A DNA stretch of 64,000 nt from Nigrospora sphaerica. Taxonomy: Eukaryota > Ascomycota > Sordariomycetes > Amphisphaeriales > Apiosporaceae. The notes beneath the pieces were generated by a model. The model had not been told where the DNA came from, did no database searches, and saw only the letters and a program-made list of their open reading frames with translations. The stretch lies in NCBI GenBank assembly GCA_018287875.1, contig JAGVVL010000018.1, forward strand, positions 3,588,501 through 3,652,500. The letters are read 5' to 3'. Within the stretch, counting starts at the first letter, position 1. Each line of letters opens with the position of its first letter. This document shows, piece by piece, positions 1 through 64,000 of the stretch. The position numbers and the translations under genes were made by a program.

Positions 1-1444
1 CCTTGGTTTGCTTCATGACGTTCTCCTCCATCTCAAAGTAGCTGTCGAGTTGCCGGTTTTTGATGCCAGTCAGCAGCGCCGCCAAGATGTTCATGTGCAT
101 ATCGAGCGTGGTTTTCCTCTCAGTCAACTCGGGCAGCAGCGTTATGGCCGCCTTCAGGTGTTGCGCCTTGGCGCTCGTGTCGTTCTGAAGGTCCTCGAAT
201 GACGAACCGCCCGTTTTCTTGCTGATTTCGGCCGACTCCTCCTTCCACTTGGTCAACTCGGCGTCGATGTCCTCGGCCACCTGGGGGAAAGGCAGGGCAG
301 CATTCTTCTCCCAGAAAAAGTCGGTCGCCGTCAAGTCGTACGACTTCTTCTGCGTACCCCGGGCGGGGTTACCTTCTTCCATCGGCGTCTCGATGGTGAT
401 GCGATTCAGCTTCATATTGAGAACATCGTGCACAAGCGACTGGTAGGTCCACGAGTGGGACAGCATGGGGTTGAGGTCCACATTGCGATCCAGCAAGATG
501 AGAACGGGTCGCGACGCGGGTGTGCCCGCAGACGAGGCCGGCCGCGCATTCGACGAGAACAGGTTGTCTTTGGAGTTAAGCACGTGGTCGCGTAGCTTCC
601 TGTCCAGCTTGCCGGCAATCATCTCGGCGGCGGCGCCCTTGGGACACCGGATGATGGGGATGACGCCCATCGTCACCACTACGCTGAACAGGCCGCTGAC
701 GATTTTGTCAACGACGTGGTCCAGCTCCTCGTCGTTGGTCTTTGCGCTGTTGAGGGCCCAGTACGTGTTCTCTTTCTGCATGCTAAGGCTGAACAGGTCG
801 GGCTCGGATACGACAAAGTTGAGGTACTGATCGAACAGCTGCGCAAGGGGTTAGTCGGATGGTGCCGGCCACGCCGCGCCCGGCAGCGCCCCGGCAGGGC
901 ATATTGGTGGGTGTTGCGAACCTGTGCTATGTGTTCTGATGTGCCGGCCGTGGCCGTCTGGCTAGCAAAGTCTTCCAGGAGGGGCCGGGGTATCGAGGAG
1001 GTGAAGTTGATGTAGGCGGGCGTGTACAAGCCCTTCTGGAGGTCTGCAGTGATGGCTTGGAGGTTCTGGGGCGTCGGCTCGAGCAGGTAGATGACGGGGA
1101 CGTCGGGGATGGGATGGCGCGAGGATTTAATGTGCCTGGAAGGCCCCGTGAGCTTGCGCCAGACGCGGATCGGGGAGAGTAAGAGCCTACAGGTGCATGG
1201 TAACGCCCATAGCGCGCAGGTCGTTCACACGCAGCACGCTGCTAATGACATCGCGGCCGAGGTCGTCAAAGACGAGGACCTTCCAGATGGGCTCGCCGTC
1301 GGCGGTCAGGATGGGGCCTTGGGGTGCCAGCACGCCATTGTGCGGCTCGTCATCGTCTTTCAGCTCGATAGTTTCGTTGAGGTTCAGGATCTTGCGCAGA
1401 GAGGCGATCTGGCGGTCGCGGAGCGAGTGGCCTTTGGCGGCCAT
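1..1444 (-). CDS. sly1: Sec1/Munc18 (SM) protein Sly1, 3' end outside window
   Basis: SM-family protein that binds the ER-Golgi syntaxin Sed5 and promotes SNARE assembly for vesicle fusion at ER/Golgi membranes (family knowledge). Exons read as 1444-1191, 1135-922 and 838 to the window edge. Introns are 55 and 83 nt. The protein starts MAAKGHSLRDRQ and has the Sly1-type N-terminus: an LRKILNLN helix, then VWKVLVFDDLGRDVISSVLRVNDLR-like sequence and, after intron 1, HPIPDVPVIYLLEP. The third exon continues with PVLILLDRNVDLNPMLSHSWTYQSLVHDVL, a hallmark SM block. About 435 residues are visible; the family is usually near 650-720, so the C-terminal third lies to the left. The ATG at 1444 begins the conserved N-terminus and follows a TC-rich leader. 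The second donor (GTTCGC) is weak but keeps frame. Identification is firm. Confidence 0.95.
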
Positions 1445-4400
1445 GGCGGGAATGCTGCGGGCGCGCGCGCGCTCTCTCTCTCTCTCTCTCTCTCTCGGCG
1501 GGTGCGGGCGACGTGTTGGGCGAGGGAACGGGCGAGGCCGGGTTGAAGCTATCGCGAAAGGATCCGTTCTGGCGTCATGTGCAGTAGTCCGAGGGTCTGG
1601 GATGTTCCTGGACTGGGACTGACACCGACATCTGCACCTGCTGCCTGCAACACGTATGCCTGGTGGCGGCGGTGGTATTGGTGATACGTGTGCCTACTGA
1701 GTGCTAGTTGCGAGTGGCCCTGACGGTAGTGGGGCAACGGCATGGAAGCGGCCGATCCAAGGCTGGGGGTCCTCGGAAGGCACGCGCGACAAAAGTATCG
1801 CTGCAAGTACCGTGCGAAGAACACAACGGCCAAAGAATGACTTGAATGGGTAGGTATTCATAGCCCGGGAAGCTCAAGCGAGCGAACGAACGTGAAGATA
1901 TTACAGTGTAAAAGGTGATTGGGACCAGATCACAGCGGGTTGCCAATGGAAGCAATCAAGCGATGAGTGGTGCTGCCGAACAACCTCCCTACGAATCAAC
2001 GAGGTACCTACCTCTTCAATATAGAGAGCAGGTACTTGCTGGGGTAGTCCATGGGTACCGTGGACCGCGTGCACGTGCAAGTACGACGCACTCCGTAGGG
2101 TGTAAGTAGGTGGCGTCAGAAGCTCAGGCCTTTTGTGCCCTTTTGCAGGCAGGAGGGGATATATCCAACGATTTCCCGCGAGGAACGAATCATCTCGTCG
2201 GCATCTTCATTTTCCGATCTGGGAGACCACCAATATCTATCCTGGAGCTAGGGATGCGCTAGCGTGTTCTTGTGTGAAATGGTCAAGCTCAATTGCTCCC
2301 GACGACGTAATGACAAGTACGGAGTACCGAGGTACCTATCTGTATCAAAGCATAGTCCAAAGTGAGCACGACGTACTTTCGCACCTGAAAAAGGCATGGG
2401 CAACTAGAACTAACACGGTCGAGCTAAACTTGATGCGGCTCAAGGCTCTTTGACGAACCCGACAGGTATGCATGAAGAAATGCAGGCGTGGTGGATGTAC
2501 GGCACCTGGCAGCCGGTCCTTGGGCCAGCCGACTAATACGAGACAGCTTAGATAGTGTACGTATCAGCAGCTGGCAAAAGCCGAATGGGCGGCAGGGAGG
2601 CACGACGCAGAGCGGGCAGGTGGTTGGCTGGCACGGCTGATTGCGAAACCAAAAACCAAAAAGATAGTGGTGACTCGGGGCTGACACCATTGTCAGTGCC
2701 AGCAAAGCCGAGGGGGGAGGGACTCCTACTAACCCGCTCATCAAGAGAGGTACCTCATAACCGCAGCTAGTCCGTCAGCCCGCCTGCCAGCCAGAGCCAG
2801 CCAGCTCAGCAGCGCCAGCCGAAAGAGACTTTTCTTCCCGCCCATTCCATACACGGGGCCATTTCCCTCCGCCTCCCAATCTCCCTCCCCTCAACTCTCT
2901 CCCCAAGCCTAGACTCAGCAACCACCGCGGCCGCCCTCCTCTTTTTCTCTCTCTCTCCTCCTCTCCTCATCATCACCGTCCCGCGCCCGTCCGTCTGCCC
3001 TCTATTGCGCCATCGACACTCGCCGAGGATTCATAGTTTGCGCCGCCTGTTGACCCTTCTACTACCTTTAAATAACTGGCCCCGAGTCAGGCAGGCAATT
3101 GACTTGCCTGCCTTGGTTGCGGCTAAAGCCCCCCCCGTGCAGGACGTCTGCTCGCTTTCTCGCCTCGCCCGAAACAAGCACTCCTATCTCGTCTAGAACT
3201 CTCTCTTTCTCTCTGAGAACCATGTTGTAATCTCGCGCGCTCCTCGCTAATTGAGAGCCTGGCGATGATCTGTCTTCTCGGTAGGAAGAAGCAGACGCAG
3301 ACGCAGCCGCCGCCACTTGACCTGGTAAACAGGCGACAGTCTTCCGGGCCAAAAGGGTATGAAATAACCAACTCCCTCCCCCCTCTCCCCCTTCCCGTTC
3401 CTTGCCTCTGCCCACAGCACGCATCCCATCGCGTCTTCTCTCCGGCGCACTACTACCTGCTTTTTAAAACATGGACGCACACCGCAGCCGGGGTGCCAAC
3501 TCGTGGTCAACGGCGGAGAACGTACTGTCCTTCTATCCCGGGCTGGTCGACTCTGCAGCAGTGAATTGCGAGCCAGGCGACAGGGATCGGGAGAGCGCCT
3601 GCAGAAATGTCTCTGGGCTGCCTTTGCCGCCGCGACCAACCATCTTCTGTCTTCCCTCTACCCCTCCATCCTGTCAAAATACAGCCAGCCTGTCAAAAAG
3701 TAACTCCTAAATTCCCATCCGCAAAGGACCGGGAGAGTGAAAGAGGATGGCCGGGACACAGGAGATGGCCGGAACCAGAAAACTTGGCAGGGCCCAGCCA
3801 GCCTTTGAATTGCCACAATGGAGAGGCGCTTTAGGACGTTCAACCATGGGAGAGGTTGCTGATGCGGGTGGACTGGACCGGTCGGGCTGGATTCTGGGTC
3901 TCTGGTCCGCGTCAGGCCCGGCAAGTCTTTTGTCTGCCCGTGGTTTTGCCCACTGGCCTGCATGGTTTTGCGCTGTCTTGTTCCTGCTTGGCCCCTGATG
4001 GACCCCCCCTTCCAGGCCAAACCCCCTTCTACTAATCCCACTACGGTCGCTACTGCCACCACCACCACCTGCACCCAATGTCGCCCAGCTTCAGCACCCA
4101 TTAATCACGGTCGCTACCTACCTCCGCTTCTGCCACTCACTGCCTCTGCCACAGAACAGTTGGGGGCTCAACACAGAACCAGACAAAACACGAGGAACTC
4201 AGCAGCCACAGAGCACACACACTTATGCAGTTCATTGGGAACTGGTAGACGCCGTGCATTTGGTGCTTGCTTTGTTTAGGTCCCATCTCACCGGACCCCT
4301 GCATCAACAGACTCTCGCCACTGTCAACTGAAGACGTTTGGACTCTGTTGCACGCAGGCTGCACTGCTGGTTGTGGTGGTGGTGGTGGTGGTGTGGTAGT

Positions 4401-5481
4401 GTCGCTGTCTGGAGGGAGGGGGCCATTGGTCACGGAACAGCCCTGCATCGGCTGCTGCTACTGCGCAACTCGCCCCGGCCCCAGGACACACAGTACAGAG
4501 AGAAGAACTGGGGGACAGACACAGAACCATCCACGCTCTCCGAGTCGGTCCCTGACACCATGGAAACTTTCGGAGCAAGCAAGAACAGCAGCACCAGGGA
4601 AGCCTCAACGGCTTCTCACGACCACTCCCGGTCTGTGCAATCGCATCCTACGTGCCAAAGTGGCAAATCCGGCCAATTCGTCTCATCGCTCGCTTCGGCT
4701 GGGTTGTCCTTGGGTTCTTGTCGGAAACTGGCCAGGGGCTGACTAACGGTCATGCTCGCAGTGTCCTCGAGGGCATGGTGTTGGTGCTGCTGCGAGCATC
4801 GTCGGTGTTGTGCTGGCCAACCAACTAGAGGGCTTGCCTTCTCAGTTCACCCCCCCTCCACATTCTACCACTTCGCACTCGACTCACAGTTGCTTTCTTC
4901 GGTCCTTCTGACATTGTCCTTGAAGCTGATTGATCCTTTTGGGCCTTAGATCCGCGCGTTAGTCCCAATCTGGCTTGGGTCCCTCACACCCCGGCAGCCT
5001 TGGTCGAAAATCACTGCCCTCCATTCCACCCCGGCTTCTTAATTGCACGCCCCTCCAAGGTTTCAAAACACACCTTGCATCCCGCCCAGTTCGGAGTTAC
5101 CACCAACCGGCCGTACAACTGCCAGGATCGAAACGTCTTGAGCCCGTGTGAACATACCACTTTGTGGACACTGGTTGCGCCTGCTGCTTGGTTGGGATTC
5201 TTGTAAGTCAGTTCGCCTTTCCTGGGGGGGGGGGGGTTGGAGGTACTAGAAGCCCTGAGGACTTGCCACAGGGTTGGATAGACCCACACCCCACGTTCTC
5301 CCCAAATTCCTGCAGCTGTCAATAAAAACACACCCCACCCCAATCTGCTGCTGCTGCTGCTGACACCCTCTTCACTTCCAGATCACGTGCCACTCTCAGC
5401 TCTTAGTACACGTGCCACCGACCCCTTGCCCCTGCCCATTGAAGCCCCTGGGGAGAGACGGCAGAGTCGAGGGACGCCACG
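1445..5481. other. 4-kb intergenic region and long leader
   Basis: It separates divergent sly1 and the CCCH protein gene. No reading frame here resembles a known protein. From about 2820 the plus strand becomes strongly pyrimidine-rich (CT blocks near 2860-3000 and 3350-3430), which is typical of fungal promoters and leaders. There are low-complexity tracts: a GGT run at about 4374-4393, a G run near 5225-5237 and a CTG run near 5343-5362. Several short upstream frames are present (for example from 3471) but none has supporting evidence. Confidence 0.7.
1460..1497. repeat. GC then TC dinucleotide microsatellite in sly1 leader
   Basis: A short GC run followed by about 25 bases of uninterrupted TC lies 16 to 53 bases upstream of the sly1 start codon. 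On the sly1 strand it reads as a GA tract, probably in the 5' untranslated region. Confidence 0.9.
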
Positions 5482-8400
5482 ATGGCACAGGGTGGCCAGA
5501 ATTGGCCCTCGGGTCAATTCAACCAGGGCGATTACCATGCCCAGCAGGGCATGTACGCGAACGCGTATCAGCCCACCTCATCATACGAGGGCCAGCTTCA
5601 TGAACCGCAGGCCTTCGACGGCACCGGGGGCCAGATTGACAATGGCAACGCGTATATGAACTGGAACGGCATGTCGCACGGCGCCGGCGCCATGGCGACT
5701 GCCCCTGCGACCGAGCATTCGGGCGCGCTGAACGACTTCAACTCCGGCCGCTTCTCCGGCCCTGCACACGCGGGTCAAAACAACCACCCGACGTACGTGT
5801 CGTCATACTACGCCGAGCCCCCTTCCACCAATGCCGCCTCCCGCCATCCTGGGCCCGAACCCCACGAAGGCGCTATCCAGCACGCACAGTATCCGGCCAA
5901 CGCCTTCCAAGATGAGCAGGCCTTTGCGCCGTCCGACCAGGGTCGGTCCTATGAATACCAAGCCTCGGGACAGCGGCCCATGTGGATGTCAAACGTTGCC
6001 CCTCAGCATACGCGAACTGCTTCGCCTGGTCCGGGAAACTTTGCAGGCAACGCATGGCAGACACCCCAGTCCCAGGCCCAGCCTCAGCCCCAGCATCACC
6101 AGGGCCCCTTTATGATGCACCATGACCACCAAGCCACACCGGCCCAGCCCGTGTACCAGCAACCGTCCCAGTCGCCAGCACCTGGCCCCACGGCATCCCC
6201 GGCACCGCGCCAGGACCTGCGATCCATGGCGAAGCCAGCCGGCCAACCAGGCTACGGCTCACCGTTTCAAGGTGCGCAGCTGCGCGACGGAGTCGGTCAC
6301 TCGAATCCGCAGCTGGTTGACGTGAGACCATCGCACAACCAGTTCCCACAAACCCAAGCTATGTTCGCACCAGTGCCGTACTCCAGAGCGGCGGCGACCG
6401 GCGGACAAGCTCCGGTCTCGTACCAGGAGCCGATGCGATACACGCAGTCACCAGCCCAGGGATATGCTCCGGCGCCACCTCCGTCGAATACCGCTTCGCC
6501 CTCTCCTCAGGTTATGGCTCATGCCGGCCAATCGATGCCACCCCAACGTACCATGGCACCGTCGCAGATTTCGATGGGCCCTGCCGGTGGTCAAACTGTC
6601 CCAACGAGTGATGTTACCTCCCATCCCAACGGAGTCCACCCGCAAGGCCAAGCAGCCACCGCACAGCCGCCCAACGCCCAGCAGGACAATGCCGCCCAAG
6701 CAATCGCGGAGCCGGACGCCTTCGATCCGACCGCTGCTGGCTGGATCCCGGTGCCCGGTTGTCCCAACCTCTTCGTTTCACCCGAGCCCACCATGCAGGC
6801 GATCAAAAGCGTCCCACACGACAGATATGTCGCCCGCTTCAATGAGAGCCATACACCTTTGATTCCAACGCGGCAGACCAGACTGCCCTGTGAAATTGAG
6901 CGCGACTATGAATTGTGCCAGAATGAACTGGACAATGGCACTCTCGACCCTGCACAGCGGGAGGTCATCAAGGCGAAACGCGCAGAGCTTGAGCAAGAGA
7001 AGATCCGAACGACGGGAAAGAAGGGTAAGGCAATGAGCATCGTGCTTCTTAGTATCGAGCGTTTGGCGGAATCGTGTATTGACATTCTTGGTTGCAGTGG
7101 AGAGCGAGCATGCCGACAAGCATACACGGGCCAAAGAAGTAAGTGACAAGTCCCCAACACGTCCCCTCTCCTCATCCTTATCGGTGTGGGTGGTTTTGGG
7201 GGGTGCGAGGAACCTCGCAAGGTACCTGCTGCCTGGCACGTCGAGGTCACCTAGGCAACTCTTCCAAGCATTGCCTGCTGCAGCTCTTGCACCGGAGCTA
7301 CTGGCGTTGCATGGCCTCCTCTGTCATCCCCGAAACTACTACCATTAGCTGGCACTCTTCCCCAAAGTGCATACCATCTTCGTCTCCAAGCCCCCTCGCT
7401 CGTTCGAACGAGGCGCGATGAGGATATACGGAGGCTGACATGGCTTCTCCCGAACTGCAGATAATTAGTGCCCCGCGCCCGAAAGACCCCCTTCTGGCAC
7501 TCGAACAAGATGTTGTCAGGATCGTGTGGACAGATCCCGAAACCCACCCCACTCCAGCCGACAGCTGGGTTCGCAATGCTGTTGATAAGTACGGCAAGTT
7601 GGTGAGAGAAATCTGGGACGTTGTCAAGCCGCTCAAGACCCAGTTGAAGGAGAAGGAGAAGGACAAGAAGGCGGCCAAGGAGCTCAAATCGCTCCAGCAG
7701 AAGATTGACGAGCAGCTGGGCAAGATGGTGGCCGTCATCGAAGCTTGTCTCAAGTATGCCCGACCTGTCGTCCTCAATAGCCTTGGAGGACATGACCGTC
7801 TCAGCATCATTCTTGGCAACACACTCCGCCATGCTTACGGGCAGAAAGACTACCACAGCCCTCTGGCCAAGGGCGCCGTGCGCCTCATGGCCAAGTTCAC
7901 GACACTCGAGCGGGATTTCCTCTACGATCGCTTGAAGCTGGATGCGGTTTACCGAAGCGTAAAGGACAAGTTGGATGACGAGACTAAGGAGTTATTTAAA
8001 ACTATCTTCACCAACTCGGTGGAGACGCAGGAGGACACAAAAGAGGGGGGGGGAGAGGAGAAGAAAGCGGCACCCAAGCCGGCACCCAAGCCAAACACCA
8101 CTACCAGTGAGCCCGCAGCTTCAAAGCAGGTGAACAAGGAACCTGTGCTGCCCAAACGGGCCCCCACTTTCCTGGCCAAAGATTTGAAGTCGGCTTCCAA
8201 GTCGTCGTTGCTGAAGAAGACGCAGCCAAGTTCGGGCTCCGACAGCGATACGAGAAGGGCCAACGGCGATGCCAGCAAAGCAACCGCCTCCACCGCGGTC
8301 GCTGCGCCCATCAAGCGCCCGCGAGAGGAAGAGGGTGAAGCGAGAACGGCGAAGAAGGTGGCCACGGGCGGCCCGCAGGGAAGCAGCAAAATACCAGCAC

Positions 8401-10532
8401 CTTCGGCGAATGGCAGTGGACAACCGGCAAGCTCCACCACGGCCACGCCCCGTACCAGGCCCGCAGGCTCGATCCTCCCAGGCAAGACTCGACCAGCGGC
8501 CAAGCCAGCGCCGAAAGCGTCGCAGCCCGCATCATCCGGCCTGTCGAACATTAGTGGTCTGCTCGCCGAGATTGAAAAGCCCAAGTCGCCGCCCAGAACG
8601 CGAGAGGAGCCTGTGAAGCCGCCAGAGACTGCCGAGGAGAAGGCACGGAGACTACGTAAGGAGCAGCGCCGCGGTCTTCGTGTGTCGTGGAAACCGGATT
8701 CCGAGCTCGAGCAGATTCGCTTGTTTGAACACGACGCAGCTGAAGACGAGGGCCGTGCTCATAGCATGACGCAAGACGCTCACGACAACCGATCCGAGGG
8801 CTTGCGACTCAAAGCGGCGCAACGTGAAGACGAAGAGGGCGAAGAAGAAGAGGACAGGCATGCGGGTGGACAAGCGCGGGAGACGTCGTTGCGACTGTGG
8901 AAGGAGCCCTCAACGACGGACCTCTCGCAAGGAAAAGCGGCGCAGCGCGCAAAGAGCTTTGTCACGCGTGCCGGCCTGTTGCCCGTGGAATCGGAGCAGG
9001 TCCGCTTCATGGAAGACTATGAGCGCCGGCAGTTAATGGTCTTCTACAACGACCCCGCCGATATCCCCGAGACGCCCAAGTCCCCGCCCCGCAAAGCGCA
9101 GGCCGAAGCTCCAAGCCAACAAACGCGCCTCGTCCATCTTCCCGCCGACAAGCCCGAATTGGTCGAGACGCACCGCCGCTGGAGTGAGCACGCCCAGCTT
9201 GGACCGCGTACCTCACTGCAACTGGCCGTTCAGCGACTCGGCGCCAAACACGGCGCTGGCCCCAACGCCAGCTTCGACCAAGCCGTGTATGCGCTCAGGA
9301 AAGCCGCCCTCTCAGCACACCAATCGAACCCCATGTTGCAGTCTTCGGGTCCCCATGGCACTGGCCCGCCGGCCTCATACACAACCATGTCGCAAGCCGA
9401 CCGCGATGCCGAGGTTCTCCGGTTGCTGCAAACGGACGCCGTGAAGCAGTGGCGGGACCCTAACCCGCTTGATCCCAACAACCCGCGGACCGCGCGTCGC
9501 GCTGATTACGGCGATGCCACAACGCAGGCCAACGTTGATGCCTTCGAAAACGTTGCTGCCTCTTTCGTCGGCAAGCCCTTCCCCGCCACCGAGGCCCCCG
9601 AATGGATGCGGGCCAACCCCAGCTACATTAGGCAGTGGCAGGCCGGCTACGAGAAGGACGTGAGAATCCAAGCTGAGAAGCAGCGTGCCGAGGCACAGGC
9701 CCTTCAAGTTCTTCACGCCGCCACGGCGCAGGCCTATGCTCATCCCGCCGCTTCGCAGGCCACACAGGACCAGACGGCTGCCTGGGCTGCGTACTACGCC
9801 CAGTACGGTCACCAGCTCTCCCAGGCGCAAGCCCAGGCTCAGGCCTATGGACAAGGTGCGCAGCAGCCGGCCTCTGCCTATGGTGCAAACAACGACAGTC
9901 AGTACGCCCAGATCATGCAAGCCCTGCAGCTGGCACAAGCCGCGCAGGCGCAGCCCCAGGCTCCTCAGCAACCCTTGGCCCAGGCCATGGGCCAGGACAC
10001 CAATGCACAGCTCCAGTCGCTCTTGTCGGCTCTTGGGGGGCAGTCAGCCCAGCCCGCTGCGCAGGCCGTCTCGCAAGCTTACGGTGTCCAGGTCAACGAC
10101 CCCCAAGCTTACTGGCAGGCACTGGCGGCCGCCGCTGGGGCCGGTGCCACGAGCCAGACCCAAGGCCAGGGCCAGCAGGTCCAGCAAACCAAGCAGGTCC
10201 AGCAGCCGCAGCAAGCCAAGCAGGCCCAGCAGCCCCAGGCGGCCCAGCATGCGAAGCATCACAAGAACCACCACCGAGACCACGATCGGGACCGCAGCAA
10301 CACGCATGGATCGCCCGCCGACGGCTTTCTGGACTACGGACCCAGCCCGACAGACCACGATTCAAAGGGGGCCAAAGGCCGCAAGGACAAGGACAACAGC
10401 TTCCGCAATAAGGATCGGAAGGACATTAACCGCGCCCTAATTGGCACCAAGCCATGCACCTTCTGGGCCGTGGGAAAATGTGCCAAAGGCGACTCATGCA
10501 CGTTTCGCCACGACCCCAATGATCTCAAGTGA
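5482..10532 (+). CDS. CCCH zinc-finger protein with PNUTS/Ppn1-like architecture
   Basis: Three exons, 5482-7024, 7098-7138 and 7434-10532, give 1560 aa. Residues 1-430 are low-complexity (Q, P, A, G, H rich); about 435-525 contain a conserved block starting GWIPVPGCPNLFVSPEP. Residues about 540-725 form a helical domain (WVRNAVDKYGKLVREIWDVV... to DETKELFKTIF) resembling a TFIIS-N-like bundle. Residues 944-947 are RVSW followed by an acidic/hydrophobic stretch (LEQIRLFEHD), matching the PP1-docking RVxW motif of PNUTS. A Q/A-rich region precedes a C-terminal finger CX7CX5CX3H. PNUTS and yeast Ppn1/Ref2 tether PP1 to the cleavage and polyadenylation machinery in the nucleus; the same role is inferred here from domain order, not demonstrated. 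Intron 2 is unusually long (295 nt), and an in-frame ATG at 7440 sits two codons after its acceptor, so a shorter product starting there is possible. Confidence 0.88.
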
Positions 10533-11643
10533 GGGCATTACCAGACGGTGCGACGGCGGTATCCTACCGGCTCACGCGCCAGTCCTCGGTGACAGCTGGA
10601 CGACACATTGCGTACGAACTCCCCCCTTCCCCCAACGTTCGTGGCTGCCCAGCACAAGATCTCGTTACGTTAAAGGTCGCGACTTGACGACCTGAAGGGC
10701 GTGTCCACTGCCCGAACAATCCTGTAGAGTATTTCTTCGCCTTTCTTCACCCAGGTTCCGGCTGCTCAGCGGAACATTAGAATTGTTTTCACGGCATAGG
10801 CAATCGAGCGTTCTCATTGTTGCATCGGCGAGCCTTCCCCAGGGCTGTGGTACTTGCATCGGCACAGGCGTTTGCGGCACGATGATTTGATGGCATGATG
10901 CATGGGCACGGCAGGAGGAGACACCACGGCTTAGGGCTACTGGTGTCAGGGTCACAACCGTCCCTGGCCTCTCTCGTCCTACCAAATACGGGCCAGTGCC
11001 AGCTCCAGGTTGGCCTGGACCCCCAACAGGACAGGAGGGAAGGATGAGGTCGGGTGGCCACTCGATGCGCCCGAGATGGCGCGCCTTGTTTATGTTATAG
11101 CTGCACTGATGAGGTACAATAGCTTCGCGGAACAAGGCCACAATGAAACGAGGGCGGCGACCCCATACTGTACATGACGCGCCCTGTACGATGTTGCCTG
11201 GAGTCACCACGATCCTTTCCGTTGGGGTGCTGAAGCAGGCGTTGAATTTCGTTCACTTCACCCAAGCAGCAGGCAGCCACTGCAATACGCCCATCACGGT
11301 CCGCCCTTCGCTGCGCACCGGTTCGCCTTGGCAACCTGACGCACTTGCGAAATGGGCGGCCAACCTCGAGGGACGTCGAGGCTAGTGGCGATGACGTCGG
11401 TGACTTTTTTCCTGTCTCATCCACTTGCACACTATCGTACCGTACCGCCTCTACGTTTACAAGTGAATAGACGGCTGCACCCGATAGTCACGAAAGCGTC
11501 CCACTGCCTACCCTTCATATTCATCTCCCTTGATACATACGTAGGTTTGCCTGCCTCAATTCCCTCCTTTATACGAACGAATTCCATCGAGGACGACCGA
11601 CTTGGCCCAGCTGCGGCGTGCTATTTCTTCGTCAGTCTCGCCA
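10533..11643. other. Intergenic, no gene seen
   Basis: This contains the 3' region of the CCCH gene and the leader of the 2H phosphoesterase. No conserved frame, tRNA or repeat was recognised. Confidence 0.7.
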
Positions 11644-12576
11644 ATGCGACGACAGCACCAGGGCAGCGTGTTCAGCTTCTCGCCTCTTCTTTCTCGCCTT
11701 GGCCCTCGCGCCGTCGCCATGTCGGCCTCGTATGCCCACGTGGCCGCCGCCCAAAGCCGACGCATTCCTTCGCGCGAGCTCGCTTCTGACCAAAGTCAGC
11801 CCCCCGACGCGAAACCACCACCGGCACCGCAACACACCCGCAACGCGCCATCCCGCCGACGCGCCGCCCAAGGCTCTTCCTCCTCTTTCTCCTACACCTC
11901 TTATTACGGGCCCACCGCCGCCGCCCACCACGGCCACGACGCGCCGCCTTCGCCGCCGTCGTCCCCGGTCTTGGTGCTCACGCTCCGCACCGGCCCGCCC
12001 GCCCTCGAGGCCCACCTCTCAGCCCAGCGCCAGCGGTGGTTCCCGCCGGCGCGCCTGCGCGTCCCCGACGCCCACGTCACCGTCTTCCACGCGCTGCCGG
12101 CGGGCGACGCGGCCGTACCGGCGGCCCTCACGCGCGCCGCCGCCGCCCTGCCGCCGCGTGTGCCTCTCCGCCTCGGCCCCGCGTTCCGCCTTGGCCGGCA
12201 GGGCGTCGCCGTCGGCGTCCTGGACGCGGCCGAGGTGCTGGGACGGGCGCGGCGCCGGCTGCTGCGCGAGTGGCTGGCCGGCGGCCCCGACGCCGCCGTC
12301 GTCGCGCTGAGCGCCCAGGACCGCCGCGTCGGCTGGCGCCCCCACTACACACTTCTTAACAAGGAGGGCGACGCCGCCCGCGTCGACGCCTGCCTCGCGG
12401 CCGCGGCGGCCGATCAAGAGGCGGCGGCGGCCGATGAGGGCTGGGCCAACGGCTTCGTGCTGTGGCGGTACGAGAGGGACGGCCGGTGGACGTGGGTGCG
12501 CGAGTTTGGGTTTGGCGAAGGGGCACCGGGCGAGGGACGGAAGGAACAGGAGGAGAAGAAAGAGGGGGGGTCATGA
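11644..12576 (+). CDS. 2H phosphoesterase superfamily protein (2'-5' RNA ligase/LigT-like)
   Basis: Single exon, 310 aa. The two catalytic H-x-T signatures of the 2H superfamily are visible: HVT at residues 144-146 (DAHVTVFHALP) and HYT at 234-236 (GWRPHYTLLNK). They are about 90 residues apart, as usual for the fold. Family members hydrolyse or transfer cyclic or 2'-5' phosphodiesters in RNA or nucleotides; the substrate here is unknown. The first 90 residues are low-complexity and basic, and could include a mitochondrial presequence (starts MRRQHQGSVFSF). The reading frame is open upstream of 11644, but 11644 is the first ATG in it; a further ATG lies about 25 codons in. The tail is E/K/G rich. 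The third-position GC is extreme. Confidence 0.85.
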   Translation: MRRQHQGSVFSFSPLLSRLGPRAVAMSASYAHVAAAQSRRIPSRELASDQSQPPDAKPPPAPQHTRNAPSRRRAAQGSSSSFSYTSYYGPTAAAHHGHDAPPSPPSSPVLVLTLRTGPPALEAHLSAQRQRWFPPARLRVPDAHVTVFHALPAGDAAVPAALTRAAAALPPRVPLRLGPAFRLGRQGVAVGVLDAAEVLGRARRRLLREWLAGGPDAAVVALSAQDRRVGWRPHYTLLNKEGDAARVDACLAAAAADQEAAAADEGWANGFVLWRYERDGRWTWVREFGFGEGAPGEGRKEQEEKKEGGS

Positions 12577-14720
12577 GAATGATATCTTAACGCACGGGGT
12601 ACGTGGCTTGCGTGGTACGGATTGGATGGCAGTTGTTGAATGGAGGTGAAGATCGATTAATTGAATTATTAGTCGGCTCACCCTGAAGAGCTAGGAGCCC
12701 TCCGGCACACTTACGCATGACAGGAAGAGATTAGTCGGCTCACCCTGAAGAGCCAGGAGACTCCCGGTATACTTACGCATGACAGGAAGAGAGTATACGT
12801 ATCTCTGCCTCACATAGGGCAGATGGATGGTTCCAACAGCAGTAGATAGTATTTATATCACTAGATACCTCGGACTCGTGTCTAGATATCCATTGCTCAA
12901 CTTTTGTCCCCTGGCGTGGACGAGGTGACCGGAGGATGAGGTCGGATGTAGCACTGGAAAGCTGCGTGGAAACAAGTCCAGTCGGCCTGCCACAGCCTAT
13001 CGTGCTATAGTCCCGCCGAGTTACGATACAGAAGTCTCGGGTGCTTTGAGGACAATTGCCAGTAGAAACACCCGATTACACTGTACCGGCCGTCCATTCA
13101 TTCCTCTCCCAAGGTTTACCGTGATGATCTCCAGTTTTCAACATCTTTCCCACCGGGGTCACTTACTTCAGTCGTTCTGCTCGTACCGTAAGTGCACAGC
13201 AATTGAGCAAAGTAGTTGCCTGGAGGAATGACGGTCGCCTTGTGCAAACAGACAGGGTAAATAGAATGAGCCACCTGCTAACTACTACTTTGGGGTAAGA
13301 CTCCCTATGCAGGAGAAGGGCACCATGAGATATATAATTAATTTAATGACGGATGAAAAGGTACATATGTTGGATTGTTATGGCGAACGTACATCTCTTA
13401 AGTCGCAGATGAGGCTGGAGGAATTGGTCCATTGCTGGGTAAAGAAAAGGGGACAGTCATAAAACCCAATCGCAAATATACACCAGTACCTCAGCATGCA
13501 CCCGGATCACCAGCTGCTGGTGCCTGCCGATTAACTATCGTACTATCCATACCTAGGGCGGAATCTCGGGTAGCAAATTCGTTTGCTCGAACGGCGCGGA
13601 TATGGTTCGGCGGGCAGCATGTTTGTTGAGTGATGGCGATGACGGTCATGATGGTCATGCTCGAGTCGGGCCTCAGACTGCCCGCCTTGAAGCCATTAAC
13701 CGCCAGGAAGTGATTTGTGTGTCCAGCTGACTCGCTGGCACCAGGTGTCTACGTCCAGTAATCAGCACCGCGATACAAGGCTGCCTACATGGCAAAGAAT
13801 TTTGTGCCCTGTGCCAAATCATGAGTCTGTCCTTGTGAAGCGAGTGTTTCTGCAGCTCCAGCTGGGCTTCGTTCGTTTTGACGGGTATGGGGAAGATGCG
13901 GGGTGAAGTGGATGGATGCACAGACGGTGCGGGATGAAACATTGACTTTGAATTCACCGGCATATTCCCCCAGACATACACCCCATCGATGCCACGAATG
14001 ACGACCCGTGATAAACCGAGTCGTTTCTGCCGAGAGACGCATCAATCTATTTCGAGAATTAAGACTAGGGACACAGCAGATAGCCTCCAGCGGGCGCTGA
14101 CGAATTGACATCTGGCAGCGTGGCAAGGGGGGCCGCACTTGCCTAATCGAGATATGGCCTCGGCTCCACGAGAGTAGGCAGGCGCCCTTCCAGCGGGCAG
14201 GCGTGATTCCAACAGGCAGGCGCCCCTCCCGTCAGCCAAACCGCCAGAAGGCCGTCGAAGGGCCATTTTTGAAGTTATTTTCTCCCGGCGCCACCCCCAA
14301 AGCTGACCCCGTCTGCCATCCGCGGCGCCAACTGTTCCCGTTTCCTGTTCATGCAGCCAGTCGCACCGCCGCTCACGTCAGTCTTCATTTGACACATCTA
14401 GGGCAGCTTTCACGCAGCCCGCGGATCTCGACGACCGTCGTCCTCGTCTTCTTCGCTCGCTCCGACTCTCCCTCCCTCGCCTGCCGCGCGCACCCGTACA
14501 TGTCATTTCCGCCCAACCACGGCCTCCTCGCCCAGTGTACAACCACCGTCCTGTGCCATCTGCGCTCCGCCCCGCTGTGGGTAATTGTCGTCGTCGTCTT
14601 CCTCTTTGGCGCTCTTCGTTCCCGGCTCGCAACCCTCCTCGCCCGAAACCGTCCTTCCCCGACCTCGGCCACGGATTTCGCACACAAGAAGACGGCCTGA
14701 TAAGCTAGATTCGAGCAGCC
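12577..14720. other. Intergenic region with one tandem repeat
   Basis: Downstream of the 2H gene and upstream of the thioesterase-like gene. It has a 62-bp tandem duplication (see separate entry), an AT-richer middle (about 13250-13600) and a pyrimidine-rich leader from about 14270. A short frame ending at 14700 encodes one hydrophobic helix but has no recognised homology, so it is treated as an upstream ORF at most. Confidence 0.65.
12669..12792. repeat. 62-bp tandem direct repeat, two copies
   Basis: Copies 12669-12730 and 12731-12792 both start TTAGTCGGCTCACCCTGAAG and end CTTACGCATGACAGGAAGAGA. They differ at about six positions, mostly transitions. The pair lies about 90 bases after the 2H stop codon, so it may sit in its 3' untranslated region. 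Confidence 0.92.
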
Positions 14721-15879
14721 ATGGCGTCGAGTTTCGGCTTCATGAAGCCGCTCTCCAAGATCGCCAAGCCCGTTCTGTTGCCTGCTGCGACGGCCTCGCT
14801 CGCCTACGGTGCCTACCATGGTCGCAGCGCCATGATCGACTACATCGTGGCCTTTGCGACCGGCCCTGGCCGGAATAGCCGGCTGCTCGCACTCGCCATC
14901 GTGCTCTACAACTGGAAGAGTTTGCCCTTCATGTGGACGGTACGTCATCACGACCCCTGTCTTCTGTACATGCGGACCAAGACGGCCCGGAACGCAAGAA
15001 GCACGCGATACTGACATTGGGCGCCTCAAGATCCGCGTCTGGAACACCATGATCCAGCACATTTTCGTGCGTGAGCTGCACACGCACACGCCCGACAAGC
15101 TGTTCCACCCCGTCATCTCCTCGTCGCATGTCACGCTTTCCGAGGTCGACTACAACCTGCACAAGTCCAACAGCACCTACTTTGCCGATCTGGATGTGTC
15201 GCGCTCCCACCTGGCGTCGCACCTGCTGGCGCGCGGCTGTCGCGCGCTGGCGCACAATGCCGAGGAGCGGCTCGTCATGGACCCGGCTCGGCCCGGCGAG
15301 CCGGCGCGGGGGCGCTTCGGCGTCATGCTCGGCGCCGTCGCCTGCTCCTTCCGCCGCGAGATCAAGCCCTACGCCAGCTACGAGATGTGGACGCGCGTGC
15401 TGAGCTGGGACCGCAAGTGGCTGTACCTGGTGACGCACTTTGTCGAGAAGGGTGCCGTGCGGCCGCGCTCCTGGGACGCCCAGAGTTTCGGTCTGACGCG
15501 CCACGCCGCCGCCGAGGGCGAGCCCCAGGCGGACTGGGAGAAGAAGATCTACGCCAGCGCCGTCAGCAAGTACGTCTTCAAGATCGGGCGCCTTACGGTC
15601 CATCCCGCCGTCGTCATCGGCGCCAGCGGCCTGCTGCCCGAGCGCCCCGGCGGCTGGGTCACTGACAGCGGTACGGCCACGCCCGCCGCCGACCCCACGA
15701 CCAACGGCAACGGCCATGCTGTGGCGGCCCCCGACGCGGCGGGCTGGGACTGGCGCAAGACGGAGGAGGAGCGCCTCAAGGGCATGGCTTTTGCCGAGCA
15801 TTTTGCCGCCCTCGAGGGCCTGAGCGCCGCCTTTGACGCCGGCGAGCACGGTGCCCTAGGCAAGTTTACGCTAGGCTGA
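14721..15879 (+). CDS. THEM6-like hotdog thioesterase-fold protein
   Basis: Two exons, 14721-14939 and 15031-15879, give 355 aa. Residues 1-75 contain hydrophobic segments (PVLLPAATASLAYGAYHG and RLLALAIVLYNWKSLPFMW), suggesting membrane anchoring. The second exon carries the 4HBT_2/THEM6 signature: HPVISSSHVTLSEVDYNLHKSNSTYFADLDVSR, then the basic core EMWTRVLSWDRKWLYLVTHFVEKG. Fungal relatives are often mislabelled as capsule polysaccharide biosynthesis proteins; the fold is that of acyl-thioester hydrolases, but the substrate is unknown. The intron is 91 nt, with donor GTACGT and an unusual but in-frame AAG acceptor. The C-terminal quarter is Ala/Gly/Pro rich. Start chosen at the ATG with context GCAGCCATGG. 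Confidence 0.87.
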
Positions 15880-16442
15880 GCGCCCGGCTCTCCTGGGCCC
15901 CCCCTGGTCTTCAGGCATGGCGAGGCACCAGTGTGCGGGTTACTGCGTGTGCGATTGGCACGATTAGATTCAAGGTAGGGTATATACGGCATAGGCATAG
16001 ACCAATGTTTTTTCACAGCTGGACGGGAGACAGATTTGTCGGCAGTCCTACTTGGGGCTTACGGATGCGTAGAACATAGAGTTCCTGGGATACTAACGTG
16101 GGGTTTAGACAGGTAGACAGATTTACAGTGGCATGGCATAAGGTTGATTGGGTATGAAGTCATATTATTTCCCGCTAGCAAATCATGTACAAGAAACATG
16201 GCAGCGCCCACCCGGCACTGCACCCTTGGTGGTGCCGCGGCTCGAGCCCGCTGGGATATATACGTAGGGACAGACGCCGTGAAGAGAAAGAAAACCAATG
16301 CCCCGAAGATGGCGGGGCCTCCTCAGGCTTTCGCGGCCCCTCTTTCCTTTTCGGGCCCCGGACGCGGAAGTGAAGCTTTGCTACATCTTCGGCGCACCCC
16401 CCCTCGCTCTCTCATTTCCTCGCCGGATTGATGGGCAAGTCT
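15880..16442. other. Convergent 3' regions
   Basis: Space between the 3' ends of the thioesterase-like gene and the CFEM gene. No gene or repeat was recognised. Confidence 0.7.
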
Positions 16443-16965
16443 TTACAGGAGAGCCACGGCGGCGACGACACCGGCCAGGAGACCGGCCTCGACACGCGAG
16501 CCGCCGGCGGTGGAGGGCTGGGAGGTCTTGGCGGAGCCCGAGGCGCTGGTGGGGGTGCTGCCGGAGGCGGACGAGGGGCTGGCGTCGCTGCCGCTGCTCG
16601 CGACCTCCTTGCAGATCTTTGTGGCGGTGATCTGGATGGCTGTTGGTGGAGGACGGGTTAGCAAGAGAAGACGAGACGTGAAGGAGCGAGAGGGGGGGAG
16701 AAAGGTAAAAGCGAGAGGGGAGCCGAAACGTACTGCCGAGGTCCTCGGGCTTGCACTGCTTGGTGACGCAGGGCAGGACGGCCTTGGTGAACTCGTCGAC
16801 CTTGGCGCACTGGCAGGCGAAGTCGCCGTCCTTGCAGCCGATATCGCCGGTGGCGGCCTGGAAGCACGGCAGGGCGCAGGCCGGCAGCTGCGTCACGAGG
16901 TCCTCGATCTTGTCGGCCGTGGCGACGGCGGCGACGAAGGCCAGAGCGACGGTCGTGTACTTCAT
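16443..16965 (-). CDS. Secreted GPI-anchored CFEM-domain protein
   Basis: Two exons, 16965-16734 and 16639-16443, give 142 aa (94-nt intron, donor GTACGT, acceptor CAACAG). Residues 1-17 form a signal peptide (MKYTTVALAFVAAVATA). A CFEM domain follows with eight cysteines in the usual spacing: CALPC, GC, AC-x-C, PC and QC in exon 1, and the last in TKICKEV just after the intron. A Ser/Thr/Gly/Pro-rich stalk then leads to a GPI-attachment signal, with small residues GGSR before a hydrophobic tail (AGLLAGVVAAVALL). CFEM proteins sit in the cell wall or plasma membrane and include haem/iron-uptake proteins and effectors; which applies here is not visible. Cysteine positions straddling the intron confirm the splice. 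Confidence 0.93.
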
Positions 16966-19900
16966 GCTGGGCGGTTGGGAAGGGAGGGTATATTACGGGG
17001 AGAAAGAGGGTATCGATAGAGAGAGACAGAGAGGATCGAAGTCGACGGTGGGTGGTTAAGGAGAGTAAACGGCGGGTGAACGACTTCTTTTATCCTGGTA
17101 ATCGGCGGAAGGGGACGGGGATGTGAAAGAGAAGGGGAGGACGAGAAGGGATTCCTGAATGCGTCGTCCGGCCGGGCTATGTAGTCCACGAGACGGGCGA
17201 AGGGGGGCCCGCGGTGTCCGCCTACCCACAGCCGACCAGATCGGCAAACCCATTCACTGGCCTTCCCCTTCCCTGAACACACACACCCATCGCGCAAATC
17301 CATCCATCCGTCCATTCGGGGGACCCTCCAGACCCCCCTCCTTCGACCTTCCCCCCGGGCGCGCGCGGTGGAGCGTGCGCTTTCAGGCACCACGATCTAG
17401 CCGGGCGATAGGCAAAGAGATTTGGACCTCTTTGGGCCAGGGGGAGGAGGAAGGGTGGAGTCGGCCGGGGCGAAAAATCGAGGGCGACGGCGTCGTCTCC
17501 CGGACCTTCTCGCTAGGCCGCCTCTCGTTAGTCCTTTGCGACGGGCGATCCCCACTAGCCTTCTACGAATAGTATGACCAGGGGGGGGAAGATAGGCAAA
17601 GTAAGTACCTCAGTAGAGGATGGGTTGCAAGCGAACCCTTTGTCGGCTTTCCTTCTCTCGAAGGAGGGGGTGGTGCGTGTGTGTGTGATCCGGAGGGGGG
17701 TTGCGTCGTTCGCGTTTGGGAATATGTGACAGCTTCTAACCAACGGGCCATTTGCTTTTGGGCCCTTCGATAACAGTCGGAGTGGGGGCGTAGGTGCAGC
17801 TGTCGTGGGATTTGGTGCATGGGAAAAAGCATGGGACCAGGGGAAGCAACTGCAATTGGACCCGTCGGTTCGTCGTGGGTTAGGGCCCATCCCTGTCACG
17901 CCGGCGGACAACGACCGCATTGGCTTTTGGTTTTTTTCCCGCTTTAGGCCTTAGGTTCCTTTTGGTCGAGTCGCTTGGCCAGCCTCGACGTCCAAGACGC
18001 TGTCAGCAGTGACAGCCCAGCCCGGTAGGGTAGGACAGATCGACGGGTGGGCAGGCTCAACGAGGACGGACTCGAGGAGATTGCCTGTCACGACCCAGAA
18101 CCGAGTGTTTTGCCGAGAGGGGAAAGCGAGGAACCAAGTGCCGAAGAATAAACAGGTGTTCCATGTTTGACATGGGTGGCCCCCCCCCACGCGCACAGAA
18201 GGCATCATCGTGGTGCCCATTACCCACCGGCACCCCGAGACGAGACGAATGACCCAAGCCCATTCGGGGTCGGTACCTGCAGATGGGGTGGCCCAACCCA
18301 TCGTGCATGCCATCGTGGTTGGTGTGATAGCGAGATCCAATGAGCCTCCCAACCCGGGCGCGAATCTTTGTGTTGGAGTGGAGCGCTGGCCAGGGGGGGA
18401 GAGAATGGGCTGGTGGCTGATCCCCTCTGATGTGGTCGTACAATACTTCCAGTTTGTTGGCTCCGTTTCTTTTTGTCTGCGTCGGTTTGCTGTTTCCGTC
18501 GTAGACCCACTTTGGCCCAAGGGCTGGTGTTTTGACCTCCAGTGCCAGTGCTCGCTGTGAAGCTCGGGATTCGTCTCTGCAGACCGCACCCCCGGTACCT
18601 ATCCGGTCGTGCATGCATCTACGGAGTACATGTCTCCTCCCGAATCGGGGCTCCTCTACCCCAGCGCGTCACTCGACTCGTGTGGCTCCAAGGCCCCGGC
18701 CAGCGTGCGCGCCGCGCCGAGCCCAATCGCTAGTCACCCGCCTCGCCGCCTCTCCCATCGTATCGAGAGGGCGCCCGCCACCTCCAGCTCGACCTGTCAT
18801 CACTAACGCCCCATGCGCGCACGCAAAAGGACAGCTTCTCTTCGTCCAAGCCCCCAGGTTCGCCCGTCCCGTCCATTGAATTTCCAGGCCCCAACCGGGA
18901 GCATTTCCCATTCCTGCCCGCCGGTTCACGAAGAGAAGGACCGACCGGTCGTACGACCGACGGGGGGCACGGGGGTGTGTTCCGACCTTTACCGACCGGT
19001 TGACGACCGGCGCGCGTCCACTGTCCGGGTGTCAACTCTACCGCAACCGCACCGCGTTGCGCGAGTCGTGCGGCACCGGCTTGGGTCCCCCGGACACCGG
19101 CCAAATGGTCCGCGACCGCCCAACACCGCTGGGTCGTTATTGCGTGGCTGAAGAGGGGAGCTTCATTCCCTTCTGTTACCGCCTTTCCCTGCTGAACGCG
19201 GCAAAGTAGGGCAACGCAGGAATACCGTGTTGCAGCTAGCGATGGAAACTACCCAAGGTCCCATACCACGCGGGTCTACGTATCAGCACTACTGTGTACC
19301 TATTGCACGTTACTAGCATACAACGAGTTAGACGAATGGGCGCGCGCACTGCACCTCCCCCATTCGAGGGCCCCACCGCCCAGCGCACCGGTCCCCAGCA
19401 CCAACAGCGCTCAACCCTGAAGGCGAGATGACGACGAACAGATTACGATCACAGCTTCCCCGGTCTGCAATTACGACCTAACCTGCCCTCCGACGGCTCG
19501 CACTCCAGCAACTCGCCGTCCGTCTCGCCGAGATGGGGACGCTGGGCGGCAGGTGGGGCCCCGTCTCGGTCCGCATGAAGCCGGTCGCGTCCACGACGTG
19601 GGCGCTCCAGATCCGCGCCCCCGAGGGCCATTGCCACAGCCGTCTCGATGCTATTAGACACGCGGAATGCGCTTCCTAGCGCAGGCAAGACGCCGACCCG
19701 GCCCATCGGCCCATGGCCATCGTGGTGGAGAAGGCCAGGCTTCGTGCTGGATGCCATTGTTCTGCCTAATAACGAACCATCGGCTAGGCTAGACAGACAC
19801 AGGATGGCACGTGCGACGCCGATACAGAGCGTCCCGCTCCACGGCAGCGCGACGGCGCCCACGCCCCCTCGCAACCATGTCGTCGGTGGCACGCATTCCG

Positions 19901-20077
19901 CTCGCGCGTCTCTATGCGGTCGTAGCTCAGCTTGACAGTTAGACCACCGCCCGATCCTTGCTTTCGGTCCTTCGTAGATAGCGCAGCCCTGGCTTGCCTG
20001 CTTACCCGGAACTGGCGGCGTGGGTGGCGTTCCTCCTCGTCCTTGTCATATTGTCGTCGTCGTCGTCCTCCTCCTCC
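16966..20077. other. 3.1-kb intergenic region
   Basis: Lies between the 5' end of the CFEM gene and the 3' end of the dynactin p25 gene. Frames of 100-210 codons exist on the minus strand (for example about 17951-18614) but overlap one another in different frames and look like no protein. A cluster of CGG/CCG palindromic words occurs at 18936-19015 (see next entry). No RNA gene was recognised. Confidence 0.65.
18946..18959. promoter_or_regulatory. Perfect CGG-N8-CCG palindrome
   Basis: CGGTCGTACGACCG is a perfect 14-bp palindrome with the inverted CGG/CCG half-sites recognised by many fungal Zn2Cys6 regulators. GACCGG-type words recur at about 18991-19015. It is about 2 kb from the nearest start codon (CFEM gene, 16965), so a regulatory role is only a possibility. 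Confidence 0.3.
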
Positions 20078-20876
20078 TCAGGCGGCGGCGGACGATGGCG
20101 GCGGGGCAGGGACGTTGTTGCCGACCGTCTTGTACATGTCACGCAGCTCGAAGACGTCGTGGCCGCCCTCGGGGACCTCGCCGATGACGCGGGCGGGCTG
20201 GCCGGCAACGACGCTGAAGCTCGGGATCACCATGTTGGCGGGGATGACGGTGCCGTCCAGCACGCGTACGTAGTCCTTGATGATGGCGAACTCGCCGACG
20301 ACGACGTTGGCCCCGATGCGCACGTGGCTACCCACCGTCGCCGCCTGCACCACGCTTCCCTCGCCGACGAAGACGTGGTCGCCCAGCCGCAGCGGCATGT
20401 AGGTGAAGGCCCTGTTGGGGGGTTGGGAGGAACCATCAGCCACCAGGGAACGAGCTGAGGGGTGGGAAGAGGAAGGCACACGACGGGTGTGGGCTCACCC
20501 TTTGTAGATGCGGCCCGGCGGTCGCAGACACGAGCCTTTGCTCAGGAAGCAGTACCGGCCGATGAAGACGGCCGTGTTGCTGCCGGGCGCGGTCCCCGTC
20601 GCGGGGGCGGCGGTGCGCGTTAGGTCGCCGCGGACCATGGCCTCGGCCATGATGACCGTCTTGCCGCCCAGCATGATGTGCTGCGTGCCGATGAGGTTGG
20701 CCTTGCGGGACACCTTGTTACCGGTGTCCTGCGCGCCCCCACGGTGCGTGTGTCAGCAGGCGGTGCTGGAAGCGGGAATGGGGAGGGGAAGGGAAGGGGA
20801 AGGGAAGGACAGGACGGGGAAGACAAGGACGTACCGTCTCAATGTACTCGCCTCTCGCTGGCTTGCGCGACGACAT
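20078..20876 (-). CDS. ro-12: Dynactin subunit p25 (DCTN5/RO-12-like)
   Basis: Three exons, 20876-20835, 20728-20499 and 20411-20078, give 201 aa, close to the usual p25 size. Starts MSSRKPARGEYIET, then DTGNKVSRKANLIGTQHIMLGGKTVIMAEAMVRGDL, the conserved p25 opening. The rest is a left-handed beta-helix of hexapeptide repeats (VFIGRYCFLSKGS, GDHVFVGEGSVVQAATVGSHVRIGANVVVGEFAIIKDYVRVLDGTVIP). p25 is part of the pointed-end complex of dynactin and links the dynein motor to endosomal cargo; in Neurospora the orthologue is ropy-12. The short first exon of 14 codons is supported by the GAC ACC join and by the known N-terminus. A small insert (RTAAPATGTAPGSN) interrupts the helix near residue 65. 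Confidence 0.95.
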
Positions 20877-22161
20877 GTTGGCTTGCAGTGCTCGCGTTGG
20901 CGGCCGCGCATCCCGTTACACACGCGCTCTCGCTCTCTATTTCCCTGCCGATGCGTGCGCCGTCTTTGGAGCGATGGGAATTGCCGTGAAAAGGTCCCGA
21001 GGGAACTGGCGCGCAATCACGTGGGGCACGGTGCACCTGCCACCGTTTGTAGCGACTTCCCACACGGTAGGTACAACCCAACGGCGCTGTAACAACAACC
21101 TACTCGAGGTCTGGATGCCGCCGTGTCAACAGCCAATACGAACATTACCTCCACCCGATCCCGAGCACGAATCTTGACACCTCGTCTCCCATGTGTCTAG
21201 GTAATTGGTTACACTTGGGGCACTCTTCCACCTGCAAACCATGAATCCATCTGTCCCCCAACCGATGGTGAAACGACATTTCACGCAGCAGCCAATCTGT
21301 TACGTCCTCGAGACTCTGGGAATAAGTCATAGTGCACGGCAAATCGTTCGGCTCTGTAGCTCAGAAGAACCATGATGGGCTGCCACGGTGTCGCCCGTTG
21401 CATCGCACTTCGGCAGTGAGAAGATGGGCTGTGGCGCTGACTCCATCCGCAAGGGATCGGCCGCCATCACTCGAGAAAAGACGTGCATGGCTACTGAGAG
21501 TTTGAACAACAGCAATCCAGCCCCAAGCCAAAACCTTGCTATCACGCTTTTAGCTTCAGGCTGGCACAACCTTGTCATGGCAACTGACGGCCAGAAACCG
21601 TTCCGAACATTCAAAAACCGGCATTCACATTGGGTCGTGATGGGCCGTTGGGAGAGGTCAGTCAGCGGCCGACGATAGCAGGGGCGTGAGCCTCCGTGAC
21701 AACACCACGACCACCGTTGTGGGGAAGATAATCCCAAGGGGCAAGTCGCATCGACAGAGCAAGTCTGGCTTTCCCGGCCACACTAACAAACTGTATCTCC
21801 AGATTCGTCCCAAGCTGCTGAGGCAGCCCAATCGCTGCCAGTCTAGGCACTCCTCGGGACGATCGGGACGAGCGCCGCTTTGACGCCTTCTTCCGACTTT
21901 TCCGGTGTCTGCTCTACCACTTCGAGGCGAGAGATCATAAGAAAGCGCCGTCACGGACGTGGGACCAGTTCCCATCGTTGCGTCTCAGATATCGATTTGC
22001 GCTGAGGGTTCGCCGTCGGACAGTGTTCGCCCACATTCGCTCTCCCTTGGATCCATTCTTGTCACTCGAAAGCGTAACACCGGTCCCCGACGCCGACCTC
22101 GCGGCGTTTCCCTATCTCAACATACGGAACTCTGTCAAAGGCATCCAAGCCGACAGTAAAC
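20877..22161. other. Divergent intergenic region
   Basis: Shared 5' region of dynactin p25 and the methyltransferase gene. No coding frame, RNA gene or clear repeat was recognised. Confidence 0.65.
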
Positions 22162-23190
22162 ATGTCGTCGGCCCCGACCGCGCAGACGGAGTCGCAATCG
22201 CCGTCGCCGTCGCAAACATCGCAGGCCAAGGTCCAGTTGACGGCGATCCAGCGCACGCTTCTGGTTACGCTGCACGCGCGGGCGCGGGACCACGCGCGTC
22301 CGGACTCGCAGCTGCGAGACGAGTGGGCGGCGGCGACGGTGGCGCAGCTGCACTGCGACTTTGGACCTGGGGCACGGCTCGACCAGGACTTTGCACTGAT
22401 GGCACTCCATGGGCTGACATGGCGAGGCGTGGTAAAGCGAGCTGCCCTGCTCGATGGCTGGACCAACGAGTTTCTGGCCCAGCACCCGGCCGGCGCCACC
22501 GTCGTGCACCTGGCCTGTGGGCTGGACAGTCGCGCGTGGCGGCTACGACCCCGCGGCTCCCGCTTGTGCTGGGTCGACGCCGACTTGGCACCCGTCGTCG
22601 CCCTGCGCCGCCGCTGCTTCCCCGACCCGCCGCCCCTCGGTAAAGGCGGCGAGTACCGCCTCGTTACCGTCGTCCCCACAGGGCCGCCGACGGCCGGCGG
22701 CGACAAGGACGCCATGGCCGTCGACCAAGAAGCCGACGCCGACTGGCTCGAATCCATCCCCAACGATCGGCCTACCCTCGTGGTTATGGAGGGCCTGACC
22801 ATGTACTTGGCCCCGGCGGCGGCCGAGACGCTTCTGCGGCGCGTGCTCGCGCACTTCTCGTCGGGTCAGCTTATTTTCGATGCCTTCGGCCCAGTGCCGG
22901 CCCAATTGATGAGCCGGCTGATGGGACGGGGCCCGCCCGTCGCCGAGGGCGGGCCCGTCGGCTGGAGCATTACGGACCCCAAGGCCCTCGAGGCCCTCGA
23001 TCCCCGCGTCGAGCTGCTCGATGTGCATTATGGGCTGACCCTCGACAGCCTGTCAGCGCCCGTTGCCTTCGTCGTCGCCTTCATCTTGACGCTCGTGGCT
23101 TACATACCGTTCGGCTCCCGGCTCCTCGAGGCCTTCGTGCGTCCGGCAAAGCGGATGGCGCAGTTTTACCTCCTGCGGTACGGGTTCTAG
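22162..23190 (+). CDS. LCM-family class I SAM-dependent methyltransferase
   Basis: Single exon, 342 aa. It resembles the leucine carboxyl methyltransferase/polyketide O-methyltransferase (Tcmp-like) family: RTLLVTLHARARD near residue 32, then the SAM-binding motif VVHLACGLDSRAWRLRP at about 114-130, a following acidic residue (WVDADLAPVV), and the post-motif VVMEGLTMYLAPAAAETLLRRV near 210, all as in the family. A hydrophobic segment near residue 295-310 (AFVVAFILTLVAYIPFG) may touch membranes. The methyl acceptor cannot be told from sequence; it is over 10 kb from the PKS, with unrelated genes between, so a link is not assumed. The ATG at 22162 is preceded by GTAAAC. Confidence 0.85.
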   Translation: MSSAPTAQTESQSPSPSQTSQAKVQLTAIQRTLLVTLHARARDHARPDSQLRDEWAAATVAQLHCDFGPGARLDQDFALMALHGLTWRGVVKRAALLDGWTNEFLAQHPAGATVVHLACGLDSRAWRLRPRGSRLCWVDADLAPVVALRRRCFPDPPPLGKGGEYRLVTVVPTGPPTAGGDKDAMAVDQEADADWLESIPNDRPTLVVMEGLTMYLAPAAAETLLRRVLAHFSSGQLIFDAFGPVPAQLMSRLMGRGPPVAEGGPVGWSITDPKALEALDPRVELLDVHYGLTLDSLSAPVAFVVAFILTLVAYIPFGSRLLEAFVRPAKRMAQFYLLRYGF

Positions 23191-24283
23191 GTAGGGCCAC
23201 GTACGGACCCCCCCTGGCAGCAGGCGTCCCAGCTCGCCGTGGTCTTTCCCAAGAGGCGAAAAAGCTTGTTTCGTAATGTCGCGTGTCACGATCATGGGGA
23301 CAACTATGCGAGGAACGAGAGAGCATTGTCGCCAGACGTCGAACCCCATTCAGACTAAGTAATCAAGCGTACTAGTATGCTGGAAATGTAATTAAGTGTT
23401 CAGTAATCCAACACGACGGTCGGACTCGGAACGTGTCTTGATGTTCTGTTTGTCTCCCCAGCGGTAAATTCATCGTTTAGTAAAGGCCGGGTGTCCAGTC
23501 GCCTGGCTGTATCGAAAGCCAAAACCATATTGACGTGAATGAAGCACGACGTGCACTTGCCAGAGATCCTCTCATGCAAACATAGGCTGGAAATCAGCCT
23601 CCTTCGCGCAAGCCGACTGTGCTCGGCCAAATAACAAACGCCGCCCCACGACTACGAGCCCCGTCCGCCGCCTTCCGCTGTATCAACATGAACCCAAACT
23701 CTCGCCCCCGCGTATCCCCCCTCCCCACAACCGAAATATGGCGCACGAGAACATGGTACCGCTGATCATGTAATCGGCGCACATGAACACATGGCCTCCA
23801 CAGGCGGCGCGTCGGGGATCGGAGCGCAGCTGGCGCGGCACTGGGCAACAGTCCCGCCTGGCCCAACCTCGCTGCCTCGCCGCCCATGTCGTCGGCGTCG
23901 CCCATGGCCCACCTCGTCGTGTGGTGCCTGGTGCGGAACCGGCCGATGACACCGACGCGCCTACGCCCACGACCACGAGGTATTCGAGCTGTGCATCGCC
24001 CGCATGCTGCGCTTGCTGAACCGGGCCAAGTACACGAAGGGCTGTGCGCACTGGGGGTAGGGTGAGTTTGGGTCAAGGTTTGAACGCGCTTGGTCTCCAA
24101 AACCACTTCCACTAGGCGCGGAATCGGAGCAACTCGGTGGGAACAGGTGGTATTAGTACACATGACCGGATAAACACGACTTCTCCCCTACAAAGCCACA
24201 TAGGACCATTACTCCCGTTCGTCACTATTAGTACACATGACCTGATAAAAGCGATGTCTCCCCTGCAAAGCCATGTAGCATCA
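23191..24283. other. Convergent intergenic region
   Basis: 3' regions of the methyltransferase and ubiquitin-like-domain genes. It contains the first copy of a 75-bp tandem repeat (separate entry). No gene was seen. Confidence 0.65.
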
Positions 24284-24301
24284 TCACTCCCCGTTCCTCA
24301 C
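24152..24301. repeat. 75-bp tandem duplication spanning a stop codon
   Basis: Copies 24152-24226 and 24227-24301 both begin ATTAGTACACATGACC and end in a TCACTCC/CCGTTC-type block. They are about 80 percent identical by eye. The second copy includes the stop codon (24286-24284) of the ubiquitin-like-domain gene, so the last codons of that protein come from repeat sequence. Confidence 0.85.
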
Positions 24302-25924
24302 GGAACCCGCTTCCGCCCTTCCCCCGCTCGCCTTCCCTGCTGTATCCGCCTCGTGCGCCATATCGACCCCGGCGCTCGTCCATCGGCCCAGCAGGTCGTC
24401 AATGCCTTTGCCCAGGCTGACGGTATCCAAGGCCTCGCTTGCACAATCGGGCACGCTGCTGATCCGCGAGGCCCCGTCGTCGCCGTCGCTGCGGTCCGTG
24501 CCGCCGCTGGGACAGGTGCGCCGCGACGACGAGTCCCGGGACGAGGCGGACCCGTTGACGCTGCCCTCGTCGGGCGGCGGCTCCGAGGGGACGGGCGACA
24601 GCCGGCGGCCCGGCGCTGTGACGTGCGCCGGCGACGCCATGTGCCGAGGCAGCGACGCCGCGTACCACGAGCGCGCGTCCCCGGTCACGTCGCTGCTGTG
24701 CCGGCGGGCGACGGCGGCCGGGGAAGCGAAACGCGCGAGCGACGCGCGACGGTGCGCATCGGCCTCGGGGACGCGCGCGTCCAGCACCCACAGCTCGCGG
24801 GACGCCTCGCGCTCGCCACCCCCGGCGGGGCCGGCGCGCCGGGACGGGCCGGGGCGAGCACGTTCGAAAGGAGCGCGCAAGGCGCCGAGGGCCTTCCGCC
24901 AAAGACCCCCCGAGGCCGCGGGGGCGCCTGGAGGGCCGGGCGGCGGCAGAGGCCGGGCCCTGGCGAAGACTTGGGGCCAGAGGACCATGGAGACGCGCCA
25001 GCCGGGGCGGACGACGCTCTCCCAGACCATGGGCAGGACGATGTGGCCGTCGGGGCCCAGGAGGTCGTAGTAGCCGCGGCGGACGCGCGTGTCGACGCTG
25101 GCGCCGGCCCCGGGGCCGTTGTCGGCCTCGTCGACGCGCGGGAAGCAGTCGAGCAGCAGGTCCTCCATGCCCGCCCACGTGCGGCACAGCTCGAAGCTGA
25201 ACTCGAAGCGCCGCCCCAGCGGGTCGCGGAACCGGACGGACGCCACGGAACGCCCGACGGCGAGGAAGACGAGGAAGCTGGGGCATTTCGCCGCCGTTGC
25301 TGCTCCGCCGGCCCCTTCGGCGATAGGCGCCGTTAGCCCGTGGGGGACGGCCCTGTCCTCGTCGCCGCCGGGGCCCGTCAAGGGTGCGATGGCGACACAG
25401 GTGCGCGGCCTTGTCGATGTGCGCGTCTTCCGGCGGAGCAACCGGTCGACGCCCGCCTTTTGGCCCGCGTCGAGGGCCATGTAGTTGTCCCAGAGCGCGT
25501 CGGCGCCGCGCCGCGCCAGCCCGCGCGCCAGCTGGCCCTGCCCGAACGGCAGCCGCTGCCGCCGGTACGCGCCGCCGCCCTCGAGCAGATAGCACTCAAG
25601 CTCGGCGTCCTCTGCCGCCGCCGCCGGCGCGACCTCCGCCCCGGGCCCGCCCGCGATGAGCCGCGCGAGCACCGCCGGCATCTCGAGGCGCCGCCGGCTC
25701 CGGCGCGTCTCCATGCTTGGCGTCCACGGCCGCGAGACGGCCGCGGCTCCGGCTGTAGACGGCCGTGTGGCTGACTTCGCCATCGGTCGCTGCGGCCATA
25801 TGGGGTCGATTACTGATAGAGTGAAGGGCGATGGCTCATCGTCAAGTTCCTGGGAGGCCAGTCTTCTTCCGACGACCTTGGCCTCGAAAGCCGGTGGGAC
25901 GAGCGGCATGACCTGCTGGTCCAT
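24284..25924 (-). CDS. Ubiquitin-like-domain (ULD) protein, fungal family
   Basis: Single exon, 546 aa. Residues about 215-317 match the fungal ubiquitin-like domain: VASVRFRDPLGRRFEFSFELCRTWAGMEDLLLDCF, then RRGYYDLLGPDGHIVLPMVWESVVRPGWRVSMVLWP. This is typical of Pezizomycotina proteins of unknown function. Flanking regions are disordered, Arg/Ala/Gly/Ser rich and very GC-rich. The C-terminal 150 residues are Ser/Asp rich. No catalytic residues or membrane segments are visible. The ATG at 25924 starts MDQQVMPLVPPAF and is the furthest upstream in frame. A tandem duplication covers the stop codon, so the C-terminus may vary between strains. Confidence 0.8.
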   Translation of the reverse strand: MDQQVMPLVPPAFEAKVVGRRLASQELDDEPSPFTLSVIDPIWPQRPMAKSATRPSTAGAAAVSRPWTPSMETRRSRRRLEMPAVLARLIAGGPGAEVAPAAAAEDAELECYLLEGGGAYRRQRLPFGQGQLARGLARRGADALWDNYMALDAGQKAGVDRLLRRKTRTSTRPRTCVAIAPLTGPGGDEDRAVPHGLTAPIAEGAGGAATAAKCPSFLVFLAVGRSVASVRFRDPLGRRFEFSFELCRTWAGMEDLLLDCFPRVDEADNGPGAGASVDTRVRRGYYDLLGPDGHIVLPMVWESVVRPGWRVSMVLWPQVFARARPLPPPGPPGAPAASGGLWRKALGALRAPFERARPGPSRRAGPAGGGEREASRELWVLDARVPEADAHRRASLARFASPAAVARRHSSDVTGDARSWYAASLPRHMASPAHVTAPGRRLSPVPSEPPPDEGSVNGSASSRDSSSRRTCPSGGTDRSDGDDGASRISSVPDCASEALDTVSLGKGIDDLLGRWTSAGVDMAHEADTAGKASGGRAEAGSVRNGE

Positions 25925-28861
25925 CTTGTCATCGTTTGCGCAGCTCTTTCCATCCAGCCACAGAGGCGTGGGGAAAACTAGTCGCAGGTTAAGATCGCAG
26001 CTTTCCTACCACTTTCATATATCTAGCCTTCGGTTGAAGGTGGCGCGTCCGACAAGTCGTCATGGTCGCCGAATCGGGCCTGAGTACGCAGGTCCTGTCC
26101 ATCCAGCTGAATCTGATCCTGGCTTCAAACCCTGTTTAGGACGGCCATGGAGCCTCATCACCTTGTTTTGGTCGTTTTTGATCGGATTGCAGGAACAAGC
26201 TGTTCATACAGGGTGTACACTAGCGAGGTGAAGCCGAGGGCTGAACTTTATGGGAACATCAAACCTTTCACACTGGCTCCCTTAAGCCTCAGGTAAGCAG
26301 GCGGTGTCAGGATGCGTGTGGGCGTTGCCTTGGAAATTCAGGCCACCACGGTGCAGCAAGAACCATTGCCCGCCGGCACGCATAGGAGACGGGGTGGTCG
26401 TAAGCCCCAGTACCCAGTTTTCTTTCTCTTTCTGGACTGAGATGCTTCCGGGAACGGAGGGATAGACTGTAAACTCCCGCAGACGGGCAGCCGCATGGGG
26501 GCCATCGGTGCAAATGAAAGCGACGTCAACCCGTCACGATCAGCGCGGCTCGAAGAGATACTGTCTAGTCCAATACCCATATAGCACACTTATACAGTTT
26601 GACCCGTGGAAGGGGAAAAGGTTCCATTCGGAGTGGAGGGCCTGCAGCGGACGGCCGGTACGCGTCGATTCGCGCCACAAGGATGGCTTCCCTGGTCACT
26701 GGCCTCTCCCTTGCTGACTCGGAGCTACCACCAGCTCGGGCTTGCTGAGTAAGAGTCGTGGGGCATCACCGGAGAAATGAGGCCATGGAAGAACCCCTGC
26801 GACGTTTATCGACCTCGTGGTCCGATCTACGAGCTCGTAACTTTACAGTGACAGGGAGTTTCCCTGTCTCGACCACGATGGAGCGAAATCGAAGGAAGTC
26901 GTCCCACGTGCGGCCTGCTCTCCGCCCAGCAATCTAGAGTTATGCTTCGTTGCACACAAGATTTAAGACCGAGAGATCGGCTCGTCCACTTGTCTGGAGC
27001 CGCCATGCGGAAGAAAGGGGGGGAGGGGCGAGTCGCGGCTCCCAGCGGCTTTCTTCCCCTCCGTTCCCCTTGTTCGAGTCTGGCCGGGACGATGAGGAGG
27101 GGAGGTCCAGGGTACCCAGGGGTCGGCATCGGCTAAGCGAGATATCCGGCGCCCCAGCGAAAGTCGGACCACAAACGTCCCACCGCGTCACCGTTCCGGC
27201 TACTTTGGGCCTTTTCGCACTATAGTACAGGGCGGCACTCGTAGTCGGAGCGGCCCACGAGTCGCACAGCCGCTAGCACCATCGTCCCACAGCAAAAAGA
27301 GGCCGATTGGAAGCACGCAAGACGTGCGCTAACTTGATCAAATCTGCCCTGGCTCTATCGGGCATGGCCGCTGTTTTCCGCTGGAGTATGCCTAAAAGAA
27401 CTACGTAGTAGCCTCTCTCCGCATCAAGGACCTGCATGCCGCCCGTATACGCAAAATGACGAGCGCCCCGCTGCCGGGACACGAGGCCCGATGATCGCCA
27501 TCAGGGATGGCATGGACGCGTGGAGAGAAAGGAGAGGGGATTGAAAAGCGAAGGCTTTACGGAACGGCCTCCCGAACACACCATTGGGTTGTGGCACGGC
27601 AACTATTTTATCGGCCACCGGTGCATGCGACATTTGGCTTGCCGAACACACAAGTACTCTTGTTTTTCTTCTTCTAGCCCTTATGAGGGTAGACATCCCG
27701 GCCGTGATTAGTGAACAGCTACCAGCCACCAGAAGAGAGACGAGACGGGCGATGAATGATGAGACGCACGATAGAAGGACGGCACCCACCGGTACTTGGG
27801 CGAGACTGCCGGGCTTCTGACAGAAGAGTCCGTCTCAACTCTAAAACTGAGGCGGTCCATCATCCGGCCTAGATTCCTGACCCAGCGTGGCACGGCTCCG
27901 TTTCCGCCGTGGGGCCGTTTACTTTCCGCTCTTGCTCGTTTTCACACGCACGTAGAAGAGATGCCTTCTCTCACCATCGTAAAAGCGTGGATGTGACAGC
28001 CCGCAAACTGGCTTGAAGCCATCGGGAATAACTCAGTTATGAAAAGCTTGCTATCCTCCCCACCCGAATCGCATGGCACCTGTATGACACCAACCGGCGG
28101 ATACCCATGACACGCCAAACCCCTGCCCACGCACCGTACTACGTAGACAGGGGCCAGAGACTTGGACAAAATGAAGGGCACGGCACTAGGACCCCGTAAT
28201 AAGCGTTTTAAGGATCGCCCGGGCGGTGTCGAGGACCCCCCTCTCCCCCAAAACAAGGGTCCTTTCTCCGGCCGTGTCGCCATCGGTCGAGCAACCAAAC
28301 AAGTCCCAGCAGGCCATGGACGACGGGCCATGTGGCTGTGGCGCCGCGGCTTCGTTTTCGTCTTGGTCTCCCGGCTACCCCAGGCGCCGTCGATGTGATT
28401 CCCTCGGCCTCGTGCCACCCGTTGCCGACTGATGCCTAGCCCGGCCGATCGCAGTTCCATCGTCGGTACACCGGCTAACCGGGCAGTGGACGGCGGGTGG
28501 GCATCTCGTGGTCCGTTGGCTTGGATTTCCCCTGGGACCGAGTAGCGACATCCATGGCCATGGTTGGGCGATATCCGGTCGTATTTCGTGGATGTGGTCC
28601 ACCGGCCGTCGAGACGCTTGGCCGATCTTCGTTGGGCCCAATCGACCATCACCTACCATGGAGGCGAATGTGGCGGATATTCGGCGTCCAAGGCAGGGGC
28701 GGGACGCTCCAGGTTAAATATCAACAGGCGGGCGGAGCTTCTTGTTGCCATCACTCCCGGCCATCGCGAGGTTTCCCCAGCTCCTCGATCCCGCCCGACG
28801 CCCCGAAACGCTGTACATTCCTTCCCTGTGGGCGTCCGAAGAAAAGAAATCCGAGGCAACG
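25925..28861. other. 2.9-kb divergent intergenic region
   Basis: Lies between the 5' ends of the ULD gene and the rhodopsin-like gene. Frames present are short, overlapping and unrecognised. No RNA gene or mobile element was identified. Confidence 0.65.
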
Positions 28862-30351
28862 ATGCGGTTCCCCCCGTTGGACGTGGTCATGTCCTGGCCA
28901 CCGCCCAATTACGACCACCCGACCAAGCGCGGGCCGCAGCTGTTGATCATTGAGCTGACCGTCATGCCCGTGGCCATTTTGTGTCTGGCCGCGCGCATGT
29001 ACGCGCGCGTCTGCGTCGTGCGGCAGGTCTGGTGGGACGATTGGGTCATGGTGGCCGCCGGCGTTTGTTGTATCGGCTTCACCGTCGCCGTCATCCTCGG
29101 TACGTGGCCATCGTCCATCGCTTCTTTTTACCACGGGCAACATCCCCTGAACTGACACGGCTCTCTCCCCCCCAGCGGATCAGAAGTTCGGTTGGAATGC
29201 CCACGTCTGGGACGTGCCGTTTCCGCTGCTCATCAAGGGCCGTCTCCTCTCCATATCGGCGCAGACCATTTTCGTCTTCGCCGCCGGCTTCGGCAAGGTA
29301 CGTGTACATCGTGGGCGCCCAGCGGCCCTACCATAACTGACGACCCCGCTTGTGCAGCTCTCGATCCTGCTGAGCTACCTGCGCATTGCGCCGCCCGGGT
29401 CCATATTCCGGTACTGCGTGTACGCGTCCATGGTGCTGACGAATGCGTGCATCATCGGCTTCCTGACGATCCTGTGGACGCAATGCAGGTACGACATCCA
29501 TAATGGCTTCCCCCACCGCCGTGTTCTCCCCGCTGACCTCCCCCCCCCCTCGTACAGCCCGCCCTCGAGTTATTGGAATCTGCTGCGCACCAGCAAGGAC
29601 TGCGTCAACGAGACGCCCATCCTCCTGAGCCAGTCCGTCACCACCGTCATCAACGACTTCATCGTATACGTGCTACCAATGCCAACGCTCTACCGGCTGC
29701 AGATGCCCGTCGCCCAGCGCATCGGCCTCATGGCCCTGTTTGGCGTCGGCAGCGTCGTCGTCCTCGCCGTCTGCATGCGAACCTACTGGGTCCACGGTGA
29801 GTTCGGCTTGGCTTCCCGTATCCCCCCATCAAGGGGCCAGGGGGGAGAAGATGCTGACCTATGGGGATGTCACAGTCGTTTTCGTGGAAACCTACGACGT
29901 TACATGGGAAGGGTTCTGGATGTGGGTGTGGGCGGCCGTCGAGTGCAACCTCGGTGTCATCTGCGGGTGCGTGCCGGCGATGCGGCCGTTGCTGTCGAAG
30001 CTGGCGCCGCTCACGGGCTCGACCGACGCCAGCAAGAAGTCGGCATCCAACGGCAAGTGGTCCATCGCCACCATCGGCTCGGCCGCTTTCCGCCAGCAAC
30101 AGGCCAACCGCCACAAGGGCCCGCGCATGTCCACAAACCTCGACCACGACGGTGACTACATCGAGCTTGACCGCGTCGCCCTCCAATCCACCGTCGCCCA
30201 GGGCGGCCCCGACTTCGACGACCACCCCCAGGACCTCAAGTCCGACGTGCCCGTCGTCACCACCACCTTGGACATCTCCACTTCCTCGAACGATCTCGAG
30301 AGGGGTGAGGCTACTCCTTCGCCTTTCCCCCTTCCCCCTTCGAGGTATTGA
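28862..30351 (+). CDS. Seven-helix rhodopsin-like (PTH11-type) membrane protein
   Basis: Five exons, 28862-29099, 29176-29297, 29358-29488, 29558-29796 and 29876-30351, give 401 aa. It belongs to the fungal rhodopsin-domain family: LLIIELTVMPVAILCLAARMYARVCVVRQVWWDDWVMVAAGVCCIGFTVAVIL opens with helices 1-2 and the family DDW motif; the next exons give WDVPFPLLIKGRLLSISAQTIFVFAAGFGKLSILLSYLRI, then NDFIVYVLPMPTLYRLQMPVAQR and VVFVETYDVTWEGFWMWVWAAVECNLGVICGCVPAMRPL. It has no N-terminal CFEM domain. The C-terminal cytosolic tail (about 85 residues) is hydrophilic. Relatives are called PTH11-like receptors or integral membrane proteins of biosynthetic clusters; ligand and coupling are unknown. 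All five exons join in frame. Confidence 0.88.
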
Positions 30352-31011
30352 TAACTAAAAGTTAGCATAATCTGAATCCAAACCAACACGTTCATCGGGG
30401 ATCCTGGGCCTACTGAACCAAGTCTCCACTTGCCTTGGAGCCTCTGTCTGTAACTGCTTTCGTCATTGCCCTCTCGGCCCTTCCTGGCCTTTTCAAGTAC
30501 GTCCCTGCTGTCTCCAAGAGCGGCTACATTTCAGGGTCGAGACCAGTGTATCCAGCGAGGTTCTCATTGGGCATATACCCGCAGAACCTGTGACAGGTGT
30601 CAAGCCCAATAATTCGGTGCAGCCACAAAGGCCCTGAACATAAGCCAAAGCAAACACACAGACGGATATCTGGGCCAATGTCAGGCTGCTCAGTGACGCC
30701 CACGAATCGTCCAAGAGACGAATTCCAATGCCATGTCTTTCTTTTCCCTTCTCTTGCCCTACTTTGTCTCTTTCTCCCACTTGTATGATGCCTTGAAAAG
30801 GCATGGTTGTGGCGGCCTCAAGACTGAGGTCAACGGGCGCATCGGCAATGATAGCATTCTCATCCTAGCTCTGCCGCACTCGGTCAGATCCGGCTTGATA
30901 ACTCATCCGCCATTTCTTTCTCGCCCTTCTGCTTACCTCTGTTGTGGCCCACTTTCCTACGCGTATGGATCGGCTGTGCTGTTGTCACCACGAGCAAATT
31001 CGTGCCCGTGG
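30352..31011. other. Convergent 3' regions
   Basis: Between the 3' ends of the rhodopsin-like gene and the ankyrin gene. No gene was seen. Confidence 0.7.
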
Positions 31012-32624
31012 TCATTCGTCCACCAAGGTCGAAATACCCCAGGCTCTCAGACGCAACGACAACGACAATATCGAATCGTAGCCGCAGGCTTCGAGCTCCC
31101 CTGTAAGTCCCGCCTTGTGCTCATTGGGTATCCTGGTGTCGTACCGGATGAGGAGACGGACGAGCGGGATATTTTCCCGGTGGAAGGCATGGTGCATAGC
31201 CTCTCTGTCGTAATCAACGTGATGGCCCTCATTTTCGTGGGCCAAGTACTCGTCTCTCAGATAGGCCGGAACCCAAGCTGTAATGACCGTGGTGTCGTTG
31301 TCGTAACTCTGTTGGACATTGTAAGGGCGGAACGCTCCTGGAGGGCCGAGTCGCCAGGTAGGCCTTGTGCGGCGGTCTGGCTTTACGCCAAGGCGGAGGA
31401 GCAATCTGGTGATGTCCAGGCAGTGTGTTGTGGTGGCTTCGTCGTGGATATCGACTGATTGGGGATCGACGCCTTGCTGAATGAGGATCAAGACAACATT
31501 AAGTTGGCCTCCGCGACAAGCTGATAGCAGAGCCCTCTGGAGTGTTTCAGCAGATGCCCCACGGTTCAGGAGATGCCGTACCATCTCCACGTTTCCGAGT
31601 TCCGCATAGCGCACCAGCTCATTGGCGGCGTGGAACGATGGCATGCGGTACTCCTCTGGAAGAGCATTCGTGATGCAGTCGTATATGGCGGGGGTGGATG
31701 CGTAGGATCTCTCTGCCACGCCTGCCTTGAGGTAAGCAATCATGCGGAGCCTGGTGCGCGGCATCTCATGGGCCAAAACGTTTTGGAGCACATGCAGGTC
31801 ACCCCGGATTGCAGCGCCTACAATGGCCCAGTTGCCGTTACTTACCCGGGTACCTGGCCCCAAGGTGTTTACAGGTGGGTTCCTGTAAACTTGATGATTT
31901 CCAAGTCGCTCCAGCATGGCCACGTTGCCAGCTTGGGCAGCAGCCTGCATGGCAGGTGCCAATAAGCTGCCGTGATCTTCGGGATTGTGCCCAGCATCCA
32001 GCAGCCTCTGTGCAAGCGAGTGAAGATTGAGCAATGCTGCGGCTGACAGCAGGGTCAAAGACCTTGCATCTTGACGAGCCAGGCTTGTGGGGGCGTCTTC
32101 CGCAATGTTGAAGTTTGGGCCGCACGAGTTCGGCGACCACGAGACAACCGGGCAGACTGCTTGCCGCAGAAGGAACCAGCACAGTTTTCCGACCACCTCT
32201 CGCACCTCTGGGATCCGCACGCTGACTTCAGTCGCTTTTTGCATTACGCTGTGGCCAATCTGAGATATCTCTCGAAGCTCGCGGTAGCGTCCGATGCCGC
32301 GATCCATTTCACCCATGGTCCGCATCACCAGGTATGCGTGCCACATTTTCTCGGCGACAGGGTGCTGCACGTTAACACGCCACGCCAGGGTGCCGATGCC
32401 GTGGTAGGTATCGAAAAGACGCGTTTCGAAGAGGACGGGAAAGAGGGCCCTGTCAAACGCCTTGCAAACAAGCCGCAGGCGCAAGCCGCGGGCCACCCGC
32501 GGGTTTTGACGGCACAGAAGAGTATCAAATCGAAAAGCTCGACGGGCAGGCTCAGAAGCTGGCCGCGTTCCTTTACAGGTGCTGGCATCTCTGATGTAAA
32601 GAAACTGCCTAGCAAGCTTGACAT
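31012..32624 (-). CDS. F-box-like/ankyrin repeat protein with apparent frameshift
   Basis: Ankyrin repeats are clear in the frame ending at 31012: LTLLSAAALLNLHSLAQRLLDAGHNPEDHG, AAAQAGNVAMLERLGNH, NELVRYAELGNVEMVRHLLNRGAS and ALLSACRGGQLNVVLILIQQGVDPQS. The plausible N-terminus lies in another frame: ATG at 32624 (or 32588) gives LLSLPVELFDLILFCAVKTRG, an F-box-like opening, which breaks off at about 32495-32505. There the ankyrin frame takes over with VARGLRLRLVCKAFDRALFPVLFETRLFD. Joined across the break these read as one normal motif, but no GT-AG intron can connect them. The frame is open upstream to 33018 but begins without ATG, and its translation there looks like untranslated sequence. 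Either a 1-2 nt indel has broken the gene or there is a sequence error. Function would be protein-protein contact, possibly SCF-linked. Confidence 0.7.
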
Positions 32625-33260
32625 CTCCGAGCTGAAGAGGGACGTGGCAGGCGAGGTTGCCAATGTGTACGCGCAGGGTGGATGCGACATCGCGTGGAGG
32701 TTGGAAGGGGGGCAAAGCCCACAAGTGCGGAGGATTTCGCGCGCTGGAGATGATGCTGCTTGATGAGCTTCGGACTTTGGCGGAGTCGCCGGAGGATGCG
32801 GAAGAGTGAGATGTGAGTGCGTGATGAATCAAGTGTAGAATGCGGCAAAGGACATGCGATGGGCGAGTGCGTGTATGAGTGGTGCTAAAAAAAGGGTTGG
32901 GGCAAGACAGGAGTATGGGACAACTGGGGAAGGACCAAAGGACCCTAGTAAGTAAATAATGCCTGCTTAAAGTTTCAGGGAAAAAAAGGGACTCATTACT
33001 GGGAAGAGCGTCTGACAACCAGAGCCATCGTTAAAAGTACGTACTCAGGCAGCAGCAGCAGGAGCAGCAGGAGCAACAGTAGCACCAGCAACACCGAGGT
33101 ACATGGGTACGCGAATAGCATTAGCTAAGTCTGCCCTAGGTTAGAGGTACTTAGACCAGGTATTCGACTTTCAAACCCGAAGGCAGCAAAGATTACATGA
33201 CTTTCGAGACTACGTAGACCCTAAGCTCGTTCCAGGAAAAGGAGGCACATGCTTCTGGTC
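32625..33260. other. Intergenic region with CAG-type repeat
   Basis: Leader of the ankyrin gene and 3' region of the PKS. An imperfect CAG/GAG trinucleotide run covers about 33046-33095. No gene was seen. Confidence 0.65.
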
Positions 33261-36200
33261 CTACTGTTGTTCTAGCTTGGCCTTCAATCCGGCCGCGGCG
33301 GCCTCACCGAGGGCGCGCAAGGAACCGCGGGCCATGATCTCGAGGACGCTGATGTCGAGGCCAAAGGCCGCTTTCCACCAGCGGCGAAGCTCGATGGCCA
33401 TGAGGGAGTCGAGGCCGAGCTGCTGCAGCGTGAGGGCCGTGTCGACATCGCCGTCGTCGTCCTTGAGCATGAGGCCGAGCACTTTGGTGCCAATCTCGCG
33501 GGCGAGCAGGTCGGCGCTCGCCGCCTCGACCAGCAGCGCCGGCCGCGCGCCCGCCTGTGCCAGAAACTTGGCGAGCGCCTCGCTCGACGCCGACCGGCCG
33601 CCGCCCGTGCTCGCACCGCTGTCGGCCCGCAGGTTGTGGTAGAAGCCCATGCGCCGGTCGCACCGCCAGTTGGTCCGCGTGTCGGCATCGGCAAGGTCGC
33701 CCTCGGACCGGAGGCCCATGACGAGCTGCGCCGTGCTGGTCCAGCCCTCGGTGAAGCGCCGGCCGCGGGGGTGCGCCGCGGCCGCCGGGGCCCCCGTCGT
33801 CGCCGCTGCCGGCGAGAGCTTCATGCATAGCTCGAGGAAGTCGAGCAGCTCCCGTTCACCAAGGAAATAGAGGCCCTGCGCCTGTGCGTCGCGGCGCGCA
33901 CGCGCGTTCTCGGCCATGTAGCCGACGTCCTCGATGGGACAGATGTTGAGAACGCTGGCCGGCAGCCCCCGCGCCCGCCGGTACTGCGTGAAGGCCTCGA
34001 GGAACGTGTTGGCGGCGCTGTAGTTGCCCAGACCCGGCTGCTCCACCACCGTGGCCGAGGAGCTCGCCAGGACGAAGAAGTCGAGCGCCGGCGCCCCCGA
34101 GGCATCCAAGGCCTCGTGTAGGTTCCACGCGCCCTCGACCTTGGGTACGTTGGGCGCCAGCCACTCCTCGTACGTCATGTCCGCCACCGTGGCCTTTTTG
34201 ACCACCATAGCGAGGTGGACGACACCCTTGATGGGGTGCGGCGCCAGAGAGATGGCTTTCTGGACGTCGGCGGCCGACTCGGCACGGCCCGGTACACAGA
34301 CAACCTCGCAGCCCATGGTCTGCAACTCCCGAATGAGGGTCCGGTCCTGCAGCTTCTGGCCCGCGCTCCGAGACAGGAAGACCAGCGATCTGGCGCCGCG
34401 TTCTACCATCCAGGTGGCGATGCCGGTACCGAGACCTCCCAGGCCGCCCGTGATGAGGTAGGAAGCGCCTCTGTCGAGGGAGTAGGGCAGCCTTTCGTCC
34501 TCGTCGGCATCGGCGGCAAGGCCTCCCGTGGCTGCGTCGGCAGGAATCCTGACGACCGCTTTGCCAATGTTGCTCTCGTCCTGGACCCAGCGGAAGGCAT
34601 CCTGGACAGCGGCGGCTTCGAACACGGTCGGGTGCAGAGGCGCGAGCGTGCCGGATGCGCACAACTTGATGCATTCGGCCAGAAGGCTGCCGGTCATGTC
34701 AGCATCACCTTCCCCAATATGGACGAGATTTCACTTACGCCCCGGCGCGCTGTGGCCGCTTCTGAATCAAGTGCGCGAAATCCACGCTACAGTACGAACG
34801 GTTTCGCTCGAAGTTGTTCATGGTCAGTCGGACACCTTCAGCAGCGTCGCTCCTTGCGAGGCACACTATGTTGCCGAACTCGGCGAGGCAGTCCCACGCC
34901 GCATGGAATAACTCATTCGAAACGGGGTTGAGGACGAGGTCGACGCCGTGGCCGTGGGTTGCGCGCTTGAGGTCTGCCACGAAGGAATCATCGCCGACAA
35001 GGAAGACGTGGTCCTTCGGGATGGCCATGGTGTTCACCAAGTAGTCCACCTTGGCTTCGCTGTTGGCCGTCGCAAAAACCTGTGGGTTCGTGTCAGTCTG
35101 TCGTCCTAAAGCCATTTCACTAGGACCTCGTCTTCTAGAGGCTTACCTCGGCGCCAACGTTCCGGCATATCCGGACGGCAGCATGGCCAATATGACCGGT
35201 GGCCGAATGAATAAGAACGGACTTGGGGGGAGGAATCACACGTCAGCACCATGATTTCTTCACGCCCTTTGTAGGGAAATGGGTGTAGAGCACTTACCTG
35301 TCCCTTCTCGAGGTGACCTTGGCGTATCAGGGCTTCTGTGGCGGTGGCGAAGGCTATGGGCAGGGTAGCCGCCTGTTCAAAGCTCATGCCGGCGGGAACT
35401 TTTTGCACTAGGGCGGCGGGCACGACGACCGACGTCTTGAGACCAGCTTTGGGGGGCAGTGCCACAACCTTGTCGCCGGGGCCCAGGCCAAAGTCCTTGG
35501 CCTTGCTTCCCACCCAAGAGACGACGCCCGCCACCTCGAGACCAAAGGAGATGGTCCCGTGCTTCCCGGTTGGAGGCTTCAAACCACCCGTGGCGTAAAG
35601 AACATCCTCTACATTGAGGCCCACGGCACGCGTGTCAATGACGACGTCCTCGTCGCCTGGCACCGGCTCGGCAGCAGCAGAACTCGTCACCCAGGACAGC
35701 TTGTCCAATGGCCCGGGAGCTGACATCTTCAACTTTGTCACTGTTTTGTGCGCCTGGCCCTCAAAGGCACAAGCCTCGCGAAGCTCTTTCTTGACAAGGA
35801 AGGGTTGGTACCGGCCTATCTTGACGGTGCCCTTATCCACGACGTACTCTCTGTCAGGAGCTAGGGTCTCAGCATCTTCCTGGCGGCAGATTTTGAACAG
35901 CACCTTGCTAACCAGGTTCGCGAGTTCAGGCTCGGACGGGTCGATCTCGAGCGTATAAAAGGGGACGTGGGACTCGGCGCGGATCGACCGCGCCACACCC
36001 AGAGCCTGCGCCGCTTGGGGATCGCGGCAGTTGAGCTGCGCGGGCTTGGTCACCCAAAGCACGTTACCCGAATCGTACCGCTTTAAAACCTGTTGGAAGC
36101 CAGCCAAGCGCTCTGGCGTGAGATCCCGGAAGAATGGCGTCTCGAGATCCAGCAAGGACACCAAGTGCGCGTCGTCGGGAAGGGAGGCGTCCCCGACACG

Positions 36201-39200
36201 GTAGACGGCCGTTTCGACACCACGAGCTTCGAAGGCCCCCACGACGCCCCGGGCCAGCGGAGCGTCGGGCCTATCCGTAAGAACCGAGAGCTTCTGAGGG
36301 GCCGGCGGGTCGACACGGCCGCTCACCACCTTGGTGCTTACGATGGCGGCGTAGCAATGGTAGGGCTCCGGGGCGTCGCGGACGGCTGTGTCGACGCCGG
36401 AGAATCCGACGGCCTTAAGCTCGGCGTCCCAACGGTCGACGCTCACGTAAGGCTCGAGGGCGCGGCCGTCGGCCTCGCCCAGCCACCAGCCTGAGAAGTT
36501 GCCGAAGATGTAGTTGTCGGTGCGGACGGAACCGCACAGCTCGGTGAAGACGAGCAGGCCGCCGGGCCGCAGCAGCGGGTGCAGGTGGCTCAGGCTCTCG
36601 CGTATCGACGCCGTCGCGTGGATAACGTTGGAGGCCACGATGACATCGTACGTCTCGGGCTCGAAGCCCTGGTTGAAGGGGTCCTGCGAGATGTCGAAGA
36701 CGCGGTACTCCATGTTGGGCGCGTAGGCGAAGCGCTCCTGGGCCTGCGGGAAGAATCCGGCCGAGATGTCACTAAATGTGTAGACGCTATAAGCCGGAAG
36801 GCCGCCGGCCGGGCGTAGGAGGCTGCGGAGGATCGACTCAGTCGTGCCGCCGGTGCCCGAACCGACCTCAAGGATGCGAAGGTTAGGCCGCGAGTGTGAG
36901 AGCAGTTTAAAGAAATCGCCCTTATCGAAGCTGGTGGCGTTGTAGATCTCGGCTAGGACGTTCCCTTGCATTAGAGTGTCGAGCGTGTCCTTTTTACCTG
37001 TGAAGATGTCTTCGCAGTTATCGTAGATGCGCTTGACACCGATGCTCTCGGCACCCTTAGCCATCTTTAGCAAGCGCTGGTGTTTCTCCTCGATCATGGA
37101 GCGGCGGGTGTCGGAGCTTAGAGTAAGATAGGCCGTAGCGTCCTCCCCAAGCAGCGGGTATGTCCCCTCGTGGGCGCGCTGCGTCTCCACGACGAGCCAG
37201 TCGCGGAACTTATCAAAGTGCCAGTTGCATGGCTCGAGTCCCCGGATCCTCTCGAGCGTCTCGATCATGCAGAGAAGTGTCATCTCCTCCTGGAGCTTGG
37301 TCTCTTCGGGAATAGTCGTCGGTGGTACGAAAAGGGTCGAGTGATCGACCATTTCAAAGTCGGGGAGCCATTCAAGGCGTGCGGCCGCGTGCGGCTCCTG
37401 CTCGCCAGGCTGAGCCTCGCTTTCGCCGACGGGTGTCAACGTGAGGCCGTCGAGGCGAATGGCAACCGTCTTGTCGCTACCGGTGCCGCAGGTGACTTCG
37501 ACGGACGCCTTGTCATCGGCAATGCTCCACGCCGTGGCCCCCATGGCCGTCTCGCTCTTGGGCGCTACGATGAGGTCCTTGATGTGCGTGGTCACGCAAA
37601 GCCGTTCGAAGTTGCGAGCAACGCCCTTCACCATGGCCACCATCAGGAGCTGGAAGCATGCGTCGATGGCCACGGGGTGAATCGGGAATGCCGAGTCCTC
37701 CTGCTGGCTGCTGTTCAGCTTGAAGGCGGCCTGAGCCACATTGTCCGTCGTAGACGAAATAACGTCAGACATGGCCTGGAACTCGGGCCCATAGCAGATG
37801 CCAATCTTGTCCAGTGCCTGGTACCACCGGGAAGGGGAAACCGCCCGGGTCATATCTTCTGCAGTCGGGACAGGCAGGGGCGCCAGGCTCGTAGGGCTGT
37901 AGGCTCTCACCTGGCCCTCGCAGTGCTTCGTCCAGGACGAGTCACTGTGCGACATGATGCAGAACTCGAACCAGACAGGCTCGGCCAACTTTGCCAACTT
38001 CACCGGGCGGAGAGACGTCACGATCTCGATAGGCTCTTCAGATAGGAGCATGGCCGAGTGCACAGAGGTATTGCGGATCCGGTATCCGGTATGCAGGCCG
38101 GTTATCTGCCGCACAGCCTCGCCCGCCATGGCGACATAGCCAGCCAGTGGAAACACCACGTCGGACCGGACTTTGTGGTCGGCCAGCCACGGCTCGTCGA
38201 CCAGATTGAGCTGGTTGCGCCAGAGAGGCTCCAGCGCCGAACTCTCGGGAACAAGGAGGCCCAGAAGCCGGTGGTGGCTGAAGGGACGAAGTCGCGATTC
38301 CTTAGAGACGCGCGCCTCGTACCAGAACGAACCGCTGCTATGATCCCAGGGGTAGTTGGGAAGGTTGCCGAGTGCGCGGCCCGAGGACGGAACGCCCGAG
38401 TACAGCGCACCGGAGCGCCAGCCAACGGCGACGCCGTACTGGTAGAGGCCGCCAAGAGCGGACAGCGCCGTGTGGCACGCATCCCTGCCTCGGACCAAGG
38501 TCGAGACGTAGTTGCAGTTGGCGCCTGACTCGCCGCAGATCTGGCGCAGAGGGCCGCGCAGCGTGGCATGTGGGCCGACCTCGAGGAAGACGCTGTTCTT
38601 GCTCACGTTCGGACCTTGGGCCTCGATGGCACGCCCGACGGCTTCCGTGAAGCGCACGCGGGACACCAGGTTGGCAACCCAGTAGCCCGGGCCCAGCTCT
38701 TCGCCAGTGATGATCCGCTTATCGGAAACCGAAGAGAACAAGGGAATCCTGCCAGGGCCCGGCGGCGACGGCGCAAGTCCGACCCCCTCGTCGTCGGTAC
38801 GCGACACCCACGATGCTTCCAGGAGCTGCTGGTAGCGGTCGGCAAGGGCAGCCATGTGTTTAGAGTGGTATGCCATGTCGACATTCAGTCTTCGGGCCAT
38901 GGTGTCATTGTTATTCTCTCTGATTCTCGCGAGGACTCGCTCCAGAGCGTCGACTTCGCCGGACAGGGTGGTGCTGGAAGGGGAGTTGTCGCAAGCGATG
39001 GTCACGGCGCCGGCGGCGCCCTCGTCGCCTAAGAAAGCCGTCACGTCGGCGACGCCGAGGCCAACCGCCGCCATGCCGCCCTCACGCGTGCCCGACTTGG
39101 CCACGAAACCGCGGTAGTAGGCAATCATGATGGCCCTCTCGGCCGAGAGCATCCCGGCAGCATAAGCGGCTGCGATCTCGCCACTGGAATGTCCAACCAC

Positions 39201-41518
39201 GGCGGCCGGAGTTACACCGACCCGCCGCAGACGGTTCACCAAGGCCACCTGCAGTGCCGTACAAAGAGGCTGGGACAGCTCGGCCGTCTGAAGCCGGCTC
39301 GACTCGGCGGGGGCGAGTAGTTCGTCTGTGGAAGCCCCGGCGTGTCAGTTTCGGGGCAAAAGTCGGGAATAGGCTGTTCGCGAGGACCGAGAAAGAGAGT
39401 GTGAGTGCTGTCAAGGGAGTTCACATACCTTGGATGTTCCAGTCCGGCGGGTGCGGGAGGCCTTTCAGAACCTGGTTCATGTCGGCCAAGTCTCTTTGGA
39501 AGTGCTCGTCCGTCTGGAGCAGTTCCTTCCCCATCTCGGCCCACTGAGCCCCCTGACCACTGAAGATCATGATGACAGCAGGGTCTGGGCCGAGTACCTT
39601 GCCCGCGGCGGACGTTTCTACGACGCGCCCGTCTGCAGTGGCGAGGAGAAAGGCCCGATGGGGCATGTTCTGGCGGTGATGGGCAAGGGTGTAGGCCAGG
39701 TCGTCGACAGCAGAGGGGAAGCGTTCCAAGTAGCCTTGGATGTCCCCGATCCGCCTCTGCAGCGAATTGGCCGTGTTGGCCGACACCACCAAGAGTCGGG
39801 GTTCCGCAGACGGAATCTCGGAGGACGCGGCAACGGTGCGCCTGGGGGCGACGAACTCAGGGGGTGATTCCAGGATGACCTATCAAGCGTCAGACAAAAA
39901 GCGTCAAATTGATCCGTCAAAAGAGGTCAATCGCGTGTGTATACGTACATGGGCGTTGGACCCTCCGATCCCAAACGAGTTGACGCTTACGCGCTTGTCG
40001 CGCCCGGCGGGCCATGCCTCAGGCTTGACAGGCACAGTAAGCTTGTTCTCTTTGAGGGCAACTGGGGAGGCAGCCTGCGTTAGTGACGGCTTCGTATTAT
40101 TCCTCTATAATAGATGAAAACAACTCACTCTTGGGATTTGGTTTAGAGAACCGCATGTTCGGGGGGATCGTGTTGTTCTCCAGCGCGAGCACTCCCTTAA
40201 TTACGCTCGTGATGCCAGATGCACCTTCCGAGTGGCCGACATTGGGTTTCACCTTTTGGCCGCCCACATTCAGCACTGTCCGACAAAGACGACAAAAGTA
40301 TCGGACCCAGTCCAGAAGAGGACGTCGAGTATACTCACCGAGCCAATATACACGCCCTCGGCTCCAAAAACGTTGCCCACTGCGTTAACCTCGAGTGGAT
40401 CTCCGGTAGGGGTACCTGTTCCGTGACACTTTGATGATGCGGAAGTTAGCAAGATTGGCCTCTCCCTCGAAGTACATATTATAACAAGCAGGAGCTCACT
40501 TCGACAAAGGCCGTCTTGCACGGGTCGAGCCCGGCATCGTTATAAACCTTTCGCATGAGCGCTTCGTGCGCATCTCCATTGGGCATCATGATGTTCTGGC
40601 TTCGCCCGTCGCTGTTCGTGCCCGAATTCCGAATCACGGCACGGATCGGGTTACCGTCGCGGATAGCGTCATCCAGGCGCTTGATGTATACGGCATTCAC
40701 AGCCTCGCCACGGCCGTAGCCATCCGCAGAGGCGTCAAAAGACTTACAGGCGCCATCGGGTGCTAACACGCCTTCCTCGGTCATAGCGGTCGAATTTGTT
40801 GGGGCTATGATGAGGTTCACGCCGCAGGCGATAGCACCCGTGCAATCTCCGTGCTGCACGGCGCGGAAGGCTTTGTGGAGGGCAATGAGAGATGCAGAAC
40901 ACCCGGTTTTGATCACCATACTGCATGGGAACCATCAAGTCAGCGCCCCAGAAAGCAACGGACAAACGGCGACGTCATGTACCTCGGGCCCTTTAAATCG
41001 TATTCGTACGACACGCGGTTAGCAAGCATGTAGTCGCCGTGACCCAGTAATAGGTAGCCGCCATTGTGTTGCTGTTCACGCGCCTCGAGCTGCAGCCAAT
41101 CCTCTCCAAAGGTGCCAACATAGCACGCGATATCTTTGCCGCGGAAATCGGCCTCGCCGGCGCTCTCGAGGGCTTCGCGTGCGATTTCTAACAGCATGCG
41201 TTGTTGGGGGTCAGATCTCTCTACTTCTTTCCTGCTCATGGAGAAGAAGCTGGTGTCGAGGGCGCCGAGCTCCTCGTCAAGGAAGTAGCCGAACTCGGCA
41301 TTGATGGCACTCCGCTTGCCTCGCTTGCCGTTGTGGCCGGCAGCGTTATATCGGTTGGGAGGGACGGGACCACGAAGATCCTCCCGGGTCACAAGAGTAT
41401 TCCAAAAAGCATCTGCATCACGCACGCCACCGGGAAGGCGAAGGGCCATTCCACAAATGGCCACGACCGGTTCCGTCGAGGCTGGAACGTGAACAGGCGA
41501 GTTGGAAACGACACTCAT
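33261..41518 (-). CDS. Highly reducing type I polyketide synthase (KS-AT-DH-cMT-ER-KR-ACP)
   Basis: Ten exons: 41518-40983, 40920-40500, 40428-40339, 40252-40129, 40061-39949, 39879-39429, 39325-35298, 35221-35147, 35079-34739, 34686-33261; 2534 aa. KS about 18-430: active-site TGCSASL, then [11 protein letters not shown] and [12 protein letters not shown] histidines. AT about 530-850 with FSGQGAQW and GHSSGE. DH about 930-1220 with [11 protein letters not shown] and [11 protein letters not shown]-methyltransferase about 1350-1560 with an intact [16 protein letters not shown] motif. ER about 1770-2110 with [18 protein letters not shown] about 2190-2370 with [10 protein letters not shown] and catalytic [12 protein letters not shown] with LGLDSL (Ser2487). 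All domains are present, so a reduced, methylated polyketide is expected; release is unassigned because no thioesterase is seen. The DH motif has Ser for the usual Gly. The start is the first in-frame ATG. No regulator gene or transporter was recognised beside it. Confidence 0.96.
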
Positions 41519-43851
41519 CTTCAATAACAGTTGCTCCCTACCAAAATATAAGAAGGTGAACGTGAACGTAATGGCAATACGTGTAGTAGAAGTAAAAGGC
41601 GCTTAGTAACTTGAACTAACGTGTAAGAGACTAGAGACGCCGAGTATATAATGGATGAATTTCAATGCGAAGAGTATAGATACTTATAGTGGCTTTGTAT
41701 CTTGACAGGCCCATAAATTGTACGTTTTAGCTAAACCTTGATACTACTCAGTGGACATGAATTAAGCTTCGGGGCTACGGAGTACTTGGGCCGCACTAAA
41801 AGTACAAGTCCTCGTCGTAGCTGGGGCTTATAGCAGGAGGTTTCGCTCATGCTATGCTATGTACTGCTAAGACAGAAATGGAACATGGGCAACAGAAGGT
41901 GAGTAAGAACGTAGTCATCTAATCCCAGAAGCGCATCTGAATTAAGGTTTCTGCGGGTCAGTGTCCGGAACACGACTCGAGTCCGGGGAACTCTTATCCC
42001 AACTGGTTCGGAAAATGCGATTTATAGCGCGTCCCCACCAGTACTTCAGAATTTCAGATGAGACTTGTTACCTAGAGCGTTCCGTATAGGCGTGCCGTAC
42101 TTAAATTGTGGCGCAAGTCTTTTTGAGCCTCCCTCTCTGTGATGCTGTGTTTTGATTGGTCAGATTAGGCTATTGAACCAAAATTGGCATTTTCCGGGCC
42201 TGCTGGGATATCGGTCGTAGGGCCTTCGAATGAGCACGTACAGTGGAGACTCAGGGGTCCAAGTACGGAAAAGTCCAGATACGGAAGACATGGGGTGTCA
42301 GACATGAATCCTTATCCCGATGACTAGTTGCGACACAATCTTCGTTGGTCATACCAATCGCGGCGCTGTAAATAGTTCGAAACCAGACTCATCTGTGATT
42401 AGTTCTTCCCACCGGCCATGCATCACCGCCCTACGCCCCTGTCGCGACGCCTGAATGATAGTAATAGCTCCCATGTATCTGTGGGGTCATTTGGGGCCTT
42501 GGGTTGCCATAAGGCCCCAGGCTCCTCCTCATTATCTTTCACACCCTCGAAATGGTGCAAAAAGGGACTCAATATATTTTTAAGCCAGTTTTGGGCACAA
42601 AACAACGTTGAGCGCCATCGGTGTCTGCATTACTGTTTTCGTTGCAGACGTATTGGGGGGTGACATATGTGGAGCTTTCCGGAAGCCAATAACGCCTGAT
42701 CGGCGAATCTACCGATCCGGTCTTTTCCGTGCCCGCTGCCATGAAAGGCAGCAAATACAACGGTTGCAAGCTTGGAAGACCATTTAAGCGAGGTCGAGGC
42801 GGTCACCGCCGGCGACCACCGGCGCTTCCGCTCAGTGAGCTTCCCGGGACCTCGGAAATGGAACCAACCGATCCGCTGCAGGAACCGGACCTTGCAGACA
42901 TCGGAAACGAGTGGAGAATTTACCACAAAAGACCTACGCTCTTCCCGTCTAAAGGGTACGTCATATGTTGCTTTTCGTAGAGCCGTCTCTGATGTCTCGG
43001 TGAATAAATCGGGATCAGCACGCCGTATCCTGACGAGAAGAAACCCGCTTCTGGGTCCGCAATCGTTGGAATTCCGACCCAGTATTATAAGACACCCATC
43101 TATCACGTGCACCCGGCTACAAATTCCCTATTACCCGAGAGAGTCAGCGAGTCTCCTTCACGCACCCAGATACCAGGGAATAGAATCAGAGACATGGTTA
43201 TACCTTCTAGCTTCACCAGCTTCCTAGTATATTGTCATCTTTTGTGCTAGGTGCTGACCAACGCTTTACCCCACCAAGTCCCTACGGGATCTGCAAGTGC
43301 AGGTTTAGCTATTACACAGTGCCTTCAAGCCCCTGTACGCCAAGGAATGTGACGTCGGTAGGTTCTTGCTACGCGCCATTGACGCTAATGCCATAGCCAT
43401 CTTATCCATCTGACTGCCGCACCTACTTGTATGTTCACAGCTCGAACCATAACGGCCGCTGGCACCCCAAGTGGGATAAAAACAGGGTAAGAACTGCTGA
43501 AATCCCCATGTGCTCTTCATGGGTTGCCTACGGAGGTTATGGATATTTAACCCATACGGCACAGCGTGAGGTACATTGGAGATGTAGCAAGACATGGCCC
43601 GTATGCCAGCTTCAACTTGTCCTCCAGCTCGGCGCGGCAGCAGGCAGGTAATGAAACCACGCTACTAGCCATATTTTTTCTGGCCCTCCCCTTAGCTCTG
43701 AAACTATCCTGTCTATCTTGATGCTAATATGTGCGCCTCCACATTGCAGCATACTCATGACTATATCTGCCCCGCTCGCCGCTCGACCCCACGCAGTCAA
43801 ATTGGTTTCCCTATGGCAATCTCTGAATTTCCCATACAGAATTAGAGACAA
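41519..43851. other. 2.3-kb PKS promoter region, no gene recognised
   Basis: Between the PKS start and the P450 stop. It is AT-richer than the flanking genes. Frames up to about 160 codons exist on both strands at 42630-43230 but look like no known family. It should hold the PKS promoter. Confidence 0.6.
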
Positions 43852-45822
43852 TCATTTACCCGTAGGCTTGAGCCGACACATCAAGTCATTCTTTTCCCAT
43901 AAAGCAAATGCGCGAGCATCAGCCCAGTGCCGGCTTTCGTCACAGAGTTCGAAATCGAAAGAAAAGACGAGACAAGCGAGGAAGAGACGCATCTCATGCA
44001 TGGCCATACTAGAGAGAAGCGGCAGTCAGCTAGATTTGGCCGTGCCGCGCACGAAACACGTCGACAGTGGTAGTGATCCAAATGTGGCGGACTCACCTCT
44101 GCCCCAGACAGTTTCGGTGGCCCCAACCAAAAGGTGACGCGGCGTCGCGGACATCGTCCGAGTACCGTCCTTCGATCCCCTCGGGTAGCCAACGGCTTGG
44201 TATGAAGCTCTCAGCATCGCGGAAGTTCGCTGGGGAATGACTGATAGCGTAGTGATGAACCTATTGAAAATTTAGTAATAGCCACGTACAGGGCGTTTTC
44301 GCGGAGCATGCTTTGCCACCTCCTCAGGCTCCGCAACATTGCTCCAAGGAAACAGGAGCTTGAAGGTGGGCTGCGAAAGAGGAAGGGACAAAACAAAAGA
44401 TTATAGGGCACCTACAGAAACGCGTGTGCCAGGTGGAACCCATCGATCCAGAATACGTCTGCCGCCCGTTGGAATAAGGCGTGGCGATCCGATAGGTACC
44501 GGTGGGAAAACACGTAAAACTTCTTTCAAGCAGGCATTCAAGTAGGACAATCTGCTCAGAGGCTCGAAAGTGATATCTTCACGACGCTTGAATGCGCCGC
44601 GCACTTCAGCTGTTAATCGCTCCATTGTGGGGGGATTGACGAGGAGATAGTATAAAACAGCGCTTAGTGCAGTAGCTGTAATCGCAGTCAGACAATTCAT
44701 CTAAAATATAGGGGAAATTACTCATTTACCGGTCGTTTCTGAGCCTGCGAGCATGAAAATCTCCGCATTAGAGTGCATCTCTTTCAAGGACAACTTTTCA
44801 CCCCCAGCGTTCTCGACGAACCGCCACACATCGGGTCTCTCCGCGGGTCCCTCACGGAGGCGCTGGTCAACGCGATCGGCCGCATGCTGACAATGGAGTA
44901 TTCGCTGCTCGGTGACGGATCGAGGCTCAAGGTAGTGAAAAAGGGTATTGAGGAGTGGATAGTAGAGGATCATGGAGACCAGTGGCAGCATCCGCACGCC
45001 GGCGAACACCGAATGGACCCAGGGGCTGAAGTCGTTCTTCTCCAAAAGGCCGAGCGGGTGGCCGAAGCAAAGCTCAGCCATTGTATCAAATGTGGCGAAG
45101 TTCAAGAGCCGGGTCATCTCTACGGATTTTCCGTTTGCTCCAAGACCGTGAAGCTTCTCAACCAAGGTAGAGGCGCTACAGAACATTTCGCTGCGTCAGG
45201 CAAGTCCCAGTGTTCTGTAATGAGGTCTTACTATTGCTGAAACAGCGACTCTTGGTTGCGCAGCGCCCGTTCCGAAAAGGCCGGAGAGAACAGGCGGCGC
45301 ACGCGGGCATGCTCCTCGAAATTGGCGTTCAGCATGCTAGGTACCCCTGCGACAATGTAGTTTCAGTAGAGCTTGGGAGCTGGAGTGTGCAGAACACGGT
45401 AGCACACAGAGAGTAGAGGTCATACCATTGACAGGTTGAACCGAGAACTCGGGCGCTTTGGCGTTCTCGACCTCACCCTTCGGGTAGCTGTGGGTATCTT
45501 GCCAAGCGCGCGCGGCCGTGTAGCTGATGTCCGTAGGTCCGAAACGAAGCTCGGGTCCGTATTGGAGATGAAGGCGGTGTAACCAATGGACATCTCGCCC
45601 TCGAAAGTAGTTATACCAATAAGGAAGGCGACTGACGGCGCAGAGCTTCGGCCCCGGCACGCGGGCCAAAGGGTGCAAAGTGAGAGAATAGATAGCCTGG
45701 CCCAAGACATAGGCCACCGCCAAAGTGGCACACACTGTCAAGCTATTGACCCATTGGGAGGGAACCCAGTTCACTGGCGGGAGTTGTACCCGTGCTGGCT
45801 CATACAAGGTTCCCGACGCCAT
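43852..45822 (-). CDS. Cytochrome P450 (CYP65/isotrichodermin hydroxylase-like)
   Basis: Six exons, 45822-45426, 45346-45232, 45190-44730, 44675-44416, 44260-44097 and 44008-43852, give 517 aa. The N-terminus has a membrane anchor (SLTVCATLAVAYVLGQAIYSL) followed by LHPLARVPGPKLCAVSRLPYWYNYFRG, typical of fungal CYP65-type enzymes, and HARVRRLFSPAFSERALRNQESLFQQY. The I-helix is AGSETTATA, the K-helix is EVLR, and the haem loop reads FGWGHRNCLG with the Cys ligand. All key motifs are intact, so it should be an ER-bound monooxygenase. It is 2.3 kb downstream of the PKS on the same strand, so oxidation of the polyketide is the natural guess. The short exons 2, 5 and 6 were placed by keeping conserved motifs in frame; exon 6 ends with LMCRLKPTGK. 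Confidence 0.93.
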
Positions 45823-46645
45823 AAATGCTCTGCGACCACGAGGTGGTATGTAGCCTTTTAGGAGAAGATTGGCTGAAAATGATCACCAAAAGGCAAGATC
45901 GTTGGAGACCCCGGTCGATTAAGTAGGGGACGAGGAGCAGACGCGTCAGACAGACTGTGGGGAATAGCACAAAACCTAAGGTTCGCATATTCAACGGCGA
46001 CGGGAGGAAGAATGGGTCAAGCGGCCCGAGGAAATCAGGGGTCGTTCCCACCGGGAGGCCCCGCCATAAAACATATTACTGGAAGATGGCGTGGAGAAAT
46101 AAGGTGCCGGAAACGTTCCGTTTGGTCGGGGATGCTGTCCCGGTCGCCTCGAGCAACAGAACGGCCGAGAGTCGTTCAATTTTCCACCCCTCAGAGGGCT
46201 GGGGAGCGTCCCAACGGCTCGGTAGCAGCCTTTGAATGACTCGTACACCCAATAATACGAAGCATGATCACAACCATCAGACCATGCATGCAGAAGAGGA
46301 CACCGTAAGACCCACTGAGCGGAGAAGCGTGAAAACAGGTAACGCAGAGAAAGCAGGGATCTGAAATTGCGCACAGCCGGCAGTTCTGCGGCAAGGTGAC
46401 GGGGCGACTACTCAATATGCTCTGCCCAGACATACCATCCAGTATTCAGGCCGGACACGACTCGACAACAGTTGATCCTTTCCCTAGTCGCAGTCGATTC
46501 CGTAATATGTTCCAACCCTCGGCTGCAGGTAGGAAAAGGTAGATAATCCCCGGATTTCCCACCAGTGTACCACTATACCAACAACCACGACTACCATCGC
46601 CCTCGATCCTTGCCATTGCAGAGCAGTAGGGGGTTTTGATTACCC
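45823..46645. other. Divergent promoter region
   Basis: Shared 5' region of the P450 and the plus-strand rhodopsin-like gene. No coding sequence was recognised. Confidence 0.65.
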
Positions 46646-48132
46646 ATGGGTGACTTATCAACCAGTGTGCCTTCAGGTGAACAGCTGGCCGCACTTGCAA
46701 GTGCTTTACCGCCTCTCGGCCCCAAAGGTCTCGGTATCGTTGTCGAGGTCTTGTCCATCTTTTTTGCTGCCTTGGCGACGATATCTCTTGGCCTCCGTAT
46801 TTACGTACGAGCTGGGTTTTCCGACGCGGCGGCCAACCTGTGGGGAGTTGACGACTATCTCGCGGTTCTCGGATTTGTGAGTTGATCCAAGTGACTGTGG
46901 GCAGCCCTGCCCCCAGAAACAGAACGCCGGCCTATCAAGCGACTGATGTCAGATTGACAATGCTCTTCACAAGGTCCCATTCCTTCCATCCATAGTATTC
47001 GCTGTTTATGCAGCCCACTATGGCCTCGGTCGACGTGACGTAGACATCCCATCGCCCTTGTATCAGATGCGGGCTGGGGAGTATATTATCTACTGGGAGC
47101 TGTTATATTTCGTATCGTCAACGATCATCAAATGCGCCATCGGCTTCTCATGCATCCGGGTGGATCAACGCCGGCGCATCGTTTACCCCTTGTCTATCAA
47201 CATGGCCCTCATGGTTCTCACCGCAGCAGGTGCACTGACTTTTGTTTTTGTCAACTGCCACCCTTTTGCCGCCAATTGGAACCCAAGCTTGTGAGTTAAA
47301 CGACGAGACTGACGAGTCATCAAGGGCCCGCCATCATGTCTGTCGCCTTTCTGGTAATGCCGCTAACATTAGGGGAAAGGGGCACCTGCCAGAAGATTGT
47401 GACTTTGACAACAATAAGCTACGCTGTATCTGCCATTCAAATGGTTACCGACTGGGCCTCGGCCATTTTGCCTTGGTTTATTGTTGCTGGACTGCAGATG
47501 CCGCATCGTCGGAAGATCGCTATTGTCTTCATCCTCGGATTGGGCATCTTCGCCAGCATCGCTACCTGCGTCCGCATGCCTTACTTGAAGTATTGGGACA
47601 CCACCAAATACCCCGATAACTTCCTTTGTCAGTCTCCCCCGCACTGCCACAGCTTTTAGTCACAAATTCTGTCAAGTACATCGAGTCGATGGGCTGACCA
47701 CTGGCACCTTCTGCCCCGCCACTCAGATCATGTCGCCAACATTACGATATGTTCTAACGTCGAATGCAGCCTTGGCTTCATTGCTAGTTCCCTGCCGCCA
47801 CTGAGGAAGCTTTTCGTGCAGTTTTTCGGTACTTTAAACGACTCAAATCCGGCAGAGGTATGCACATATTTGTTTTGCTCCTACCGCCAACACGTTCGCT
47901 ATACCGATCTTCCACGAATCCGACGAAGGTCTAGCTAACGTGATTGAAACTCGTGGTCAAGTCTAGCGACGTCGTAACGATAGGCATGACACCGCTTCGG
48001 CAAGCGCGGTATGCATCAGAAACTGTGACCTCCCTTCACAGCGAAAACAACGGCAATACAACGTGGCTCCCGGCTGACGACGATGATGGCTCCAGTCGGA
48101 AAGGCATCATAAGTAGAAAGGGGAACCGGTAG
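46646..48132 (+). CDS. Rhodopsin-like integral membrane protein (PTH11-type)
   Basis: Five exons, 46646-46876, 46974-47290, 47380-47627, 47727-47857 and 47962-48132, give 365 aa. Family features: VEVLSIFFAALATISLGLRIYVRAGF, the WGVDDYLAVLGF motif, then GEYIIYWELLYFVSSTIIKCAIGFSCIRV, SLGTCQKIVTLTTISYAVSAIQMVTDWASAILPWFIVAGLQMPHRRKIAI, and a last helix region (NITICSNVECSLGFIASSLPPLRKLF). It lacks a CFEM domain. Such proteins are common in or beside fungal biosynthetic clusters, with unknown roles. The last intron acceptor (GTCAAG) is the least certain; a nearby TCTAG would shift frame. It is divergent from the P450, so the two may share regulation. Confidence 0.85.
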
Positions 48133-48840
48133 AGTAACAAAGGATGCATTCCTGCGGGCCTTACCATAGATGGTGGGCGCGCACAGAAGTGCAGGCTCGG
48201 TACCATCGTAAGCACTTCCCAGGTGCTTGGTAAGTCGAATGAAATCTGCCATTACCTCCAACACACTGAGCGGAAGGATTGGAAACACCAAAGTCACGGA
48301 CGACGCACACTTGTAGGACTGAAACACATCACCGATGAGGAAGGCCACCTGAGAGAAGCGTGCCATCCCCATGGCGGGGAAATCACCATCGTAATTCATT
48401 TCCCTGGATTTAGATTCCCTCCAGCCCAGTTCAGTCGCCGAAGAATACCATTCCGTTCCTCTTGGGCGACGGTCTGTGAGGAGCGATGCAATACCTTTCA
48501 TGAAAATAATCCGACAACACTGCCAACGAGACCCTGCTTTGGAGCACCGACTGGCACGTATACCGGGCCAGTGGCAGGCGATAACGCAACTTGCAATGCT
48601 TTGGTTTTACTTGCTCCCATACGGGATCATTTGGTGTGGTTTGTCTGAAGGCCATGACCAATACAGAGTTAATCGTGCGTCATACGCCCAAACAGCTGAG
48701 CGCTCTTGCCCTTTTAAAATAGCCTTGTTGTCCTGTAGCCCGGTTATGAAAGACTTGGCTGGAGGCGCAGTATCGATCACCGAAAGCATAGAAACGCGTC
48801 TGCAGCTCACTGAACACGAGATCAGATAGAAATATGGACA
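48133..48840. other. Convergent intergenic region, possible remnant
   Basis: Between the 3' ends of the rhodopsin-like gene and the cupin gene. A minus-strand frame from 48501 to 48016 (161 codons) overlaps the last exon of the rhodopsin-like gene; it resembles nothing I recognise. Confidence 0.5.
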
Positions 48841-49510
48841 TTAATACCAAAGCTTTGAGTTGGGCTCAATGCCCTGTGCTTTGCAGTGGTCGTAGTACAT
48901 CTTGGCAAAGCTGAAGCAGTCCATCGTCTCGCGTAAACTGTCGTCGTCATTTAAAAACTCCAGGCTTCCTGTGACAGTAAAAAGCACCTCGGCACCAGCT
49001 CCCAGGAACAGTGTGTGAATGGTACCCGGGTTCTCAACCACATAATCTCCAGTGTTAGCGGTCCAGTCGTACCTAGGGAGAATTGTGTTAGTTCCATAGC
49101 CGCCGTACTATGTTCTTTCCGCGACAGCAAGGGCCTAGAGAATAGGGTGGAACTCACTCCCTGTACCGCCAGGGGCCGGCGGTAGTGACGGCTGACACGG
49201 TGCCCCGGTGTCTGTGCTTCCCCAGCCAGCAGTCGACGGGCGTTCGAAGGGATATAACAAAGGTACCCGACCTCGTCTCGAAACGCAGGGGCTTGAGCTC
49301 GAGTGTGCCTACCCAGGGATGCCATAGGGTGTCTTTTGTCGAATCGATGTAGACATCCGGCGAGCTGTACCTGTCGACAAAGGCCAGATCCTCACGGTCC
49401 TTGTCCGTCAAGACCGACTCCGCCTGGTCGTCGTGTGGCGACTCGCCACTCTTCGCAGGCGCTCGTGGTGGCGCCACAGACTGGTCTTCCGTCAGAGGAG
49501 CGGGGGCCAT
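48841..49510 (-). CDS. Small cupin protein, dihydroxyacetophenone dioxygenase-like
   Basis: Two exons, 49510-49158 and 49072-48841, give 194 aa. Single-cupin enzyme: LWHPWVGTLELKPLRFETRSGTFVISLRTPVDCWLGKHRHRG carries the first metal-binding His cluster (HRH), and VENPGTIHTLF carries the second. It resembles the ChrR-like cupins related to 2,4'-dihydroxyacetophenone dioxygenase, which use iron to cleave C-C bonds; the substrate here is unknown. The frame is open upstream to 49588, but the ATG at 49510 (MAPAPLTEDQ) fits the family, and the preceding translation looks like leader. It lies between the PKS/P450 group and the UstYa gene, so it could tailor either product. Intron of 85 nt with donor GTGAGT and acceptor CCCTAG. 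Confidence 0.82.
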
Positions 49511-52500
49511 GGTTTGTGTGAAAGGTAGCAATGTGGTGAGGTAAAGGGGTGGGGTAGGCGTCGAACGGAGCTGAGAGACGAGTCGCAACCGGCGCTCTCT
49601 ACATATATATGTATTTCCAATTCGGCAGGCTCGCGCTAGTAAATAGCTTAGATGGATAGTATTTTACCGAGTCGGCTGTCGGCGTCTAGTTGCCATTTTC
49701 GCGGCAAGTTCACCAGGCCCCCCTCATGCACTTGGTCAATATCGGGTTTCAGGGTACCCTCGCTAGTGGCTGGGCTTGCGCCAGTCGCTGTGTTGGCAAC
49801 ACGGCAGTGGCTTATTTTGTACATTTTAAGGCAGAGTACTTTTTAGTGCATTGCATGTATTTTCCGTGCCATGCAAAGTACGTTGGATGTGGGGGAGCGC
49901 CGTCTGAAGGATTTTCGGCCCAGGTTAGGCCGTGGGTAAGCCCGCCACCCATTACGGCTGTGTTCTGTGAAATAGCGGGGCTGGGATTGGGCGTTGAGAG
50001 ACGATCGCTTCGACAGCTTGCACAATCCGTGGCACTAATTTGCTTTCTTTCCCTTTCACTGGTTGAGGTCTGAAACCAAGCCAGCGTTAGTTTGAAGCAA
50101 GTTGCTGATTTTAGCCGAAAAAGATAACCCTGGCCTTACCCCGCAAGTCCCCGACACGCTGCGGTATTTTTTGCTTTCCTCATAGTTGACGATCATGGCT
50201 CTTGTTAGCATTCGCAGCCGCATGGCCAGTGTTTGCGCTGATATTGGCTAAGCCCACGACTTCCAGGGTTCGCCTAGTTGGGCGAAAAGACACGTGTATC
50301 CTCTCAAAGGCCTCCCCCGCTTGTACCTCTTATTTCCTCAACTTTCTCGTAACAAGTGTCGCGATACACAAACCCAGAGCGACAAAATCCCAAGGCTTGG
50401 CCTTCTTTTGCCCGTTTCCCTTGCCTCACGTAATATGCATGGCCCTTGGCCTGATGGTCCACTGCCTCGTTGACGTGGGGTAATGGCGCGTCCGGCACGA
50501 ATCTTCCTTTTCAGAAGGCGCAAAGGAGCTCCCAGCCATCACCGACACCGTACTTCAGCAGCCGCTTAGGGGGACGAGGGTGTGGATACGGCAGTACCAG
50601 TCGGCTTAGACCTGAGGGACGCGCGCGTGTCGAGTCGCCGAGTAACGTCTCACTTATGGTGTGAATTATTGATGTACCGGGCAACGTAAGGATCACGTGC
50701 ATCATGACGGCGCTGAACCAGCCAAAAATGGGTCTGGCTACGCCCGTCTCGAAGGTCGTAAGCCGCTTGTCGATGTTATGCTTAACGACAACAACGCGCG
50801 CCTCAAGGCAAACACGGATCAGCTCCCCTGCGAAGGGGCAGCCGACGTCGGTGATGATATCGTGGGACCAGTTATTCGGTCTCAGTCGACACGGCCGCGG
50901 CGGGGCCGAAGCCGGGTGCCGGGTGCCGGGCACGTCACGACACGTAACTTAGGCCGTTTCCTCCCACAGCATCCACTCGCGTTGTCGATCACGTCCCCGC
51001 CGTAGTGCGCCGGGGGAGTTTAACCATCCGGCAGGCATGGGCCATAGGCACTGTGCCTGTGCGGTACTGATTGGCGTAGATGACCGGCAAATGGCTGTGT
51101 GGTCGGGGTGCGTCAGCCATGGCAGTTCAAGGTGCTTTTTTCCAATTGCCCATAATCAAATGTAAGATGATTTCGCTAAATTTAGGTTTCCATTGCTGAT
51201 GACAGTGGCATGCTTGATATAAGTCCTACCGTCGTACAAGTTGTCACTGAAGTACATTTCAATTCTGCTGTGACGGTGGTGCAACTGGCCAAGTTTTCGC
51301 TGTCAATACTGGTTGTTTCAGGTAATTAGATGAGCCACGTCTCTTTTGCCTTATTGGCCTCGATCAGGGCTGCATTGCTATCCCCACTGAATCTTAGCAT
51401 GGCAAGTATCTGGGTATTACATGATAAAGCAACAGTGCCAGAGGGCATAGCACAAGTCTGTCACCCGACACTTACACGGTATTACGCGCAAATGCAACTA
51501 TATGTAATCCAAACTGATGAGATTAAGAGTAAAGCTAACTACGCTTTACAGCAACCGCTCCAGTCTCTACTAAAGACTCTACTGCTTCCGCACAAGTGGT
51601 GGGTTTCAACTGTTTGCCCAGTTATAGTGCGAGGCCGGTGACAGTCGTTCGTGCGAGTGCCTTTTCGTATCCGCCGGCCTTCGAGTGCCATCTCGAATTA
51701 CTGCAAAGAATATTCACTTACTAGGGTTGTCTATTCTCGGCCTTTTGGCCCATTGTCGTGGTCATGGTGCAGAACTCGGGCTTGTGCGACGGAAAAAGAA
51801 CGGTAGAGTTGCGTCGTAGCCAAGGTTAAACTACCGTCCCCTCGGAGGATATTTTACAGCTTCTTCTATATTCGGAATCTTCGGGCATCTATCTGATCTA
51901 CTATCCCATCAGTTGATGAATAGAAAAAGCCCATGACCAGCACAGCCGAAGCTGACGACGACTGGACTTGGTTCCCAGCGTGGTCAAGAACTAAATTTGA
52001 TGAACATGTAAACATCTCCTACGTCTTCCGTGGATGATATCCAATATTGAAAACCCAAATGTGTTCTGAGAGCGACGCGACGGGGCAACAGATCCGCAAG
52101 TCGCTTCATTTCCCATAACCGGCATTCTTCGCCACCGATCAATCATGGACAGGATGACAAACATGGAGAAAAGCTAAACCGTGCCTTAAGTCGAAGCGAT
52201 ACATACAGCTTTCACCATGAATTTCTATTGATGCTGCGGCATTGGAAATGTCGTGCGCGTGTGCGAATTAGACAATGAGGCCCATCTAAGCTCCTTAATC
52301 GCCCAAACGCACATTACGCTAGAGACATCGCACCGTCAGATGAATTTGCGGGGACTGTAATTACCTAGGAAGAGCCGAGGCTACGACTAACAGAAAGGGC
52401 TGGTTGGGTAGCGTGGTTATGATCCTAGGGTAAGACCACATAGCCCGGGAGGCCACATATACGCAAATTTGGACGGAAATAGACTTCCATGCTAGAAATG

Positions 52501-52859
52501 AATCACTTTACATGCAAGAGAGAGGGAGTAAAAAGAGGGTAAATTTAAGGCAGTTACAGCAAGTAGTAGAGCCAGCAGCTGGACACCTAGCTCGGTTCGC
52601 GGGTCTCGGCATCTGATTGATGGCAGCGTGGGAAACAGTGTTGGGCCTCAAAGCAGCCCGTGTTCACAAACGGAAGACAATTCACATTGACTGCGAAGGC
52701 AAGAAATGAATTCAATTCATATCTATTTATCGTAACATCAACGCACACAGAATCTTTGGGATGCCTTCACCTTGGAGCATTCGGCACAGGGATCGATACT
52801 CCAAGCTGGCATTCAGCCTTGACAGACATCACTCATAATCCTGTCTACCATTGCCACAT
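49511..52859. other. 3.3-kb gene-poor region inside the accessory block
   Basis: No coding frame is recognised on either strand. It is AT-richer than flanking genes from about 51100. A 16-base match to the 5' stem of U2 snRNA at about 51735-51750 is not followed by the branch-site-pairing sequence and is not called. No transposon ends were seen. Confidence 0.6.
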
Positions 52860-54065
52860 TTAAGTTTCACCCGAGTGCATCTTTTCAATCCAAAGCTTCT
52901 GGACCTTCTCGCCCTGAGATATTACCCTCTCGTTATGATGCACGAACTGGTACATGTCCTCACCTGCAGGGCCTGCGCCTTCGTGTGTGATTGCCTCGAC
53001 GTGATCCCATGGCACCCCTGGATGCGCCTCTTCGTCCGCACGCATCTGGCGGTCAAAGTTTTCATTCATCTCCGGAAAACCCCGTGCAGCGTAAAAGGCC
53101 GAATAGTCGGCCCAGAGGTGGTCATGTGTCCATGATTGCAAGGCATTCAAATCACGGCAACGGTGCCCATCGGGGTGCACATCCCACTGAACATAATCTA
53201 CGGTGCCATGAAACGAGACGTCTGGGTGGCACATGAGACGCTCCCGAATGTGATCAATGCAGTGAAGTGTGTGCCGGCCAGTGCGTGACTGGGCCGGATC
53301 AGGGGACGTAAGCACCTCGCGAACATGTTCCTAGGGCAAAAGTTTAGATACAGTAGGTTGTGAGTATACACAAGAGGCTTCAAGGGCTTGACTTACGAGG
53401 CAGTGAAACGTGTGATAAGCCCCGACCTGGTACACGTAATGGCTACCGCTGTCGGGATGTTGAAGCGACGGCGGCAGGCCGTTGTCGGCCGCCCACTGTT
53501 CGTGAATTGAAACAATGCCGACATCTTGAAAACAGTTATTCGAAGCACGCATCCTTGGGCTGGTACGGACATATCGAGAGATTATAGCATTGTGCACGAG
53601 AGAGTGAACGACAGTTGCCAATCCTTACCTTCTAGAAGCTTGTGCCAAAATTGTTCCGCTTCAGGCGTCCTGTCAGCTGCGTTATGGATACGAAACGACG
53701 ATGCAGTAATGTTCTGGAGCTCGAGACTCCAGTCTGAAGTGGCGTCAATGTCAGCATGGCAGTACGTGCAAGGGTGCTGATGGAGATCTGGGCCAGTGTA
53801 ACTCACAGTCCATGGGATACTCGTTCGTGTCCAGCCGGGTCTCAATGCGGTACGATAACCACAACGATTTGGCGCCAAAAACGGCGAGAGCGACGAGCGC
53901 CGCTTCAAGGAGAGCGAAAATGGCTACAAGGGTATAGATGATGGCCTGAGAAGAGGTCACCCTCCGGCCAACCACTGCCTCACAGCGGTTACAGAGAAGG
54001 ACAGTAACCCCCTTGTCATCTAGGAGCTTCTGGTAATCGGGAGCGTCTGAGTGATAAGACATCAT
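52860..54065 (-). CDS. UstYa/DUF3328 family oxidase
   Basis: Four exons, 54065-53807, 53733-53629, 53524-53397 and 53330-52860, give 320 aa. Domain layout as in UstYa: a short cytosolic N-terminus (with a CNRC pair), one membrane helix at about residues 37-68 (AIIYTLVAIFALLEAALVALAVFGA), then a lumenal domain with both diagnostic motifs, HTFHC (159-163) and HTLHC (184-188), followed by HIRERLMCHPD. UstYa proteins are copper-dependent oxidases that cyclise, hydroxylate or halogenate peptide and other products in ustiloxin, phomopsin, asperipin and cyclochlorotine pathways (family knowledge). Both HxxHC motifs are intact, so activity is plausible. It is divergent from the repeat precursor gene 1.4 kb away, the arrangement expected for a ribosomal-peptide maturase. 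Only one copy is present, as in asperipin-2a rather than ustiloxin. Start could be 54065 or the adjacent ATG at 54062. Confidence 0.92.
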
Positions 54066-55507
54066 AATGCGCCTTGCATGTGTTCAGAAAAGGACTTGGA
54101 TTGAAAGACGTGGCCCAGCGTAAGGGCCAAAGAGAGGATACGGGATATCACAGCGTTTTTGACAGCAAGTCGGGAGGGAGGGCGCCAGAGCTGCTTTTCG
54201 ATAAATGCCAGGCCTGGAACTGGGGCCGCTGGCTAAACCCCGTAAAATTCAACTGGTTCCCAGCCACTTAGAGCTCCACATAGAATGTTTGTTATTTACC
54301 ACTCGAAGCAACGCAAACATTGTGCCAAGCCGAGGTCTCGGTGATTCATGCAGCCGTGGCAAACTTGCCAAATCCCGCATCACCCTCGATCAAACATAAC
54401 AGCTCAATTCCGAACCAATAAATCCAATCGCTGGTTCTCGCTAGACGACACTGCGACCCAGCCTTTTGGTATAGCACGGCCTTATGTTCAAAACACCGCG
54501 CTCTGTGCAGAAAGTCCAACAAAACAAGTTGGGATACCTGTCGGGATGGTCATTACCACTCTCCAGCCTGTGATGTTCACCGCAAGGCATGGGAACACGT
54601 TGGGTTATCCACCACTCTCTGGAAACACCTGAAATGAGGGGTATGCCCGAGATGCATGAACGCTCCCTCGTCAAGGGTTTATAAGTTTCTTTGTTTGCTG
54701 AGTTGAACCTCATCCCTGCTTTCATTCTCGCGGCAGCGGCGGCAACAATTCCCAGCGGCCACCTGTAGAAACAATCCCCGTTCTATGCCGCACGAAGTAA
54801 GGCGGAACCAGCCGTTGAAGCCGTTGTACGGGAGGTAAGTCATCAGACTGATGTGTTGGTTTTCCATCAGTCGCCAAGGTATCACTCAGCGATGCAACCC
54901 CTCAGCCGTAAGCAAAAGGTGAGTGCCACATGCCCAACTGAGGTCAGGGAGAACATCGACGATGCAAGTTGATTAACAAGCAAACATGGTACCATATTGT
55001 TAGATCGGTTTGCCACCAGCACAAAGTATGCAACAGCTTTGCAACAACGATAAAGCCATATATTGATAACATGGCCTTGAATAATTGGTTATTTCCTGTG
55101 ATAAGTTGGCATTGCCAACATGACCAAGAAGCGTAGTCCGTACAATAGCCAATAACGGCACGAACTGCGACCAGATCACAATCCAAACGCCGCATATGCT
55201 CGAAAATCAACAGTTTGCAGTTTGTGACACCGGCCAGTTCATGTTTCCGACCTATCTCGGGAAACGGTAGCGCGATGGAAGTTTTCATCGCTTGAAATCA
55301 AGGACGGCTCGCCAACGCACTCACTGCTTCGGGACTCACCCCACGAAACCAACGTACATATATAGTCGGATCCCATTCCCCAGACGCCTTCACAAATCAA
55401 CCATCCACCCACTATCAAAGGTTCTACTTGCCCGTACGTATCTTTCACTCTACATTCCCCGCCCGCCATCACTATATTGCTACCGCCTACCATTCAAAAT
55501 CTCTACA
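54066..55507. other. Divergent promoter of UstYa and precursor genes
   Basis: A 1.4-kb space that should hold both promoters. No coding sequence was recognised. A TATA-like element lies at its right end (separate entry). Confidence 0.65.
55357..55365 (+). promoter_or_regulatory. TATA-like element of precursor gene
   Basis: CATATATAG lies about 145 bases upstream of the precursor ATG, followed by a C/T/A-rich leader with no ATG in frame before 55508. Position and sequence fit a core promoter of a highly expressed secreted peptide. Confidence 0.5.
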
Positions 55508-55981
55508 ATGACCATTCAAACCATCCTCATCGCCGCTCTCATGGGCGGTAACGCCGTTCTCGCGCTGCCCCAGCCCAAGGGCCTTCCTCAGCAGATAAGC
55601 GGGGATACCGGGCCGCTGCCACGTCGGGGCGGTGGCGCCTGGGCTTGGTCCGCCGCCCACAAGGTCATTGAAGAGGCCGAGAAAGACAATAACCGCGGTT
55701 CCGAGCCGCTGTCACGTCGAGGTGGCGGCGCATGGACTTGGTCTGCTGCCAACAAGGTCATCGAAGAGGCCAAGAAAGAGGAGACGCCTGGCTTTGAGCC
55801 TCTTTCTCGACGTGGTGGCGGAGCCTGGGCTTGTTCCGCCGCCCACAAGATCATCGAAGAGGCCGAGCAAGACAATACCCCCGGTTCCGAATCGCTGTCA
55901 CGTCGCGGCGGCGGAGCGTGGACTTGGCCCACTGCCAACAAGGTTATCGAGGCGGCCACAGAGAGTGGCAATGAGCATTAG
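55508..55981 (+). CDS. Secreted four-repeat kexin-processed peptide precursor (candidate RiPP precursor)
   Basis: Single exon, 157 aa. Residues 1-19 form a signal peptide (MTIQTILIAALMGGNAVLA) and 20-38 a short pro-segment. Four repeats of exactly 31 residues begin with Arg-Arg at 39, 70, 101 and 132. Each continues GGGAW-x-W/C, then S/P-A/T-A-H/N-K-V/I-I-E-E/A-A, and all but the last end in an acidic spacer and LS before the next RR. RR is a Kex2 site, so the Golgi protease would release near-identical peptides of about 25-29 residues starting GGGAW. This architecture is that of UstA-type (dikaritin) precursors and other kexin-processed fungal peptides. The precursor has no Tyr at all; the conserved aromatic residues are Trp. 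Repeat 3 has Cys in place of the second Trp. The frame is open further upstream, but the ATG at 55508 alone gives a signal peptide. The gene is divergent from UstYa. Alternatives: a pheromone-like or effector repeat protein. Confidence 0.88.
   Translation: MTIQTILIAALMGGNAVLALPQPKGLPQQISGDTGPLPRRGGGAWAWSAAHKVIEEAEKDNNRGSEPLSRRGGGAWTWSAANKVIEEAKKEETPGFEPLSRRGGGAWACSAAHKIIEEAEQDNTPGSESLSRRGGGAWTWPTANKVIEAATESGNEH
55622..55981 (+). repeat. 93-bp tandem repeats encoding the peptide units
   Basis: Units 55622-55714, 55715-55807, 55808-55900 and a partial 55901-55981. Units 1 and 3 share AWA, SAAH and EEAE/DN features; units 2 and 4 share AWTW and AN. This suggests that a two-unit block was duplicated. 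Confidence 0.92.
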
Positions 55982-57263
55982 GCTGCTATTGCTGCAGGAG
56001 TCATGTCAAAATGTGGCGCAATGTCAGCAATTTTCGGTCTTACAGACCCGGAGAATGTCTAGAGAGGTCGATGAAAGTCTAGACGGCTACGTACGATGGC
56101 ACTGTGAGTGTGAGTGGAGGATTCACTTGGCGCTGCGGGCACGTTCTTTACTGCAAGTCTACTTCACGTACCGCAACCTGTCGTTATCTAAGGGTATGAA
56201 TAATTACTTATTCCGGCCTGGAAGGGACCTTTCTATGCGATGACCACAGAAAAGCAGTTGTCCTGATATAGTCGATGGACAAAGACTATGCTGCATCACG
56301 GGCAGAACGCAGTGGATGTTGCAAGTGCGCCTCTTGTACGTGAACATAAGCAGCTGCATAAGTCCTACCAGCATTGCACATACCCATTCAGGTTTGTTAT
56401 TCGTGTCTCTCCTGAGGTTTAAGACTTAACAGGGAAGGGGTTGCCAAAAGTAGGTCGTGTGGAGGTTCCTGGGCATCTACTGCAAAGACGAAGCTAAATA
56501 CCCGGCTTGGTAGGGGGCCCATTTGAGAACTGGGTAAACGGTCTTTGAATTTCAAGTAGTCCTCGGCAGTCACCATATACTTTCAACACCCCGCATTACG
56601 GTCAAGGTATGGCAGCAGATTTATTGTTACTGTAAACAACGGGAACAATGCAGCTACGGACTGCGAACATGCAGTGCCCCCGGTCCTCGGGCAGGATTGT
56701 GGGCACGCTTCGCCACGTCCTGGGGTATCCAAACTCTATCCGGTTGCACCCGCGGCATAGTTTATCAATCCTGACGTACGTCACCCAATGGGCTAGTCAC
56801 AACGTATCGCTGGCTCCGTTTTTCGCTGGGATTCGGCCGATATAAAAAGTTAATGCGGCAACCGTCTTTGCGGACATGGTTATAACGAAGGCAACCACCC
56901 GCGCCCGGAAAGGTAATGAGATGCTGTCGTGGACACGTCCCACTATCGCAGCCTCGTACCTATCAACAGCGTGACGGCCGGGGCCGTGTTTGCTGCAAGG
57001 GGCGTCGAGTCTCTTTTACTGTTCCCCCAGCATAACCAGTTCCCTCCTTTTCCCACACACGGAATCGCCGGAGTGGATAGAAAGACATCGGAAGAAGTCC
57101 GCTCCTCGGATAAAGTCCGTTGCTCGGAGAAAGTCCGTTGCTCGGAAGAAGTCCGCTCCTCGGTGGCATTCAATCACGAGCCCGCCCGCTCTCAGTCGTC
57201 TAAATTTGCGGCGCCGACTTATGCTCCCTCGCCTCATCGCATCACCTCAATAGAGACACCACC
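55982..57263. other. Intergenic region with minisatellite
   Basis: 3' region of the precursor gene and promoter of the amidohydrolase. It contains a four-unit 18-bp minisatellite near the right end. No further gene was recognised. Confidence 0.65.
57091..57162. repeat. 18-bp minisatellite, four units
   Basis: Units at 57091, 57109, 57127 and 57145, of the form GAAGAAGTCCGCTCCTCG. Units 1 and 4 are identical; 2 and 3 differ by a few bases. It ends about 100 bases before the amidohydrolase ATG, so it lies in its promoter or leader. Confidence 0.92.
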
Positions 57264-58193
57264 ATGCTCTGGCGCTTTTTTGCCCTTCAAGTGGCGACAG
57301 CCGCTGCTACCTGCACGCCGGCGGTCCCGTCACAGTCTTGGAACTGCCACACACACTCGTTCGACCCGGCCGCACACCCTTTCAAGTCGTCCCGTTCCTA
57401 CACGCCTGAGCCCGCGCCTTTGAGCGCTCTCTGTGCCGAAGCCCGCACTGACCACATCCTCCTGGTCCAGGCAAGCATTGAAGACGGCCAGGCAGGACTC
57501 ATAGACAACCTGGAACATGCAAAAGCCATATGCCCGGAAACGACGTTTCGCGGGGTCGTCTTCGCGGATACGGAGCCAGGCCGCGAACTTGAGCGTCTGA
57601 GCCCCGCCGACTTCGACCGCATGCACGCCCTCGGCGTGCGCAACATCCGCATCCGCGGGCCAACCGACGCCAACACGACCCACGCCCGCGTCCAATTCGA
57701 ATGCGCTGCCGCGCTGGACCCTGTGCGCCGCTTTGGCTGGAGCCTCTCGGCACAGCTACCGCTGGCTGTGTGGGCCGAGCTCGCCGCCGACATCGTGGCT
57801 CCGGACGGGCCGCTTACGGGTGTACCGATCATAGCAGACCACTGCGGGAGCGCGACGCCGGCCGACCTGGGCTCAGCGGAACTTGAGGTTTTCGCGGGTC
57901 TGTTAAGACTGGGCCGCGTCACCGTCAAGGTGGGTGCGCTTCACCGTCGTTCACCGGGCACCATTGCGCGAATGGAGGGCGTGGTACGCCGCTTCACCGA
58001 GGCGGGCCCGGATAACATCGTCTGGGGCAGCGACTGGCCGCATGTTAACTCGAGCGCTGCCGGTCATGAACCATCATCGCCTTTGGCCGGAGTCGACACG
58101 GACCTAGAATTACGTTACCTACGGGCTTGGCTGTCAGACGAGCAGTGGCGGAAAATGATGGTCGACAACCCTGCTGCCCTGTTTACATCATGA
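57264..58193 (+). CDS. Secreted amidohydrolase-2 family metal-dependent hydrolase
   Basis: Single exon, 309 aa. Starts with a likely signal peptide (MLWRFFALQVATAAATC), unusual for this mostly cytosolic TIM-barrel family. Metal ligands are visible: H29-x-H31 in SWNCHTHSFDP, the histidine in VPIIADHCGSA, and the catalytic aspartate in NIVWGSDWPHVN. The fold resembles the 2-pyrone-4,6-dicarboxylate lactonase/amidohydrolase_2 group, which hydrolyses lactones or decarboxylates aromatic acids; the substrate here is unknown. It starts 1.3 kb downstream of the peptide precursor on the same strand. If it shares the secretory route it could act on the peptide, but that is inference. Codon usage is GC-rich like the core genes rather than the AT-richer surroundings. 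Confidence 0.85.
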   Translation: MLWRFFALQVATAAATCTPAVPSQSWNCHTHSFDPAAHPFKSSRSYTPEPAPLSALCAEARTDHILLVQASIEDGQAGLIDNLEHAKAICPETTFRGVVFADTEPGRELERLSPADFDRMHALGVRNIRIRGPTDANTTHARVQFECAAALDPVRRFGWSLSAQLPLAVWAELAADIVAPDGPLTGVPIIADHCGSATPADLGSAELEVFAGLLRLGRVTVKVGALHRRSPGTIARMEGVVRRFTEAGPDNIVWGSDWPHVNSSAAGHEPSSPLAGVDTDLELRYLRAWLSDEQWRKMMVDNPAALFTS

Positions 58194-58318
58194 GGTCGAA
58201 TACTCCCTGTCAAGTATTCCCTATAAGCTTTCCACGTCACGTATCACCTGGGAGATAAGTAGATAAACTACGCTACTACTGTTCCTACGCCGACGTTAAA
58301 GAATATAAAAAAAACAAT

Positions 58319-58321
<3 letters not shown>

Positions 58322-58359
<38 letters not shown>
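58322..58359. repeat. AC dinucleotide microsatellite
   Basis: About 19 uninterrupted AC units between the 3' ends of the amidohydrolase and the CFEM-receptor gene. Confidence 0.95.
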
Positions 58360-58361
<2 letters not shown>

Positions 58362-58474
58362 ATCCGGGCCGCAGAAGGGTTTGAGCTCATAACTAAAGAT
58401 CCAACTGAACATGGTACTAGATCGCTGCCATGCTCATCTCAAATTCCTGCCAGATCGAAGTAATAAGATAGATT

Positions 58475-60124
58475 TTAAGCGCCAGGTTCATCATGGCTAT
58501 AAGATATCGAGCGCTGTGCGGATCCCACTTTCGCCATGTCATCTAGCCCTATATTGGCATTTCCCTGTTCAAAGTATCCTTGCTCGTCGACGCCCTGCTC
58601 GATATCGGTCTCCCCTAAATCGATCACTGTGATATTCCGCTTTGACTCAGAATGTGGCAATCTTCTCGAACTCCGGCGTCCGGATCCGTAATGGCTCGAA
58701 GAGTGGTAGGAATTCTTTGTCGTAGAATCGTTGCGCCCTGTCACCTTACCATATACCTGAAGGAGAATTTTCCCCAGCGAAGGCATGCAGGCGCATATTA
58801 TTCCTAATATCGTTAGACTAAGGTTGGCAAGCTTTGGTGGCTACCCGGTATAGGTTTTTAACTCACCAACATTGATCTCGACGGTCGACCATAATCCCAC
58901 GGGCAACTGGTCCCAGGTAGGATTCAGGGAGTTTGCGAACCCCAGGAGCGACTGGAGTCGCAGAATGCTGACGACGCTGAAGCTGTACCAATACATCAGC
59001 AGGGGCTCGAACTTAGCAGGGCGGCTGTCGTACAAGGTTCCCATAGCAAACATGGCGCCCACACCAATCTTCTTCTTCCTGTTGATCTGCAGCTTTTTTA
59101 GCTGCCAGAGCGGAATGGCCAGCATCCAGAAGTCCAAGAAGATAGAGATGGCCGCGTTGGCCCAGGCAAGGTGGTTAACGTTGATGCAACTCCCCTGGGC
59201 CTCACCATCCCACCGGGTCCAATAGAAGGCGATCGGACGACATTGAAAGATGCCGGTTAGGACGAATATAACGCCAAAGACAGCGTTGAAAGCCACGGTA
59301 CTCCACAAGAGACGTCGCGTAGTTATACCCGGAAAGATCCGTAGATAAAAGAAGAGAATTGACATCTTGAGGAGTGTGATCTCAAGGAAATATAGCAACT
59401 CCATGAAGTAGATAGCGCGACCGAGGGATTGGATGTGCGCAAAAGGTACCTTCCAAACGTCCTGGCCTATGCCGTTATCGAGGAGGCCATACTTGTTCAG
59501 AATAGTTAAAGGGGTTCCGCACAGGAGTGTGGCCAAAATCAGCCAGTCGTCGGCACCAAGCTCTACGTCCCTTCGGATGAGGCCGTTATGGAAGAGTCGA
59601 AGAAGAACGCAGGTGGCTGAGACGACACCCATGGTTGCCGATATAATATGAAACGATTCACCACTATCGCGAATCGGAGCATTGCAGGCCACTTCGGTAA
59701 GGTTCTTAGTCACTTAGAAACGGCGCAAGTTAGCCGACGACCGAGGCGCATATGATGAGTTGGCCGGGGGTAGAGAAGGGTCTTGACGACGGCTTACCCA
59801 GGGCCTGTTTTATATGACACCGCGACGTAACGCACTCAGTGACAGCAGCTTGGAAATCCAGGCTGCTGCACATGCAGGTCATGTCTGTGGGCGCGCATCC
59901 CGAGTGTGGGACCTCCTCGCCCAGGCAGAGCAACTGTGCAAGGTGGGTGGAAACGTTAGTACAGCTGCCAGACACAAAAGCAAAGCTCCTCGGTTATCAG
60001 GGCTTACAGCGCAGTTTGGTAGCGACCCGAGATATGTAGTGAGGGCATCGTCGCTACCTGCAGCTTGGGCCAAGCTGACAGAAAAAAACCAGACGAGGAA
60101 AAGAAAGAAGCTGGTGAGCCTCAT
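58475..60124 (-). CDS. PTH11-type receptor with N-terminal CFEM domain
   Basis: Four exons, 60124-60008, 59933-59798, 59712-58867 and 58803-58475, give 475 aa. Signal peptide (MRLTSFFLFLVWFFSVSLAQA), then a CFEM domain at about residues 25-95 with eight cysteines: NCALLC, SGC, MTCMC, TEC, SRC and VAC. Seven helices follow, with family motifs GADDWLILATLL, LLYFLEITLLKMSILFFYLRIFPG, GIFQCRPIAFYW and NAAISIFLDFWMLAIPLWQLKKLQ. The tail of about 100 residues is Ser/basic rich (GSGRRSSRRLPHSESK). This is the full PTH11 layout; the founding member in rice blast senses surfaces during infection. The ligand here is unknown. Exons 1 and 2 join within the CFEM domain and restore its cysteine pattern, which supports the splice. 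Confidence 0.92.
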
Positions 60125-60911
60125 CCTGCTCTGGTATATGTATTGTGGGAAAGAGATGTCGACTTCGTCCTGGGCGGTGGCCTCTGGTGTGGGTGCCCAT
60201 GGAATAAAATACCAAGCTTAGTCAGGCTCCGGTTTTCTGATCAGGGGGTAGTTCCATCGGTCCTGCCCACTTCGCTTATTGTATCATTCCGAGTCGCGTG
60301 GCGGCTTGGACACTACCATGAATTTACGTACCCAGTGGCGGGCGGCGTCCTTTAGCGTTGAAATGTTGCGTTAGTGGCCCCAATGCCCTGGGTCGAGCCC
60401 TTAGTGAGCAGAGGCGTGACAGCGACATACAGCCGCTGGCGTGGCGCCTAGATCAGCCGCAAACCCGGTCTGACAGTAGCATCATGGCTAGGGACGCCAC
60501 GCCGTGATCAGGGGAGAAGTACCCCGAAGCAAGGTATTACTCGGGAATAAGGACCGAGATACCCCGACCCGTCGGTCGCGCGAATGGCGGCGTTGGCGTG
60601 AGTCAGTGAATTCGACGCTACCTTACTAGAACGCCGTCCAGTTGCGATCCGCGACATTACGGGTCCGGAAAGCCACCCGAGTTCGTGAGGCACCCCCTTA
60701 GATTGTGGATCAACATGAGATAGAAGCGAGGCTTGACTGAACCGGGTAAAGATGGCTATCGTCATGGCGACCTATGATGTTCTCAAGACCTTCCTTGGCA
60801 TACCAGGTGGAATACTTAGAGTTCAATAGCCCACGCTTTCATAACGCCGTTGCTCCAGCAAAAATACTGCTACGTGGACTACAGTGCCCTGTTTTCTTTG
60901 TCGTAGGCCTG
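60125..60911. other. Intergenic region up to LINE insertion
   Basis: Upstream of the CFEM-receptor gene. No gene or RNA was recognised. Confidence 0.65.
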
Positions 60912-63574
60912 TTGACGGGTATTATTATTATTATTCTTACACCTAGCGACCTATTTAGGCCATGAGGACCCCCTGCGCATCTTAGCCTAGGAAAACCGTT
61001 CCGGGCTAACGTCCGGCCGGGTGAAAAACCTAGGTTCCGCTGCGTCGTACCGCTTCTATCTACTCTTTGACCTGTCATACCGAGATCGGGCTCAGCGCGC
61101 CCGCTTCCTAGCTGATAAGTTGATTCGCTAGCTGGAACATGTCCAGCCTTCCGGAGCGGAGTAGCCATCTTGCGATAATTCCTGCTTTTCCGGGGGTGTC
61201 GAGCATCCTGTCCGTGTCTATCGGTCCTCCTAGAGCTTAGATAAGATGCTCTCGTCTTTCTCTTTCGCGTGGGCAGAAAACGAGGATATGCCGGACGGTC
61301 TCCCTGCCCTGACTGCAGACGCACCAGGGGCTGTCGAAGCCTGGGACCCTACGCTTAAAAAGGAAGTCTCGCAGCCCGATCTTGCCAGTCCTCGCTTGGA
61401 CAAGGATGGAGCTCTCGGCCTTATGGAGTCCCTTATGGAGCTTGAGGACGTGCTTGTCTGGCGGCATTTTAGTTGCTGCCGGTGTTCGTGTTGTTCGATT
61501 TTGCTGCGCTTGTTGCCATCTTTGAAGCCAGTCTCTCTCCTCAGCCTTATATGCTGAGTCTCCAGCTAGCCATTCGTTTAGCCACCTCTTACGATCGGGA
61601 GCGTCGGGGCCTTTCGGTCTGCGCCGGCGAGTTAGTCTTGTTAGGATCCATCTAGCTGCGTTTTCGTATCTCGCTTGGATAAGTGATGCGATACGCGGCT
61701 GTTGGAGCCTCTCTTCCAATGCCGCCACCCTTCTGTTGAGCCACGTGTCTAAGGGGGACACGTAAGCTTCCGTTTCTAGTACTGTGGTGGCCGTGGCTTT
61801 GAAAGCTCCTGTGATATTTCGGAGGCACTCTATTTGGACGTCGTTGAGTGCCTTGGCTCGATTTTTCGAGATCTAGCGGTGCCACTCTGAAGCTCCATAG
61901 CCTATCGCAGACTATACGACAGCTATATAGACTTGGCGGGCTCGTTAGAGAGATGCGCCCCACGTCGAGCCGGCTATCCGGTTTAGAGCGTAGACCTGCG
62001 TCGCCATCTTCTTCGATATCGACTGGATATGGACGTCTTAGCGGAGACGTCTATCCACCTGGATGCTAAGGACGCGGCAGGAGTCTTCTGGTTCGATTTC
62101 GTGACCTTCTAAGGCTATCTTTGTATCCGGACCTTTCCGTCTTCGAGAGAAGTAAACTAGGTGATATTTCTGGACTGCAAAGGTTATACCGTAGCTGACT
62201 GCCCATTCTTTGCAGACCCTATAAGCAGCTTCTAGCCGCTCGCAGGTCTGCTCTAGGTTTAAGCCGAAGCCCACGAGGTTTATGTCGTCTGCGAAAGCTA
62301 TAGTAGCTATCCCTGGTACAGCGCGGAGGGCCTTATAGAGACCGGCTATATAAAGGCAGAAGAGGATAGGCGATAAGGGTGAGCCCTGCAGGACGCCTAC
62401 TGGGACTAAGATCTCGTCCGATTCCTGGCCATCGAAGAACAGCGTAGTGGACCGGTTAGATAAGAAGCTTCGGATCCAGCTAATAGTCCATATAGGGACC
62501 CTCAGCGCTCGCAGGTTAGCGAGGAGCCTTCTATAGTCGACGGAGTCGAAAGCGCCTGAGATATCCAGCGATAGAAGGGTTGCTGCGCCTCCATGTTTCC
62601 AGGCTGTGCGGACTAGGTCCGTTAGCAACCGTAAGGCTGTTTCTGTGGAGCGGCCTTTCCGGTTGCCCATCTGTTCGTCCGGGAGCAGCCCGTTTTCTTC
62701 GGCAAAGCTGGCTAGCCGTTGCGCCAGCAGGCTCTCGATCACCTTCCCCATGGTGTTAAGTAGCGCGATAGGTCTCCATTCGCCGGCTTGGTGGTACTCG
62801 TTTGGCTGCTTTCTTGGTTTCCGGAGGATAACGGTCACTGCTTTGCGGAACGCTGTTGGATAGTATCCTATACGCCAGCATGCTTCCGCTAGGGAGGCTA
62901 AGGCCTGGAAGAGGGGCTTTCCTAAGCGCTTAAGGAATCCGTTTGGAAGCTGGTCTGGTCCGGGTGCTTTCCACTGGCCTGCCTTGCTTAAGACGTCTTG
63001 GACCTGCTCCGCTGTCACCTCGCCGTCGATATCGAGAGGCGCTGCGAGCTGGTTTGTTGTACGGAAGCCGGTATGCATAGCCTTAGGGAGAGGGTAAAAC
63101 CTCTCCCGGAAGGCCTCCGTTTTCTCCTTATGGGTCGTTGCTTCGCCTCGCGGTGTATGAAGCGTGGGGACGGCTGGAGGTAGCGGCGGTGCGGCTCCTT
63201 CGGTTCTGGCCCATCTCGCGATGTTCCAGACGCCAGCTGGCTGGCTAGAGGCCTCGTGAAGCATGTTTCTCCAGGTCGCTGTCTTTGCAGTGCGGATCGT
63301 TTTCTTTTTCGTAAGGGATGCTTGCCGAAGAGCTCGCCAGGCTGCGTCTGTCCTGTCGGATAGCCATGTTCGCTGGGCTCGTCTCTCCTCCTCTATAGCT
63401 TCTTTTGTTTCGTGGTTCCACCATGCCTTGCCTCTCCTCTTAGAGTGGCGGAGGGGGGCAACTAGGTCGGCTATCCGAGTTAGCTCCTTAGTTAACGTTT
63501 CGGTGTATCTATCGATTTCCCCCGGTGTCTCGAGTAGCCCTGGCTGCGGAAGGTGTGTCGATTGACGGGTATTA
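60912..63574 (-). mobile_element. 5'-truncated Tad-like non-LTR retrotransposon (LINE) with 13-bp TSD
   Basis: A direct repeat TTGACGGGTATTA occurs at 60912-60924 and 63562-63574 and brackets the element, so it is the target-site duplication. The element body (60925-63561, minus orientation) ends in a short AAT/TAA-type repeat next to the left duplication, as in Tad/I-type LINEs. It encodes reverse transcriptase and a C-terminal zinc-knuckle-like region but no endonuclease, so it is truncated at its 5' end. Confidence 0.88.
61108..63561 (-). pseudogene. LINE reverse transcriptase with five in-frame stops
   Basis: One continuous frame of about 818 codons runs from the 5' truncation point to the natural stop at 61110-61108. 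RT motifs: KAPGPDQLPNGFLKRLG, WRPIALLNTMGKVIE, LSLDISGAFDSVDY, QGSPLSPILF and FADDINLVG (catalytic Asp pair intact). After the RT it has SAIGYGASEWH and a CX2C-type knuckle near the end (WCVCSQGRETVRHILVFCP). Five nonsense codons interrupt it: four at about 61870-62040 and one at about 61235. At least two lie where relatives have Trp, so TGG-to-TAG changes are likely. No frameshift is present. Transposition-incompetent; domain names are from family knowledge. Confidence 0.88.
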
Positions 63575-64000
63575 GTTGCTTCCACTGAACTGATGCACCC
63601 CAATAAACCTCTGTGTGTCCTGTTTGCATGCTACGCGCAACCAGTACTAATGCGCAGCTCTGGAGCGTAGATCAGTGGGAACTGCATAATGACTTCATCG
63701 AATTCGCAGTGGCCTCGGGAAAATGCAGCCGACTACGCCCTTCAACCGACGGCGGTCAGTTGACTGAACTGGGGACGGTCCAGGACTGTTGGATGCGACG
63801 ATTCGTGCCGCTATAGCTTACTTATCTGGCTGCAGCACCAAAAATTCCAAAAGAATGAAATCAATAACAGGACAGTATTTATGTTAAAGATTGGCGCCCT
63901 CAAAGTAGGTAGCTGATGCGTGCCACCACGGGCCCCGGGGGGGTTAATAACCTAGCCTACTAAACTGGATACCGTGGACATAAATAGGCTATTAAGAGCA
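63575..64000. other. Host sequence right of LINE, no gene seen
   Basis: This is continuous with the sequence left of 60912 if the element is removed. A run of C/G near 63930-63945 and AT-rich tracts are present; no gene was recognised. Confidence 0.6.

Follow-up and report, generated by a model that had tools for sequence, protein, structure and literature searches.

Does a Tyr-free, Trp-containing, putatively secreted repeat protein that is encoded beside an oxidase of the UstYa (DUF3328) family belong to a dikaritin-type pathway, and is Trp the residue that the oxidase modifies? The question arises from a pair of genes in a 64,000-nucleotide stretch of Nigrospora sphaerica DNA (assembly GCA_018287875.1, contig JAGVVL010000018.1, positions 3,588,501 to 3,652,500), which we call the window. 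It lies on contig C10 of a 51.6 Mb genome in 33 contigs, with the precursor gene about 88 kb from the end of C10. The features discussed are listed in Table 1.

Table 1. Features of the gene pair and its surroundings, in window positions.
Feature	Position	Strand	Remarks
UstYa (DUF3328) gene	52860..54065	-	four exons, 320 aa; Pfam UstYa
UstYa exon 1	53807..54065	-	carries hydrophobic (membrane) stretch
UstYa exon 2	53629..53733	-	exon model
UstYa exon 3	53397..53524	-	first copper motif HTFHC at 53400-53414
UstYa exon 4	52860..53330	-	second copper motif HTLHC at 53259-53273
Stretch between start codons	54066..55507	.	1,442 bp; may act as shared promoter
Precursor gene	55508..55981	+	157 aa; model without intron; ATG at 55508, stop codon ends at 55981; signal-like N-terminus, propeptide, four repeats, stop
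Signal-peptide-like segment MTIQTILIAALMGGNAVLAL	55508..55567	+	by eye and hydropathy; N-terminus similar in P0001
Repeat 1: RRGGGAWAWSAAHKVIEEAEKDNNRGSEPLS	55622..55714	+	31 residues
Repeat 2: RRGGGAWTWSAANKVIEEAKKEETPGFEPLS	55715..55807	+	31 residues
Repeat 3: RRGGGAWACSAAHKIIEEAEQDNTPGSESLS	55808..55900	+	31 residues; Cys replaces second Trp
Repeat 4: RRGGGAWTWPTANKVIEAATESGNEH	55901..55978	+	clipped, 26 residues
Amidohydrolase gene	57264-58190	+	ORF scan
Fungal-rhodopsin gene	58844-59713	-	ORF scan
Partial sulfotransferase frame	50514-50948	-	profile match 27.9 bits
ChrR-cupin-like frame	49157-49663	-	below cut-off
Reverse-transcriptase frame	62041-63630	-	ORF scan

The putative signal peptide of the precursor coincides with its hydropathy peak, a 12-residue stretch from residue 6 with a mean of 1.98. 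The repeat units begin at residues 39, 70, 101 and 132, and the 93-bp array that encodes them has the highest TRF score (385) of the 15 rows for the window. A preliminary description of the window had announced four 31-residue repeats; the number and the spacing of 31 stand, but the fourth unit is clipped. It also had each repeat opened by Arg-Arg and GGGAW, as is the case in all four units (RRGGGAW), and kexin cleavage is predicted at the Arg-Arg that precedes each of them (31, 31, 31 and 26 residues). The precursor contains seven Trp, one Phe, one Cys and, again as described, no Tyr. The W-x-W pair ascribed to the repeats was slightly overstated: it is present in three of the four units and reads W-A-C in repeat 3.

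The units are 65% identical in the coding frame, more than in either remaining forward frame (51% and 39%). For their first 19 residues the six unit pairs have dN values of 0.05-0.19 and dS values of 0.61-1.00, and Arg-Arg, Gly-Gly-Gly and Ala are constant in the units despite many synonymous codon changes. A relative found elsewhere, P0001, is a protein of 96 aa with two units that matches 58% of the query at 69% identity; it conserves the signal, the propeptide and two RRGGGAW-x-WSA units. The low dN relative to dS, the codon variation and the conservation in P0001 together show that the repeats, dibasic sites included, are selected as protein. Constraint extends about 17 residues beyond Arg-Arg, far past W-x-W. 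The first Trp is conserved in six of six units (the four in the window and the two of P0001), the second in five.

Beyond P0001, two protein searches, the first limited to the best 7,990 candidates by shared words, returned no relative of the precursor, and none was found in viral and prokaryote contigs. The adjoining UstYa has a relative as well, P0002, which is 84% identical to exon 4 over 79% of the exon. The P0001 contig measures 10,976 bases and the P0002 contigs at most 6,557; we saw no contig shared by the two, in gene calls from fungal exons that may miss genes. Among 20 of the 33 papers with GGGAW in their text, no title concerned fungal peptides. A protein search of the genome found no second copy of the precursor; of its three weak matches (E 0.65, 0.98 and 2.2), one is in a frame on C12 that overlaps a membrane-type ORF of 576 aa, one in a short frame at the C9 UstYa locus that includes a membrane-like stretch, and one on C16. 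The degenerate DNA pattern for RRGGGAW matches the genome 11 times, four times in the precursor itself, and the reversed pattern matches 12 times. The other seven matches were rejected as further precursors; none lies in a repeat protein, and no frame holds more than one copy.

The layout of signal, propeptide and dibasic-flanked Trp repeats is also that of sexual alpha-pheromone precursors, whose repeats follow the pattern W-C-x3-G-Q-x-C-W. The genome contains no exact match to this pattern, and thus no separate pheromone gene was identified. However, the motif is absent from the units too, and 98.6% of 216 putative fungal pheromones were without a nearby DUF3328 gene (PMC7329392). We consider it very improbable that the window gene encodes a pheromone.

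The partner gene is an intact UstYa with two HxxHC motifs, as the preliminary description had it. Its 320-aa model has three introns, predicted from the genomic sequence, with boundaries placed by eye from GT..AG and frame; the Pfam UstYa match has an E value of 9.3e-20 and 71.9 bits against a cut-off of 25, a hydrophobic stretch spans approximately residues 42-64, and the motifs HTFHC and HTLHC occupy residues 159-163 and 184-188. Two HxxHC motifs have been suggested as the mark of RiPP-related DUF3328 members (PMC12048977, in part), and the window UstYa carries both. DUF3328 proteins bind two coppers via HxxHC-HxxHC, and changing these residues to alanine abolished the activity of CctR (PMC12435403). 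The spacing of the motifs is 20 residues in the window protein compared with 23-35 in 13 pairs found by pattern at other UstYa places in this genome. The window holds no further UstYa match, and the protein is only 27-37% identical to the six other UstYa places in the genome that match it; it therefore represents a separate branch. A decayed sister from the same branch is found on C11 (L041:1862-2112; C11:264361-264611). The pieces recovered there match at 79% along 34 residues (E 7e-17), 67% along 24 (E 3e-5) and 100% along 8 (E 0.02) and are squeezed into about 250 bases, so that it is a relic that has lost internal parts; the 5 kb examined hold no remnant of a precursor. Among solved structures, no match to the window UstYa was obtained at E values up to 1.

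The two genes are divergent, as first described, with start codons that face apart across 1,442 bp. Is this proximity meaningful? The genome contains 52 UstYa matches, 38 of them gene-level, and merging at 15 kb reduces these to 25 loci. Positions no more than 1.5 kb from one of the 37 gene-level matches other than that of the window amount to 0.22% of the genome. We examined 13 of the 24 other loci, hand-picked and mostly higher-scoring, for tandem arrays that have 2.8 copies or more and a period divisible by 3 and no shorter than 30 bp. Such arrays occur at seven of the 13, 0.7-3.1 kb from the UstYa match; six are wholly open in at least one frame, and the seventh (L036) is interrupted by stops. 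Apart from the window array, none was present in 112 kb of control sequence, a non-random set made up of the window, flanks, loci taken for a pattern or weak match, and the C11 relic. A looser array detector also responded to Arg-rich frames at L022, one of the control loci. With the sequence divided into rounded blocks, Fisher tests give p 0.006 for 7/13 versus 0/11, and p 0.016 if 6/13 are counted, values that serve only as a guide since the control is not random. Given the constraint on the repeats, the relative P0001 and the recurrence of arrays beside UstYa in this genome but not in the control, the pairing in the window is very likely functional, and the locus, as judged from its genes, likely of the dikaritin type, with a Kex2-processed precursor and a DUF3328 oxidase. 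About half of the examined UstYa loci adjoin a repeat precursor, so that this single fungus could serve for the study of many peptides of this sort.

The seven arrays are themselves diverse. Those of L026 (711-1168; C10:3523210-3523667) and L028 (1815-2265; C9:405214-405664) share the core DNNVDAAATRAGWLY(I/T)K in units AATRAGWLY(I/T)K, separated by Lys-Arg or, mostly in L026, by Lys-Glu-Arg; they are probably dikaritin loci that arose by duplication and whose core combines Trp with Tyr. At L031 (3098-3264; C5:1315097-1315263) units of the form KR-SETxxVxEDYVGGFEV adjoin UstYa matches, and tyrosinase matches lie within about 10 kb of the array (C5:1317661, 1320134 and 1323311); this locus looks like a cluster of the ustiloxin/phomopsin type. 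Tyr-containing arrays also lie beside UstYa at L037 (5704-5978; C7:732703-732977), L032 (142-436; C5:4261141-4261435) and L036 (621-1403; C7:2199120-2199902). A single Arg, not a dibasic site, stands between the units of L037 and L032, and the array of L036 meets stops in every frame, perhaps on account of introns. The UstYa-linked units at L039 (8109-8995; C1:7499108-7499994), APHHKTKGGKGRKQQRDVDE, contain His-His and neither Tyr nor Trp, and recall the di-histidine precursor types in the available part of PMC7329392. More than one frame is open at L026, L028, L032, L037 and L039, where the coding frame was chosen by eye; the units of L036, which has no frame open through the array, were read directly. 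L026 has one more array, left uncounted because its period of 41 bp is not divisible by 3. A literature search on the core letters of these arrays returned no match.

The window pair shares with these seven loci the tandem array close to UstYa. It differs in composition: in the by-eye choice of frames, Tyr is present in six of the seven other arrays and His-His in one, and only the array of the window has Trp without Tyr. The position of the core may differ too, the likely core preceding the basic site in the GWLYIK and DYVGGFE units and following it in the window. Ustiloxin and phomopsin clusters carry a tyrosinase in addition to a Tyr core; the window precursor has no Tyr, and no tyrosinase match was found in the window.

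Published dikaritin clusters have been recognised by the closeness of a DUF3328 gene to the gene of a precursor that has a signal peptide and tandem, kexin-parted repeats (PMC9632046). The window has the DUF3328 gene, the repeats of at least 10 residues with putative kexin sites between them, and the proximity; its signal peptide is putative, a hydrophobic N-terminus judged by hydropathy that recurs in P0001. Counted by distance from precursor genes, DUF3328 genes are most frequent in the immediately adjacent position (PMC7329392). The nearest parallel is asperipin-2a, which also has one DUF3328 gene and a Kex2 repeat precursor (PMC7329392) and no peptidase gene (PMC12048977), a precedent for a pathway of this make-up. 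However, the asperipin-2a links involve Tyr (PMC7329392; PMC12186524; both in part), which the window precursor does not have. The window system, known from its genes alone, further differs in its Arg-Arg sites, in a conserved stretch after the site and in the longer constraint. Repeats with Trp are also found in Kex2-processed repeat proteins (KEPs) of type P-3 (Fonsecaea, Cladophialophora, Galerina, Psilocybe and Coprinellus), with a DUF3328 gene within 15 genes in four of seven members; there the Trp is accompanied by Pro (PMC7329392).

From the genes as predicted, we consider it likely that the precursor and the UstYa form one pathway, a small RiPP locus of the dikaritin type. The putative signal peptide would take the precursor into the secretory pathway, where Kex2 (the genome has one kexin-type P domain) would cut after each Arg-Arg. 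This would release four peptides that start with GGGAW, three of 29 residues and one of 24. The adjoining membrane-anchored UstYa, with its paired HxxHC motifs for two coppers, may then oxidise these peptides, as its family and neighbourhood suggest. Since the precursor is free of Tyr, the invariant first Trp would be the aromatic residue most likely to be attacked, perhaps with a bond to the second Trp or to another residue close by; this is the weakest step. The stretch WxWSAAxKVIEEA could be a recognition 'follower' that is removed afterwards, or it could belong to the product itself, which is probably a secreted modified peptide of a known general type with an unusual, Tyr-free sequence. 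As a kind this is already known: UstYa genes beside Kex2 repeat precursors, W-containing ones included, are widespread (PMC7329392). The sequence family is new, and so is a setting that has neither Tyr nor tyrosinase.

Trp is a plausible site of modification in the precursor; roughly half, or slightly less, of the likelihood that we give to the pathway falls to Trp as the target and the remainder to other residues or to changes other than a cross-link. Against Trp stand the Cys at the position of the second Trp in repeat 3 and a constrained stretch far longer than W-x-W. Among 7,878 precursors in the available part of PMC7329392, Trp is found in 20.5% beside DUF3328 genes versus 24.5% away from them, whereas the values for Tyr are 65.6% and 38.2%. 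In literature coverage that mostly excluded subscription papers, no title or opening of an abstract described a UstYa/DUF3328 protein acting on Trp. Consequently, the related dikaritin pathway of the preliminary description stands as regards a DUF3328 gene near a Kex2-repeat precursor, with arrays at six (seven) of 13 other loci; its modified Trp is still hypothetical, given that Trp is not enriched in print and the second Trp is not invariant. That this is a two-gene dikaritin-like pathway in which a divergent dicopper UstYa makes a Trp-centred cross-link in GGGAW peptides, recognised by their helical follower, is possible but tentative.

A reading that overlaps with this one keeps the pathway and places the oxidation elsewhere than on Trp, or replaces the cross-link by hydroxylation, desaturation or halogenation. 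The reactions linked to DUF3328 enzymes include macrocyclisation and isomerisation as well as halogenation and hydroxylation (PMC12435403), phomopsins contain dehydroamino acids (a reference title in PMC12186524), and the array of L039 has neither Tyr nor Trp. The first Trp, kept in every unit, nevertheless remains the strongest aromatic candidate, and we regard this variant as a realistic possibility that falls short of probable.

The cores of the best-known dikaritins are short, and the constrained stretch of the window precursor exceeds them, which argues against the pathway. Two such cores, YAIG and YVIP, are named in PMC7329392. The separate contigs of P0001 and P0002 and the lack of a precursor remnant beside the C11 relic also speak against the pathway. 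The main rival explanation holds that Kex2 releases linear peptides of 24-29 residues, repellent- or effector-like and folded as an amphipathic helix, and that the UstYa serves something else. The reach of the constraint after Arg-Arg would fit such peptides. In the six units (four here, two of P0001) the stretch WxWSAAxKVIEEA has a helix-type hydrophobic moment of 0.34-0.47, a value reached by 1-7% of shuffles, and the predicted structure has a helix over each unit at a mean pLDDT of 36.9, too low to trust. The amphipathic pattern fits a recognition follower and a linear bioactive peptide alike. In the available part of PMC7329392, 78% of known repeat precursors are without a nearby DUF3328 gene, and Ustilago Rep1 yields water-repellent peptides. 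However, the UstYa gene adjoins the precursor here, and such pairing is habitual in this genome; we consider the linear peptides rather unlikely. In the dikaritin-type reading, with one oxidase, one precursor, no Tyr and no tyrosinase match in the window, a shift in peptide mass would indicate a target other than Tyr. The locus thus offers a small system in which the range of residues accepted by DUF3328 copper oxidases can be tested.

Further tailoring functions were sought around the pair. As the preliminary description stated for tyrosinase and S41 peptidase, neither has a match in the window; the nearest tyrosinase match (C10:3574799-3575323) lies about 13 kb before it, and S41 peptidase has one weak match in the whole genome. 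Of its statement that there is no transporter nearby, this much can be said: none was among the scanned frames, which from 42 kb on comprise 21 of the 33 listed ORFs of at least 110 aa. Of the remaining 12, five are parts of the pair or overlap with it and seven lie outside it, and the scores of a genome-wide MFS search cover nine of 515 candidates. The sulfotransferase-like frame is doubtful as a tailoring enzyme, as it covers only profile positions 70-195 of 215 (27.9 bits versus 22.8), and by eye no nearby frame holds its missing start. To our knowledge, none of the surrounding genes (amidohydrolase, rhodopsin, sulfotransferase, cupin, polyketide synthase or reverse transcriptase) is a recognised dikaritin tailoring enzyme. 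Polyketide synthase exons (KS, AT, DH, methyltransferase, KR and ACP; at about 33-42 kb) and an adjoining ankyrin-repeat gene, together at 31015-41602, are a separate secondary-metabolite cluster. An 18-bp tandem repeat of 4.2 copies (57088-57163) lies just upstream of the amidohydrolase gene.
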